Assembly (NCBI GenBank): GCA_033398695.1
Contig: CM065815.1
Location: forward strand, 98,050,501 to 98,114,500
Length of the DNA: 64,000 bases
Direction: 5' to 3'
From: Orobanche coerulescens
Lineage: Eukaryota > Streptophyta > Magnoliopsida > Lamiales > Orobanchaceae
Under the pieces are notes generated by a model. It saw only the letters and a list, made by a program, of their open reading frames with translations. It was not told where the DNA came from and made no database searches. The position numbers were made by a program, and so were the translations under genes. Below are positions 1-64,000 of the stretch, in pieces. Each line of letters opens with the position of its first letter. Position 1 is the stretch's first letter.

Positions 1-21
1 AATGGCTAAGTGTAACATTAT

Positions 22-519
22 TAGCGCACGCTAATAATCATGAGTAGCGCACGCTATCGTGCAGGTTTAGCGCACGCTACGGATATAAGATAAAGCACGC
101 AAATGCAGTCAGATTGGAAGGAATCTGCGTGTGGACCAGGCCACTTTCGGCACACGTTCTGATAAGTCAACGGATGATTGTAATATAGTACAAGCGCATG
201 CTAAACCCTAAAGGTTAGCGCACGCTAATGGTATATTGGACAAAAAGGAATCTTATCCTCGTCAGCACTTTCGGCGTGTGGACCAGTCTTTGGAGCATAC
301 AGACAAACGAGTCAAGTGATATTAGCGCACGCTAAATGCAAGGAATTGCATACGCTAGAGAGTGTAAGTTACGTATGCTAATGCATGGGCATTATGTACG
401 TAAGCACATGTACGAAGCTAGACAGTAGCGCCTGGACTGCGATAGCGCACGCTAACAAAGTCAGTTAGCGCACGCTAAAGCCGTAGCGCACGCTAAACAT
501 GAGATGTTAGCGCACGCTA
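22..519 (+). promoter_or_regulatory. U3 array of 23-bp-spaced TAGCGCACGCTA motifs (LARD copy 1)
   Basis: Exact or near copies of TAGCGCACGCTA start at 22, 45, 68, 192, 216, 323, 443, 466, 484 and 508. Decayed copies are visible near 92, 346, 369 and 393, and they keep the same ~23-bp step. The remnant CAGTAGCGCCTGGACTG at about 424 matches the inverted-repeat spacers in element C. The array stops about a dozen bases before the TATA box, so it occupies the promoter-proximal U3. Its function is unknown; enhancer or repressor-site arrays are the obvious candidates. Confidence 0.8.
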
Positions 520-530
520 GTAATGTATTC

Positions 531-538
531 TATATAAA
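531..538 (+). promoter_or_regulatory. TATA box of LARD LTR copy 1
   Basis: TATATAAA is followed by GGGGACAG. The same arrangement occurs in the other two LTR copies (6438-6445 and 12334-12341), and element C has a comparable TATAAA-TTGGACAG. The start of R is expected about 25-30 bp downstream. Confidence 0.65.
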
Positions 539-2070
539 GGGGACAGATGGGTATTATGAAGCGTTTCGTCCATTTCTTTCATTTCACCCGATAGAGAGAA
601 CCTTGGGAGGACATTTGGAGTTTCTAACACTGAGGGATGATCCTCTTTAACAAGATTAAAGATGGAAATCATGGATTAAAGCTTTGTTATTGAAATCATT
701 GCTGATTCTTGGAAATGGATTCAACCTTGGAAATCAATCCATTCCTTCATAAAGGTAATCACTCTTCATCTTTGGATTTCGTTTTGGATTGAATGTTGAT
801 GTTCTTGAGTTGATGATTATCATATAAACAAGTTGACAAGCATAATTATGAGATGGATTACTCGAGTATGATGATATTAATATGATTCGTGTGGTTTGAA
901 TTATGTAGTTCGTTTTCTTGAGATAAGTTGGTGAATCCTTCTTCTCCTTTGCAGATGTTGATATCATTGTTGATAGTTAATCTCCGTAATGTTAGATTAA
1001 GGAAGTGTTGTTATGTTTTTGATGTTTCATGTATTGATATTAAGGAAGATGATATATGAATATAGGACTTGGATTATAAGTTGGATGATTGTTTATATGT
1101 TAAAGGATATCAGATTTCGCTGTTTTGATATCTATGAGCATGAATTAGAATCACTTAGTGTTCTTGATAATCGCAATATGTTGATCGGAATCTGAAAAAC
1201 ATGCATCAGTACAGCATTAGCGCATGCTAAGCTTACTGGCTAGCGCGCGCTAATGGGAGCAACTTAGCGCACGCTACGTTAAGTGATTAACGTGCCCTAA
1301 GAAGGCAGAAAGTGCAGTATTTTCGTGTTGTGGTTCTGAATTCGTGCTGGTTTTAGTTGGATTGATCCGACTAGTGTTTAATCGAGATATTGTTGAGCCG
1401 TTGGGTTTGTGATTTGGTTTTATTGATTGTTGATTGTTATCGAACTTGTTGTCTATCGATTATTGTAATAGGTTGAGATTATTGATCGGTGTTTATAACC
1501 GTGTGTTGCGGTCGAGCTCGAGAAGGTTCGTAGATTGCTTTGGTCGGGACTGAGGAACTTTTAGATGACGGCAATGGATTTGGTAACAGCTTCCTCTTCG
1601 TTGTATCGGTATCGAGGTAAGTTATTACTTGCTCAGTTTATAGTATTTAATGAATGGTTTCCGTTTCATTTGTTTATAATTCGTATAGCAATGTTTATAA
1701 TCGTAATCACAGGAGATTTGGGATTATAAATCATATTCGAGTTTTGGGAATCTAAATCATAATGTATATGATTTACTTTTGTTATTGGTATACTTGTATA
1801 TCGAGGATATATCGTGATAAAGACGGAGATATGAATTATCTGCAATCCGTGATACTTTGGGCCGTCGAGTATTTAGGATAATGGTTCGTGATGGTTTAGA
1901 CATTGAGATCGTTCTCGAAGGACTCGGGGCAAGTACTCTAATCATTTTTGTCATTTGTGTCGATCATGTCATGATACATTCGTGTATCGTTGTTGTCATG
2001 CATTTGTGCATTGTTGTTGTCGTGTATTGTGTACTGTTGTTTTGTGCAGTTGTGCATTGTTGTCATATGT

Positions 2071-2214
2071 CCACCTCGTGTTGGTCCGACGGGATCATCG
2101 GGGGATCTATGCTAGCGTGCGTTGGATCATCGAACGGGTTTTCCACCTCGGGTTGGTCTGACGGGATCATCGGGGGAACTAGGCAGTGAACGTTGGATCA
2201 TCGGATTGCCATGT
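2071..2214 (+). repeat. 72-bp imperfect tandem duplication inside LARD LTR
   Basis: Two units begin with CCACCTCG at 2071 and 2143 and share the GACGGGATCATCGGGGG core. The same pair recurs in the other LTR copies from about 7978 and 13874, so the duplication predates their amplification. Confidence 0.7.
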
Positions 2215-3241
2215 ATTGTTGTTGTGCATATGTATATTATGGGTTTGCCATAAGTATACATTGTCGTTACTGTTGTGATCATATTGACGTTGTCATATGA
2301 GTATGCATTTGTAGGTCTTGTGTTAGGACCATGTCCATATTTTGTGTTGATCTGATCTCGGATTAGACTGACGTGATTGTCATGGCACTTCGTATCTTGA
2401 GGTATGTTCCGTATTTCCTTGGTACTTGTCTTTGATGGACAATCGATTATCGTATTGGAATTGTCGACGTTATCCGATGGATTGAATTGGCCAGAGTTGG
2501 TATAATTTCTGTATCGCGAGTTATGATAATGTTTTGAGAACCTTGGGTATTGTTAAGATACCGTACAGATATTTTGGTATTATCTTATTATGTTGTTAAG
2601 GACACGAATCGTGGATTTTCGTAAAGTTACGACGGTAAGATTACATTGGTCGTATTCTTACTTAGTATTTCCATTGATATGTAATTATTGACGTGATGTG
2701 GTGGTTATCATTGTTGGATATTATGGTTGACCCCGTCGTGGGCTTTCTTTTTAGGTTCTTGGATTGTCAAGCTTGTAGCGGTCGTGAAGAGATGAGCTTC
2801 CCGGAGGATACTGGCTAGGACATGTATTTGTGTATTGAGTTTCTGATCAGTTGTTGTATTCCGCTGCTAGAGTATTTTAATTGTTTATCTTTATCCGCTG
2901 CGTGAGTATTTTTAAATGGCCTTTTGGTATCTGATAACTTAGGTTACTTTGGCAATCGTTTTCTAAATTTGTTCTGTCGGTGCGTGTAAGCGATAGCTTA
3001 ACGTATGTTTTTTAAACTGTTGAGTTTTGGCATTTCCGGCCTTGTGGTTTCAAATGAGATTTTTACGACGGTTTTGTTAAACGGGTTTTGTAAAGTCTTC
3101 GAATGTTTTTAAAGATAGTACCGTCGTTCGCCTCTTAGGCGTATGTAAATGTTTGCGAAAATTTCCTTCAACCTTGTGGGTTCCATCTCGGGGCCCATGG
3201 CGCTGTAATATTCCCGGTCGGATCTGGGGTGTTACAGAATA

Positions 3242-3253
3242 TGGTATCGGAGC
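3242..3253 (+). promoter_or_regulatory. Primer-binding site, LARD internal region 1
   Basis: TGGTATCGGAGC lies five bases after the LTR end. It differs by one base from TGGTATCAGAGC, the complement of the initiator-Met tRNA 3' end, which is present in the second unit. Confidence 0.8.
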
Positions 3254-5648
3254 TTAGGTTGAGAAAACCTAGGCATTTGGGTCGAGTTGGGTCGTGTTTT
3301 GTTGCATCATTCGAGTTGTCGATTGACTAATAGTAGAGCCGTGAGTTTTTGTATTCACTCAAGCTTGTACATTATGTGATTAACCAGTATGGTACTGGGG
3401 TTGTTGTAAACTTTTTCAAATGGTGTTAACGTGTTTCTTCGGATAGAGATGTATTGTGTTCTCGAATTGAACTGAGTTTGCAAAACGTGTGTTTTGAAAA
3501 TATCTGTGTCGAGTATTGTTTTGAGTCGAGACATGTGCCAGTATTACGGGGAATCGTCGGCTTCACGATCTGTAAGTATTTAGATTTTTGAATTGCATTG
3601 AGATTTACTGTCGTTCTAAGTTGACATGCATTGAGATTCAGCAGGATATTATACGTTACAGTATGAGGTGACAGAATTGGGACAGATTGATGATTTGAGA
3701 AACTATGATTTTGGAAATCAATATATCGGTTAGATTTCGGAACGGAATTGTGCATTTGGGAGAAATGTTGTGCATGGTTGAGAAGAACATGTAGTCATGT
3801 TAGTTCATTTTGTGATATATGGAACTGTTTTCGAGCATTTGAAAATGATACTTTTCAAAATGAACGTTTTACGGATGTTTTACCGAAAATGATTTTGGGC
3901 CGAGACCCAATCGATTTTGAAATAGTTTTGTAACTCAGGACTTGGGGTCCAAAAGGGTTTTTCTACTTTTTAAACTTCTTGTAATGCGGAACGAGATACG
4001 GGCTGAGACCCTAAGGTTTCAAAAGGCTTTTTTTTGTTTTCTTAAAACTCCCGAGATTTGTAAAACACCTTACTAATCGCTTATGCATTTTATTATTGCC
4101 TTTCGGGGTTTTGGTTTACATATTCAAATAAAACCTCTCGGGAAGTCTTTCAATGTGTTGAGTTGTTTCAATGTTTTGTCATAGCATATTTGAGGTGACC
4201 CAAGATGGGTTTATGGTTGACGTTGCGAGTCATGTATGGAAGAGGAGTTTGTATCCGAGTTTATATATTGAGATTTTGGAACTCTATCGGGTGATTTTCT
4301 GATGAAATATTAGTGAATATTGGTGACGAACCAAATTGGTATACAGGAGTATGCATGTGGTCAATCATTTGCATAGTTTTCATTTTAAAACTTTAGAATC
4401 GTGCGGATTCGAAGGAAACTGTTATCGAATACTTGGCACCGGCGAGCCAGTTTAATTTTTCGAAAATTATTTTTGTGGTCTTACGAAAATTTATGTTTTG
4501 AGTTTTGAAATTTTTGAAAGAACTTTCAAAAATTTGTCTTCTTGGCGAGACTATATGATTTCAAACTAGTTTTGAAAATATGATCGATATACATATGCAT
4601 TTAGTGCATAATGCATATCATGGTGAAGTTCTGAGTGTGACTCACGAACTGGATAAGACATCAGTATGGTACGAGGAAAAGAGATTCGAACTTCAGTATA
4701 GTAGTTTGGTTATCCAGGGATGATCGGTTGAATTATCGGATAAGAGAAATATGTCGTGTGTTGTATATTCATGCACATAATATTATTTTGGGAACTTTGG
4801 ATTTTGTGAAACCGGGACATATGTGTTATGTGATTCCATTGGTATGGTAGTAGCGTGACTCTACCATAATGATTTTTGAATGATTTCTTTGTAAGTGTAG
4901 ATTTGGGGATGGTAACCCCATGCTGGTTGTTTTGGATATTGAGTGGTCATTCCCACTCCATGTATGATTGGATATGTTCGTCGGGTTGTGATTGGTTGTT
5001 CGTATGCCGAGGAGTATGTTCGACAGTCATGTGTGTTTATTGAGATCCATTGTATGTGATTGGTGTGTCGTTTTGAGAACCTTATTTGTTCGTATATTGG
5101 TTTCGGTGGTTCCGTGTTGATCGTGTTGGAGTTTATCGTGTGAAGGTATTCTCGATTTTTGTTGATCGTTCGTTGGTAATATTGGAGTTTATAATGATGA
5201 TGATATTCTCGGGTGTGTTTTGACCTTTGGATTGGTCGTATTAGAGTTTATCATGTCGATGATATTCTCGGTTAATTTATTGGTTGATTATTGCTAGTGA
5301 TCATCTGAGCGTTCAGATTGTCTATCGATGTTTCGAGATTCATTGCCATTGCGTTGAGCAGTTGTTTCACAGATGTATCGTGTATTATTGGTTTTTAGCA
5401 GATTGGGACTTGATTATGTAATCAGGCAGACAGAATTTGACACGGATAGATTATTTCATCCGAAGATGATATAATTTGTTGAGACTCATGGAATTGTGAT
5501 TGATAGTATCTCAGGATATCGTCGACTTTGCGCATTTGTAAGTGTACTATTTTGGTTATTCGGTAATAATGACGATTGATCGTTGTCGTGTTGGTTTCAG
5601 AATATTTTGGTTGAACGGTTTGCTTGTTTTCCTATGACGGATTGCAAG

Positions 5649-5683
5649 TTTCGAGGACGAAACTTATTTTAAGTGGTGTAGTA
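5649..5683 (+). promoter_or_regulatory. 3' priming region upstream of LARD LTR copy 2
   Basis: TTTCGAGGACGAAACTTA and the following TTTTAAGTGG lie directly before the LTR start TGTAATATCC. The TTCGAGGACGAA block is typical of plant Tekay/Del-type chromoviruses just before the 3' LTR and also occurs at the 3' end of element C. The purine tract itself is weak (AAGTGGTG). Confidence 0.65.
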
Positions 5684-8600
5684 TGTAATATCCGGAATTT
5701 CTACTACTATTGTTTAATGTTATTTTATCCGAGTTATGTTGTACAATGTGGAATCTGTACAGTGCGGATAAAATATTTGAAGGACTAAGACATATGTATT
5801 GGTATAATTATCGTACTTGGTCGACAATTGGATGTAAGAAATATATGTATTCAGTATGTCGTATGTTCGTATTCTGTATGTTGAGACGTTGGACAAGAAT
5901 AGCTGAAAATGGCTAAGTGTAACATTATTAGCGCACGGTAATAATCATGAGTAACGCATGCTATCGTGCAGGTTTAGCGCACGCTACGGATATAAGATAA
6001 AGCATGCTAATGCAGTCAGATCGGAAGGAATCTGCGTGTGGACCAGGCCACTTTCGGCGCACGTTCTGATAAGTCAACGGATGTTTGTAATGTAGTACTA
6101 GCGCACGCTAAACCCTAAAGGTTAGCGCACGCTAATGGTATATTGGACAAAAAGGAATCTTATCCTCATCAGCACTTTCGGCGTGTGGACCAGTCTTCGG
6201 AGCATACAGACAAACGAGTCAACTGATATTAGCGCACGCTAAACGCGAGGACTTGCGTACACTAGAGAGTGTAAGTTACGTATGCTAATGCATGGGCATT
6301 ACGTACCTAAGCACATGTACGAAGCTAGACAGTAGCCCCTGGACTGCGATAGCGCACGCTAACAAAGTCAGTTAGCGCACGCTAAAGCCGTAGCGCACGC
6401 TAAACATGAGATGTTAGCGCACGCTAGTAATGTATTCTATATAAAGGGGACAGACGGGTATTATGAAGCATTTCGTCCATTTCTTTCATTTCACCCGATA
6501 GAGAGAACCTTGGGAGGACATTTGGAGTTTCTAACACTGAGGGATGATCCTCTTTAACAAGATTAAAGATGGAAATCATGGATTAAAGCTTTGTTCTTGA
6601 AATCATTGGTGATTCTTGGAAATGGATTCAACCTTGGAAATCAATCCATTCCTTCATAAAGGTAATCACTCTTCATCTTTGGATTTCATTTTGGATTGAA
6701 TGTTGATGTTCTTGCGTTGATGATTATCATATAAACAAGTTGACAAGCATGATTATGAGATGGATTACCGGAGTATGATGATATTAATATGATTCGTGTG
6801 GTTTGAATTATGTAGTTCGTTTTCTTGAGATAAGTTGGTGAATCCTTCTTCTCCTTTGCGGTTGTTGATATCATTGTTGATGATTAATCTCCGTAATGTT
6901 AGATTAAGGAAGTGTTGTTATGTTTTTGATGTTTCATGTATTGATATTAAGGAAGATGATATATGGATATAGGACTTGGATTATAAGTTGGATGATTGTT
7001 TATATGTTAAAGGATATCGGATTTCGTTGTTTTGATATCTATGAGCATGAATTAGAATCACTTAGTGTTCTTGATAATCGCCATATGTTGATCGGAATCT
7101 GAAAAACATGCATCAGTACAGCATTAGCGCACGCTAAGCTTACTGGCTAGCGCGCGCTAACGGGAGCAACTTAGCGCATGCTACGTTAAGTGATTAACGT
7201 GCGCTAAGAAGGCAGAAAGTGCTGTATTTTCGTGTTGTGGTTCTGAATTCATGCTGGTTTGAGTTGGATTGATCCGACTAGTGTTTAATCGAGATATTTT
7301 TGAGCCGTTGGGTTTGTGATTTGGTTTTATCGATTGTTGATTGTTATCGAACTTGTTGTCTATCGATTATTGTAATAGGTTGAGATTATTGATCGGTGTT
7401 TATAATCGTGTGTTGCGGTCGAGCTCGGGAAGGTTCGTAGATTGCTTTGGTCAGGACTGAGGAACTTGTAGATGACGGCAATGGATTTGGTAACAGCTTT
7501 CTCTGCGTTGTATCGGTATCGAGGTAAGTTATTACTTGCTCAGTTTATAGTATTTAATGAATGGTTTTCGTTTCATTTGTTTATAATTCGTATAGCAAGG
7601 TTTATAATCGTAATCACATGAGATTTGGGATTATAAATCATATTCGAGTTTTGGGAATCGAAATCATAATGTATATGATTTACTTTTGTTATTGGTATAC
7701 TTGTATATCGAGGATATATCGTGATAAATACGGAGATATGAATTATCTGCAATCCGTGATACTTTGGGCTGTCGAGTATTGAGGATAATGGTTCGTGATG
7801 GTTTAGACATTGAGATCATTCTCGAAGGACTCGGGGCAAGTACTCTAATCATTTTTATCATTTGTGTCGATCATGTCATGATACATTCGTGTATCGTTGT
7901 TGTCATGCATTTGTGCATTGTTGTTGTCGTGTATTGTGTACTGTTATTTTGTGCAGTTGTGCATTGTTCTCATATGTCCACCTCGTGTTGGTCCGACGGG
8001 ATCATCGGGGGATCTATGCTAGCGTGCGCTGGATCATCGAACGGGTTTTCCACCTCGGGTTGGTCTGACGGGATCATCGGGGGATCTAGGCAGTGAATGC
8101 TGGATCATCGGATTGCCATGTATTGTTGTTGTGCATATGTATATTATGGGTTTGCCATAAGTATACATTGTCGTTATTGTTGTGATCATATTGACGTTGT
8201 CATATGAGTATGCATGTGTAGGTCTTGTGTTAGGACCATGTCCATATGTTGTGTTGATCTGATCTTGGATTAGACTGACGTGATTGTCATGGCACTTCGT
8301 ATCTTGATGTATGTTCCATATTTCCTTGGTACTTGTCTTTGATGGACAATCGATTATCGTATTGGAATTGTCGACGTTATCTAATGGATTGAATTGGCCA
8401 GAGTTGGTATAATTTCCGTATCGTGAGTTATGATAATGTTTTGAGAACCTTGGGTATTGTTGAGATACCGTACAGATATTTTGGTATTATCTTATTGTGT
8501 TGTTAAGGACACGAATCATGGATTTTCGTAAAGTTACGATGGTAAGATTACATTGGTCGTATTCTTACTTAGTATTTCCATTGATATGTAATTATTGACG

Positions 8601-9143
8601 TGATGTGGTGGTTATCATTGTTGGATATTATGGCTGACCCCTTCGTGGGCTTTCTTTTTAGGTTCTTGGATTGTCAAGCTTGTAGCGGTCGTGAAGAGAT
8701 GAGCTTCCCGGAGGATACTGGCTAGGACATGTATTTGTGTATTGAGTTTCTGATCAGTTGTTGTATTCCGCTGCTAGAGTATTTTAATTGTTTATCTTTA
8801 TCCGCTGCGTGAGTATTTTTAAATGGCCTTTTGGTATCTGGTAACTTAGGTTACTTTGGAAATCGTTTTCTAAATTTGTTCTGTCGGTGCGTGTAAGCGA
8901 TAGCATAACATATGTTTTTTAAACTATTGAGTTTTGGCATTTCGGGCCTTGTGGTTTCAAATGAGATTTTTACGACGGTTTTGTTAAACGGGTTTTGTAA
9001 AGTCTTCGAATGTTTTTAAAGATAGTACTGTCGTTCGCCTCTTAGGCGTATGTAAATGTTTGCGAAAATTTCCTTCAGCCTTGTGGGTTCCATCTCGGGG
9101 CCCATGGCGCTGTAATATTCCCGGTCGGATCTGGGGTGTTACA
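5684..9143 (+). mobile_element. LARD LTR copy 2 (complete, 3460 bp)
   Basis: A complete LTR running from TGTAATATCC to GGGTGTTACA. It serves both as the 3' LTR of the first internal unit and as the 5' LTR of the second. It differs from copies 1 and 3 by scattered substitutions and small indels. It contains the motif array 5929-6426, the TATA box 6438-6445, the downstream motif cluster at about 7125-7210 and the 72-bp duplication. Confidence 0.88.
5929..6426 (+). promoter_or_regulatory. U3 array of TAGCGCACGCTA motifs (LARD copy 2)
   Basis: This array has the same layout as in copy 1 and ends just before the TATA box at 6438. Several units differ from copy 1 by single bases: the first reads TAGCGCACGGTA, and the unit at about 6099 is intact where copy 1 has AAGCGCATGCTA. 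Individual units therefore mutate independently. Confidence 0.78.
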
Positions 9144-11579
9144 GAATATGGTATCAGAGCTTAGGTTGAAAAAACCTAGGCATTTGGGTCGAGTTGGGTC
9201 GTGTTTTGTTGCATCATTCGAGTTGTCGATTGACTAATAGTAGAGTCGTGAGTTTTTGTATTCACTCAAGCTTGTACATTATGTGATTAACCAGTATGGT
9301 ACTGGGGTTGTTGTAAACTTTTTCAAATGGTGTTAACGTGTTTCTTCGGATAGAGATGTATTGTGTTCTCGAATTAAACTGAGTTTGCAAAACGTGTGTT
9401 TTGAAAATATCTGTGTCGAGTATTTTCTTGAGTCGAGACATGTGCCAGTATCACGGGGAATCGTCGGCTTCACGATCTGTAAGTATTTGGATTTTTGAAT
9501 TGCATTGAGATTTGCTGTCGTTCTAAGTGACATGCATTGAGATTCAGCAGGATATTATACGTTCTGATGAGGTGAGTAATTGGGATGATTGATGATTTGA
9601 GAAACTATGATTTTGGAAATCAATATATCGGTTAGATTTCGGAACGGAATTGTGCATTTGGGAGAAATGTTGTGCATGGTTGAGAAGAACATGTAGTCAT
9701 GTTAGTTCAGCTTGTGATATATGGAACTGTTTTCGAGCATTTGAAAATGATACTTTTCAAAATGAACGTTTTACGGATGTTTTACCGAAAATGATTTTGG
9801 GCCGAGACCCAATCGATTTTGAAATAGTTTTGTAACTCAGGACTTGGGGTCCAAAAGGGTTTTTCTTCTTTTTAAACTTCTTGTAATGCGGAATGAGATA
9901 CGGGCTGAGACCCTAAGGTTTCAAAAGGCTTTTTTTTGTTTTCTTAAAACTCCCGAGATTTGTAAAACACCTTACTAATCGCTTATGCATTTTATTATTG
10001 CCTTTCGGGGTTTTGGTTTACATATTCAAATAAAACCTCTCGGGAAGTCTTTCAATGTGTTGAGTTGTTTCAATGTTTTGTCATAGCATATTTGAGGTGA
10101 CCCAAGATGGGTTAATGGTTGACGTTGCGAGTCATGTATGGAAGAGGAGTTTGTATCCGAGTTTATATATTGAGATTTTGGAACTCTATCGGGTGATTTT
10201 CTGATGAAATATTAGTGAATATTGGTGACGAACCAAATTGGTATACAGGAGTATGCATGTGGTCAATCATTTGCATAGTTTTCATTTTAAAACTTTAGAA
10301 TCGTGCGGATTCGAAGGAAACTGTTATCGAATACTTGGCACCGGTGAGCCAGTTTAATTTTTCGAAAATTATTTTTGTGGTCTTACGAAAATTTATGTTT
10401 TGAGTTTTGAAATTTTTGAAAGAACTTTAAAAAATTTGTCTTCTTGACGAGACTATATGATTTCAAACTAGTTTTGAAAATATGATCGATATACATATGC
10501 ATTTAGTGCATAATGCATATCATGGTGAAGTTCTGAGTGTGACTCACGAACTGGATAAGACATCAGTATGGTACGAGGAAAAGAGATTCGAACTTCAGTA
10601 TAGTAGTTTGGTTATCCAGGGATGATCGGTTGAATTATCGGATAAGAGAAATATGTCGTGTGTTGTATATTCATGCACATAATATTATTTTGGGAACTTT
10701 GGATTTTGTGAAACCGGGACATATGTGTTATGTGATTCCATTGGTATGGTAGTAGCGTGACTCTACCATAATGATTTTTGAATGATTTCTGTGTAAGTGT
10801 AGATTTGGGGATGGTAACCCCATGCTGGTTGTTTTGGATATTGAGTGGTCATTCCCACTCCATGTATGATTGGATATGTTCGTCGGGTTGTGATTGGTTG
10901 TTCGTATGCCGAGGAGTATGTTCGATAGTCGGGTATTTTTATTGAGATCCATTGTATGTGATTGGTGTGTCGTTTTGAGAACCTTATTTGTTCGTATATT
11001 GGTTTCGGTGGTTCCGTGTTGATCGTGTTGGAGTTTATCGTGTGAAGGTATTCTCGATTTTCGTTGATCGTTCGTTGGTAATATTGGAGTTTATAATGAT
11101 GATGATATTCTCGGGTGTGTTTTGACCTTTGGATTGGTCGTATTAGAGTTTATCATGATATTCTCGGTTAATTTATTGGTTGATTATTGCTAGTGATCAT
11201 CTGAGCGTTCAGATTGTCTGTCGATGTTTCGAGATTCATTGCCATTGCGTTGAGCAGTTGTTTCACAGATGTATCGTGTATTATTGGTTTTTAGCAGATT
11301 GGGACTTGATTATGTAATCAGGCAGACAAAATTTGACACGGATAGATTATTTCATCCGAAGATGATATAATTTGTTGAGACTCATGGAATTGTGATTGAT
11401 AGTATCTCAGGATATCGTCGACTTTGCGCATTTGTAAGTGTACTATTTTGGTTATTCGGTAATAATGACGATTGATCGTTGTCGTGTTGGTTTCAGAATA
11501 TTTTGGTTGAACGGTTTGTTTGTTTTCCTATGACGGATTGCAAGTTTCGAGGACGAAACTTATTTTAAGTGGTGTAGTA
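9144..11579 (+). mobile_element. LARD internal region 2 (non-coding)
   Basis: The second 2436-bp internal region is near-identical to the first, with small indels such as nine bases missing near 11157. The primer-binding site TGGTATCAGAGC is at 9149-9160 and is an exact match to the initiator-Met type. The 3' priming block is at 11545-11579. No coding capacity is seen. Confidence 0.82.
9149..9160 (+). promoter_or_regulatory. Primer-binding site, LARD internal region 2
   Basis: TGGTATCAGAGC lies five bases after the LTR 3' end and matches the 12-nt complement of plant initiator tRNA-Met. It fixes the element's orientation as + strand. Confidence 0.85.
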
Positions 11580-14500
11580 TGTAATATCCGGAATTTCTAC
11601 TACTATTCTTTAATGTTATTTTATCCGAGTTATGTTGTACAATGTGGAATCTGTACAGTGCGGATAAAATATTTGAAGGACTAAGACATATGTATTGGTA
11701 TAATTATCGTACTTGGTCGATAATTGGATGTAAGAAATATATGTATTCAGTATGCCGTATGTTCGTATTCTGTATGTTGAGACGTTGGACAAGAATAGCT
11801 GAAAATGGCTAAGTATAACATTATTAGCGCACGCTAATAATCATGAGTAGCGCACGCTATCGTGCAGGTTTAGCGCACGCTACGGATATAAGATAAAGCA
11901 TGCTAATGCACTCAGATCGGAAGGAATCTGCGTGTGGACCAGGCCACTTTCGGCGCACGTTCTGATAAGTCAACGGATGTTTGTAATGTAGTACTAGCGC
12001 ACGCTAAACCCTAAAGGTTAGCGCACGCTAATGGTATATTGGACAAAAAGGAATCTTATCCTCATCAGCACTTTCGGCGTGTGGACCATTCTTCGGAGCA
12101 TACAGACAAACGAGTCAACTGATATTAGCGCACGCTAAACGCGAGGACTTGCGTACGCTAGAGAGTGTAAGTTACGTATGCTAATGCATGGGCATTACGT
12201 ACCTAAGCACATGTACAAAGCTAGACAGTAGCCCCTGGACTGCGATAGCGCACGCTAACAAAGTCAGCTAGCGCACGCTAAAGCCGTAGCGCACGCTAAA
12301 CATGAGATGTTAGCGCACGCTAGTAATGTATTCTATATAAAGGGGACAGACGGGTATTATGAAGCATTTCGTCCATTTCTTTCATTTCACCCGATAGAGA
12401 GAACCTTGGGAGGACATTTGGAGTTTCTAACACTGAGGGATGATCCTCTTTAACAAGATTAAAGATGGAAATTATGGATTAAAGCTTTGTTCTTGAAATA
12501 ATTGGTGATTCTTGGAAATGGATTCAACCTTGGAAATCAATCCATTCCTTCATAAAGGTAATCACTCTTCATCTTTGGATTTCGTTTTGGATTGAATGTT
12601 GATGTTCTTGAGTTGATGATTATCATATAAACAAGTTGACAAGCATGATTATGAGATGGATTACCGGAGTATGATGATATTAATATGATTAGTGTGGTTT
12701 GAATTATGTAGTTCGTTTTCTTGAGATAAGTTGGTGAATCCTTCTTCTCCTTTGCGGTTGTTGATATCATTGTTGATGATTAATCTCCGTAATGTTAGAT
12801 TAAGGAAGTGTTGTTATGTTTTTGATGTTTCATGTATTGATATTAAGGAAGATGATATATGGATATAGGACTTGGATTATAAGTTGGATGATTGTTTATA
12901 TGTTAAAGGATATTGGATTTCGTTATTTTGATATCTATGAGCATGAATTAGAATCACTTAGTGTTCTTGATAATCGCCATATGTTGATCGGAATCTGAAA
13001 AACATGCATCAGTACAGCATTAGCGCACTCTAAGCTTACTGGCTAGCGCGCGCTAACGGGAGCAACTTAGCGCACGCTACGTTAAGTGATTAACGTGCGC
13101 TAAGAAGGCAGAAAGTGCAGTATTTTCGTGTTGTGGTTCTGAATTCATGCTGGTTTGAGTTGGATTGATCCGACTAGTGTTTAATCGAGATATTGTTGAG
13201 CCGTTGGGTTTGTGATTTGGTTTTATTGATTGTTGATTGTTATCGAACTTGTTGTCTATCGATTATTGTAATAGGTTGAGATTATTGATCGGTGTTTATA
13301 ACCGTGTGTTGCGGTCGAGCTCGAGAAGGTTCGTAGATTGCTTTGGTCGGGACTGAGGAACTTGTAGATGACGGCAATGGATTTGGTAACAGCTTCCTCT
13401 GCGTTGTATCGGTATCGAGGTAAGTTATTACTTGCTCAGTTTATAGTATTTAATGAATGGTTTCTGTTTCATTTGTTTATAATTCGTATAGCAATGTTTA
13501 TAATCGTAATCACATGAGATTTGGGATTATAAATCATATTCGAGTTTTGGGAATCGAAATCATAATGTATATGATTTACTTTTGTTATTGGTATACTTGT
13601 ATATCGAGGATATGTCGTGATAAATACGGAGATATGAATTATTTGCAATCCGTGATACTTTGGGCCGTCGAGTATTGAGGATAATGGTTCGTGATGGTTT
13701 AGACATTGAGATCGTTCTCGAAGGACTCGGGGCAAGTACTCTAATCATTTTTATCATTTGTGTCGATCATGTCATGATACATTCGTGTATCGTTGTTGTC
13801 ATGCATTTGTGCATTGTTATTGTCGTGTATTGTGTACTGTTATTTTGGGCAGTTGTGCATTGTTCTCATATGTCCACCTCGTGTTGGTCCGACGGGATCA
13901 TCGGGGGATCTATGCTAGCGTGCGCTGGATCATCGAACGGGTTTTCCACCTCGGGTTGGTCTGACGGGATCATCGGGGGATCTAGGCAGTGAATGTTGGA
14001 TCATCGGATTGCCATGTATTGTTGTTGTGCATATGTATATTATGGGTTTGCCATAAGTATACATTGTCGTTATTGTTGTGATCATATTGACGTTGTCATA
14101 TGAGTATGCATGTGTAGGTCTTGTGTTAGGACCATGTCCGTATGTTGTGTTGATCTGATCTCGGATTAGACTGACGTGATTGTCATGGCACTTCGTATCT
14201 TGAGGTATGTTCCGTATTTCCTTGGTACTTGTCTTTGATGGACAATCGATTATCGTATTGGAATTGTCGACGTTATCCAATGGATTGAATTGGCCAGAGT
14301 TGGTATAATTTCCGTATCGCGAGTTATGATAATGTTTTGAGAACCTTGGGTATTGTTGAGATACCGTACAGATATTTTGGTATTATCTTATTGTGTTGTT
14401 AAGGACACGAATCATGGATTTTCGTAAAGTTACGACGGTAAGATTACATTGGTCGTATTCTTACTTAGTATTTCCATTGATATGTAATTATTGACGTGAT

Positions 14501-15038
14501 GTGGTGGTTATCATTGTTGGATATTATGGCTGACCCCTTCGTGGGCTTTCTTTTTAGGTTCTTGGATTGTCAAGCTTGTAGCGGTCGTGAAGAGATGAGC
14601 TTCCCGGAGGATACTGGCTAGGACATATATTTGTGTATTGAGTTTCTGATCAGTTGTTGTATTCATTGCTAGAGTATTTTAATTGTTTATCTTTATCCGC
14701 TGCGTGAGTATTTTTAAATGGCCTTTTGGTATCTGGTAACTTAGGTTACTTTGGAAATCGTTTTCTAAATTTGTTCTGTCGGTGCGTGTAAGCTATAGCT
14801 TAACGTATGTTTTTTAAACTGTTGAGTTTTGGCATTTCAGGCCTTGTGGTTTCAAATGAGATTTTTACGACGGTTTTGTTAAACGGGTTTTGTAAAGTCT
14901 TCGAATGTTTTTAAAGATAGTACCGTCGTTCGCCTCTTAGGCGTTTGTAAATGTTTGCAAAAATTTCCTTCAGCCTTGTGGGTTCCATCTCGGGGCCCAC
15001 GGCGCTGTAATATTCCCGGTCGGATCTGGGGTGTTACA
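11580..15038 (+). mobile_element. LARD LTR copy 3 (complete, 3459 bp)
   Basis: The rightmost LTR runs from TGTAATATCC to GTGTTACA. The sequence right after it belongs to the LTR of element G (compare 20166 onward), so the array is inserted there. The left junction, and hence the target duplication, is outside the window. The motif array spans 11825-12322 and the TATA box 12334-12341. Confidence 0.88.
11825..12322 (+). promoter_or_regulatory. U3 array of TAGCGCACGCTA motifs (LARD copy 3)
   Basis: Same arrangement as the arrays at 22 and 5929, with independent single-base changes in individual units. The last unit begins at 12311, 23 bp before the TATA box. Confidence 0.78.
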
Positions 15039-15442
15039 GATCGCACCAAAACTTATAACGACACTCCAAAAAGGTCGGAGTGAGGAATACGAAAGAAGTT
15101 CCCCAAGACCTTGGGAAATTACGAAATGGCCCGAACGACCGAAATATCACGATACGACAATGGATAACCAAACCGAAGCTCCCAACATGTCTAACAAAGT
15201 TAAACAAACTTTGAAGGAACTCGAAACAACATATTCGAACAAGATTCACAAGAATCAAACTCAAGCGCGGAAAAGTCGCTTAAGAACACGGAACTCAACA
15301 AAACGACACCAAAGTGAAATCGGGTGACAAAAAGTGCAGAATTAATCATTCTCAGAATAACGAAACTGTCACAGGCGAGCCGTTAAAATGGTCTCCTGCC
15401 AGAAAAAGAAATTTACCGAAAATCAAAATTGCGGATATTAAA
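15039..15442 (-). mobile_element. Gypsy element G, 3' LTR fragment
   Basis: This 404-bp segment aligns with the outer part of G's 5' LTR (about 20166-20571). It is the U3 start of the 3' LTR, cut by the LARD insertion at 15038. On the minus strand it begins TTTAATATCCGC, a mutated TGTAATATCCGC. The rest of this LTR must lie left of the window. Confidence 0.8.
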
Positions 15443-15834
15443 TACTACCATCCTTAAAAGAAGTTTTGTCCCGAAACTTAAAATAAGTAGGGCGAAGCAA
15501 AATCCCACCAGGAACATCTCAACGAGAAACACAAGAACCGAATAACTCACGCCCATCGGCGAAACGCTACAAGCAACGCAAAGGAACAAACGACGTGAAA
15601 TCACGCTCGACAACAACCATCACAATGTCACAAGCAGAAACATAATAAAACCAACAAGTGTCAAGTATCACTAAACAGATAGAACAATCAAGTCAATTAT
15701 CCGAACAATCACAAAACAAAAGGTACCTATCACCAGAAAACACGCACAGTCGAAAAAATAGAAATTAAACACACAACGATCCGCGAGGGTAACCCCGAAG
15801 AACTCCGACCACTCCAAAATTCTCGAAAACCACA
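15443..15834 (-). mobile_element. Gypsy G internal 3' region without pol
   Basis: About 390 bp separate the gag stop codon from the 3' LTR. The minus strand next to the LTR carries the chromovirus-like priming block (TTTCGGGACAAAACTTC). No protease, RT or integrase motif is present, so pol has been lost entirely. Nothing else is recognised here. Confidence 0.65.
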
Positions 15835-16863
15835 CTAGGCATCTCCGTGTCCTTTTGGAGCAGAGATGCAAACTCGATCCCCAAACCTCTCAGCTACCAT
15901 ATCGCAATGCACGGCTCGGTGACCCACTTGGCCACACTTGAAACAGCTGACTAACAGTGAACGAAAATTCTTCGCGGTAAGGCCCGTTCGACTACAGTTA
16001 TAACACGTCTTCGTGTTGCTCACATTACTCACTGCAGGGGTTTTCCTCTGTTCACGCGATCGAGGAATCTTCTTAAGATGACGACACGAAGTCCGAGTCC
16101 CATGGGGCCCACTCCCCTGATTTCTTGAAAAGTTCCCAACAGTTTTCTGTTTCTTCAATTCAGACATATGCTCAGTCGATGATACATATAGTTCGTAGGC
16201 TAACGCCCTATTCTGATACTCCCTCAATGAAGTACAAGTGAGACCCGCCATGTACTGATGAATCTCCGGCTTCATTCGCCTACTAAAATGACAGATCTTA
16301 TCTTCCTCTGTCCTTACCTGATCCTGCACGTAGCTGAGATGTTTGCTATCGTCAATAATAGCTTGAGACAGCGGTACATCTAGCGGTTTTGCCGAAAAGA
16401 ATTCATTAATTCTCTGTTTTCTGATCGGTTCAAGACAAAACTCATCTCTCATGAATCCCTGGAACTCTGCCCATGTGACAACACGATCCCGAGGCTTAAC
16501 ATCCCCCAACCAGTTTGCGGCATCCTTGTCGAGAAGATACTGAGCGACCGGCACCTTACATTCTTCTAGACAATCAACCACCTCGAATATCTTTCCCAAC
16601 TCGAAAAGCCAACATTCCCAGCCCAATGCATCTGCAGCACTAGAGAAACGAGGGGGATTCATACGAACCACTTCTCGAAGCCACTGATTTGCACTAATGT
16701 TCTGGGTCACATCTGTATTATGTTGAACTGCTTGGGTCAACTGAGTCATCTGTGCAGCTACCTACTGCAAAATAGTAGCAACACCGATACCAACACCATC
16801 ACCGACAGCATGGTCCTAATCACGCGTCTGGTCGCCACGACCACGACCTCTGCCCCTCGACAT
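15835..16863 (-). pseudogene. gag: Gag of gypsy element G (two premature stops)
   Basis: This is a Ty3/gypsy nucleocapsid-type Gag. The start is placed at 16863 because the minus strand there reads MSRGRGRGRG, the usual basic Gly/Arg N-terminus of plant chromovirus Gag. In-frame TAG codons at 16816-16818 and 16762-16764 break the N-terminal part; both fit CAG-to-TAG changes. From 16749 to 15835 the frame is open for 304 residues. It contains the retrotransposon-gag core, roughly the first 180 residues of that stretch, with PPRFS, a WLFELGKIF-like segment and the region around WAEFQGFMRDEF. A CCHC knuckle, CFKCGQVGHRAVHC, lies near the C-terminus. A second knuckle upstream of it is degenerate: it keeps CYNC but lacks the His and last Cys. 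Gag packages element RNA into cytoplasmic particles. It is the only protein left in this element. Confidence 0.82.
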
Positions 16864-18488
16864 ACTGAATAAGTAACCACTCAGCACAACAAAAAACCAT
16901 AACACATAACACATACAACGATTACCATCGTAAGGCAACACACATACAAAAATCACAGCAACGATGGCACCGTTCGGCAATTTCAACAGCTCGAACGATA
17001 ACTAGCACACAATTACAACACATTGTGAAACAATCATATATGTACACAATCATACAAGCTTTAATAGCTCGCACAGGTGCGATTACACGCAAATCACTAC
17101 GAATCGACAAACATTTAATACCAACATCACACCTCTCACAGAGGGCTAACACAACGGATGCGTGGCGAACGACTCAATGCTCGCACCTCCAATTCAATCA
17201 CAACTCGGAGGGCTAGCACCCTGACGGCAATGCTAACATCATACACATATTTCCTGACTGCAAACATAAAACGATAGGTTTTAAAAAGAAAAAACAAATT
17301 TGAAAACACCCGCTGGTCTTAAGTATCACATTTCAAAAAAGTAGTAAAAACATCGTTATCGAGACTTTAAAAAACCGTCTTGCGTTTGATAAAAATGAGG
17401 ACACCTTTCTTTTAGTTAAAAACTTTCAGAAATATTCGACCTTCGGGTCTAAGCAAATGCGTTTCTAAATTACTAAAAATATCTCAAAATATTTTGGTCC
17501 TCAAAGTGGAATAATTTTGAAACATACAGAGGTACTAGTAGGCACCTTGAAAATACCATGAGAAAATAATCCATTTTAAAAGTACGTCTAGAAATTTATT
17601 CTCTAAGATACTCGAGATTTTCAAAAATCCATTAGGCCAGAATGCCCAAAACTCATATTCATTTACACATCTCATAGCACATGCATCAAATTGTTTCAAA
17701 ATCAAGACATGTCCTTTCCGGAAAACAAACAGCCAATAATCACAGTTGAAAATCTGCCTAGGACCGGGGCTAAACCACTGGTCCCATCCGAGGCCTCTAA
17801 GGACCCTCCTGGACTGGCCATCCAAACAAGCTCGTGAATCAGGAGCAAAATCACAGATTCCTCCGAGGCCTCGACGGACCCTCCCGGAGTGAGCAAATCA
17901 CACACATAACTCACCTAGGACCGGGGCGAAACCACTGGTCCCATCCGAGGCCTCTACGGACCCTCCGGGACTGGCTATCCAAACAAACTCGTGAATCAGG
18001 AGCGAAATCACAGATTCCTCTGAGGCCTCGTCGGACCCTCCCGGAGTAAGCAAAGCACACATATATACATTACCATTTCATATTAAGCATAAGGGTTTCA
18101 CAAAAATACTTGCAATATTAGCAACTCATTTTGGAAATTATTGGCAGCGGACAAAATCAACAGTAAAAAATACATTAGCAGCGACACCACTCCTCATATA
18201 AACAAAATATAAGAGTCAAATAAACACATATCACGAAATCAAAATCTACATAAATATTCCATCACTTAACAAAATAACCATACAAGTGGCTCGTATCACA
18301 CGAGGCACAACACAAAGAAGGGAGACTTACATCCACATGTCGCATAAGGATGATGATCGCCCCACAATACTAATCACGACCGATAAACTCAGTCGACGCA
18401 TCGCGACACGACTCAGTCAGACAAAATCCAATGAGACAAGACTCAACAGACACAACTTGGCCCGACAGCCTAGGTTTCCACAACCTTT
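16864..18488 (-). mobile_element. Gypsy G leader region (non-coding)
   Basis: About 1.6 kb between the primer site and gag. It shows no convincing reading frame on either strand. It contains the 157-bp tandem duplication described separately. Long leaders are common in chromoviruses. Confidence 0.6.
17758..18064. repeat. 157-bp tandem duplication in leader of G
   Basis: Two units start with CTAGGACCGGGGC at about 17758 and 17915, a period of 157 bp. They share the blocks CCACTGGTCCCATCCGAGG and CGGACCCTCCCGGAGT with a handful of substitutions. The repeat is GC-rich compared with its AT-rich surroundings. Confidence 0.85.
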
Positions 18489-18500
18489 GCTCTGATACCA
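18489..18500 (-). promoter_or_regulatory. Primer-binding site of gypsy G
   Basis: GCTCTGATACCA on the plus strand is TGGTATCAGAGC on the minus strand, the initiator-Met tRNA complement. It lies four bases inside the LTR boundary and proves that G runs right to left. Confidence 0.88.
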
Positions 18501-19375
18501 TTTATGTAACACCCCCAATCCACTCAGGGATATTACACGTCGTAGACCCTTTTCTCAAAGATCTACTAGGCTGGTAACAAAATCAAACATTTCAACATCG
18601 CCTTTAAGACTAAAATGACCCAATAGTCTGATTTGGTCTTTAATTAATACATACAACTCAATCTCAATACATACCCACGCAGGGGTCAAAATACAACACG
18701 CTCCCGTACAAGGGGAAAATACTGCAGCCGAAATAACTACGACTAACCCAATACAAAATCGTATGGGTCCTCATGTAATTAGTATCGATCATCATTCATC
18801 ATCCTTCGTGCCAACCCTGTGTTATGCTCCCCAAGGCCATGCACGTACCTGAATGCCATAAAGACATCCACCCCCTGATTTCTCGGGGGTTAGCAAAATT
18901 CTACTATTTTGCTAGTGCAAGCACAAAGTGCAAATACGAGTCATACAAATCATATTCCAAGAATAATATTAATCAGGAATCCTCAAAAATTCAAACATAA
19001 CAAGAGATACTTCCCGAGGCAAAGAGTTTGAGTAAAACCGTCCAAATTCGAAATATCACAAATCAAGAGAACAATTTATAAAATGTTTTAAAATGCCATT
19101 GGGAGTTTTAACGGAAAACAATTTAGGATTATCGAATCCTTCTCTTTCAAAAAAACCGAAAGGGGTCACAGCCCAAAGATTTGATTTCTCAAATAAAACC
19201 AACAGTAATTCACGGGGTCCACAACCCGCACCAGGTGTCCTCGACGGACATAAAATCAACAACACATAACCACCCAAGATACGAAATCTCGGTAACACGT
19301 CCAAGGTACTTGACCCTGACAAAAATACATCCACAATCATATCCATGACACCGTTATCGCTTGCCACGTGTCAAC

Positions 19376-19677
19376 AGGCTCTCACGGTTGGATCAATCAC
19401 TTTTTGCATCTTGACCACATGATCACAAGCCATGTGTCACCGTAGTTTTCTTAGGCTCTCACGGTTGGATCAATCACTTGTTTCATCCTGACCACATGAT
19501 CACAAGCCATGTGTCACCGTAGTTTTCTTAGGCTCTCATAGTTGGATCAATCACTTGTTGCATCCTGACCACATGATCACAAGCCATGTGTCACCGTAGT
19601 TTTCTTAGGCTCTCATAGTTGGATCAATCACTTGTTGCATCCTCACCACATGATCACAAGCCATGTGTCACCATAGA
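19376..19677. repeat. 77-bp tandem repeat, about four copies, in LTR of G
   Basis: Units start with GGCTCTCAYRGTTGGATCAA; the CTCAC/CTCAT marker is at 19381, 19458, 19535 and 19612, an exact 77-bp period. Each unit carries CACATGATCACAAGCCATG followed by GTCACCGTAG. Adjacent units differ by one to three bases, so the expansion is recent. Confidence 0.9.
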
Positions 19678-19777
19678 CCTCGCCCAGCTTCACGGCTAGA
19701 CTAAGGCCACACATTCACACCACTTAATACAGTACACCAAGGATATCCCAACAATTCACCTAGAGGCAACAAATACT

Positions 19778-20147
19778 TAGCGTGCGCTATCGAGGCACCA
19801 GAACAAAACTTCTTGTCCAAAACACACTGTTAGCGTGCGCTAACCACAAGTGTTAGCGTGTGCTAACGAGACCTCCAGACCCAGTCCAGTAGCTCCTGGA
19901 CTGCCCCCGAACTACCAGTTAGCGTGTGCTATCCTCACCATATCGTGTGCTACTGTTGCACCTTAGCGCGCGCTATACCACTACATAGCGTGCGCCAATC
20001 AACGTTCCAAAGCCAATCAACATTCCAACCTTGTCCATAAGTCTCTGGACTGTTTCTGCACCTCCAGTTAGCGTGCGCTAATTGTGTCTCAGCGTGCGCT
20101 AGCAATCTCAAGTGGCGCACGCTATATCTAGCCCATAGTGTGCGCTA
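19778..20147 (-). promoter_or_regulatory. U3 array of TAGCGTGCGCTA motifs in LTR of G
   Basis: On the plus strand, copies start at 19778, 19831, 19854, 19920, 19941, 19964, 19986, 20069, 20090, 20113 and 20136. Neighbours within a group are 21-23 bp apart. Two gaps contain CTGGACTG half-sites (about 19894 and 20045). In element sense the motif reads TAGCGCACGCTA, the same polarity as in the LARD and in C. The unit at 20113 is inverted (TGGCGCACGCTA). Confidence 0.8.
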
Positions 20148-20573
20148 TTCCTACTGCATAGTCAGTAGGATTGCACTAAAACTCATAACGACACTCTAAA
20201 AATGTCGGAGTGAGGAATACGAAAGAAGTTCCCCAAGACCTTGGGAGATTACGAAATGGCCCAAACGACTGAAATATCATGATACGATAATGGATAACCA
20301 AACCGAAGCTTCCAACATGTCTAACAAAGTTAAAAAACTTTGAAGGAACACAAAACAGCATATTCGAACAAGATTCGCAAGAATCAAACTCAAGCGCGGA
20401 AAAGTCGCTTAAGAACACGGAACTAAATAAAATGACACCAAAGAGAACTCGGATGACAAAAAGTGCAGAATTAATCATTCTCGGAATGACAAAACGGTCA
20501 CAGGCGAACCGTTAAAATGGACTCCTACCAAAAAAATAAACTTATCGAAAATCGAAATTGCGGATATTACAGC

Positions 20574-22216
20574 ATGAACCTGAGACATGTGGGTATCTCG
20601 TAACAGAGGATGATGATGCATCGCTCAAAGATGATGAGCCTAGTACCTATACAGAAGCTACTTCAGGACCAGAGTCCGAGGAATGGCTAGAAGCTATGAA
20701 GTCAGAGATGTAGTCCATGTATGACAATCAAGTTTGGAACTTGGTAGATCCACCTGAGGGTGTTAAAAATATTGGGTGTAAATGGGTCTTCAAAAAGAAT
20801 AAAGACATAGACGATAATCTGCAAGCCTATAAAGCTAGACTAGTGGCAAAAGGTGATAGACAGATTCATGGTGTTAACTACGATGAGACTTTTTCGCCAG
20901 TGGTCATGCTTAAATCAATTAGAATTCTATTTGCCACTGCCGCATACTATGATTATGAAATATGGCAAATGGATGTTAAAACAGCGTTTCTTAATAGAAA
21001 CTTACTTGAGGATGTGTACGTGACACAACCTGAGGGTTTTGTTCATCCAGAATATTCTAAGACGGTCTGCAAGCTTCAAAGATCCATTTATGGGTTGAAG
21101 CAGGCTTCTCAGAGCTGGAATCTTTGTTTTGATGAAACTGTCAAAGAGTTTGGGTTTATTCAAAATGAAGATGAACCATGTGTGTACAAGAAGGTTAGTG
21201 GGAGCATAGTTATTTTCTTAGTCTTATATGTATATGACATATTACTCATTGGAAATGACATACACATATTGCAGACAGCCAAGACTTGGTTGGGAAGTTG
21301 TTTCTCAATGAAAGACTTAGGAGAAACTGCTTACATTCTTGGATAAAAATCTATAGAGATATATCAAAGAGAATGATTGGTCTAAGTCAGAGTACCTACA
21401 TTAACAAAATATTGAATAGAGTCAATATGCAGGACTCCAAGAGAGGACTCTTGCCAATGTCACATGGCATTCATCTGAATACGACTCGGCGTCCTTCGAC
21501 TCCTGATGAGCGAGCATGCATGAGCAAGATTCCATATGCTTTGGCCATTGGATCGATCATATATGCCATGATTTGTACTCGACCAGACGTATCGTTTGCC
21601 CTTAGCCTGATAAGTCAATACCAATCAAATTCAGGTGAAAGTCACTGGATAGCAGTGAAAACCATCCTAAAGTACTTAAGAAGAACTAAGGATGCTTTCC
21701 TAATTTATGGAGGGGTGGAAAACGAGTTGGCTGTAAATGGTTACGCCGATGCAAGTTTCGAGACCGACAAAGATGATTTTAAATCGCAAACTGTTTAAGT
21801 GTTTGTATTAAATGGAGGTGCTGTGAGTTGGAAGAGTTCCAAACAAAGCACGGTTGATGATTCTGTAATAGAAGATGAGTACCTGGCAGCATCGGATGCA
21901 GCTAAGGAAGATGTATGGATCAAGAAGTTCGTTACCGAACTATGAGTGGTACCGATCATCCAGGGTCCCGTAAGCCTTTATTGTGGCAATAATGATGCTA
22001 TTGCACAAGCTAAAGAGCCTAGATCCCGTCATAATTCCAAACATACTCATAAAATATCACCTAGTCAGAGAGATCGTCAGACGAGGAGATATTACAATAT
22101 GCAAAGTAGCAACGGAAGAGAATGTTGCTGATCCACTTACCAAGCTTCTCTCACAAGGAAAGCATATTGATCATGCTATATCGATAAGACTAAAAGTCAT
22201 GAATGAATGGTCTTAA
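20574..22216 (+). pseudogene. pol: Copia element F: RT-RNase H end of pol, decayed
   Basis: This is the C-terminal part of a Ty1/copia polyprotein. It begins abruptly at the junction with G, so the upstream gag, protease and integrase are separated from it and outside the window. A TAG at 20711-20713 precedes an open stretch with the RT core (NQVWNLV, KARLVAKG, DETFSPV, WQMDVKTAFLN, IYGLKQASQSWN). The catalytic YVDD is changed to YVYD. A frameshift near 21345 moves the reading to the next frame (RMIGLSQSTYI, CTRPDVSFAL, LKYLRRTKDA, GYADASFETD). Stops follow at 21796-21798 and 21943-21945, with another frameshift near 22025. The end of RNase H (REIVRRGDI, ADPLTKLLSQ) closes at 22216. It cannot be functional. 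Confidence 0.88.
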
Positions 22217-22220
22217 TGCA

Positions 22221-22230
22221 GGTGGAAGAT
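22221..22230 (+). promoter_or_regulatory. Polypurine tract of copia F
   Basis: GGTGGAAGAT lies directly before the LTR start TGTTGGGAAC and five bases after the last codon of pol, the standard plus-strand primer position in copia elements. Confidence 0.75.
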
Positions 22231-23823
22231 TGTTGGGAACAGTGCCCTAAGACATTCGCTGTGCCTACATTTGTAATTGTCACATTTAAATAAAGTTATT
22301 TAATATCATTTATTTCTCGTTGATTATTATAATATGTGCATATTTTAATATTATATAATCGAATAACAGTTATTCACGAATAATAAGATTATTCAAATAT
22401 CCCTAGTCCAATCGCGTCAAGTGGGGACTCAAGTGATTAATATACTAGTATGAGTTGATCGATAATCATCGGATGATTATGCGTATGGTACGGATCAAAC
22501 TTATGGGCATTGGTTGGAGAACCAATACTGGACAGACCCGCATTGAGATCACTACATGAAAATATCATAAGTGAATCTCAATATAACAGTATATCAATAA
22601 ATTCTTGAAGCTGAGATTATCATAGAGTCCAACATGATAACTGCGATGCCTTGATGTAATCCAATGTTACCTAAAACATGGTGATCATAATGGTTAGCGG
22701 TCGGTATTAGTGGAGTCATGTAGAGGGCAATGAATAATCAAGATGGGGATTTGTCCCTCTCTTTAGTGAGAGAGATATTTATTGGGGCCCTCGATAAGTA
22801 GGGTTGCAGGAAATGCATGGCCATGCTCAAATAAAGAGTCATTTGATTCAATCAGTCTACTTAAGATCGAGAAAACATTTGACCATAATAAGTATGACAA
22901 TTTCCATGACTGTTCAAATATGATATCGCGTGACAAGAGGATTTGACACGTTAAATGGTTTAATTGGCTATAAACTTATATTATTTGTAGTCGTAATGTC
23001 TTGCTAGAGACCGCTTATGATTTATTATTTAATAAGCTATTAAATAATTGCCAACATAATATAAACCTTTTGGGCCACACATACGACAACTAAAGACAAG
23101 CAAGAATAATTAATAGATATAATATTGGATATTATATTTATTAATGAAAATAAATAATGAGTAATATTTAATATAGGATTATATATATTATATTATTTAA
23201 TTATATCAACTGGGAAAGATAAATATAATATTAAATATTATATTTATTAGAGGATTAAATACTAAGTAATATATATAATAAGAAATTATATGTATTGTAT
23301 TATTTAATAAGTTGAAGGCAACTAAGAAAATACTAGAGTTTGACTCTAGGGTTTATTTAGTATAAATAAAGGGTATTGGACAAGGAATGGTCATAAGAAA
23401 ATTTTCACAATCCTAATTGCGTGAGACCAAAAATCGGCCCTCCCATCTACTGTTCGGCCGAACTGTTTTCAGCCCGGGAAGTCCGTTTCGGCCATCTCCG
23501 TCTTCTTCCCTTAGTTGATTTTGATCAACAGTACAAATCCTTCAAAGGAAGGAATTATTTGTTGTACTGTTTATCAATATTATTCGTACGGATCTAGCAA
23601 TCCGACTTGTACCAGTTGTTCGTGTGTGGATCACCGAAAGAGGAAGAGGATTTAATCAGCTTCTGGTCCGGGTTCAGATCTGTTCTTCGAATTAAGGTAA
23701 TTCGAAGAAAGCTTTATAAATCAATTAAATTACTGCTTGAAGATCATCGTCTGGGTTTTTCATTAATTTATTCCGCTGCGTCTTGCTCATATTTATTGTA
23801 TTAGATACACGTAAAACCCAATA
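22231..23823 (+). mobile_element. Copia element F, 3' LTR (~1.59 kb)
   Basis: The LTR starts TGTTGGGAAC after the purine tract. The end is placed at ACCCAATA (23816-23823), the likely decayed partner of TGTTGGG, after a TTCCGCTGCG block often seen near copia LTR ends. A TATA box, TATAAATAAA, is at 23361-23370. The U3 is very AT-rich between 23100 and 23320. The right end is inferred, because the other LTR is not in the window. Confidence 0.72.
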
Positions 23824-24386
23824 ATACCGTGGTATATGGATCATAAAACTGTCCAAAGTCCGGACTATTAAAGCCTAAATGTGTCAACGTCCCAATACAT
23901 CTTCTGGTTACAAAAACCGATGCAAGCCGGACCATATTGATTCATGAATATTTTTTCTTTTCATATCTCCAATACAAGTGATGCATAAAATTTTATTTCT
24001 CACAAATTACAAGGAGATGCTATGAGTGAGACACTTTGGCATAAATATCATCTAGTCATAATATGGTTCAATTGTTAAAGAACATATGTGACCATAAAAT
24101 GACACGGCATTCAACAACTTGAGCATTGTACCACTCTTCGATTGTGATGACCTAGTCATCATAGTCACAATAGATTTATAACACAAAATTCAAGAAGATT
24201 GTCTTCCTTAAAAATAGCTTAACACGCACTCAATTTTGCTTGCAAAATTTTTATAAACATGAGCATAGCGAACACTCTAACAGCATAGAGATTTTATACC
24301 TGATACAATCAAAATGATCTATCATACTGAGTGCATAACATGGCAAAATTATATGCCTAAGGGGCGAAATAACGACACAAGCATGG
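23824..24386. other. Unassigned intergenic DNA left of the MITE
   Basis: About 560 bp of AT-rich sequence. No reading frame, LTR end, purine tract or repeat structure that I can recognise on either strand. Confidence 0.5.
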
Positions 24387-24394
24387 TGTAAAAC
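24387..24394 (+). repeat. Left target-site duplication of hAT-type MITE
   Basis: TGTAAAAC, repeated exactly at 25056-25063 directly outside the terminal inverted repeats. Eight base pairs is the hAT superfamily duplication length. Confidence 0.88.
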
Positions 24395-24721
24395 TAGAGA
24401 TGTTAAATGGGCTCGGGCCCGACGGGTCAATTCGCTTAACTCCAAAAACCGGTTAGGCCGATATTTCCTAACCCGTTTAAATCCGGCTTTTTGCCCTGAC
24501 CGCTTAGCCCGAAGTCTGTTAGGCTAGCCCGGCCCGCTAGGGCTAGCCAAGCCGATATATATATATATATTATATATATATTGTTAATTTCAACTTACAG
24601 TAATACTATATTTATATAACATATATTAATATTATATATAATATATATTAATATTATATATGTAATATAGATTAATATTATATATAATATATATTATTAC
24701 TGTATTTGTTAATATAGTGTG

Positions 24722-24776
<55 letters not shown>

Positions 24777-25055
24777 ACATAAAAGTGTATTTTTTAATAT
24801 ATTTATTATAGTATATTTGTTACTATATATATAAAATATATCGTTACTGTTTTTTTTTGGGTTTATGACTTATAAAAAATAAAAAATAGATTTTTTAAAT
24901 ATTTAGCCCGTTTAGCCCGAAGCCCGTTAGGGTTAGGGTTAGGGCCGATATTCCCTAGCCCGTTTAAATCCGGGCTTTTTTGGCCCGGACCGTTTAGCCC
25001 GAAGCCCGCTAGGGCTAGCCCGGAACCGCTAGGGCTAGCCCGTTTAACATCTCTA
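24395..25055. mobile_element. hAT-type non-autonomous element (MITE, 661 bp)
   Basis: The termini are inverted repeats, TAGAGATGTTAAAYGGGCT, at both ends (24395 on, and reversed up to 25055), flanked by an exact 8-bp duplication. Subterminal zones (24400-24550 and 24900-25040) are GC-rich and packed with short repeats of the type AGCCCGTTTAGCCCGAAG and GGGCTAGCCCG. The core (about 24555-24850) is an AT-dinucleotide-rich stretch. There is no transposase frame, so it must be mobilised by a related autonomous hAT. The TA(G)AG(A)TG terminus fits plant hAT ends. Confidence 0.88.
24555..24850. repeat. AT/GT microsatellite core of the MITE
   Basis: The stretch contains TATATA runs and imperfect TATTATATATAATATA units. 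A compound (AT)n-(GT)n tract at about 24728-24776 ends in eight or nine GT units. Confidence 0.8.
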
Positions 25056-25063
25056 TGTAAAAC
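25056..25063 (+). repeat. Right target-site duplication of hAT-type MITE
   Basis: TGTAAAAC, identical to 24387-24394. Confidence 0.88.
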
Positions 25064-25443
25064 TACCATGCACACGCTCGATCTCTTATAAGGGTGCGTA
25101 TTTTGGGTTTCCCTAAGGAAACTATTTTCCAACATTTAAAAGATGACATTTTAGCGTATAATACGTACAAAAATCGCATCATCTATGCTAAATTCGGCCA
25201 GACAGTGGTTGAAAAATATGTGTCAAAAAATCCATTGCAAATTTAAGATGAGAACCAAGTTGGTTGGGACAAAAGTTAGCACAATCGCTGGAAATAAAAT
25301 TACGTGTAGCTTGACCTTGGTTCACTAAAACATCGATAACTCACTCGTTAGAAAGGCTACGGACGAACAGTCAGATTTTATGGAAACTAGACTTCCATAT
25401 CTTTCTACCCATAGATCTTGCACGGATCATTAAACTCAGATCA
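25064..25443. other. Unassigned DNA between MITE and LTR of E
   Basis: About 380 bp with no reading frame. The block near 25330-25400 (TAACTCACTCGTTAGAAAGG and neighbours) has the look of old retroelement leader or LTR sequence, but I cannot assign a family. Confidence 0.45.
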
Positions 25444-27270
25444 TATAACGCCCCAATTTCCCAAGCATTTATTTTGGGGAATAAAAGGATAAACAACATA
25501 TTTAAATATTTTTGAAAATAATTATACTAGCCTAGGAAATCGAATCGTCACATAAGTGGACTGAACTTAAAGAAGCAATTTATGTCAAGGAATTCAAAAC
25601 ACCAAAGTGTCAAAACATGATCGGATAAATTTGCAGCGGAACATTGAAATGAATATATAGCAACAAAATTGTTTCCCCAATATTTGAATTTAAAATTTGA
25701 AATAGTACAATAAAACTTCATCATATGCCTCGTAGCCTCGCAATTCATCTACCTGCATTCCAATTAACCTCAGGTTTAACAAAATAAGGTGGGGGTGAGC
25801 TTCCTTCAGCTCGTAGGAATTTACACAATATCACAGTAATATACAATCTCATGGAGGCATAGAATAATAAAAATGTTGTTATTATAGAATCTGAATCTGA
25901 CATGTATAACATGACTCGAGCATGCATAACGTAGTATATATTTTGTGATCAACTGCTTGTCACGTATAACATGAATCTAACATACATAACATGAACTGAT
26001 ATTACGGTTATTACCAACACAGTCCAATAAAAGAAATTAAAGTGATAGCGTAATATTCCCACCTGATTTATGTAGCGTGAACTGGATGAAGTACAGAAAG
26101 CTCGACTCAAATTTTTATGCTCGAAAATTCTCGTTATTACTACAAGAATATATAATAACGATTCATTTCTGAAATAAAATAAATAAATTAAATATATAAT
26201 TGAAACATAACTGATTGAACATTCAAAGTAATAAAGGGCCTGATTTTATATGTTGAAAGATGATTGGGGTAAAAATTGCAAGAATTAAGAATTAGGGACT
26301 GTAAGTGAAAGACTGGAGAAAAGGGATGGAGCTAAATTGAAGTATCCAGAAATATGGGGTTAAGTTGAATAATCCAAAGAAAATTGCGGGTATATAACCC
26401 TTTTTTCCTTACGGTCGACAGAAAGCTCTCGTCGTTCTTCTACTCTCGACTCTCTCTCTCTCTCTCTATCCTCTGAAATCTTCTCAGATCGGCCCTCCTA
26501 CTTCTAGAATTCTTCTCGAGCGATAACAAATAAAACTTGCAGACAACACACACTTGCCAACATGATATGCATACACGCCGATAGAAGCTAATGCATAGAC
26601 CCGCCGCGAACTGGACGGCTCGGGGCAGCGACGGGCTCACAGTACTCTACAGCGCAGAGGTGTAGGTGTGGCTCGGTGCGGTGGCAGCTCGCGGCCAAGG
26701 TGAGGAAGGTCTGATTCCAGTCGGATTTGGAGTTGACCGGTTCGAGCTACTGATCCAGGTATTTGGGTCTAGGACCTGGTTTGGTTTTGGCTAAAGGAAC
26801 GGGTTAATGTTTTTTTTTTCTGGATCCAATTCCAATAGAACCGGGTTGCTCTGGCCATGAATTCGGGCCGAGTTTGGGGTTACTGATTTTTCATAATTTG
26901 GGCTGGGCCCTGCTTCGGCTGAAATGGAGTTCCTGGTATTTGATTAGGGCTTTATTATATGGAACGGTTCTAATTTGATTTCTGAACTTGATGGATTCGT
27001 AGGATTTGGGTCGTTTGGGTTAATTTGGTATGTATATTTGATATAAAATCAGTATGGTTTGCAGATGAATTCTGAACCGACAAAAAGGATAAAATTAAAC
27101 TCAAAATTAAATGGAGAAGGTTGAGTTTTACGGTTTTACCTTCGAGGGATTGAAAAGCTGGAGTTATAAGGGAATCCTCGCCATGAAATCCTCGACTCGC
27201 TACTGGATTCTGCTGCTCGAATAAGGGTTAGGCTAGCAAAACATGATTCCTCTTGATGGTTGAATGAGCC

Positions 27271-27281
27271 TAGAGAAGTTT
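27271..27281 (+). repeat. Putative left target duplication of SINE
   Basis: TAGAGAAGTTT here and TAGGGAAGTTT at 27728-27738 differ at one base. They bracket the poly(T) end and the tRNA-like head of the SINE. The last bases merge with the poly(T) tract, so the exact length is uncertain. Confidence 0.6.
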
Positions 27282-27727
27282 TTTTTTTTTTTTTTTTTTT
27301 TATAACTAGGTGATCCTACCAATGGGACTAATCCTACCCTCAACGAACCCACTCCTAACCCATTGAGAGAAGTAAATCGCGAGTCGCTCGAGCAATTCGG
27401 TGGTTCCCAATGTCTTTTCCGTACACTTTTGCGCGAGAAGGTTCTTAATCGATTAACAAAGATCTCGGTTCCCAAAGACAGCTTCTATAATGTACCGATT
27501 GGTCAAAGACTCTCCGAGTTAAAGAAGAAAATACTCCCACACTGCCGCTTGACGCAAGATTAAACATTAATTAGCGGTCGTTCGAGCTAGCCCTGGGGAG
27601 CTAGAGGATCATAAAGAGAAAAACTTCCTCTTTCACCTCCTTGGTGGGGTTAGAACCCAAGACCTCTCCAAATGAGTGTCTTGGGAGTAGGCGTCCTACC
27701 ACTGGACCACCAACCCTTCCCCTCATT
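27282..27727 (-). mobile_element. tRNA-derived SINE (~445 bp)
   Basis: Read on the minus strand, the 5' head shows RNA polymerase III promoter boxes. The A box is in GGTCCAGTGGTAGGACG (27692-27708) and the B box is GGTTCTAACCC (27647-27657), about 35 bp apart as in tRNA genes. The 3' end is an A tract of about 23 bases (T tract 27279-27301 on the plus strand). Imperfect 11-bp flanking repeats support insertion by target-primed reverse transcription. It lies inside the LTR of E and is non-coding; it needs LINE enzymes to move. Confidence 0.78.
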
Positions 27728-28096
27728 TAGGGAAGTTTCTTATGATGATCGATGATTGAATTGTCCGCAGATGTTTTCTTGTTTTGTCGATTGTGGAATT
27801 ATGTTTATTTTGCCGTAGGAATAAATTGTAGTTGTAAAGTGTATGTTGTATGGAATCTGCCGTGAGATGTGTATTAAATGTAGAATGTGGATTGTTGTTG
27901 GATAAAAAATTGTATTTATATATATAGGTTTTTAAGTGTTTTGGTCGAAGTAGGATTGTATAATGATATACATCAAGAAGGTTTTTGATGGAGTGAAGAA
28001 CTCTTGAGGGGAACGATCGACTAAAAAATTCTTAATTATGTTTAATTTAGTTTAATCATAGTTAGTTAATTAAAGTATAAGGTTAAATATAATTGA

Positions 28097-28235
28097 TATA
28101 ATAATAATAATAGTATAATAATAAATATAAAAATAATAAATTGATAATAATGATAATAATATCGAAAAAATGATAATAATAATAATATTAGTAATAATAA
28201 AAGTAGTAATAATAATATTAATATTAATAAATAAT
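28097..28235. repeat. ATA/TAA-rich microsatellite in LTR of E
   Basis: Imperfect TAA/ATA trinucleotide repeats with interspersed GATAATAA units and almost no G or C. Confidence 0.7.
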
Positions 28236-28525
28236 GACTAATTGAAGATAACTGATAAAATGACTCGGACTAAAATTTGTGATACGTGGAAACAAATTGG
28301 TTATGACTTAATGAAACTAAATGGACTAATTCCCATGACATGAAATTGACGTGGAAAAAACGTGAATAGATTAGGCTCGACTAATACCATGAATTACTGA
28401 AATGTAACTGATCATGCGTATTAATGAATGTTATGAACATGATTGAAATATGCATAAATTAATATTATAATAATATTAATAAAATAAATGCATATAAAAA
28501 TAGCGGATATTACATCCTACCCGTG

Positions 28526-28921
28526 TTAATAAAATTCTCGTCCTTGAAAATAAAAAGTACCTTGATTGAAGAAGTCAAGATATCGAGTTTTAAGCTCCTC
28601 TTCTCGTTCCCATGTGGCTTCGTCTGCGCTATGGTTACGCTATTGGATCTTGACGAACACCTTGTCTTTGTTCCTCAGTCGGCGAATTGATCGTTCGAGA
28701 ATCGCTTCCGGTTGCTCGACATAAGTAAGATCTTTATTCACCACGATGGCAGAGTAATTGATAACATGGCTCGGATCGTGCACATACGTTCTCAACATCG
28801 ACACGTGAAAAACGTTGTGCATTACTGAGAAGTCGGGAGGTAAAGCCAATCGATAAGCCAAATCAACAATACGATCGAAAATTTCAAATGGTCCCATATA
28901 TCTCGGTCTCAACTTGTTCAT
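28526..28921 (-). pseudogene. pol: Chromovirus E: integrase C-terminus and chromodomain
   Basis: This frame carries the end of the integrase (RPRYMGPFEIFDRI, YRLALPP, NVFHVSMLR) and runs into a chromodomain. A TAG at 28640-28642 interrupts it at the position where such proteins usually have Trp. The frame then continues through NHSADEATWEREEEL to a stop at 28526-28528. The aromatic/acidic pattern W-x-NHS-x-EEATWE-x-E is the hallmark of plant Tekay/Del chromodomains, which steer integration to heterochromatin. The TGG-to-TAG change fits cytosine deamination on the opposite strand. Confidence 0.82.
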
Positions 28922-28942
28922 TGGACCAAAATGGACAATTCC

Positions 28943-29556
28943 CTAGGTAGGGGATACCTTCAAAATCACTTTATCTCCCACAAAGAATTCGAGATCCTCT
29001 CGACGCTTGCCGGCGTAAGTCTTCTGACGATCTTGCGCTATCTTGATTCGCTCTCGAATCTTATCGACAACACCAAATGTTTGCTCGATCATCTCGGGGC
29101 TTAGGATTTTCCTTTCACCTACTTCGTTCCAATACAGAGGTGATCGACACTTCCTACCATATAAATCTTTGTACGGTGCCATACCGATTGTCGCTTGAAA
29201 GCTATTGTTGTAGGCAAATTCCATCAATGGTAGGAGTCGTTCCAATCATTACCCATATCCAACACACAAGCACATAACATATCCTCAAGTATCTGAATCG
29301 TCCTCTCAGATTGACTGTCTGTCTGAGGATGATAAGCCGTACTAAAATTCAACTGCGTTCCCAATGCTTCTTGCAAACTTTCCCAAAAATGCAATTTGAA
29401 ACGAGTATCTCTATCTGAGACTATAGAGACTGGCACTACATGCAGTCTGATAATCTCCTTGACGTACAGTTGAGCATACTGATTCATCCAAAAATTCATC
29501 TTGACGGGAATGAAGTGAGGTGACTTAGTGAGTCGATCCACTACGACCCAAATCAC
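28943..29556 (-). pseudogene. pol: Chromovirus E: integrase core, frameshifted
   Basis: The first part (29556-29224) has the integrase core segments WVVVDRLTKSPHF, IVSDRDTRFKLHFW and STAYHPQTDSQSERTIQ, with the second catalytic Asp and the Glu visible. A frameshift around 29240 moves into the next segment (FAYNNSFQATIGMAPYKDLYG, YWNEVGE, GDKVILKVSPT), which ends in a stop near 28943. Integrase joins element cDNA to host DNA in the nucleus. The stretch upstream (29560-29823) still encodes in pieces the H2C2 zinc finger typical of Ty3 integrase. Confidence 0.85.
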
Positions 29557-30258
29557 GTGATTGCCCCTTTCCGTTCAGGGTAAACCCACCACGAAATCCA
29601 TAGTGATGTGTTCCTATTTCCATTCTGGAATATAAAGCAATTTCAGTAATCCAAAAGGGCGTTGGTGCTCTGCTTTCACACGTTGACAGACTATACATTT
29701 TCTGACATAATCTGCCACATCTCTCTTTAAACCTTCCCACCAAAACATCCTATTCAGGTCCTGGTACGTCTTTATACCACTAGGGTGGGCTGTATAAGGA
29801 GAATTATGTGCTTCTCTTAAGATTTATTCTCTAATTTTGTCCACATTGGGTACACATATTCTTGCTCCATAATATATCATGCCATCATCAGACACAACGA
29901 AACCTTTATCTTCTCCAGCTAGTGTACTCTTCCTCTTATGGACCAAAAACTCATCTCGGCCCTGACCTTCCTTGATTCTCTCTTTCAAAGTCGCTTGTAC
30001 TACCAAGGCAGTCAATACAGACTCTGCTGATTTGGATGGCATGGCCATCTCTATGTCCAGCCTTGCCAACTCCTTGATCAAACATGGGTTCTTGGTAAAC
30101 ATACAATTTAGCTCTCCCCTAGCCTTACGACTCAAAGCATCCGCGACTACATTTGCCTTACCTAAATGGTAAAGAATCTTATAATCATAGTCCTTAACCA
30201 ATTCCAACCATCTCCTCTGCCTCATGTTCAATCCCTTCTGTGTGAAAAGATATTTCAA
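29557..30258 (-). pseudogene. pol: Chromovirus E: end of RNase H and integrase zinc finger
   Basis: From 30258 the frame reads the RNase H end ([33 protein letters not shown]) followed by the tether to integrase. It is closed by a TAA at 29824-29826. Beyond that, the same frame encodes the integrase H2C2 finger (REAHNSPYTAHPS ... CIVCQRVKAEH). Stops then appear before the integrase core. Confidence 0.8.
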
Positions 30259-30317
30259 ACTTTTATGGTATGAATATCTTTCACACTTACCTCCATACAG
30301 GTAATGTCTCCAAATTT

Positions 30318-31478
30318 TCAGGGATGGACTACTGCTGCCAATTCCAAATCATGAGTGGGGTAATTCAACTCATGTGGTTTCAGTTGCCTTGAAGCATAAG
30401 CTACTACCTTGCCCTGCTGTATCAAAACACACCCTAAGCCTTGCTTTGATGCGTCAATGTAAATGAAGAACTCCTTCGTCAGGTCGGGTGTCGTTAAAAC
30501 TGGTGTTGCAGTCAATTTATGTTTTAGTTCTTGGAAACTCCTCTCGCATTTTTCGTTCCACAAGAATGCTTCTCCTTTTATCGTCAAATGCATCATTGGT
30601 GCAGCTATTTTGGAGAATCCTTCTATGAATCTTTTATAGTAACCAGTTAACCCCAAGAAACTACGAACTTCATTCGCGTTCCTTGGCACTTTCCAATCAT
30701 TTACAGCTTCAACCTTTGCCGGATCAACTTCGATTCCTCGAGCAGTGACAATGTGTTCAAGGAATGAAATTCTATCAAGCCAAAAGTCGCACTTGCTGAA
30801 CTTTGCATACAACTTCTCCTTGCGAAGTACACTCAAAACTATTCTCAAATGCTGCTCATGCTCTTTCTTATTCTTTGAATACACTAGTATGTCATCGATA
30901 AAGACAATGACAAACTGATCCAAGTAAGGTTGAAAAACTCGGTTCATGAGGTCCATAAATACGGCTAGCGCATTAGTCAAACCGAATGGCATCACCATAA
31001 ACTCGTAGTGTCCATATCGTGTTCGAAATGCAGTCTTCAAGATATCATCATTCTTGATCTTTAATTGATGATACCCTGAACGCAAGTCTATCTTCAAGAA
31101 CACTCCAGCTCCTCCGAGCTGATCAAACAAATCTTCAATCCTAGGAAGTGGATACTTGTTCTTTATCATGAGTCGATTGAGTTCACGATTGTCTATACAC
31201 ACCCTTAAACTTTCATCCTTTTTCTTCACAAAGAGCACAGGTGCACCCCATGGCGACACACTCGGCCGGATAAAACCCGACTCAAGCAACTCCTGAATTT
31301 GCATCTTGAGTTCTTGCAATTCCTTGGGCGCCATTCTATAGGGAGCATTTGATACTGGTGATGCACCAGGCACAAAGTCGATCATGAATTCCACTTGTCG
31401 ATTCGGTGGAACTCCTGGCAAATCCTCGGGGAAAACAACTGGAAACTCCTTCACAATAGGAACATCGGCTACCGTCAC
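30318..31478 (-). pseudogene. pol: Chromovirus E: reverse transcriptase and start of RNase H
   Basis: An open frame of 386 codons with a full-length Ty3/gypsy [17 protein letters not shown] linker, [58 protein letters not shown], the [13 protein letters not shown] block and the catalytic FIDDILVYS. The RNase H begins at [14 protein letters not shown]. The frame is broken by a one-base loss near 30335, just before the ALKIW segment of RNase H. The three catalytic acidic residues of the RT are retained. RT copies element RNA into cDNA in cytoplasmic particles. Confidence 0.9.
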
Positions 31479-31479
31479 A

Positions 31480-31791
31480 TCAGAACTCGTTTTTTCCCAT
31501 CATGTTTACCAGAAACCCTTGGCATCCTTGCTTCCTCAACAGCTTCACAGCTTTCATAGCTGAGATCACCTTGGGCGTCCTATTGTATCTTACTCCTTCA
31601 AAGATAGTCTTGATACCACCTGAAGGACATAGGGTTACTCTCCTTGCTGCGCAGTCCGCCATAGCCTTGTGCTTACTCAACCCGTCCATTCCCAAGATGA
31701 CGTCAAAGTCACTCAACTCTACTATGTGCAAATCATATAAAAGGCTATGTTCATTTATCTCTATCCTTACGTTATTAGCCATAGTGTCAAC
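31480..31791 (-). pseudogene. pol: Chromovirus E: C-terminal part of protease
   Basis: This segment has the second half of a gypsy aspartic protease, with FDVILGMDGLSKHKA and a downstream linker. A shift in an A-rich stretch near 31490-31500 separates it from the RT frame. The N-terminal half, with the expected catalytic Asp, is interrupted by copia A inserted at 31791/31792. The frame resumes at 59541 for roughly 15 codons, then meets a stop, so the rest is not identifiable in the window. Confidence 0.75.
31787..31791 (+). repeat. Left target-site duplication of copia A
   Basis: TCAAC, repeated at 59536-59540 immediately outside the other end of A. Confidence 0.88.
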
Positions 31792-32321
31792 TGTTGGGAT
31801 TCCGAAAATAAAACAAAATACGCAGTGGAAATAAAAAACGAATCCCAAACAGGATCGATCAAGTAGCGTATATACGAAAAAAAAATACGAAGATAAAGAT
31901 CATACCCTTGAAGCCTTTGAAATAAATCTTCGCAAATATGGATGACGATCACGAACCCCGTCCCGAACACGAAATCCCTTCGTTCCAAGCACCGAAAATT
32001 CGAAGCCTCTACTTCACACACGTCGAAAGTTGCCCGTAAAAATTCGACGAGACTCCGTTCTCCAAGAACACGGCTAGGGAACTCGTAAGAATTTTTCTCT
32101 CTCAATTTATCTCTTATTTTTCTCAACTCAAAGTGAAAGAAAATAAGATGAAAATTTCTCCCTCACTCTCAAACTCTCTCACAGCAGGCCTCACTCAAAA
32201 TGAAGATGGAGAGTTGAATATTTGAGTTTGTCTTGTTATTTCTATTTTATAACCAAGTGATAATAATGTGATATTAAAAATATCATCAATCATCACTTAA
32301 TCAAATGAAAAATGACAAGAT
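31792..32321 (-). mobile_element. Copia A, 3' LTR, terminal part (split by B)
   Basis: This aligns with the first 530 bp of A's 5' LTR at 57681 and has the same start, TGTTGGGATTCCG (plus-strand view). It is cut at 32321 by copia B and resumes at 50696. It contains the TATA region (TTATAAAATAG on the minus strand, near 32250) and the R-U5 part. Confidence 0.92.
32317..32321 (+). repeat. Left target-site duplication of copia B
   Basis: AAGAT, repeated at 50691-50695. The uninterrupted 5' LTR of A reads GACAAGATAACA at the matching place, which confirms the insertion point. Confidence 0.93.
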
Positions 32322-33813
32322 TGTTGGAAAGTAAAACGCAGCGGAAGCGAAGTTTGGGAAAGTTGATAATAGCGTTCTACGCATCTACGAGCATTAGATC
32401 TATTTAGGCATGCTAATTAATTAATTACTAAGACTAACAAGCAATTTAAATATTATTTATTATTTATTAATTAAATATGTTGATTAATTAAAATATCCTA
32501 ATCTAGATCCAAGATCATAGGATATTACCTTTTGAAGCGCGTTGGTTACTTCCTTCTTGATCGCCTTGTATTTCTACCTTCAGACCTTCTAGAGTATGAT
32601 CCGCCTTGAACCAGACGTCGTGTGGGCAACGAACTACCGGATCTTGCTTGGACACCTTATGGATCGGACGAAACAATATGCCTCACAATTCTCGATTTTC
32701 TTTTCTTCAAGTAATTCCGATGTGTAGCAAGAATTAAAGTGTTCTCTCAATTGTGGAATCAAAGACACAAGTCAAGATCCACAATTAAACACTTAGAAGA
32801 AAAATCGAAATTCCTTGTGTATGAAGAAGCATAAAATCGGCCATCAACCATAATGTCCTATTTATAGGCTCTTGGACTACTACTAGGGATCTAGAGGAGG
32901 ATTATGGAAGGACTCTCAATTAATTCATCTTACCTTATTAGGACTCTTCCTAATATATGATGAATTAATTAATATCAACTTAGTCCACTAAAAAGTTTGA
33001 TATTGCACTTCCTACCAATATCCCAAATTACGAAATTGGGCTCCTTATTAAATATATTATTTCTCGTGTTTAAGATATCGAATGTCCATTAATTAATTAT
33101 AAGCTACTGACAGCTTTAATTAATTAATATCTTATCCAAGAGTAGTACCACTCGAACCTTATTATTATATCGGAATTAAATCCACCTGCAGGGTTTAATA
33201 TAATAATCATTATCGAGCTCCTCAAGGGGACATCATCAACCCGCACAAGTCGGGACACGATTTCTAGTATAAATAATAATTGTCGTATAAACAATATTAT
33301 TGCCCAAGATACGAGGCTTATTGAGTCGATCATTTTGACTCTCACCTATGGTAAATCAAAGCAATAATTATTATAAATACACAATTAAATATTATATACT
33401 TAGAATTAAGAAATAATAATTATCCGAGATTTACGTTCTTCTTACAGTCAGTACAGAAGACACTATCTCACCTCGATCCTGTTCAACGTATGCAAATACG
33501 CTAATATATGCTAATAGTCAAGACCAACCATTCTCAAGCATACACTACAACCCTTTATATAATTTTTCTAATAATTATATAGGTTGTGAACTATTATATT
33601 ATTTTATAAGGCACCGATAATGTGATCTTCCGTGTGACACCAACACACCACATTATCTACAATATAAAATAATTAGACATTTCATTTGCATAACCATAAC
33701 GTGAATTAATATGCAAAACATGTGATTAAATGTAATTAATATCCTCATAGGTAGTAAATGGGAAATTAGGTAATACAAGCATAAAGTATGCTTTGCAGTA
33801 TACAATCCTAACA
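32322..33813 (-). mobile_element. Copia B, 3' LTR (1492 bp)
   Basis: On the minus strand it starts TGTTAGGATTG at 33813 and ends CTTTCCAACA at 32322. The partner LTR at 49199-50690 has exactly the same length; I count roughly 20 substitutions between them by eye, so the insertion is recent. A TATA box CTATAAATAGG (minus strand) is at 32868-32879. Confidence 0.93.
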
Positions 33814-33889
33814 ATCTCCCACTTATACTCAAAGCATGCTTTTAAGTATACTACTCTATTACATAGTCTCTCATTTCTCCCACTTATAC
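33814..33889 (-). promoter_or_regulatory. Polypurine tract of copia B, present twice
   Basis: On the minus strand GAGTATAAGTGGGAGAT directly abuts the LTR start (33814-33830). A second copy, GAGTATAAGTGGGAG, lies about 61 bp upstream (33877-33891) next to the pol stop codon. The LTR-proximal copy should be the functional plus-strand primer. Confidence 0.75.
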
Positions 33890-34803
33890 TCAAAGTAATG
33901 ATGCCATACACCGTAATCCCATTCCTTCCACATGTCTTTCAAAAACTTTTGAAAGTAGGCCTTTCGTGAAAGGGTCAGCAAGATTATCTTCCGATGCAAC
34001 CCTAGCTACAACTACGTCTCCTTCCTTCACGAAGTGTCGTATGATGTGGTACTTGCGGTTGATATGTTAACTTGCCTGATGGGCTCGTGGTTCCCTTGAA
34101 TTTGCGACTGCACCAGTATTATCACAATAAAGTGTAATACCCTCTGGCAAATCGGGAATCACATCTAAGTCCTGCAGGAAGTACTTGAGCCACACTGCCT
34201 CCTTGGGCCGCCTCGCAGGCCGCCATGTACTGCTTCCATGGTAGAGTCCGAGATGCATTTCCTTCACACTCCTCCAACTAATGGCTCCACCTCCCGTGCT
34301 AAACACATAACCCGAAGTAGACTTGGACTTTTCTTTGTCCGATGAAAATCGAGTCGTTGTAACCCACCTAAATGTGTCGTCTGATTGATATACAAGCATG
34401 TACTCCTAGTCCTTCTCGTACTTGAGTATGTGCTTGACAAAGAATCCAGTGTCTGTCCCGGCCCGATATCTAGCAGCCATGCCCACTGCATGACAGATAT
34501 CTGGTCTAGTGCAAAGCATAGCATACATGAGACTTCCCACAGCAGATGCATAAGGGACCATCTTCATGTCATTTATCTCCTTTTGTGTCTTAGGACACAT
34601 GTTCTTAGATAGTTGAATTCCATGTCTGTAAGGTAGAAAACCTTTCTTGGAATTCTCCATGCTAAATCTGTCAAAGATCAGTATCGATATAGGATGCCTG
34701 GGATAAGCACAACATCCTTTTCTTCCGATCACGAAAGATCCTGATTCCAAGGATGTGTCCTGCTTCTCCTAGATCCTTCATATCGAACTGCTCAGATAGC
34801 CAT
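33890..34803 (-). pseudogene. pol: Copia B: distal RT and RNase H (split from B pol by C)
   Basis: This is the continuation of the B polyprotein after element C. It starts with WLSEQFDMKDLGEAGHILG at the junction and proceeds through RT-end and RNase H segments (NSKKGFLPYRHGI, YASAVGSLMYAML, CTRPDICHAVG, STSGYVFSTGGGAISWRS, LYCDNTGAVANSREP). It ends with ADPFTKGLL, close to the stop at 33890-33892. At least three frameshifts separate the pieces (near 34690, 34420 and 34070). If C and one ACCCG copy were absent, the codon phase across the junction would match the upstream half exactly. Confidence 0.86.
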
Positions 34804-34808
34804 ACCCG
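34804..34808 (+). repeat. Left target-site duplication of gypsy C
   Basis: ACCCG, repeated at 44872-44876, inside the copia B reverse transcriptase. Confidence 0.92.
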
Positions 34809-37237
34809 TGTAACACCCCAAACTAGGCGGATATTACAGTGCCGTGGACCCCCGACTGGGACCCACCAGGCGAATGAAAATGAATGAATTACACAGGTAA
34901 ATGTAGTACCGAACCACATTACAACATCAATTACTCCGATGAGGAGTTTTATACAACACACCTGTGATGATATCAATACAAGTATATTTTATATGGAGAT
35001 AAAATATACAACAATGAGTGAAATGAATATTCAACTAATGTCTACAAATGGGAATAAATAAAAGAAACATAATGATCGAAAAGACTGGGCCCCTACTAGT
35101 ATCACTGGGACTCTCGCCACCGTGCTCTCCCGTGCCTTAGCCTTGCCATGACACGAAAAAGATCCCCAACGGCCATACGTAACAACAATCCTCAAGGGTT
35201 GAAAATACACAATCATGATATATCTCAAATTATGAATTATCCTGCCGAAACATACGCAATCAAACATGCTATATGAATCGACTATCGACGGCTCAAAGGA
35301 ATGGCGCCACACTACGTCCGGATGGAAATGTGTCCGTGCACAAGCCACCATCACACGTGGTCTCGTGCCTAATCGCCTCACGAAGCAATCGACTCGTGCA
35401 CACCCAATATGAGGCCAACAACCATCACACGACATAATTGTGCCCGACATGAAAATCCTACACATTCCAACCGCACGCCAAGATGACCGGAATGTCACAA
35501 TATGACAAAAGTGACAACGAAAATGAATAATGACTCACCAAGATTAAATGATGGTGAAATGAATGATAGCTCAATGAAATAATCGGAACCGCTGCTCCTT
35601 ATGACTGAAGTGATTAGTTGACAATGACAAGTTTTGATACGGTTAATACAATGATGAATTTGTTACGATTATGAATGAACAACAACAAAAGGAATGAATA
35701 TCCTTTTAACCGAGTAAGAATTAACTTACACAATACCGATGAAGAATGTCCTTCCACGAACAACGTCCTAAATGAAAAGTCGGTCGCTCGAACAACCTTG
35801 AACATCAATAGTTACCAACAACCGATCAATACACGACTCAAATACGATCATAATCGACCCAAACGTCGATACAACAATATCCGAACTCGTAGATGTACTC
35901 TAACGAAAACGTTGAGATACCCGTTGGTTAAAACCAAACCCAAATTATCGAACCAACTCCAAAATGATTGATTCAAACCAGTACAACATTATCAATGACA
36001 TCAATAATCTCATAGAAGTCCACAATTCCAGTTTATAATAACGACAATCGGAAATCCCCAAAATAATCAAGTCAACCCCAAGGGTTCTTGGAATAATTCT
36101 GAAAATAACCATTAAATCCGTAGGAATATATTTATCCAAGTTAGATAATCCATAACTAACATATTCCAATGATAATCCAAGCTTACACGAAGAAATCGGA
36201 AGGAAAACCCCAAAAATCCGAAATTCTAGATCCAAGAGATTAATACCTTTGATTCGATGCGATGAAGATGATGAAATGATAATTAATCCGAAAGATGAGC
36301 TTGAAGATGATGATTGACGATTACACCTCGAAGAATCCTCTCCGAATCGCTCGAATTCGCCCAAAACTACCGAAGGAATGAAATGAGATGAATAATGACG
36401 AACTCTGACTAAACTGTCCAATTTATAGTCAGTCCAGGTTAGCGTGCGCTAGCCCTTGTGCGTAGCGTGCGCTAACGAGTAATTTGGGTAGTCCAGTACC
36501 CACTGTCCGAACACGGTAGCGCGCGCTACGTACCTTCTTGTAGCGTGCGCTACGGTCATACTACTAGCGTGCGCTAAGACCCATTATTAGCGTGCGCTAA
36601 CGAAATATTGATGCCCAGCGCTGGAGTCCAGAAAACTATCTGACCTCTGATCTGACCCCGGTAGCGTGCGCTACAACCATTGTTTAGCGTGCGCTAATTA
36701 TATCGGTTGCGTACGCTAACAACAACACATAGCGTGTGCTATGAAATAATCATGCGATCCAAAGAGCCACCGGACTCAACCCGATCCGTCCTTAGCGCGC
36801 TACACCTCATATTAGCGTGCGCTACTTCAACCCACTAGCGCGCTACTTACCAATCGTAGCGTGCGCTTACTTATAACTCACCGCAGCCCAAGACCTTCGG
36901 ATCGCAATGTGGTAACCTTAGCGTGCGCTAAAGCCGAGTGGTAGCGTGCGCTACCTATACCGAATTAGCGTACGCTAAAAGGAGTATGTAGCGTGCGCTA
37001 CTCCTCACGCATACCGCAACGAAAATGACAATGATGATAAACACGCACGAAACTCCAATCGATTAGTGATGAATGACGATTGATACACGATACAATTACT
37101 CCGAATGATGAATACCATGACTGAATATGAGTGACAAATGATCAATGATGAATGAGATTACCGAGTATCAATTCTTGAATGATAAATACCGAATGATAAT
37201 TCTTGAGTGATAATTATCAATTACAACCGGTATTACA
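34809..37237 (-). mobile_element. Chromovirus C, 3' LTR (2429 bp)
   Basis: On the minus strand it starts TGTAATACC at 37237 and ends GGGGTGTTACA at 34809. It pairs with the 5' LTR at 42421-44871. Between about 35560 and 36750 the two are almost identical. Outside that they differ in dense clusters, mainly at CAG/CTG sites. It contains the TAGCGTGCGCTA array (36440-37000) and a TATA box (minus-strand ACTATAAAT, 36420-36429). A minus-strand frame of about 158 codons at 35945-36421 lies in R-U5 and is not a known protein. Confidence 0.92.
36440..37000 (-). promoter_or_regulatory. U3 motif array, 3' LTR of C
   Basis: About 18 copies of TAGCGTGCGCTA (plus-strand view), matching the array at 44061-44628 copy for copy. 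Several have lost two bases (TAGCGCGCTA near 36792 and 36837). The inverted-repeat spacers at about 36755 and 36880 are scrambled relative to the partner LTR. The array lies directly upstream (element sense) of the TATA box. Confidence 0.82.
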
Positions 37238-37269
37238 TACACCCCCTTAAAAGAGTTTCGTCCTCGAAA
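37238..37269 (-). promoter_or_regulatory. 3' priming region of chromovirus C
   Basis: The minus strand reads TTTCGAGGACGAAACTCTTT and then TAAGGGGGTGTA, directly before the LTR. The block is nearly identical to the one before the LARD LTRs, evidence that the two are related. Confidence 0.75.
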
Positions 37270-37742
37270 CTAAGGGTCAAACAACTCGGGATAACTCTCC
37301 CGCATACCGTCCCTCGGTTTCCCAAGTAGCCTCTTCGACTCCGTGTCTAGACCACCGAATTTTAACCAAAGGAATCGTCTTATTCCTCAACCGCTTGATT
37401 CGCCGCTCTAAAACTCGCATAGACGTTCCTCATATGAATGATCATCGGCGATCTCGATTTCCGAATCAAGTATGTGACTCGGTCGGCAACATACTTCCGC
37501 AAATCGAGAGACATGAAACACATTATGAATTCGGCTCAACGCCGAGGTAAAGCCAATCGATAAGCTAACTCGCCTACTCGATCCAAAATCTCAAACGGTC
37601 CAATGAATCTCGGACTCAACTTCCCCTCTTCCCAAAACGGAAGATACCACGACTGGGATACCTTCACCAACACGTGGTCACCGCCTCGAACTCTAAAGGT
37701 CGATTTACGGTTATCTGCATATGATTTACCGACTCGAGTCAC
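37270..37742 (-). pseudogene. pol: Chromovirus C: integrase C-terminus and chromodomain, frameshifted
   Basis: The segment 37742-37536 shows KSYADNRK, the GDHVLVKVS fold and FIGPFEILDRVGELAYRLALP. It loses frame at 37536, where a CTGG-type site appears to be missing. The chromodomain follows in another frame, with RHGVEEATWET near 37340 and, after an extra base, SYPELFDP before the stop at 37270-37272. E shows the same architecture, so C is also a Tekay/Del-type chromovirus. Confidence 0.8.
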
Positions 37743-38350
37743 AACAAACGACTCCTGATCAAAGCTACCTTCTCACGGGCGGCTATAAGCATATCGGGCT
37801 CGGTGCCGATTGATTCTGATAAGTCGTCCCAACATAACGGAGATCGACAACGACGACCATACAAGGCCTCGTAAGGTGCCATCTTGATCGAAGCATGCCA
37901 ACTGTTATTATACGTGAACTCGATTAATGATAGTTGGGCTTCCCAATCGTCTTTCCAGTCGAGGACGCATGCCCTCAACATGTCCTCTAATGTCTGAATG
38001 GTCCTCTCTGATTGTCCGTCGGACTGAGGGTGAAAAGCGGTACTGAGATTAAGCTGGGTTCCCATAGCACGATGAACTGATTTCCAAAAATGCGACACAA
38101 ATCGTCCGTCACGATCAGAAACGATACTTTTAGGAGTACCGTGAAGTCCGACTATCTCTTTGATGAACAGTTGAGCAAGTCTCTCGGGACCCCACGTCTC
38201 CTTGATATCAAGGAAATGAGCTGATTTAGTTAAGCGGTCCACGATCACCCAGATCGTATTCATGCCACGACGACTCGTAGGCAAACTCGTGATGAAATCC
38301 ATAGAAATGTCTTCCCACTTCCACTCGGGAATAGGAAGGGGTTTCAGCAT
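37739..38350 (-). pseudogene. pol: Chromovirus C: integrase core (open 203 codons)
   Basis: An uninterrupted integrase core. It includes ISMDFITSLP (first Asp), IWVIVDRLTKSAHF, SIVSDRDGRFVSHFW (second Asp), STAFHPQSDGQSERTIQ (Glu) and FTYNNSWHASIKMAPYEALYG. All three catalytic acids are visible. It is flanked by frame breaks on both sides: a TGA separates it from the zinc finger at about 38351-38359, and it runs out of frame at 37739. Confidence 0.88.
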
Positions 38351-38359
38351 ACCCGCCGG

Positions 38360-38710
38360 TCACTGATGTTCAATCTTAACTTGTTGACAGGTTAAGCATC
38401 TCGAAACAAATTCTGCGACTTCTCGCTTCATATTACTCCACCAGTAATTTTGTTTCAAGTCCTTGTACATCTTGCTAGACCCCGGATGCACAGAATAACG
38501 GGTAGCATGAGCTTCTTTCAAAATCGAGTTTTTCAACTCGTCATTCGCTGGTACGCACAACCGATTCTTAAACCTCAAAAGTCCATCCTCGTGGACCATA
38601 AATCCAGGGGCTTTCCCCTGAGCCACATCCTCTCGGATGCGCAACAATGATGGGTCCGAACCCTGATTCTCTCGGATTTCCTCCTCGAGTGACCATGAAA
38701 TCTCTAACAT
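38360..38710 (-). pseudogene. pol: Chromovirus C: integrase H2C2 zinc finger
   Basis: This carries the tether between RNase H and integrase (GLLRFKNRLCVP) and the zinc-binding segment HATRYSVHPG ... CLTCQQVKIEHQ (His, His, Cys, Cys). It continues in frame into the integrase core across the single TGA near 38356. Confidence 0.85.
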
Positions 38711-40130
38711 ACAAAGCCGCTCGAACTCGCCAATCAGACCTCGATCTCGTGTCTAAGGAATTCCCGCCAAGCTCCTTCGAATCGTTAAACGGGCAAGCAT
38801 CCGCTTCCCGAACGGACTTACGACTCAAGGCGTCGGCGACAACGTTCGCCTTGCCCGGTGGTAGAGGATCTCGATATCATAATCTTTGATTAATTCCAAC
38901 CACTGTCTTCGCGCATATTTAACTCCTTCGAGTAAATATATACTTTAAGCTCTTATGATCGGTGAATATCTGTGTAACGCCATAAAGATAATGACGCCAA
39001 ATTTTCAAAGCGAACACCACGGCTAGCTCCGTGTCGTGGGTCGGATAATTAACCTCGTAAGGTCTCAATTGCCGTGAAGCATAGGCAATAACTTTCCTGC
39101 TTCGCATGAGTACACATCCGAGACCCCGTCCGGATGCATCACTATAAACCAAAATCCTTCCGTCCCTCGGCAAGGAGAGTACAGTGCTGACATTAACCGG
39201 CTCTTGAGTTCCTCAAAACTCCGTTGACACGCGTCGGACCACGTGTATTTCTTATCCTTCCGCAAAGGTTCGTTAAGGGTTGAGCGATTCGAGAAAATCC
39301 TCTACAAATCGCCGATAATAACCCGCTAATCCGAGGAAACTTGGATTTCCTTAACGTTCTTCTGAGGTAGCCAATCTCGAATAGCCTCCGTCTTCTCGAG
39401 GGTCGATACGAACTCCGTCTCGATGAAATTACATGTCCGAGAAAAGTCACTGACATCCGAACTCACATTTGGAGAACTTCCCATAAAGTTGTTCTCGTCT
39501 CAACACGCCGAGCACTTGATGAAGGTGAAACTCGTGTTCCTCCCGGCCACGAGAATAAATCAAAATGTCATCGAAGACAACAACAACCGATCCAAAAGTC
39601 GATGAAAACTCGATTCATTAACTCCATGAATACCGCAGTGCATTAGTCAATCCGAACGGCATAACCACAAACTCATAATGACCATAGCGTGTTCGAACGC
39701 CGTCCTCGCGATATCCGACTCGAATCCGCAATCGATGATATCCAGATCTTAAGTCGATCTTGGAAAATACTCAAGCTCCTGAAGTTGATCTAAGAGATCA
39801 TCAATACGGGTAAGGGATACTTATTCTTGATCGTCACCCTATTCAACTCCCGATAATCAATACAAGCGGAATGAACCATCCTTTTTCTTGACAAACAACA
39901 CCGGTGCTCCCCACGGGGACGCACTTTCGGTCGGATATAACCTTTCTCGAACAACTCCTCAAGTTGGTTCTTTAATTCTGCATTTCGGCCGGGCCATCCA
40001 GACGGTGCCTTCGATATCGGGACGTACTGTGCTCCAACTCAATCGTGAATTCCACATCCCTCGTGGAGGCAAACCAGTAACTCGTCTGGAAAACATCGCA
40101 TATTCCTCACCACCGAATATCCGTTAACAT
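38711..40130 (-). pseudogene. pol: Chromovirus C: RT and RNase H, heavily frameshifted
   Basis: The RNase H is readable at 39173-38919 ([42 protein letters not shown]). Upstream, the RT can be followed only in pieces ([38 protein letters not shown]). The catalytic motif at about 39575 reads FDDIL on the minus strand, one residue shorter than the usual F-I-DDIL. Frame breaks are roughly every 100 bases, far denser than in the integrase core 1 kb away. Confidence 0.75.
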
Positions 40131-40220
40131 TATCGATGATTTCTGCTTTTGGCCATATAGCACCAATAACCGACACATCCCCGATTGAGTAACCTTACCG
40201 CTTTCATCAAATTAATGACT

Positions 40221-40766
40221 TTACTGCAATGTGGGATTACCTCCCTGAAACACACATTCGACTCCATCGTCTGAAATGATAGTGACCAAACGCTTTCGGA
40301 CACTAATGATGGCATCATGACGATCCATCCAATCAATACCCAATATGACGTCGTCCCTCGGCAAATCTACTACGATTAGGTCCGCTGGCCATACACGACC
40401 ATGAAACTGAATCGGACAATTCTGAATTTCACGGTTACCGATAATTCGTCTACCATCAGGTAGGCCAATGACATAAGGCTCACAACTAGTAGCACTACCC
40501 AGACGTAGTCTACTCAAACATGACTCGGAAATGAATGAATGAGATGCACTAGTATCAAAAAGGATACACACAGGTTGAGATAGAATATCGAGTGTACCTG
40601 AGATCATTCGGGCCTCGGGATCATCGGTCTTCTTCATCTCATAAATTCGGGGCTTGCCGGCCCCCGAACCGGACGCTCCCGTCTGATAGCTCTTGGCTCC
40701 GCCTTTAGCTCCTGTCGTCTTGAACGACGCCGACCGAGTGGCTTTGATTACGCACCTGAATGACAC
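40221..40766 (-). pseudogene. pol: Chromovirus C: protease
   Basis: Aspartic protease with the catalytic region ILFDTSASHSFISESCL, where the usual DTGA is DTSA, and the flap/second-half segment DDVILGIDWMDRHDA. The upstream linker is rich in Gly/Ser/Lys. It would release Gag and Pol products in the particle. The Gly-to-Ser change next to the catalytic Asp would probably abolish activity. Frame is lost near 40221 before the RT. Confidence 0.85.
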
Positions 40767-40839
40767 GGGGGCTTGAGATGACGCCGGAGTGGGTTTAGAG
40801 TCCCTACGGCAAAACGGGCCCTATGCCCAAGAATCCTGA

Positions 40840-41928
40840 TTATGGCACGTGACGTGATGGCTTCGGACATTTTGTGCTGAAATGACCCTGTTCTTCACAG
40901 TTGAAACAGGTGACGGCTGAACTGGCCGCTCGAGACTGAGATTCCGCGGGTTTAGATGCTAGGGGAGGTCGCTCAGAAAAAGTAGAGCCCGCCCGCGGTT
41001 TTTTGAAGGTGGCCTGACTTCCGTCAGACTGATTACGGTTCTTAGACTTCTTGCCAGCAGATGAAGGTTGCTGCTTAGAAATCTCCTTAACAGTAAGCTC
41101 GTAAGTGAGAGCTTTCTCAATGAACTCGGCCAACGTGGTGCAATTATGATTAAGTAACTGAAGTCTCATACGGGGTTTCAGCCTCTTGCTGAAATACTTG
41201 ATCTTGTCCGCTTCTGAGTGAATGATAGATGAGGCGAACGGAAGAAGTTCCTGAAATTTCTCGGCACTGGCGAGAACATCCGCGTCTGATGAAGGGTCGG
41301 GAGTGAGTAACTCTGACAGCTTGGCCTCTCTGAGTGGGGCCGGATAATACCTCTCCATCATGAGAGTCTTGAATCGATCCCAAGTACATGATCCGCTTTG
41401 TGGGCTTCAACGATAACCACCATGAATGAGCGCTCTTACCGAGATAGTAAGCCGCAATCGAAACTTTATGCCCTTCGTGGCAATCCACCATAGCAAATAA
41501 TTTCTCAAAATGCTCAAGCCAATGAACAATATCCGCCGGCTCGATGAGCCCTCAAAGGTAGGTGGTCGCCGCGAGAGATATCGCTAATGATATTGCTTAC
41601 ACTCCTCTCTTGCCTCCGAGGTGGCGGCGAGGAGCCCGCTGATTTTGATTGACGGAGTTATGCATCGTCTCCATCAACCGAGCCATCTCGGGTCATTTGG
41701 GCCGCCATGCCTCGCATAAATGCGAGTGGGTCAACCCGACACCCTCCGATCGAGCCATGTCCTGCACGACTCCGATAGTGAATGATCGCGCCTGTGTGAG
41801 TGAGTGAGTGGCCACACGCTCGATGAGTTAGCATTATTCCTGGCATTTGCACGTGTATTCGCACGAGTTCTCGGGATTCGGCCCGCTCCACGGCCTCGTC
41901 CTCCACGTCCTCTGCCAGCCCTTTCCAT
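40840..41928 (-). pseudogene. gag: Chromovirus C: Gag, frameshifted
   Basis: The likely start is at 41928 (MERAGRGRGGRGRG), matching the basic Gly/Arg N-terminus of G's Gag. The frame shifts several times (near 41730, 41650-41500 and 41360) and then stays open for 173 codons (41361-40840). That stretch holds the retrotransposon-gag core (MMERYYPAPLREAK, FSKRLKPRMRLQL, LAEFIEKALTYE) and a CCHC knuckle, CFNCEEQGHFSTKC. The broken N-terminal stretch is also the part that contains few CAG/CTG triplets. Confidence 0.82.
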
Positions 41929-41946
41929 ACTGAAGTGGAAAGTCAT

Positions 41947-42405
41947 ATGATGATTATATATCTCGCATGAGTATCACATTATGATTATATTATGAAATGA
42001 TGAAAATGAGCATACGCGCTAAACTACAGCGATTATATGAATGATTAATTGACGTGACATGATTATCTGATGAAGTTACTGAAATGATTATCTTGAATGA
42101 GTTAACAAGATTAATGATTTGATCTTCCTGATCAACAACTGAATAACGAAATGAATTGAGTGATTAATGAGTTAACCTGACCGTCTTGGTCAAAATGACA
42201 ATGATGATTGAGGATTGTTAACTGATGAATTATGAATGAATGATTAATGCCAGAAATTATACCATGGCATTAGAAATCTTACAGTTCTTGGTCTGATTGG
42301 CTCGGCATTTGCACAGGTCACACGTGACGCGAAAGTCCAATGATACTAGTCCGATGACGATGATTTCAAATGAGACATGACTTGGAGGGTAGTATTCAAA
42401 ACCAC
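41947..42405 (-). mobile_element. Chromovirus C leader (non-coding)
   Basis: About 460 bp between primer site and gag, rich in TGAATGA/TGATTAT-type short direct repeats. No reading frame. Confidence 0.6.
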
Positions 42406-42417
42406 GCTCCGATACCA
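42406..42417 (-). promoter_or_regulatory. Primer-binding site of chromovirus C
   Basis: Minus-strand TGGTATCGGAGC, three bases from the LTR. The same variant is used by LARD internal region 1. Confidence 0.85.
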
Positions 42418-42420
42418 ACT

Positions 42421-44871
42421 CGTAACACCCCAAACTAGGCGGATATTACGGTGCCGTGGACCCCGATCGGGACCCACCAGCGAATGAAAATGAATGAATT
42501 ACACAGTAAATGTAGTACCGAACCACATTACAACATCAATTACTCCGATGAGGAGTTTTATACAACACACCTGGATGATATCAATACAAGTATATTTTAT
42601 ATGGAGATAAAATATACAACAATGAGTGAAATGAATATTCAACGGAATGTCTGCAATGGAATAAATAAAAGAAACATAATGATCGAAAAGATCGGGGCCC
42701 CTACTAGTATCACTGACTCTCGCCGTCACCGTGCTCTCCCCGTGCCTTAGCCTTGCCATGACAAACAAAGATCCCAACGGGCCGCATACGTAACAACAAT
42801 CCTCAAGGGTTGAAAATACACAATCATGATATATCTGAAATTATGAATTATCCTGTCGAAACATACGCAATCAAACATGCTATATGAATCGACTATCAGT
42901 ACGGCTCAAAGGAATGGCGCCACACTACGTCCGGGATGGAAATGTGTCCGTGCACAAGCCACCATCACACGTGGTCTCGTGCCTAATCAGTCTCACGAAG
43001 CAATCGACTCGTGTGCACAGTCCAATATGAGGCCAACAACCATCACACGACATAATTGTGCCCGACATGAAAATCCTACACATTCCAACCGGCACGCCAG
43101 TATGACCCGGAATGTCACAATATGACAAAAGTGACAACGAAAATGAATAATGACTCACCAAGATTAAATGATGGTGAAATGAATGATAGCTCAATGAAAT
43201 AATCGGAACCGTCGTTCCTTATGACTGAAGTGATTAGTTGACAATGACAAGTTTTGATACGGTTAATACAATGATGAATTTGTTACGATTATGAATGAAC
43301 AACAACAAAAGGAATGAATATCCTTTTAACCGAGTAATAATTAACTTACACAATACCGATGAAGAATGTCCTTCCACGAACAACGTCCTAAATGAAAAGT
43401 CGGTCGCTCGAACAACCTTGAACATCAATAGTTACCAACAACCGATCAATACACGACTCAAATACGATCATAACCGACCCAAACGTCGATACAACAATAT
43501 CCGAACTCGTAGATGTACTCTAACGAAAACGTTGAGATACCCGTTGGTTAAAACCAAACCCAAATTATCGAACCAACTCCAAAATGATTGATTCAAACCA
43601 GTACAACATTATCAATGACATCAATAATCTCATAGAAGTCCACAATTCCAGTTTATAATAACGACAATCGGAAATCCCCAAAATAACCGAAGTCAACCCC
43701 AAGGGTTCTTGGAATAATTCCGAAAATAACCATTAAATCCGTAGGAATATATTTATCCAAGTTAGATAATCCATAACTAACATATTCCAATGATAATCCA
43801 AGCTTACACGAAGAAATCGGAAGGAAAACCCCAAAAATCCGAAATTCTAGATCCAAGAGATTAATACCTTTGATTCGATGCGATGAAGATGATGAAATGA
43901 TAATTAATCCGAAAGATGAGCTTGAAGATGATGATTGACGATTACACCTCGAAGAATCCTCTCCGAATCGCTCGAATTCGCCCAAAACTACCGAAGGAAT
44001 GAAATGAGATGAATAATGACGAACTCTGACTAAACTGTCCAATTTATAGTCAGTCCAGGTTAGCGTGCGCTAGCCCTTGTGCATAGCGTGCGCTAACGAG
44101 TAATTTGGGTAGTCCAGTACCCACTGTCCGAACACGGTAGCGCGCGCTACGTACCTTCTTGTAGCGTGCGCTACGGTCATACTACTAGCGTGCGCTAAGA
44201 CCCATTATTAGCGTGCGCTAACGAAATATTGATGCCCAGCGCTGGAGTCCAGAAAACTATCTGACCTCTGATCTGACCCCGGTAGCGTGCGCTACAACCA
44301 TTGTTTAGCGTGCGCTAATTATATCGGTTGCGCACGCTAACAACAACACATAGCGTGCGCTATGAAATAATCCAGTGCAGTCCAGTAGCCACTGGACTCA
44401 ACCTGATCCGTCCTTAGCGCGCGCTACACCTCATATTAGCGTGCGCTACTTCAACCCACTAGCGTGCGCTACTTACCAATCGTAGCGTGCGCTATTTATA
44501 ACTCACCTGCAGTCCAGTACCTTCTGGACTGCAGCCAGGGTAACCTTAGCGTGCGCTAAAGCTGAGTGGTAGCGTGCGCTACCTATACCCAATTAGCGTA
44601 CGCTAAAAGGAGTATGTAGCGTGCGCTACTCCTCACGCACAGCTCGCAACGAAAATGACAATGATGATAAACACGGCACGAAACTCCAATCAGATTAGTG
44701 ATGAATGACGATTGATACACGATACAATTACTCTGAATGATGAATACCATGACTGAATATGAGTGACAAATGATCAATGATGAATGAGATTACTGAGTAT
44801 CAATTACTGAATGATAAATACTGAATGATAATTACTGAGTGATAATTACTGAATTACAACTGGGTATTACA
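42421..44871 (-). mobile_element. Chromovirus C, 5' LTR (2451 bp)
   Basis: On the minus strand it begins TGTAATACCC at 44871; the inner end reads CGTAACACC in the plus-strand view, a one-base change from TGTAACACC. The ACCCG duplication follows at 44872. It contains the best-preserved TAGCGTGCGCTA array (44061-44628) and a TATA box (minus-strand ACTATAAATT, 44041-44050). Its first 400 bp also show CTG-type disruptions (for example GATCGGG where the partner has GACTGGG). Confidence 0.92.
44061..44628 (-). promoter_or_regulatory. U3 motif array, 5' LTR of C (18 copies)
   Basis: Plus-strand copies of TAGCGTGCGCTA or close variants start at 44061, 44084, 44138, 44162, 44186, 44209, 44283, 44306, 44328, 44351, 44415, 44437, 44460, 44483, 44547, 44570, 44594 and 44617. 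Steps within groups are 22-24 bp; groups of two to four are separated by steps of 54, 74, 64 and 64 bp. The wide gaps hold inverted repeats such as CAGTCCAG-N6-CTGGACTG (about 44506-44532) and CAGTCCAG-N5-ACTGGACT (about 44376-44398). The array ends about 10 bp upstream (element sense) of the TATA box. Confidence 0.88.
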
Positions 44872-44876
44872 ACCCG
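44872..44876 (+). repeat. Right target-site duplication of gypsy C
   Basis: ACCCG, identical to 34804-34808. Confidence 0.92.
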
Positions 44877-47800
44877 TACGTCCGACAATTCCTTCACGTT
44901 GTTTCCAATCAGAAGGATATCGTCTACATACAGTACAAGAAACACCAACACGTTTCCATCGCATTTTTTATACACACAACTCTCACTCGGACATTGGACG
45001 AATCCATATATCGGACAACCGTCCAAAGCAGGTGTTCCAAGATCTAGATGCTTGCTTAAGTCCATAAATGGATTTCTTAAGTTTGCACACCAAGTGCTCT
45101 TCTCCTTTAGCAATGAATCCCTCTACTTGGCGCATATAGATTTCCTTGTCTAGACTCCCATTCAAGAATACAGTCTTGACATCCATCTGCCAAATCTCCA
45201 GATCCAAATGCGCAGCTATAGCTAAAAGAATCCGGATTGACTTAAGCATGGCTACCGGCGAAAAGGTTTCATCATAATCGATACCCTCTTTCTGAGTGTA
45301 ACCTTTTGCAACAAGCCTCGCTTTGAAGGTTTCAACCTTCCCGTCACGTCCTTTCTTTCGCTTGTAGACCCATTTGCTCTCAATGGCTTGTACACCATCA
45401 GGTAGCTCTACTAGGTCCCACACTTGATTGGAATCCATAGATCCCATTTCTAATTCCATTGCTTCTTGCCAGGAGTCAGCATCTTTATCTTGGATTGCCT
45501 CCTTATAGGTCCAGGGAACTGATTCATCTTCGTCTGGGATTGAGTCCGAAGACTTTCCCACGCCTATGAATCGTTCGGGCTGACGAACAACCCTCCCACT
45601 ACGACGAGGCAAATCCTGAGTTGGTGTAAAAGTTTCAGAATCGATACGTGGTGCAGTGTTAGTTGGCGCTTGTACGATTGGTATAGACGGAGTCTCGTCC
45701 CTCAGCTCTTCCAGAATTATCTCGCTCATGGGCTTGTGACTAATCATATAATTCTCTTCCAGAAATTGGGCATTGGTGCTAATAATGACCTTCTGATCCT
45801 GGGGACTATATAACAAGCCACCCTTCGTTCCCTTAGGGTATCCTACAAACACTCGTATTTCTGTACGAGATGCCAACTTATCAGCTTCCTTATTCAGCAC
45901 ATGTGCTGGAGTACCCCAAATCCGAACATGTCCTAGACTGGGCTTACGCCCACTCCATAGTTCTGTGGGTATTTTTGGAACTGATTTCGAAGGCACCAGG
46001 TTTAGAATGTACGCCGCTGTTTCTAAAGCGTATCCCCAAAACGAAATAGGTAAATCTGAATAACTCATCATTGATCTAACCATTTCTAAAAGAGTCCTAT
46101 TCCTTCTTTCAGCCACACCATTTTGTTGTGGAGTTCTCGGCGCGGTGAGCTCGGACGAAATCCCCTCATTCGCCAAGAAATCCAAAAACTCTCCACTAAG
46201 GTATTCGCCACCACGATCAGATCGTAGCGACTTGATACTCTTTCCATGACGCTTCTCCGTTTCAGCCTTGAAGTCGCTGAACTTGTCAAAAGCTTCAGAC
46301 TTACGTCGCATCAAATAGATGTATCCATATCTCGAATAGTCATCTATGAACGTGATGAAGTATTCGAAACCACCCCTAGCCTGGATATTCATTGGACCAC
46401 ATACATCCGTATGAACCAATTCTAACACATCCTGAGCACGGTTTTCCTTGGTTTTAAAAACCCTTTTGGTCATCTTACCTTCCAGACAGGATTCACAAAT
46501 TGGAAATGACTCAACTTGGAGATCATCCAATGGGCCATCATCTACCAATCTTTGAATCCTTCTAAGGTTTACATGTCCTAACCGTAAATGCCACATATAT
46601 GTTTGGTTTATGCTTGAAGGTTCTTTTCTCTTTTTAGGTTTAGACAAAGAGTTAAGTGATTTATGCATAGGAGTTTGTGCAGTATTAACAATATATAGTC
46701 CATCATTAAAAGTATCTCTGCAAATATATTCACCGCTTCTTTTCTTAATAATGGCATCATCATCAAAAGAAACTGAATAACCATCGCATTTTAATTTAGA
46801 AACCGAAATTAAATTCATTCTAAAATCCGGTACTAATAATACATTATTGAGAACTAATAATTTATCATTAATCTTCAACTGCACGACTCCCACTGCAACA
46901 ACCATAAGCCTGGAATAATCGCCCCAGTTGATGGTAATCTCGCTCGCACTAAGCTGCTTGGTTACCTGAAAACCATGCGAGTCAAAGCAAACATGATCAG
47001 TGGAGCCTGAATCAACTATCCACGAAGTGGAAGAACAAGCTGCCAAACATGTTTTGACTACTAGTGCACGAGACATACCTTTCTTAAGAGCAGAGCAGTC
47101 CGCTTTAAAATGTCCTTTCTGACCACACTTGTAGCACTTTCCCTTTGGCTTTTTGTTCGCCTCGGGGTGAGGAGCCTTGCTTTTCACCTTGAGGGTTGCC
47201 ACTTGCTTCTGGCCAACCTGCTTCTTCTTCTTTCCCCATTTGGGTTTGGAAAAAGTAGCACCGGTTGCCGCAAGAATTTGATGATAACCTTGTTTGAAGA
47301 GACCTTCAGCAGACTGAAGCTCTGTCAGAAGTTCCGCCAAACTATATGTCATACGGTTCATATTGTAGTTAAGGCGGAACTGCTCAAAGCTTCTAGGTAA
47401 GCTGCCTAAGATAATATCGACCTGCGTTTCCGCATCGATGGTAGCCCCCAGTATGCTCAGTTCGTTCAAATGAGACATCATTTTCAGAACATGATCCCTC
47501 ACTGGAGTCCCTTCAGACATTTGGGTTGTCATCAATACCCTCATAGCATTTTGTCTAGCCGCCCGGTTCTGATGACCAAACATCTCGGTGAGACTTTTCA
47601 TCATTTCCGCGGTCGAACCCATCGTCTGATGCTGATGCTGCAATACATTTGTCAGTGAAGCCAAAATGTAACAGCGAGCCATCTCATCAGACTTTTTCCA
47701 TTTTCGGAATTCAGCCAACTCTTCGGGAGTGGCATCCGGTTCTGGTTCTAGAGGGCTCTCCTCGATTAAGACAAACTTATGCCCCTCAGCAGTCAGGACA

Positions 47801-47886
47801 ATGTCAAGATTTCTTTTCCAATCGGCAAAGTTAGTGTCATCTAGTTTATTTTCTTTGAGAATAACAGCTAGTGGATTGAAAGACAT
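44877..47886 (-). pseudogene. gag-pol: Copia B Gag-Pol polyprotein (interrupted by C)
   Basis: A single frame of about 967 codons from the Met at 47886 (MSFNPLAVILKENKLDD), chosen over the in-frame Met 13 codons upstream because copia Gag typically starts this way. Approximate order: copia Gag core 1-220; CCHC knuckle CYKCGQKGHFKADC 251-264; protease WIVDSGSTDHVC with Asp near 292; pre-integrase HHCC region MWHLRLGHVN...CESCLEGK 431-470; integrase with HTDVCGP (Asp ~494), SLRSDRGGEY (Asp ~557) and GVAERRNRTL (Glu ~593); RT from KWVYKRKKG (~830) to IYGLKQASRSWN. A frameshift near 45040 ends the frame; the RT continues in another frame through YVDDILLIGNN up to the C insertion at 44876. One polyprotein processed by its own protease is the copia norm. 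This is the best-preserved coding region in the window. Confidence 0.92.
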
Positions 47887-49184
47887 CTGAGAATAAAAAT
47901 TAAAAACATCCATCACATAATGCATAGCAAAATATATCGAAAAACCTCAAAACACAATATATATGCTAGCAACCAACACCTCGAAAAAAATCCGCACATG
48001 CAAGCCACGATTGTGTGGATGTTTACACACATATTTCTCAAGTAGAGTTTTACGTCTTTAATTTTACTATCTAGTCAAATTACGTTATGACAAGTAAAAT
48101 TAATAGTTGGTTCCTCTTGGCCATGTATTAATTAACATAGACTCCGATGGGGAGCTTATTAATTAATACACCTAAGTGAACACCATAATTTAACATCCTT
48201 AAAATATTATCTTTTAAATAATAGTCCTACGTAGGAGAGGTCCTATCATAAAAAGTAATATTTACCTTATGTTATCATTTTGAAATTTAAAACTAGTGAA
48301 CCTATAATTAGCACATCCGATATGGAGGAAGACTCTAATGTCAACGCGCATGCTAATTACTTCACAATTTAAATTAATTATGGAGGCCAATTTGATTTTA
48401 TTTAAAATAAAAATCAATTTAATCACTTAGTTATTTTAGCCTTAAGGTTTTTAATTTTCTCGTCCTAACATGCAAGGAAACATATCACGCATACATCCAT
48501 ACATGCCATACATCAAAACAATAAAAAGAACCAAAAATAAAGCATGGATAATTAATTATCTAATTATCATGGTCTTCTTCCTTGAGTTGAATCTGAGAAA
48601 ATCTTCGACTCGATCTCTCCCACTGAATCAAGCATCTCGTCGCTCCTCCCCGGCCGGACCGTGGATTTCCAAAATTAAAAATTTCACTTTTATGCAAAAT
48701 TAATTACATAAAAAAATTTAATTTTAAATCCCGACTTCCCATGACGCAAGCAACGGCCAAAACGGACGGACCAAAGCTGACGACCGGCCCGAACAATGAA
48801 CTGCCCGGACACGGCTGCCTGCACTGGCGGCCGTGTCTTTGCTCAGCGGCGCTTGCTTCTTTGCCGCGGCTTGCCAGCCGATCCCGTGATCCAGTTCGCT
48901 CTATTTCTTCGCGATCCGTCTTTTCCGAATTCGATTACAATTTTATACAAAATAAAATACATTAAAATTACATCAAGATTTACACGAAAAAATAAAAACA
49001 CCTCGAACTACCCGCGGATTTTCTCACGGGAAAAACCATTACATGCCTCAAAAACGGGCCAAGCCAACAATTGCATTGCAAGAACACATCTAGCAAAATA
49101 TTCCAACATCAAAATATATGAATATTTAAATTGCTATCAATTAATCACTAAAATTAATTAAAATAGCAAAAGCCTAAAAATCCG
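47887..49184 (-). mobile_element. Copia B leader (non-coding)
   Basis: About 1.3 kb between primer site and gag. AT-rich with a GC-rich island at about 48730-48900. No supported reading frame. Confidence 0.65.
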
Positions 49185-49196
49185 GCTCCAATACCA
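49185..49196 (-). promoter_or_regulatory. Primer-binding site of copia B
   Basis: Minus-strand TGGTATTGGAGC, two bases from the LTR; an initiator-Met type site with one or two differences from TGGTATCAGAGC. Confidence 0.82.
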
Positions 49197-49198
49197 AT

Positions 49199-50690
49199 TG
49201 TTAGAAAGTAAAACGCAGCGGAAGCGAAGTTTGATAAAGTTGATAATAGCGTTTTACGCATCTACGAGCATTAGATCTATTTAGGCATGCTAATTAATTA
49301 ATTACTAAGACTAACAAGCAATTTAAATATTATTTATTATTTATTAATTAAATATGTTGATTAATTAAAATATCCTAATCTAGATCCAAGATCATAGGAT
49401 ATTACCTTTTGAAGCGCGTTGGTTACTTCCTTCTTGATCGCCTTGTATTTCTACCTTCAGACCTTCTAGAGTATGATACGCCTTGAACCGGACGTCGTGT
49501 GGGCAACGAACTACCGGATCTTGCTTGGACACCTTATGGATCGGACGAAACAATATGCCTCACAATTCTCGATTTTCTTTTCTTCAAGTAATTCCGATGT
49601 GTAGCAAGAATTAAAGTGTTCTCTCAATTGTGGAATCAAAGACACAAGTCAAGATCCAAAATTAAACACTTAGAAGAAAAATCGAAATTCCTTGTGTATG
49701 AAGAAGCATAAAATCGGCCATCAACCATAATGTCCTATTTATAGGCTCTTGGACTACTACTAGGGATCTAGAGGAGGATTATGGAAGGACTCCCAATTAA
49801 TTCATCTTACTTTATTAGGACTCTTCCTAATATATGATGAATTAATTAATATCAACTTAGTCCACTAAAGAGTTTGATATTGCACTTCCTACCAATATCC
49901 TAAATTACGAAATTGGGCTCCTTATTAAATATATTATTTCCCGTGTTTAAGATATCGAATGTCCATTAATTAATTTTAAGCTACTGACAGCTTTAATTAA
50001 TTAATATCTTATCCAATAGTAGTACCACTCGAACCTTATTATTATATCGGAATTAAATCCACCTGCACGGTTTAATATAATAATCATTATCGAGCTCCTC
50101 AAGGGGACATCATCAACCCGCACGAGTCGGGACACAATTTCTAGTATAAATAATAATTGTCGTATAAACAATATTATTGCCCAAGATACGAGGCTTATTG
50201 AGTCGATCATTTTGACTCTCACCTATGGTAAATCAAAGCAATAATTATTATAAATACACAATTAAATATTATATACTTAGAATTAAGAAATAATAATTAT
50301 CCGAGATTTACGTTCTTCTTACAGTCAGTACAGAAGACACTATCTCACCTCGATCCTGTTCAACGTATGCAAATACGCTAATATATGCTAATAGTCAAGA
50401 CCAACCATTCTCAAGCATACACTACAACCCTTTATATAATTTGTCTAATAATTATATAGGTTGTGAACTATTATATTATTTTATAAGGCACCGATAATGT
50501 GATCTTCCGTGTGACACCAACACACCACATTATCTACAATATAAAATAATTAGACATTTCATTTGCATAACCATAACGTGAATTAATATGCAAAACATGT
50601 GATTAAATTTAATTAATATCCTCATAGGTAGTAAATAGGAAATTAGGTAATACAAGCATAAAGTATGCTTTGCAGTATACAATCCTAACA
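49199..50690 (-). mobile_element. Copia B, 5' LTR (1492 bp)
   Basis: Same length as the 3' LTR at 32322-33813. The minus strand starts TGTTAGGATTG at 50690 and ends TTTCTAACA at 49199. A TATA box (minus-strand CTATAAATAGG) is at 49735-49746. It is followed by the AAGAT duplication at 50691-50695, where copia A's LTR resumes. Confidence 0.93.
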
Positions 50691-50695
50691 AAGAT
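50691..50695 (+). repeat. Right target-site duplication of copia B
   Basis: AAGAT, identical to 32317-32321. Confidence 0.93.
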
Positions 50696-52022
50696 AACAT
50701 GCATGGTGATCATGCCATGTGAGGGAGCGGCGGCCCATGAAGGAATCTTCCTAGAAACGAGCCGAGCCACTCGGCTCGTGTACCGGACGTTCGTCAAACG
50801 ACTCCGTTAAATACACTCCATTTAATTTCCAATGTATTTATATAAATTAATTAATCTAATTAATTAATTATAGAAAATACAAATATATTTATCTAAGAAA
50901 TATAATTTATGAATTAAATTAATTACCCGGTAACTTAATTTTAATTCATAAGACCACTATTTGATTTATCCAATAAATCATAAATTAGATATCTCATATC
51001 TAATATTAATAGAGAGATAATAAATTCACATTTATCCGTCAACGCTCCTGATGCGCGACTCTGTAGGTCCGTCTCAGCCAGCATTGGGAGGAACCAATGA
51101 GTGCGGACAGCACTTAGCCAGCCTAGCGGGCCGCACTGTAAACCCCGACTGAGAACGAATGAAGGGATCATTCCAGAACCAATATCTCGTGAATACTATA
51201 TACGTATAGACCCTTCATCAGATGTCTCGGTCAAGTCTTTGGGTCACGGTAAAGTCAAACCCGACTATTGACTAGACTCTATACATGTGTTAATGCAAAT
51301 CAAGACCAACTGATTAATAGTGTATCTAATACGACTATATCAGAATGCTTTGGCCAAAGACTTATGATCTTATTTGCCATTAACCGTATAGGACATTCGC
51401 CTGCTCACTAACAGGAGATAGAATCCTTTCTTGGCGTACAGTAAAGACTGCTACCTGCCCGTATAGTCCGCACTTCGAGGTCGACTCAGCAATTAAGCAA
51501 ATGAGTCTAACTACTCTAATGACAAACTAAACGTCACAGGCACATCTTCTACTGAACCCTCAAGTCAAAGGTCCACGTATACTATCACAACCTTTCGATT
51601 CGTCATTGACTCTCCGAGAGTGAATACCGTGTGACTGAATCGAGTATGAGTCGTGTTCGAGTATACTGGTCCCATCAATATACTTATAACTATGCTATCA
51701 AGACATGCACATGTCCTAGCATCAGTTATACAAGTCTTATTAAAACTTAATGCCCATTTAAGTTTATTGACTTGCGAACGATTTACGTAAATAAACTTTA
51801 AAGACTTCCAGTGCATTTTTCTCTTATCCCATAACAAGAATGGAATGTTCGATTTATTTACATAGACTTCACTTCAATGTTTACCAAGTCAAGAATGCAA
51901 TTGAAATACAATAAAAAGTGATTGAATCGTATTGCCTTTTTTTAATAATTATTCCATAATTACAAGTACAATGCCCCTACTCTCTCATCCCCTGAGTGGC
52001 ATTCGAGGGTATATTCCTAGCA
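50696..52022 (-). mobile_element. Copia A, 3' LTR, main part
   Basis: The remaining ~1327 bp of the LTR interrupted at 32321; together the two parts are 1857 bp against 1855 bp for the 5' LTR. The minus strand starts TGCTAGGAATATACCC at 52022, where TGTTAGGAATATGCCC would be expected from element D. The polypurine tract (minus-strand GAGTGCAAGTGGGAGAT) is directly to the right at 52023-52039. Confidence 0.9.
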
Positions 52023-52037
52023 ATCTCCCACTTGCAC

Positions 52038-52734
52038 TCAATGCCACAAACTATGATATCTAATACCCATACTCTCCAGATGTCTCTCTAAGACCTTATG
52101 AGATAGTGGCTTGGTAAGCGGATCACCAACGTTATTTGCTGTGTCTACTCTCTGCAGTAAAACATTCCCATCCCGAACCATTTCTCTAACAAAATGATAT
52201 TTTCTCGCAATATGTTTGGTGTTGTGGTGAGCCCTAGGCTCCTTAGCCTGTGCAACAGCTCCGTCGTTGTCACAAAACAGTGTCACGGGCTTCTCTGCGT
52301 TAGGAACCACTTGAAGTTCCTCAGTGAACTTCTTTATCCAAAAAGCTTCTTTAGCAGCCTCTGTGGCTGCCTGATATTCGGCTTGACATGTAGAGATAGC
52401 AGTCGAACTTTGCTTGGCACTTCTCCAAGAAACTGCCCCACCATTCAGAGTAAAGATATACCCTGATGTGGACATCTGAGCATCCATGTCCCCCGAAAAA
52501 TCTGAGTCTGTATAACCCATCACTCTTAGTTCTCCACCGCCGTATGTAAGAACCAAGTCTTTAGTCCTCCTTAGGTACTTAAGAATGTTCTTTCTGACGA
52601 TCGATGTTCTGCCCTGGATTTGACTGAAACCGACTTACTACGTTCACAGCATAGGCAATGTCCGGTCTAGTGCAAATCATAGCATACATGAGGCTACCTA
52701 CTGCTGAAGCATAGGGCACCTTACTCATTTCCTT
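52038..52734 (-). pseudogene. pol: Copia A: RNase H
   Basis: The open stretch 52556-52038 carries the copia RNase H (GYTDSDFSGDMDAQMSTSGY, GGAVSWRSAKQSS, STCQAEYQAATEAAKEAFW, LFCDNDGAVAQAKEPRAHH, ADPLTKP-type end GDPLTKPLSHKVLERHLES) and ends YHSLWH. It is separated from the RT by a TGA at 52735 and a frameshift near 52600. The stop overlaps the polypurine tract. Confidence 0.88.
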
Positions 52735-54279
52735 TCAGTCTTCCTCACTTTGAGGACACATCTTTAGGGAAAGTTTTGCACCATGTTGCATAGGAAGGAA
52801 CCCTCTTTTAGAATCTTCCATCCTAAATCGCTTCAGGATCTTTTCTATATAGAGGGCTTGGGAAAGACCTAACATTCTTTTCGCTCTATCTCGGTAGAGA
52901 CGAATACCCAGAATATAGGTAGCTTCTCCCAAGTCTTTCATTGAGAACTCTTTAGAAAGCCAAGCTTTCACAGAACTGAGCATTCCTACGTTGTTTCCTA
53001 TAAGTAGAATGTCATCTACATATAGTATTAAGAACGCAATTTTACTCCCACTGACTTTCATGTAAATACAGGGCTCCTCTTCGTTTTGGACAAAATCAAA
53101 CTCTTTGACTGTCTCGTTAAAACGAAGATTCCAACTCCGTGAAGCTTGCTTGATCCATAAATAACGCATTTGAAGTTTGCATACTTTATGAATATTGGTT
53201 TGAGATATGAATCCCTTAGGCTGTTCCATGTAAATCTCCTCCTCGAGGAATCCATTTAGGAATGCCGTTTTCACATCCATTTGCCATATTTCATAATCTA
53301 AGTCGGCTGCTATGGCAAACATCATGCGAATAGACTTAATCATAGCTACAGGCGAGAAGGTCTCGAAGTAATCGATTCCTTCTCTTTGGGAATAACCCTT
53401 TGCCACAAGCCTGTCGTTATAGATATCAACCTTGCCATCTCCATCAGTCTTTCTCTTATAGATCCATTTGTTTCCAATAGGTACTATGCCTTTAGGACGA
53501 TCTACTAAAGTCCAGACCTGATTAGCATGCATTGAGTCTATCTCAGCTTCCGTAGCTTCTTGCCACTTGGTGGAGGCAACGTCTACCATCGCTTGGTCGT
53601 ATGTAGAAGGATCATTCTCTTGACTACTTTCTGTCATCTCATGGACACCCAGTTCCTCTTGATGCAGATAGCCATACCTCTCAGGTACTTGAGAAATTCT
53701 ACTAGACTTGCGAGGTTGTGTTTGTATTTCAGAAGGTTGGGTTCTAATATCTTGCATAGGTGTCTCATTTGGTATTTCTTTTATTTCTTCCAAAAAAATA
53801 TCTCTACCTGCCCCTCCTTCCTGAATAAACTGATCTTCCAGGAAGTGTGCTTGTATAGCAACGATGATCCTATGATATTTGTGCATGTAGAATAGATATC
53901 CCATGGAATCCCCTGGATATCCTATGAAACGACCTTTCACAGACCTAGTTTCCAATTTATCTACTTTAGTCTTCTTGACATAAGCAGGGCATCCCCAAAT
54001 CCTAATGTGATTAAGACTTGGTTTCCTACCTCTCCACATCTCATGGGGAGTCTTAGGAACGGATTTGAAAGGACATCTGTTCAAGATATGCACAGCAGTA
54101 AGGAGCGCGTAACCCCACAGATAAATCGGTAGATCAGTATAGTTAAGCATGGAGTGAACCATGTCCAACAAGGTTCGGTTCCTTCTTTCTGATACACCAT
54201 TTAATTGTGGAGTAGCTGGAGGAGTGAATTGTGACACTATTCCTAGTTCTTTTAAGAACTCATCAAATTCGGTACTCAT
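52735..54279 (-). pseudogene. pol: Copia A: integrase C-terminal half and RT (514 codons)
   Basis: It starts inside the integrase (STEFDEFLKELGIVSQFTPP, GVSERRNRTLLDMVHSML with the catalytic Glu) and crosses the linker (KPSLNHIRIWGCPAYV, RFIGYPGDSMGYLFY). The full RT follows: TKWQEATEAEIDSMHANQ, KWIYKRKTDGDGK, WQMDVKTAFLNGFLEEEIYM and the catalytic YVDDILLIGNN. The final TGA fits a CGA-to-TGA change, since the frame continues after it as KEMSKV. Confidence 0.9.
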
Positions 54280-55140
54280 GTACTCACCACCCTGATCGAC
54301 CGAAGAGTCTTAACACGGTTACCTGTTTGATTTTCAACTAGGGCTTTAAATTCCTTGAATTTATCAAAAGCTTCAGACTTATGTTTCATTAAGTACACGA
54401 ATCCATACCTCGTATGGTCATCAGTGAATGTAATGAAATCGAAAGCCGTCTCATGCCACTTCAAAAGGGCCATGACGTCGGTATGGATCAATCCAGTTTT
54501 TCACAGACTCTTCCAAAAGTCCCTGCGAAGGGTAACTTAGTCATTTTGCCTTGAAGGCAAGATTCACAAGTTGGATAGGGATCTAATCCCAATGGACCCG
54601 TAAGCCCATCTTTCTCCATTTTATGAACCTTGGTCTGACCGATATGACCAAGTCTAAGATGCCACTTAAGTGCTTGGTTCGTTTCATCCCTACCACGCTT
54701 CCTAGTTATAGTGTTCACAGTTGTTTTATTCTTTAGATTTAAATGGTATAAACCATTTAATAATATAGCAGTACCAACCAATTTATTTCTGAAATTAATA
54801 CGACAGGACCCATCTCCAATAAAGAAGTGAAATCCCTTTCGGTCCATGACCGGAATTGATACAATATTTTTGTGCCCCTTTGGCAAAACAAGTACATCAT
54901 CTAAAGTAAGAATAAAACCAGATTCTAAATCCAACATAAGGGATCCGATATCAGAAGCCTCGACACTATGCCCACTTCCGACGGTGACCATTACCTCCCC
55001 TGAATCCAGCTTCCTACTTCGTTCCAGATCCTGATTCACTGTACAAATGTGAGAACTTGCACTGGAATCAAGTATCCAAGAAGTAGAATATACAGTTACA
55101 GAACAATTTGTTTCTAAAACTAGTAGTTCCGTACCTGAAG
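54276..55140 (-). pseudogene. pol: Copia A: protease, pre-integrase and integrase N-half, two frame breaks
   Basis: Upstream (55140-54488) the frame carries the protease STSWILDSSASSHIC, where DSGAS is changed to DSSAS. It then has the pre-integrase domain (LKWHLRLGHIGQTKVHKM, YPTCESCLQGKMTKLPF). A frameshift near 54505 leads into the integrase core (HTDVMALLKWHE, FITFTDDHTRYGFVYLMKHKS). A second break near 54290, right at the SDRGGEY-type site, leads to the next segment. Confidence 0.87.
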
Positions 55141-55174
55141 GCGCATTACGGTCAAGCTTTGTACAGTACCTCTT

Positions 55175-55966
55175 CTAGTGGCCTAGCTCACCGCAGTTGA
55201 GGCATACATCCGTTTTCTTGGCCCCATTGCTCTTTTGAACCATTGGGGCCTTGCCTTTTCTCTTGTCGATCTTGGCTATTGGACCTAACTGCTTCTTGTT
55301 CTTTTTCTTCTTATTCTTGGACTTCCAAGTCCCAGAAGAAATCACAAGTTCAGCTTCCTTTCCCTTTGTCTTCATCTGAGACTCGGCAGTCGTCATTTTG
55401 TTCATTAGCCCAGCTAAGTTACATGCAATCTCATTGCAGTTGAAGTTCATGACAAATTGTGAAAAGGAGTCAGGAAGTGACTGCAGGATAAGGTCAGTTT
55501 GGAGAGATGCATGCATCTGAAAATCAAGAGCTTCCAATCTCTTAATCATCGAGATCATCTTGAGGATATGGTCCCCAACCCTCTCTCCTTCCTTCATCCT
55601 GGCGCCGAATAATTGCTTCGATATCTCATATCTAGCAGTTCGGCTATGCTCTCCATAGAGCTCAGCCAGGTGCGATAAGATGGCTCTCGAAGACGTCATC
55701 TTTTTATGGGCACGTTGAAGCTCATTGGTCATTGAGCCTAACATGTACCCTCGCACTCTTATATCGTCTTTTACCCATTTCTCATGGGCATTGACATACT
55801 CCTGATTGGCTCGGGTTCTTGTAGGAGCCGCTGGGATGTCCGCCTCCAAGACGTATCCCAGCATTTCTATAGTTAGGACAATCCTCAAGTTCTGAAGCCA
55901 GTCCACATAGTTCGGACCAGTCAGGACGTTCTTTTCAAGTAGTATAGCGAGTGGGTTCATTGTCAT
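55175..55966 (-). pseudogene. gag: Copia A: Gag, truncated in the zinc knuckle
   Basis: A 263-codon frame starting MTMNPLAILLEKNVLTGPNY. It contains the copia Gag core (WLQNLRIVL, GYMLGSMTNELQRAH, LAELYGEHSRTARY, DHILKMISMIKRLE, DLILQSLPDSFSQFVMNF). A Lys-rich stretch follows, then CLNCGELGH, where a TAG replaces the residue after His in the CCHC knuckle. The frame continues beyond it (KRYCTK), so this is one nonsense change; it fits TGG-to-TAG by deamination. Gag forms the particle shell. Confidence 0.9.
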
Positions 55967-57667
55967 ATTGAGAGTTTTGTTAAGTGCAGAGAATAATTTA
56001 AGATTCGTTAGTGATTATTTAATTATGATCCGAGTAAAGAATTTAAGGGCTTTCTTTATTCATAACTCGGCTCCCACTATTTTATCGGCATTTACATACT
56101 CCCATGTTAAATCCGGAAGTCTTGGGTGACTTCATAGTGGTGATCGATTTATTTACAAAGTTTAATAGAGGGCAACCCATACGGTTTCTATTCTATTATT
56201 CTTTATAAAGTGGTGTCTAATACCAACCCATCTAATGGATGATTCGATCTTCTTTTACCCCTAGTTCACTTGCCCTCAACCCATTCGGTTTCTATGGCTC
56301 ACTAAACTATCTAAGTTTAAACCGTCAACTCCTATTAGTCTGACAATTGAATCTTACCCGGCAACCCATACGGTTTATAGGGGTTTGATTTGTCACAACC
56401 AAAAGCATCTAATGCACTCTAGGAATTTATCAACTTTCCCCAAAAATATTACCCCGACATACTCGGAAGAATAATATTCCGGTTTAGATTTTAATTTTCC
56501 ATGAGTTTGACGGAGGGTAGGAAACCTCTTAACCTTAATAACTTAGTGTGTTTGTAGTCGGGAGAATTTCGCGATTAATGTTACACTTTGCACATTAATT
56601 CATTTATACGCGCGTTTGTTGGTTTGTCAATCATTCAAAATGAAAAACAGAAAACAGTAACCTAGTTACTACCAACATATAGCTCATGGACCTAATTCCT
56701 AAGTATTGGGCCAAGCAAATGACGCAATAAATAAAAACACAGTCTTCGAATCTTCGTCTTCTCGGTCGATTATCTTCGGTCTTCGTCATACCCAAAATAA
56801 TAATTACATCATTGAAAAATTGCATCCTATATAAATTTTTCTAGTAAATATAAATAGGCTTAAAACGGCCTTTACAACCCAATCGAATCGAACAAATCAA
56901 AAACTAAGTCCACGAGCTATATCACCATCACATAAGAATTCCATACAACGTGTAATGGCAACGAAATTAAACAATTAATTTTAATATAAATTAATCTAAT
57001 TAATCTATAAATTAATCTATTCAATTTCTACTATATTAATCCAATTAATATAAAGTGGCATTCAAATTAAATAATCAATTAATATATTAATCCAATCAAT
57101 ATAAAATTAATCTATTCGATTTTAATGGTATTAATTTAATTAATACTAATAATCGTTATTTAAATTCATTCGAAGTAATCCGGCCAAAATAATATTTTCG
57201 TTTAATTTATTTCCCTTAACTAAAAAAATATTCCAAATATTAATTTAGTCAAATTAAAATCCAAATTAAATTTTGGGAAATAATTACAACGAAATATAAA
57301 CTTAAAACGGAGTCCGGACAATCCGGTTTTAGGCCCGGCCATGCCCGATTCAAAATCGGGCCAAAAACCGAGGGTGCTGGCGAGCCATGCTCGCGGCTGG
57401 CGAGTCTGATCGGCAGCATCACGCCTCTCGGTGCGGCGGCGAGACATGACGATCATGGCCGAGCATGCTCGGCACTGGCGGCCGGCCCGGCGATCTTTGC
57501 CGACCACCGACCACGTTTCTTCGTTTTTCGGCTCGTTTCCAAAACCGTGATGCTACAACGAATAATTTAAAAATCTACGATTATACCAAATATGATTCTA
57601 AATCATAAACATCATCCATAAGCATTCAAAATGCACAAATAATCATATATACGGTATCATTGACCTT
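55967..57667 (-). mobile_element. Copia A leader (non-coding)
   Basis: About 1.7 kb between primer site and gag. Strongly AT-rich (about 56950-57300), with a short GC-rich stretch (57300-57540). No supported reading frame. Confidence 0.65.
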
Positions 57668-57679
57668 CCTCCGATACCA
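57668..57679 (-). promoter_or_regulatory. Primer-binding site of copia A
   Basis: Minus-strand TGGTATCGGAGG, one base from the LTR end. Initiator-Met type. Confidence 0.85.
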
Positions 57680-57680
57680 C

Positions 57681-59535
57681 TGTTGGGATTCCGAAAATAA
57701 AACAAAATACGCAGCGGAAATAAAAAATGAATCCCAAACAGGATCGATCAAGTAGCGTATATACGAAAAAAAATACGAAGATAAAGATCATACCCTTGAA
57801 GCCTTTGAAATAAATCTTCATAAATATGGATGACGATCACGAACCCCGTCCCGAACACGAAATCCCTTCGTTCCAAGCACCGAAAATTCGAAGCCTCTAC
57901 TTCACACACGTCGGAAGTTGCCCGTAAAAATTCGACGAGACTCCGTTCTCCAAGAACACGGCTAGGGAACTCGTAGGAATTTTTCTCTCTCAATTTATCT
58001 CTTATTTTTCTCAACTCAAAGTGAAAGAAAATAAGATGAAAATTTCTCCCTCACTCTCAAACTCTCTCACAGCAGGCCTCACTCAAAATGAAGATGGAGA
58101 GTTGAATATTTGAGTTTGTCTTGTTATTTCTATTTTATAACCAAGTGATAATAATGTGATATTAAAAATATCATCAATCATCACTTAATCAAATGAAAAA
58201 TGACAAGATAACAAGCATGGTGATCATGCCATGTGAGGGAGCGGCGGCCCATGAAGGAATCTTCCTAGAAACGAGTCGAGCCACTCGGCTCGTGTACCGG
58301 ACGTTCGTCAAACGACTCCGTTAAATACACTCCATTTAATTTCCAATGTATTTATATAAATTAATTAATCTAATTAATTAATTATAGAAAATACAAATAT
58401 ATTTATCTAAAAAATATAATTTATGAATTAAATTAATTACCCGGTAACTTAATTTTAATTCATAAGACCGCTATTTGATTTATCCAATAAATCATAAATT
58501 AGATATCCAATATCTAATATTAATAGAGAGATAATAAATTCACATTTATCCGTCAACGCTCCTGATGCGCGAATCCGCAAGTCCGTCTCAGCCGGCATTA
58601 GGAGGAACCAATGAGTGCGGGCAGCACTTAGCCAGCCTAGCGGGCCGCACTGTAAACCCCGACTGAGAACGAATGAAGGGATCACTCCAGAACCAATATG
58701 TCGTGAATATTATATACGTATAGACCCTTCATCAGATGTCCCGGTCAAGTCTTTGGGTCACGGTAAAGTCAAACCCGACTATTGACTAGACTCTATACAT
58801 GTGTTAATGCAAATCAAGACCAACTGATTAATAGTGTATCTAATACGACTATATCATAATGCTTTGGCCAAAGACTTATGATCTTATTTGCCATTAACCG
58901 TATAGGACATTCGCCAGCTCACTAACAGGAGATAGAATCCTTTCTTGGCGTACAGTAAAGACTGCTACCTGCCCGTATAGTCCGCACTTCGAGGTCGACT
59001 CAGCAATTAAGCAAATGAGTCTAACTACTCTAATGACAAACTAAACGTCACAGACACATCTTCTACTGAACCCTCAAGTCAAAGGTCCACGTATACTATC
59101 ACAACCTTTCGATTCGTCATTGACTCTCCGAGAGTGAATACCGTGTGACTGAATCGAGTATGAGTCGTGTTCGAGTATACTGGTCCCATCAATACACTTA
59201 TAACTATGCTATCAAGACATGCACATGTCCTAGCATCAGTTATACAAGTCTTATTAAAACTTAATGCCCATTTAAGTTTATTGACTTGCGAATGATTTAC
59301 GTAAATAAACTTTAAAGACTTCCAGTGCATTTTTCTCTTATCCCATAACAAGAATGGAATGTTCGATTTATTTACATAGACTTTACTTCAATGTTTACCA
59401 AGTCAAGAATGCAATTGAAATACAATAAACAGTGATTGAATCGTATTGCCTTTTTGAATAATTATTCCATAATTACAAGTACAATGCCCCTACTCTATCA
59501 TCCCCTGAGTGGCATTCGAGGGCATATTCCTAATA
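57681..59535 (-). mobile_element. Copia A, 5' LTR (1855 bp)
   Basis: Plus-strand view: TGTTGGGATTCCG at 57681 to CCTAATA at 59535 (CCTAACA mutated), followed by the TCAAC duplication. It is uninterrupted and so provides the reference for the empty site of copia B. A TATA box (minus-strand TTATAAAATA) is at 58131-58140. Confidence 0.92.
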
Positions 59536-59540
59536 TCAAC
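59536..59540 (+). repeat. Right target-site duplication of copia A
   Basis: TCAAC, identical to 31787-31791. Confidence 0.88.
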
Positions 59541-60577
59541 ATGTACTACATCAGCAGCAGGTATGCTAATTATGAGGGTTTTGGTGCACTACTATGTTTA
59601 CAACCAATCATCGAGAAGAACTTCTTAACATAATAGCTATATAATAAAAATGAACTAATCCTACGACTACTCCTCATCATCACTTCTAATAATCTCTATA
59701 ACAGGAACAGGGGGTCGCGGCTCAAATCCACGAAATAACGTCATCATTGGACTCGACGTCCGCCATTATAACATCCTTCATGTTCTTCACGAGGTCTTCC
59801 CTTGAGCTCTTATCAGGAACTTCTTCCGAGTCTTCCTTGGGATCTTCTTCAGGGTCTTCTTCAAGATCCTCTTCTGGATCTTATTCGGGGTCTTCTTCAG
59901 GATCCTCTTCCTCCAGAGAGTTGGAACTCAAATTTTCAGCTGGTATCACATCTCGAGCGTACATATCTAACAAACGCCCAGCTACGAACTGGAAATTATC
60001 CATGGTCTCCCGCTCTTCTGGTGCTCTCTTCGTGGACTCTTGCCAAAGATGGAAATACAATAACCCCAATCATCGAATAACTTTTCAATTAGGTGGTGTT
60101 GTGTCGAGATTTATACACCTCAACAGGCGATCGGCACAAAGACCAGGCGACCGAACCAGAGTCAAATAGACCAAGGCAGACTTTCCGACCGAGGGACCCA
60201 GAGCAGGACCCAGCGCCGAGCGATCGACTGCCAAGGCGATCGTCTCCCGGCAACTAGCGATCGTCCCAAGTGCCCGATCATGGACGACCGCCTCATGCCA
60301 TGTAAAGCCAGCATCCGCCAAGTCTGCGAAGGCCGAAACTCGAAGCAAGGACCCATGTGCAGATCCGCGAATGGCGCCGCAGAAGGTGGATCTTTAACTC
60401 CAGCCCATCAACAGTTGTCAAACGGAAAGGACAAACCTCACCTACCGACAGACCCGCCGAAAGGTCCAAAGTGGACCTCCAAAGACAGCAACGTAAGGCA
60501 CATGGCGTCTTCTCACTGGTTCGCACAGCTGGCTACCAGCAGAAGCCACGGACTTTAAGGCAATCAGCCCATGTGCT
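59541..60577 (-). other. Sequence between copia A and copia D (host of both insertions)
   Basis: It begins with about 15 codons continuing the protease frame of E, then a stop. The middle holds the acidic-repeat frame described separately. The right part (60120-60577) is unusually GC-rich for this window and carries four CGATCG sites within about 140 bp. The expected gag of E is not recognisable here, so either E is deleted at this point or gag lies beyond D. Confidence 0.5.
59722..60069 (-). pseudogene. Acidic-repeat ORF fragment of unknown identity
   Basis: The minus-strand frame starts at a Met at 60069 and runs to a TGA at 59722-59724, with one in-frame TAA at 59881-59883. After an unremarkable N-part (FQFVAGRLLDMYARD) it consists of Glu/Asp/Pro repeats of the type EEDPEEDPE, then a tail (KSSREDLVKNMKDVIMADVE). 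The Ser-rich frame on the opposite strand is its shadow. Acidic EEDP repeats occur in some plant gypsy-related proteins, but I cannot assign a family. Confidence 0.4.
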
Positions 60578-62586
60578 TGTTGGGATTCGGTGCCTAAAAA
60601 CGAAGGCCCATTGGAAGCGGTAAAATGAAAATTAATTCGATCTGAATCCCTACGAGGATCGATCGAGCTACGTATATACGAATATGTAAACGAAAAACAA
60701 GAGTCGTAAGAAACTAACCCTCGAAGTCCGTTGATTAAATGGTAATCTTCTCTTGAGCTATTCCCCAAGCTTTAGTTTGATCTCTACGAGTTCAATCCGC
60801 TCCAAGCCCTTGAACGATCCAACGCCGAAAACACCGCGTCTCTACTTGCCACACGCCGGAAAGACGATCGGAACAACAACACTCGATTAACCTCTAAGGT
60901 TACGGCTAGAATCAAGTGATGAAGCTTTTATTACTACACTCTAAGTGTATAATATATCTCTCAATAATTTTCTCTCAATTTTTCTCCAAGAAAAATGAAG
61001 AAGAAGTGAATGAAGAAGATGAATATGAGTGTTAAACTCAAAGTCTATCTCTCTCTCCCTATCCTCACGTTTGGAAGCTTGTTCAAACAAGTGATGAGAG
61101 TCTTCATTTTATTCCCCATAAAATCCTCCCAAATCAAGACCAAATAATTAAAATGAATTAATTAAAAGATCTTGTTCCCTTGATAATTCAAGTCATCCAC
61201 CAATTAAGGTGAAGACTATGACCAAAGGAAAGAGGAGGGAAAATGGGATGGACATCTAGAAGGAGCCGGGACAAGTTCGGTTCGTTTCGGACTCTCGTGC
61301 GTCCAAACAGATAAACTCCTATTCCGTTCCGATGTATTTGTATCGTTTAATTAATCCAATTAATTAATCATATCAAATACAAAATAACATAATTAGTTTC
61401 TCTAATAAATAATTATATTCATGAATTAAATTAATCACCCAGTAATATATTTAATTCATTAGGCTGTAAATTAATTTATACAATAAATTAATTTAGACAT
61501 CCAATGTCCCAAAATCAATTAGACATCCAATGTCCAATAAATTAGATATCCAATATCTAATATTTATAATGAGAGAACAAGCTCGATTCATTCCGTCGTC
61601 AACCCTATTGCGCGACTCGGTAGGTTCGTCTCAGTCAGCAATGGGAAGAACCAAAGAGTAGTAGCACCACCTAGCCAGCCTGGCGGCCTACACTGTACCC
61701 CAACTGAGAAAGAATGATTGGGATCATTCAAGAACCATTCTGTCGTGAATACCAGTATACGTATAAACCCTTCTTTCAAATGTCCCGATCAAGTTATAGG
61801 GTCACGGTCAGTCAAACCCTATCTGTACTTGACGCTATGCATGCGTTAATGCAAATCGAGATCATCGAGCTGTAGTGTATCTAATACAACTAGCTCCAAT
61901 GCTTTGGCCAAAGACTTATGATCTCATCGCGATAACCGCATAGGACATATAACCCGCTCACTAACGGGAGAAAAATTCTATCTTGGTATTTAGTAGGACT
62001 CGCTACTTGCCGTCAAGATGCACGTCGAGGTTGATCCCCGCCTTAGGTTTACGGTCGAACTACTCTAATGAAAATCTTGACGTCACAAGCACATCCCTAC
62101 TAAATCCTCAAGTCGAAGGTTCACGAATACCTATCACAACCTTTCGATTCCGTCATTGATCGTCCCGAGTAAAATCCGTGTGACGAATCGAGGTGAGTCG
62201 GTTCGAGTATACTAATCCATTAGCATACCTATAACGTGTGCTCCCACTAACCATTAGTGTTCGACGGGCACTCTCCATGTCAAAGAACACGTCATACAAG
62301 TCTTCACATAAACTTAACGCATACGATCAAGTTTCATCGACTTGACGATTAAGTATTTGAGCTATAACCTTTCCAGTGCCGACCCCCTTATCCAATAAGG
62401 AGTGGAACGTTTTGCTCTCAAATACACGGACTAATTTCTATATGTTTATTTACGAGTTAGGAATGCCAGTAACTACCAGTAAATAAAGAAACATTCATTT
62501 GCCTTATATAAATGGTTTACATAATTACAAGTACAATGCCCTTACTCAACAGCCTCTGAGTGGCATTCGAGGGCATACTCCTAACA
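60578..62586 (-). mobile_element. Copia D, 3' LTR (2009 bp)
   Basis: Plus-strand view: TGTTGGGATTCGG at 60578 to CTCCTAACA at 62586, followed by the polypurine tract (minus-strand GAGTGCAAGTGGGAGAT, 62587-62603). The U3 end (CTGAGTGGCATTCGAGGGCA and neighbours) and several internal blocks match copia A's LTR, so A and D are sister families. The rest of D, including its other LTR, is beyond the window. Confidence 0.88.
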
Positions 62587-62601
62587 ATCTCCCACTTGCA
62601 C

Positions 62602-63191
62602 TCAATGCCACACACTATGGTATCTAATACCCATGTTCTCCAGATGACGCTCCAAGCTAGTCTGAGAAAGTGGCTTGGTCAGTGGATCGGCGACGTTGTC
62701 GGCCGAGTCTACTCTGTGCAGTACAATGTATCCCTTGCGAACAAATTCTCTTACGAGATGATACTTCCTCTCAATATGTTTGGTGCTGTTGTGAAACCTC
62801 GACTCCTTAGCACGTGCTCTGACTCCGTCGTTGTCGCGATGCAGTAGACAGGCGACTCGGCACATGGAATCATTTGAAGTTCTCCCAGAAACTTCTTAAT
62901 CCAGAACCCTTCCTTGGAAGCCTCCGAGGCTGCTTGATACTGAGTCTGACAGGTGGAATCAGCAGTCGCGCTTTGCTTGGCGCTACACCAAGATACTGCT
63001 CCTCCATTAAGAGTAAATATGTAGCCAGAAGTAGACATCATCGAGTCATCCTTCAGTCCTTGGAAGTCCGAATCAGTGTATCCCACCACATCCAATTCTC
63101 CACCGCCATACATAAGAACCATATCTCTAGTTCTTCTTAAGTACTTGAGAACGTTCTTTACAGCAGTCCAATATTCCCTACCTGGGTTTGC
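62602..63191 (-). pseudogene. pol: Copia D: RNase H, frameshifted
   Basis: The stretch 63122-62751 carries the start of RNase H (GYTDSDFQGLKDD, STSGYIFTLNGGAVSWCSAK, STCQTQYQAASEASKEGFW) and loses frame near 62845. The other frame (62865-62602) has HRDNDGVRARAKESRFHNS and ADPLTKPLSQTSLERHLEN, ending YHSVWH as in copia A. Confidence 0.86.
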
Positions 63192-64000
63192 CTAAAACCT
63201 ACTCACCACGCTTACTGCATGCGCAATGTCAGGTCTCGTACACAACATAGCATACATAAGGCTACCCACGGCCGAAGCATATGGTATATTACTCATTTCC
63301 TTTCGTTGTTCCTCACTTTGAGGACACATCTTCAAGGTGAGTTTTATTCCATGTCGTATCGGTAGGAACCCTCTTTTAGAATCATCCATCTTAAATCGCT
63401 TTAAGATCTTATCTATATAGAGGGCTTGGGAAAGGCCTATTGTTCTCTTCGCTCTATTCCGGTAGAGTTGAATTCCAAGAATATAGGTTGCTTCTCCCAA
63501 GTCTTTCATGGAGAAATTACTCGAAAGCCAAGCTTTTACAGAACTGAGCATTCCCACATCATTTCCTATTAGCAAAATATCATCCACATATAGTACTAAG
63601 AATGCGATCTTGCTCCCACTAACCTTCTTGTATACACAAGGTTCCTCTTCATTTTGCACGAAGTCAAACTCTTTGATTGCCTCGTCAAAATGAAGGTTCC
63701 AACTACGTGACGCTTGCTTCAGTCCATAAATGGAACGCTGAAGCTTGCATACTTTCTGAATATCGACTTCGGACACAAGGCCTTTAGGCTGCTCCATATA
63801 GATTTCCTCCTCGAGGAATCCATTAAGGAAATCCGTCTTTACGTCCATTTGCCATATCTCATAATCGTGGTAGGCAGCTATAGAAAGCATCATGCGAATA
63901 GACTTGATCATGGCTACGGGCGAGAAGGTATCGTGGTAATCGATCCCTTCCTTTTGGGTATAACCCTTTTCCACAAGCCTGGCCTTATATGCGTCAACCT
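63192..64000 (-). pseudogene. pol: Copia D: reverse transcriptase (open at window edge)
   Basis: The RT is open from the right window edge (frame reads VDAYKARLVEKGYTQKEGIDY) to a TAG at 63192. It includes MIKSIRMMLSIAA, WQMDVKTDFLNGFLEEEIYM, IYGLKQASRSWNLHFDE, the catalytic YVDDILLIGNDVG, STKDLGEATYILG-type block MKDLGEATYILG, and MLCTRPDIAHAVSVVSRF. The TAG follows SRF at a place where a Gln codon is expected, and the next codons continue the family sequence, so it fits CAG-to-TAG. The gene starts outside the window. Confidence 0.9.

Follow-up and report, generated by a model that had tools for sequence, protein, structure and literature searches.

Plant gypsy LTR promoters are usually too diverged to be aligned, which makes the upkeep of their activity hard to study. 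The Orobanche coerulescens locus described here raises this problem in a concrete form: one of its LTRs carries a dense series of short palindromes set at a nearly constant step. What is this series, does it recur in other LTRs, and what might it do? We address these questions across the whole stretch of DNA that was analyzed (64,000 nucleotides, hereafter the window). An earlier note on this DNA had picked out the series, and we state below how its claims fared.

The palindrome array and its host element

The 5' LTR of the retrotransposon that we call element C contains 18 sites of the form TAGCG-N2-CGCTA (Table 1). Seventeen have exact arms, and the site at 44328 has one mismatch. Read in the sense of the element, the sites fall into groups of 4-4-4-4-2, and successive groups are separated, last site to first site, by 64, 64, 74, and 54 bp. 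All 13 steps within groups measure 22 to 24 bp. The earlier note had reported 18 copies of TAGCGTGCGCTA or variants at 44061-44628, with within-group distances of 22 to 24 bp and group separations of 54, 74, 64, and 64 bp in plus-strand order; the sequence itself and a mismatch scan give the same 18 sites, steps, and separations. It had also described the spacers as unrelated, and we find that spacers within an array are as dissimilar as shuffled ones (all-pairs comparison of 13, 11, and 7 spacers in element C and in two further LTR families, A and D; p 0.17-0.43). A tandem-repeat origin of the spacers is thus unsupported. Tandem Repeats Finder detects only fragments of the arrays.

Matches to TAGCG-N2-CGCTA are strongly overrepresented in the window: 101 were found with at most two mismatches against 11.3 expected, and none of 100 shuffles contained as many. 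Every one of the 67 exact-arm copies lies within nine LTR intervals, which were themselves drawn from the motif matches. Thirty-four successive exact-arm steps measure 22 to 24 bp, compared with a mean of 3.9 and a largest value of 13 among 2000 random placements, although this count is pseudo-replicated, since family A contributes three copies to it and C two. We also scanned the window for dyads in general (exact 5-bp arms, a gap of 0-8, arms of A/T only excluded, at least four occurrences within 800 bp). The sole recurrent dyads were TAGCG-N2-CGCTA and two register-shifted readings of it, and five randomized windows gave none. GC content is 0.48-0.52 in the arrays versus 0.37-0.41 outside, and CpG observed/expected ratios are little changed (array/rest of LTR: 1.27/1.26, 1.35/1.22, and 0.96/0.86).

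Element C is flanked on both sides by a perfect 5-bp target-site duplication, CGGGT. Adjoining its 5' LTR is a primer-binding site (TGGTATCGGAGC at 42417), which we take to be of the tRNA-Met type. The Pfam scan covered 9 of the 24 open frames of at least 60 aa that overlap the internal region, together with one LTR frame, and identified zf-CCHC, RVP_2, RT_RNaseH, Integrase_H2C2, and SH3_Tf2-1 in the internal region. The integrase core was recognized via homologs bearing PF00665, and the reverse transcriptase by tblastx to element E, a coding relative of C. On the order of its domains and its gypsy-type domains, C is classified as a Ty3/gypsy element. The earlier note had placed the array in the U3 of a chromovirus. 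Its location in the U3 of a Ty3/gypsy element is upheld, and the chromovirus label is probable: the scanned frames contain Integrase_H2C2 and SH3_Tf2-1 and gave no Pfam chromodomain match.

Protein searches with the integrase of C and with the reverse transcriptase of E each returned 7997 matches, and for both, the best named among the 120 matches listed were from Asteraceae, Striga, and Dorcoceras. A search for the C integrase in viral contigs confirmed no relative, and one stretch matched a pattern. The 138-aa open frame adjoining the array had nine candidates, none at E 0.1.

Table 1. Positions in the window of the LTRs, palindrome arrays, linker dyads, and TATA-like sequence described in the text.
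Feature	Position	Strand	Basis and remarks
5' LTR of element C (TGTAATACCC...GTGTTACG)	42421..44871	-	LTR pair, primer-binding site, target-site duplication
3' LTR of element C	34809-37237	-	LTR pair
Internal region of C: broken gag, PR, RT, RNase H, integrase	37238..42405	-	Ty3/gypsy order
Array of 18 TAGCG-N2-CGCTA sites, C 5' LTR	44061..44628	-	LTR positions 244-811; sequence and mismatch scan
Same array in C 3' LTR, partly decayed	36440..37000	-	Motif scan, LTR comparison
TATA-like TATAAAT, 12 bp past last C site	44042..44048	-	Sequence match only; LTR position 824
Linker dyad GTCCAG-N6-CTGGAC, C groups 1/2	44512..44529	-	Exact
Linker dyad GTCCAG-N6-CTGGAC, C groups 2/3	44380..44397	-	Exact
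Linker dyad GTCCAG-N6-CTGGAC, element D	19884..19901	-	Exact
Linker dyad of element D, one mismatch	20033..20050	-	Near match
Array in LTR copy A1	22..519	+	Motif scan; LTR starts outside window, ends 3236
Array of 13 sites in LTR copy A2 (5684-9143)	5929..6426	+	Motif scan; LTR positions 246-743
Second 4-site group in A2	7125..7206	+	Steps 23, 24, 23; LTR positions 1442-1523, downstream of TATA-like sequence
Array in LTR copy A3 (11580-15038)	11825..12322	+	Motif scan, TATA-like match
Array of 11 sites (4 exact-armed) in D 5' LTR (18505-20571)	19778..20147	-	Groups 4-4-2-1; LTR positions 425-794

The same motif and step in three LTR families

The array is not confined to one LTR: it recurs in the second LTR of C and in families A and D, which the earlier note overlooked. 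Family A occupies positions 1-15038 of the window as a tandem LTR-internal-LTR-internal-LTR arrangement with copies 97-98% alike, and its two internal regions of ~2.44 kb contain no open frame of at least 150 aa. Two of the 13 sites in A2 have three arm mismatches and were accepted by phase; one site follows its predecessor at 18 bp. A TATA-like sequence, TATATAAA, lies just past the A2 array at 6438 (LTR position 755). Each A LTR has a second four-site group with 23/24-bp steps (1218-1299, 7125-7206, and 13021-13102). It lies ~690 bp beyond the TATA-like sequence, where transcribed leader is expected. Family A ends within the apparent 3' LTR of D (15038-15440), at D-LTR position ~403, some 20 bp ahead of where the D array would begin. 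Just downstream of the array in the D 5' LTR, at 19376-19676, is a 77-bp tandem repeat (3.9 copies, 96% matches).

We find that the element-sense consensus of the sites is identical in C, A, and D (TAGCGCACGCTA). The site center is CA in 14 of 18 sites in C, 13 of 17 in A, and 9 of 11 in D. Steps in the three families average 22.97 bp (sd 0.74, n = 31), a figure that, like the spacer set, excludes the 18-bp step of A (690-708) and includes some sites admitted by phase; site 708 of A was also left out of one phase scan. Within the LTR, the array starts at 244 bp in C, at 246 bp in A, and at 425 bp in D. A TATA-like sequence stands directly after the last site in both LTRs of C and in A2 and A3, at a distance of 11-13 bp in these two of the three families.

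Outside the arrays, the LTRs of the three families do not align. Full-LTR blastn (E 1e-3) gave C-A, C-D, and A-D matches confined to the arrays (±20 bp). Between the gag regions of C and D, tblastx shows a distant similarity (two 76-residue segments at about 30-32%), and for A it gives no match to any of C, D, and E. The coding regions of E and C share 52% identity over their longest tblastx segment (258 residues).

The best match between C and D spans 161 columns at 69% identity and is collinear over a group, a linker, and a second group. Given this collinearity, the arrays of C and D probably derive from a single block, by inheritance or exchange, that retained its motifs and lost most of its spacer sequence. 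Identical columns make up 57/63 of the motif, 22/44 of the short spacers, and 32/54 of the linker; since the alignment was chosen by score, these figures are upper bounds.

The earlier note had proposed comparing motifs with spacers, on the expectation that spacers evolve faster. The score-picked alignment of C with D bears this out, and comparisons between LTR copies of the same family are mixed. Between the two LTRs of C, differences were counted at 2/212 motif positions (plus five gap columns), 3/144 short-spacer positions, 20/204 linker positions, and 46/1861 positions in the rest of the LTR. Motifs thus changed less than the remainder of the array (2/212 vs 23/348), yet short spacers are as stable as motifs, and the excess change lies in the linkers. 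All but three of the array differences fall at LTR positions 334-539. The differences cluster at 44333-44538 of the window, chiefly in linker dyads, and just one falls within LTR positions 540-900, a pattern like that left by gene conversion. Among three non-independent pairs of A copies (motif vs rest of array: 4/156 vs 4/342, 9/156 vs 13/342, and 5/156 vs 17/342), motifs changed faster in two and slower in one. Most differences between the LTRs of one insertion arise after insertion and therefore say little about selection. Conservation across families is stronger evidence than rates within them.

A second motif in the linkers

The linkers between groups share a motif of their own. In element sense, TGGAC is present in all 10 between-group linkers, and it is the only one of the 1024 possible 5-mers with this distribution. 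When linker letters were shuffled, TGGAC occurred in a mean of 0.65 linkers and in five at most (20,000 trials). The next commonest 5-mer, CTGGA, overlaps TGGAC and is found in 7 of 10. Exact copies of the larger dyad GTCCAG-N6-CTGGAC number three in the window, two in C and one in D, and family A has none. With up to two mismatches allowed, this dyad is not enriched (14 in the window vs 4-14 in 10 randomized windows).

TGGAC also tends to stand at a regular distance from the sites. Linkers in C are 42, 52, 52, and 62 bp long, and TGGAC begins 31, 31, 32, and 22 bp (C), 30, 10, 52, and 53 bp (A), and 32, 32, and 12 bp (D) from the end of the preceding site. The helical repeat of DNA is ~10.4-10.5 bp. 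The offsets are phased at 10.5 bp with R 0.885, and the best period is 10.4 bp (8-14 scanned), though this period was found post hoc and 6 of the 11 offsets are 30-32, which may represent one inherited arrangement. Collapsing the offsets to four classes leaves p ~0.02. Random placements matched the observed phasing in 0 of 10,000 trials at 10.5 bp and in 0 of 3000 after scanning periods of 8-14. The phasing persists when C, A, or D is removed (40, 14, and 2 of 20,000, respectively) and when two weak A sites are removed (2/20,000). For the offsets to the next site, phasing is only weak (R 0.59, p 0.02). Some 5-mers found in fewer linkers reach a higher R, mostly via overlap with TGGAC or the dyad.

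The palindromes themselves do not share this helical register. According to the earlier note, ~2.2 turns per step would keep bound proteins on a similar face of the DNA. A 23-bp step corresponds to 2.19 turns, and each successive site is therefore rotated by ~69 degrees; nor do the sites cluster at 10.5 bp (R 0.12 for the 18 sites of C, 0.29 for A, and 0.29 for D). We therefore reject the same-face reading for the sites.

Possible functions and known precedents

We suggest that the array activates a Ty3/gypsy LTR promoter from upstream and that proteins bind its two motifs in duplex DNA; judging from sequence, we put the probability of this reading at roughly 0.6. Each TAGCG-N2-CGCTA dyad would be a site for a dimeric, most likely host-encoded, protein, and the 23-bp step brings up to four such sites together in a group. 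In every linker, TGGAC would be bound by a second factor, in C and D partly in the form of GTCCAG-N6-CTGGAC. Since TGGAC tends to follow the final site of the group before it by a whole number of helical turns, the two factors would be able to touch on the duplex and might bind cooperatively, and the assembly would drive the TATA box 11-13 bp downstream.

The earlier note had likewise envisaged a multi-site platform for a dimeric protein controlling LTR transcription. This remains the best reading, given the U3 position, the TATA-like sequence 12 bp downstream, the motif and step kept in three non-aligning LTR families, and the second, phased motif. It is the dyad that points to a dimer, and the same-face argument has to be dropped. 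Some observations count against this reading. Family A has its second four-site group past the TATA-like sequence, a position unexpected for a simple upstream activator. Element E, despite its coding relationship to C, shows no array of this kind over the 2.4 kb at the start of its LTR. Near the array of D there is no TATA-like match (its single match is at LTR position 1492), and the C 5' LTR has another match inside the array, in linker 1 (LTR position 372).

More speculatively, Ty3/gypsy LTRs, apart from Sireviruses, might have settled on an enhanceosome-like two-factor code, with groups of four at 23 bp and a second factor at whole turns in each linker, that was kept while other LTR sequence turned over. 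Such a code could rely on a shared trans-acting protein, serve non-autonomous families as well, and sustain transcription against silencing. We regard this wider scenario as doubtful. A regulatory code that outlasts recognizable LTR similarity would offer a handle on these promoters, as there would be one protein to find. The rule of palindrome, 23-bp step, and TGGAC at whole turns can be scanned for in any genome.

It is also conceivable, though unlikely, that the array attracts a protein which clears DNA methylation from the LTR or prevents it and so keeps the promoter open, as VANC does at the motif arrays of VANDAL DNA transposons. VANC target arrays consist of a non-palindromic motif, YAGTATTAY, often in tandem repeats, and the binder is encoded by the element (PMC5735166). 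In the passages of that paper compared here, dense short motifs in the same orientation are what VANC21 requires; the present arrays are similarly short in motif, dense, of one orientation, and located in non-coding TE DNA. Each motif has two CpGs, which are retained in all 18 sites of the C 5' LTR, and CpG transitions account for 9 of 21 arm deviations in A2 and the D 5' LTR (5/13 and 4/8, respectively), a mark of past methylation. However, our motif is a palindrome within an LTR retrotransposon, and its spacers look unrelated where VANC arrays, in the passages compared, are often tandem repeats. Furthermore, the Pfam scan found no protein beyond gag-pol in C, whose coding region is broken (9 of 24 frames of at least 60 aa, plus one LTR frame), and CpG ratios in the arrays are little above those in the rest of the LTR.

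An improbable alternative is that a host protein docks on the array and represses these LTRs. The same sequence facts would fit, and several LTR families would be exposed to a host factor. Elements would, however, be expected to drop such sites, yet these are retained in three diverged families.

More improbable again is a role at the RNA level, with the 3' U3 copy forming hairpins in genomic RNA that give rise to small RNAs or aid RNA packaging. Predicted folding is stronger for the arrays (z -10.0 for C, -3.7 for D, and -3.5 for A) than for one control stretch of the C LTR (-1.2), and maize Sirevirus palindromic clusters are described as having an excess of small RNAs (Bousios et al. 2016, as cited in PMC10760457). 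Palindromes, though, fold regardless of use, and the 10.4-bp period of the offsets is a feature of duplex DNA. Bases flanking the 12-mer pair slightly above expectation (21/46, p 0.04), but this signal comes from C alone (p 0.04 in C, 0.65 in A, and 0.63 in D), and the next two positions do not show it.

We consider least probable a functionless, decayed repeat block, common by descent or copied between LTR families via recombination, since the near-identical array starts in C and A (244 and 246), the collinearity of C and D (161 columns, 69%), and C short spacers as stable as motifs have to be set against motif, step, and TGGAC being kept between families whose spacers are at best half identical, and against a Tandem Repeats Finder report of fragments only.

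Tandem enhancer boxes occur in the U3 of Tnt1. Two or three tandem repeated cis-acting motifs are reported for Ty1/copia LTRs (PMC2829016). Our arrays resemble these as repeated boxes in an LTR, presumably cis-acting, but comprise 11-18 dyads with a two-motif grammar rather than two or three copies. The Sireviruses, which are Ty1/copia elements, carry palindromic repeated motifs in their LTRs, with at least eight near-identical palindromes per element when linker copies are counted (Bousios et al. 2010, PMC2829016). These mostly begin 200-400 bp past the LTR start and occupy the 300-500 bp that follow, ahead of the TATA box. As described there, the motifs are nearly identical among elements of very low sequence homology, contain a CGG-CCG core in 12 of 13 elements, and are called Sirevirus-specific relative to classic Ty1/copia elements.

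On the passages of that paper compared here, the likeness extends to number (18 palindromes in the C 5' LTR, 13+4 in A2, and 11 in the D 5' LTR, mismatched sites included), to a cluster start 200-400 bp into the LTR (C and A, with D at 425 just outside), and to a position upstream of a TATA-like sequence (C and A, not D). The host, in contrast, is Ty3/gypsy by its order of PR, RT, RNase H, and integrase rather than Ty1/copia, and the core is TAGCG-N2-CGCTA rather than CGG-CCG. The arrays here have a 23-bp step, groups of at most four, and a second phased motif; the passages compared do not report step or grouping for Sireviruses. The earlier note had stated that no plant LTR array of such design was described, which the Sirevirus motifs contradict in kind. 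Thus, as far as those passages go, palindromic arrays before a TATA box were already known in kind, and what differs here is the superfamily, the motif, and the phased second motif. If confirmed, our reading would suggest that both LTR superfamilies have palindromic arrays ahead of the TATA box.

Regulatory DNA made up of repeats, in part palindromic, is described, by citation of other work, as widespread among TE families. A literature search covering titles and abstract openings, with few subscription papers, gave no palindromic or tandem Ty3/gypsy LTR array among the matches listed, and a search with the motif letters gave no plant-retrotransposon title among the matches listed.

Pairs of sites 9-13 bp apart were found at 4 viral contigs and 21 prokaryote loci, with two to five near-exact sites together. 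GC content is 0.58-0.72 in 21 of these 25 stretches and 0.46-0.54 in the other four, and none of the 25 contains a large array. We set them aside as probable chance matches, operators, or local repeats. Two (L003 and L022) have the plant-type center bases CA/TG in both sites. In L022, from Aurantiacibacter xanthus, two exact TAGCGCACGCTA sites lie 22 bp apart at 396-429, matching the plant sequence and nearly the plant step. Three contigs of one Tannerellaceae MAG (L010, L016, and L018) have 23-bp tandem repeats of TAGCGGCCGCTA near the ends of the stretches examined.
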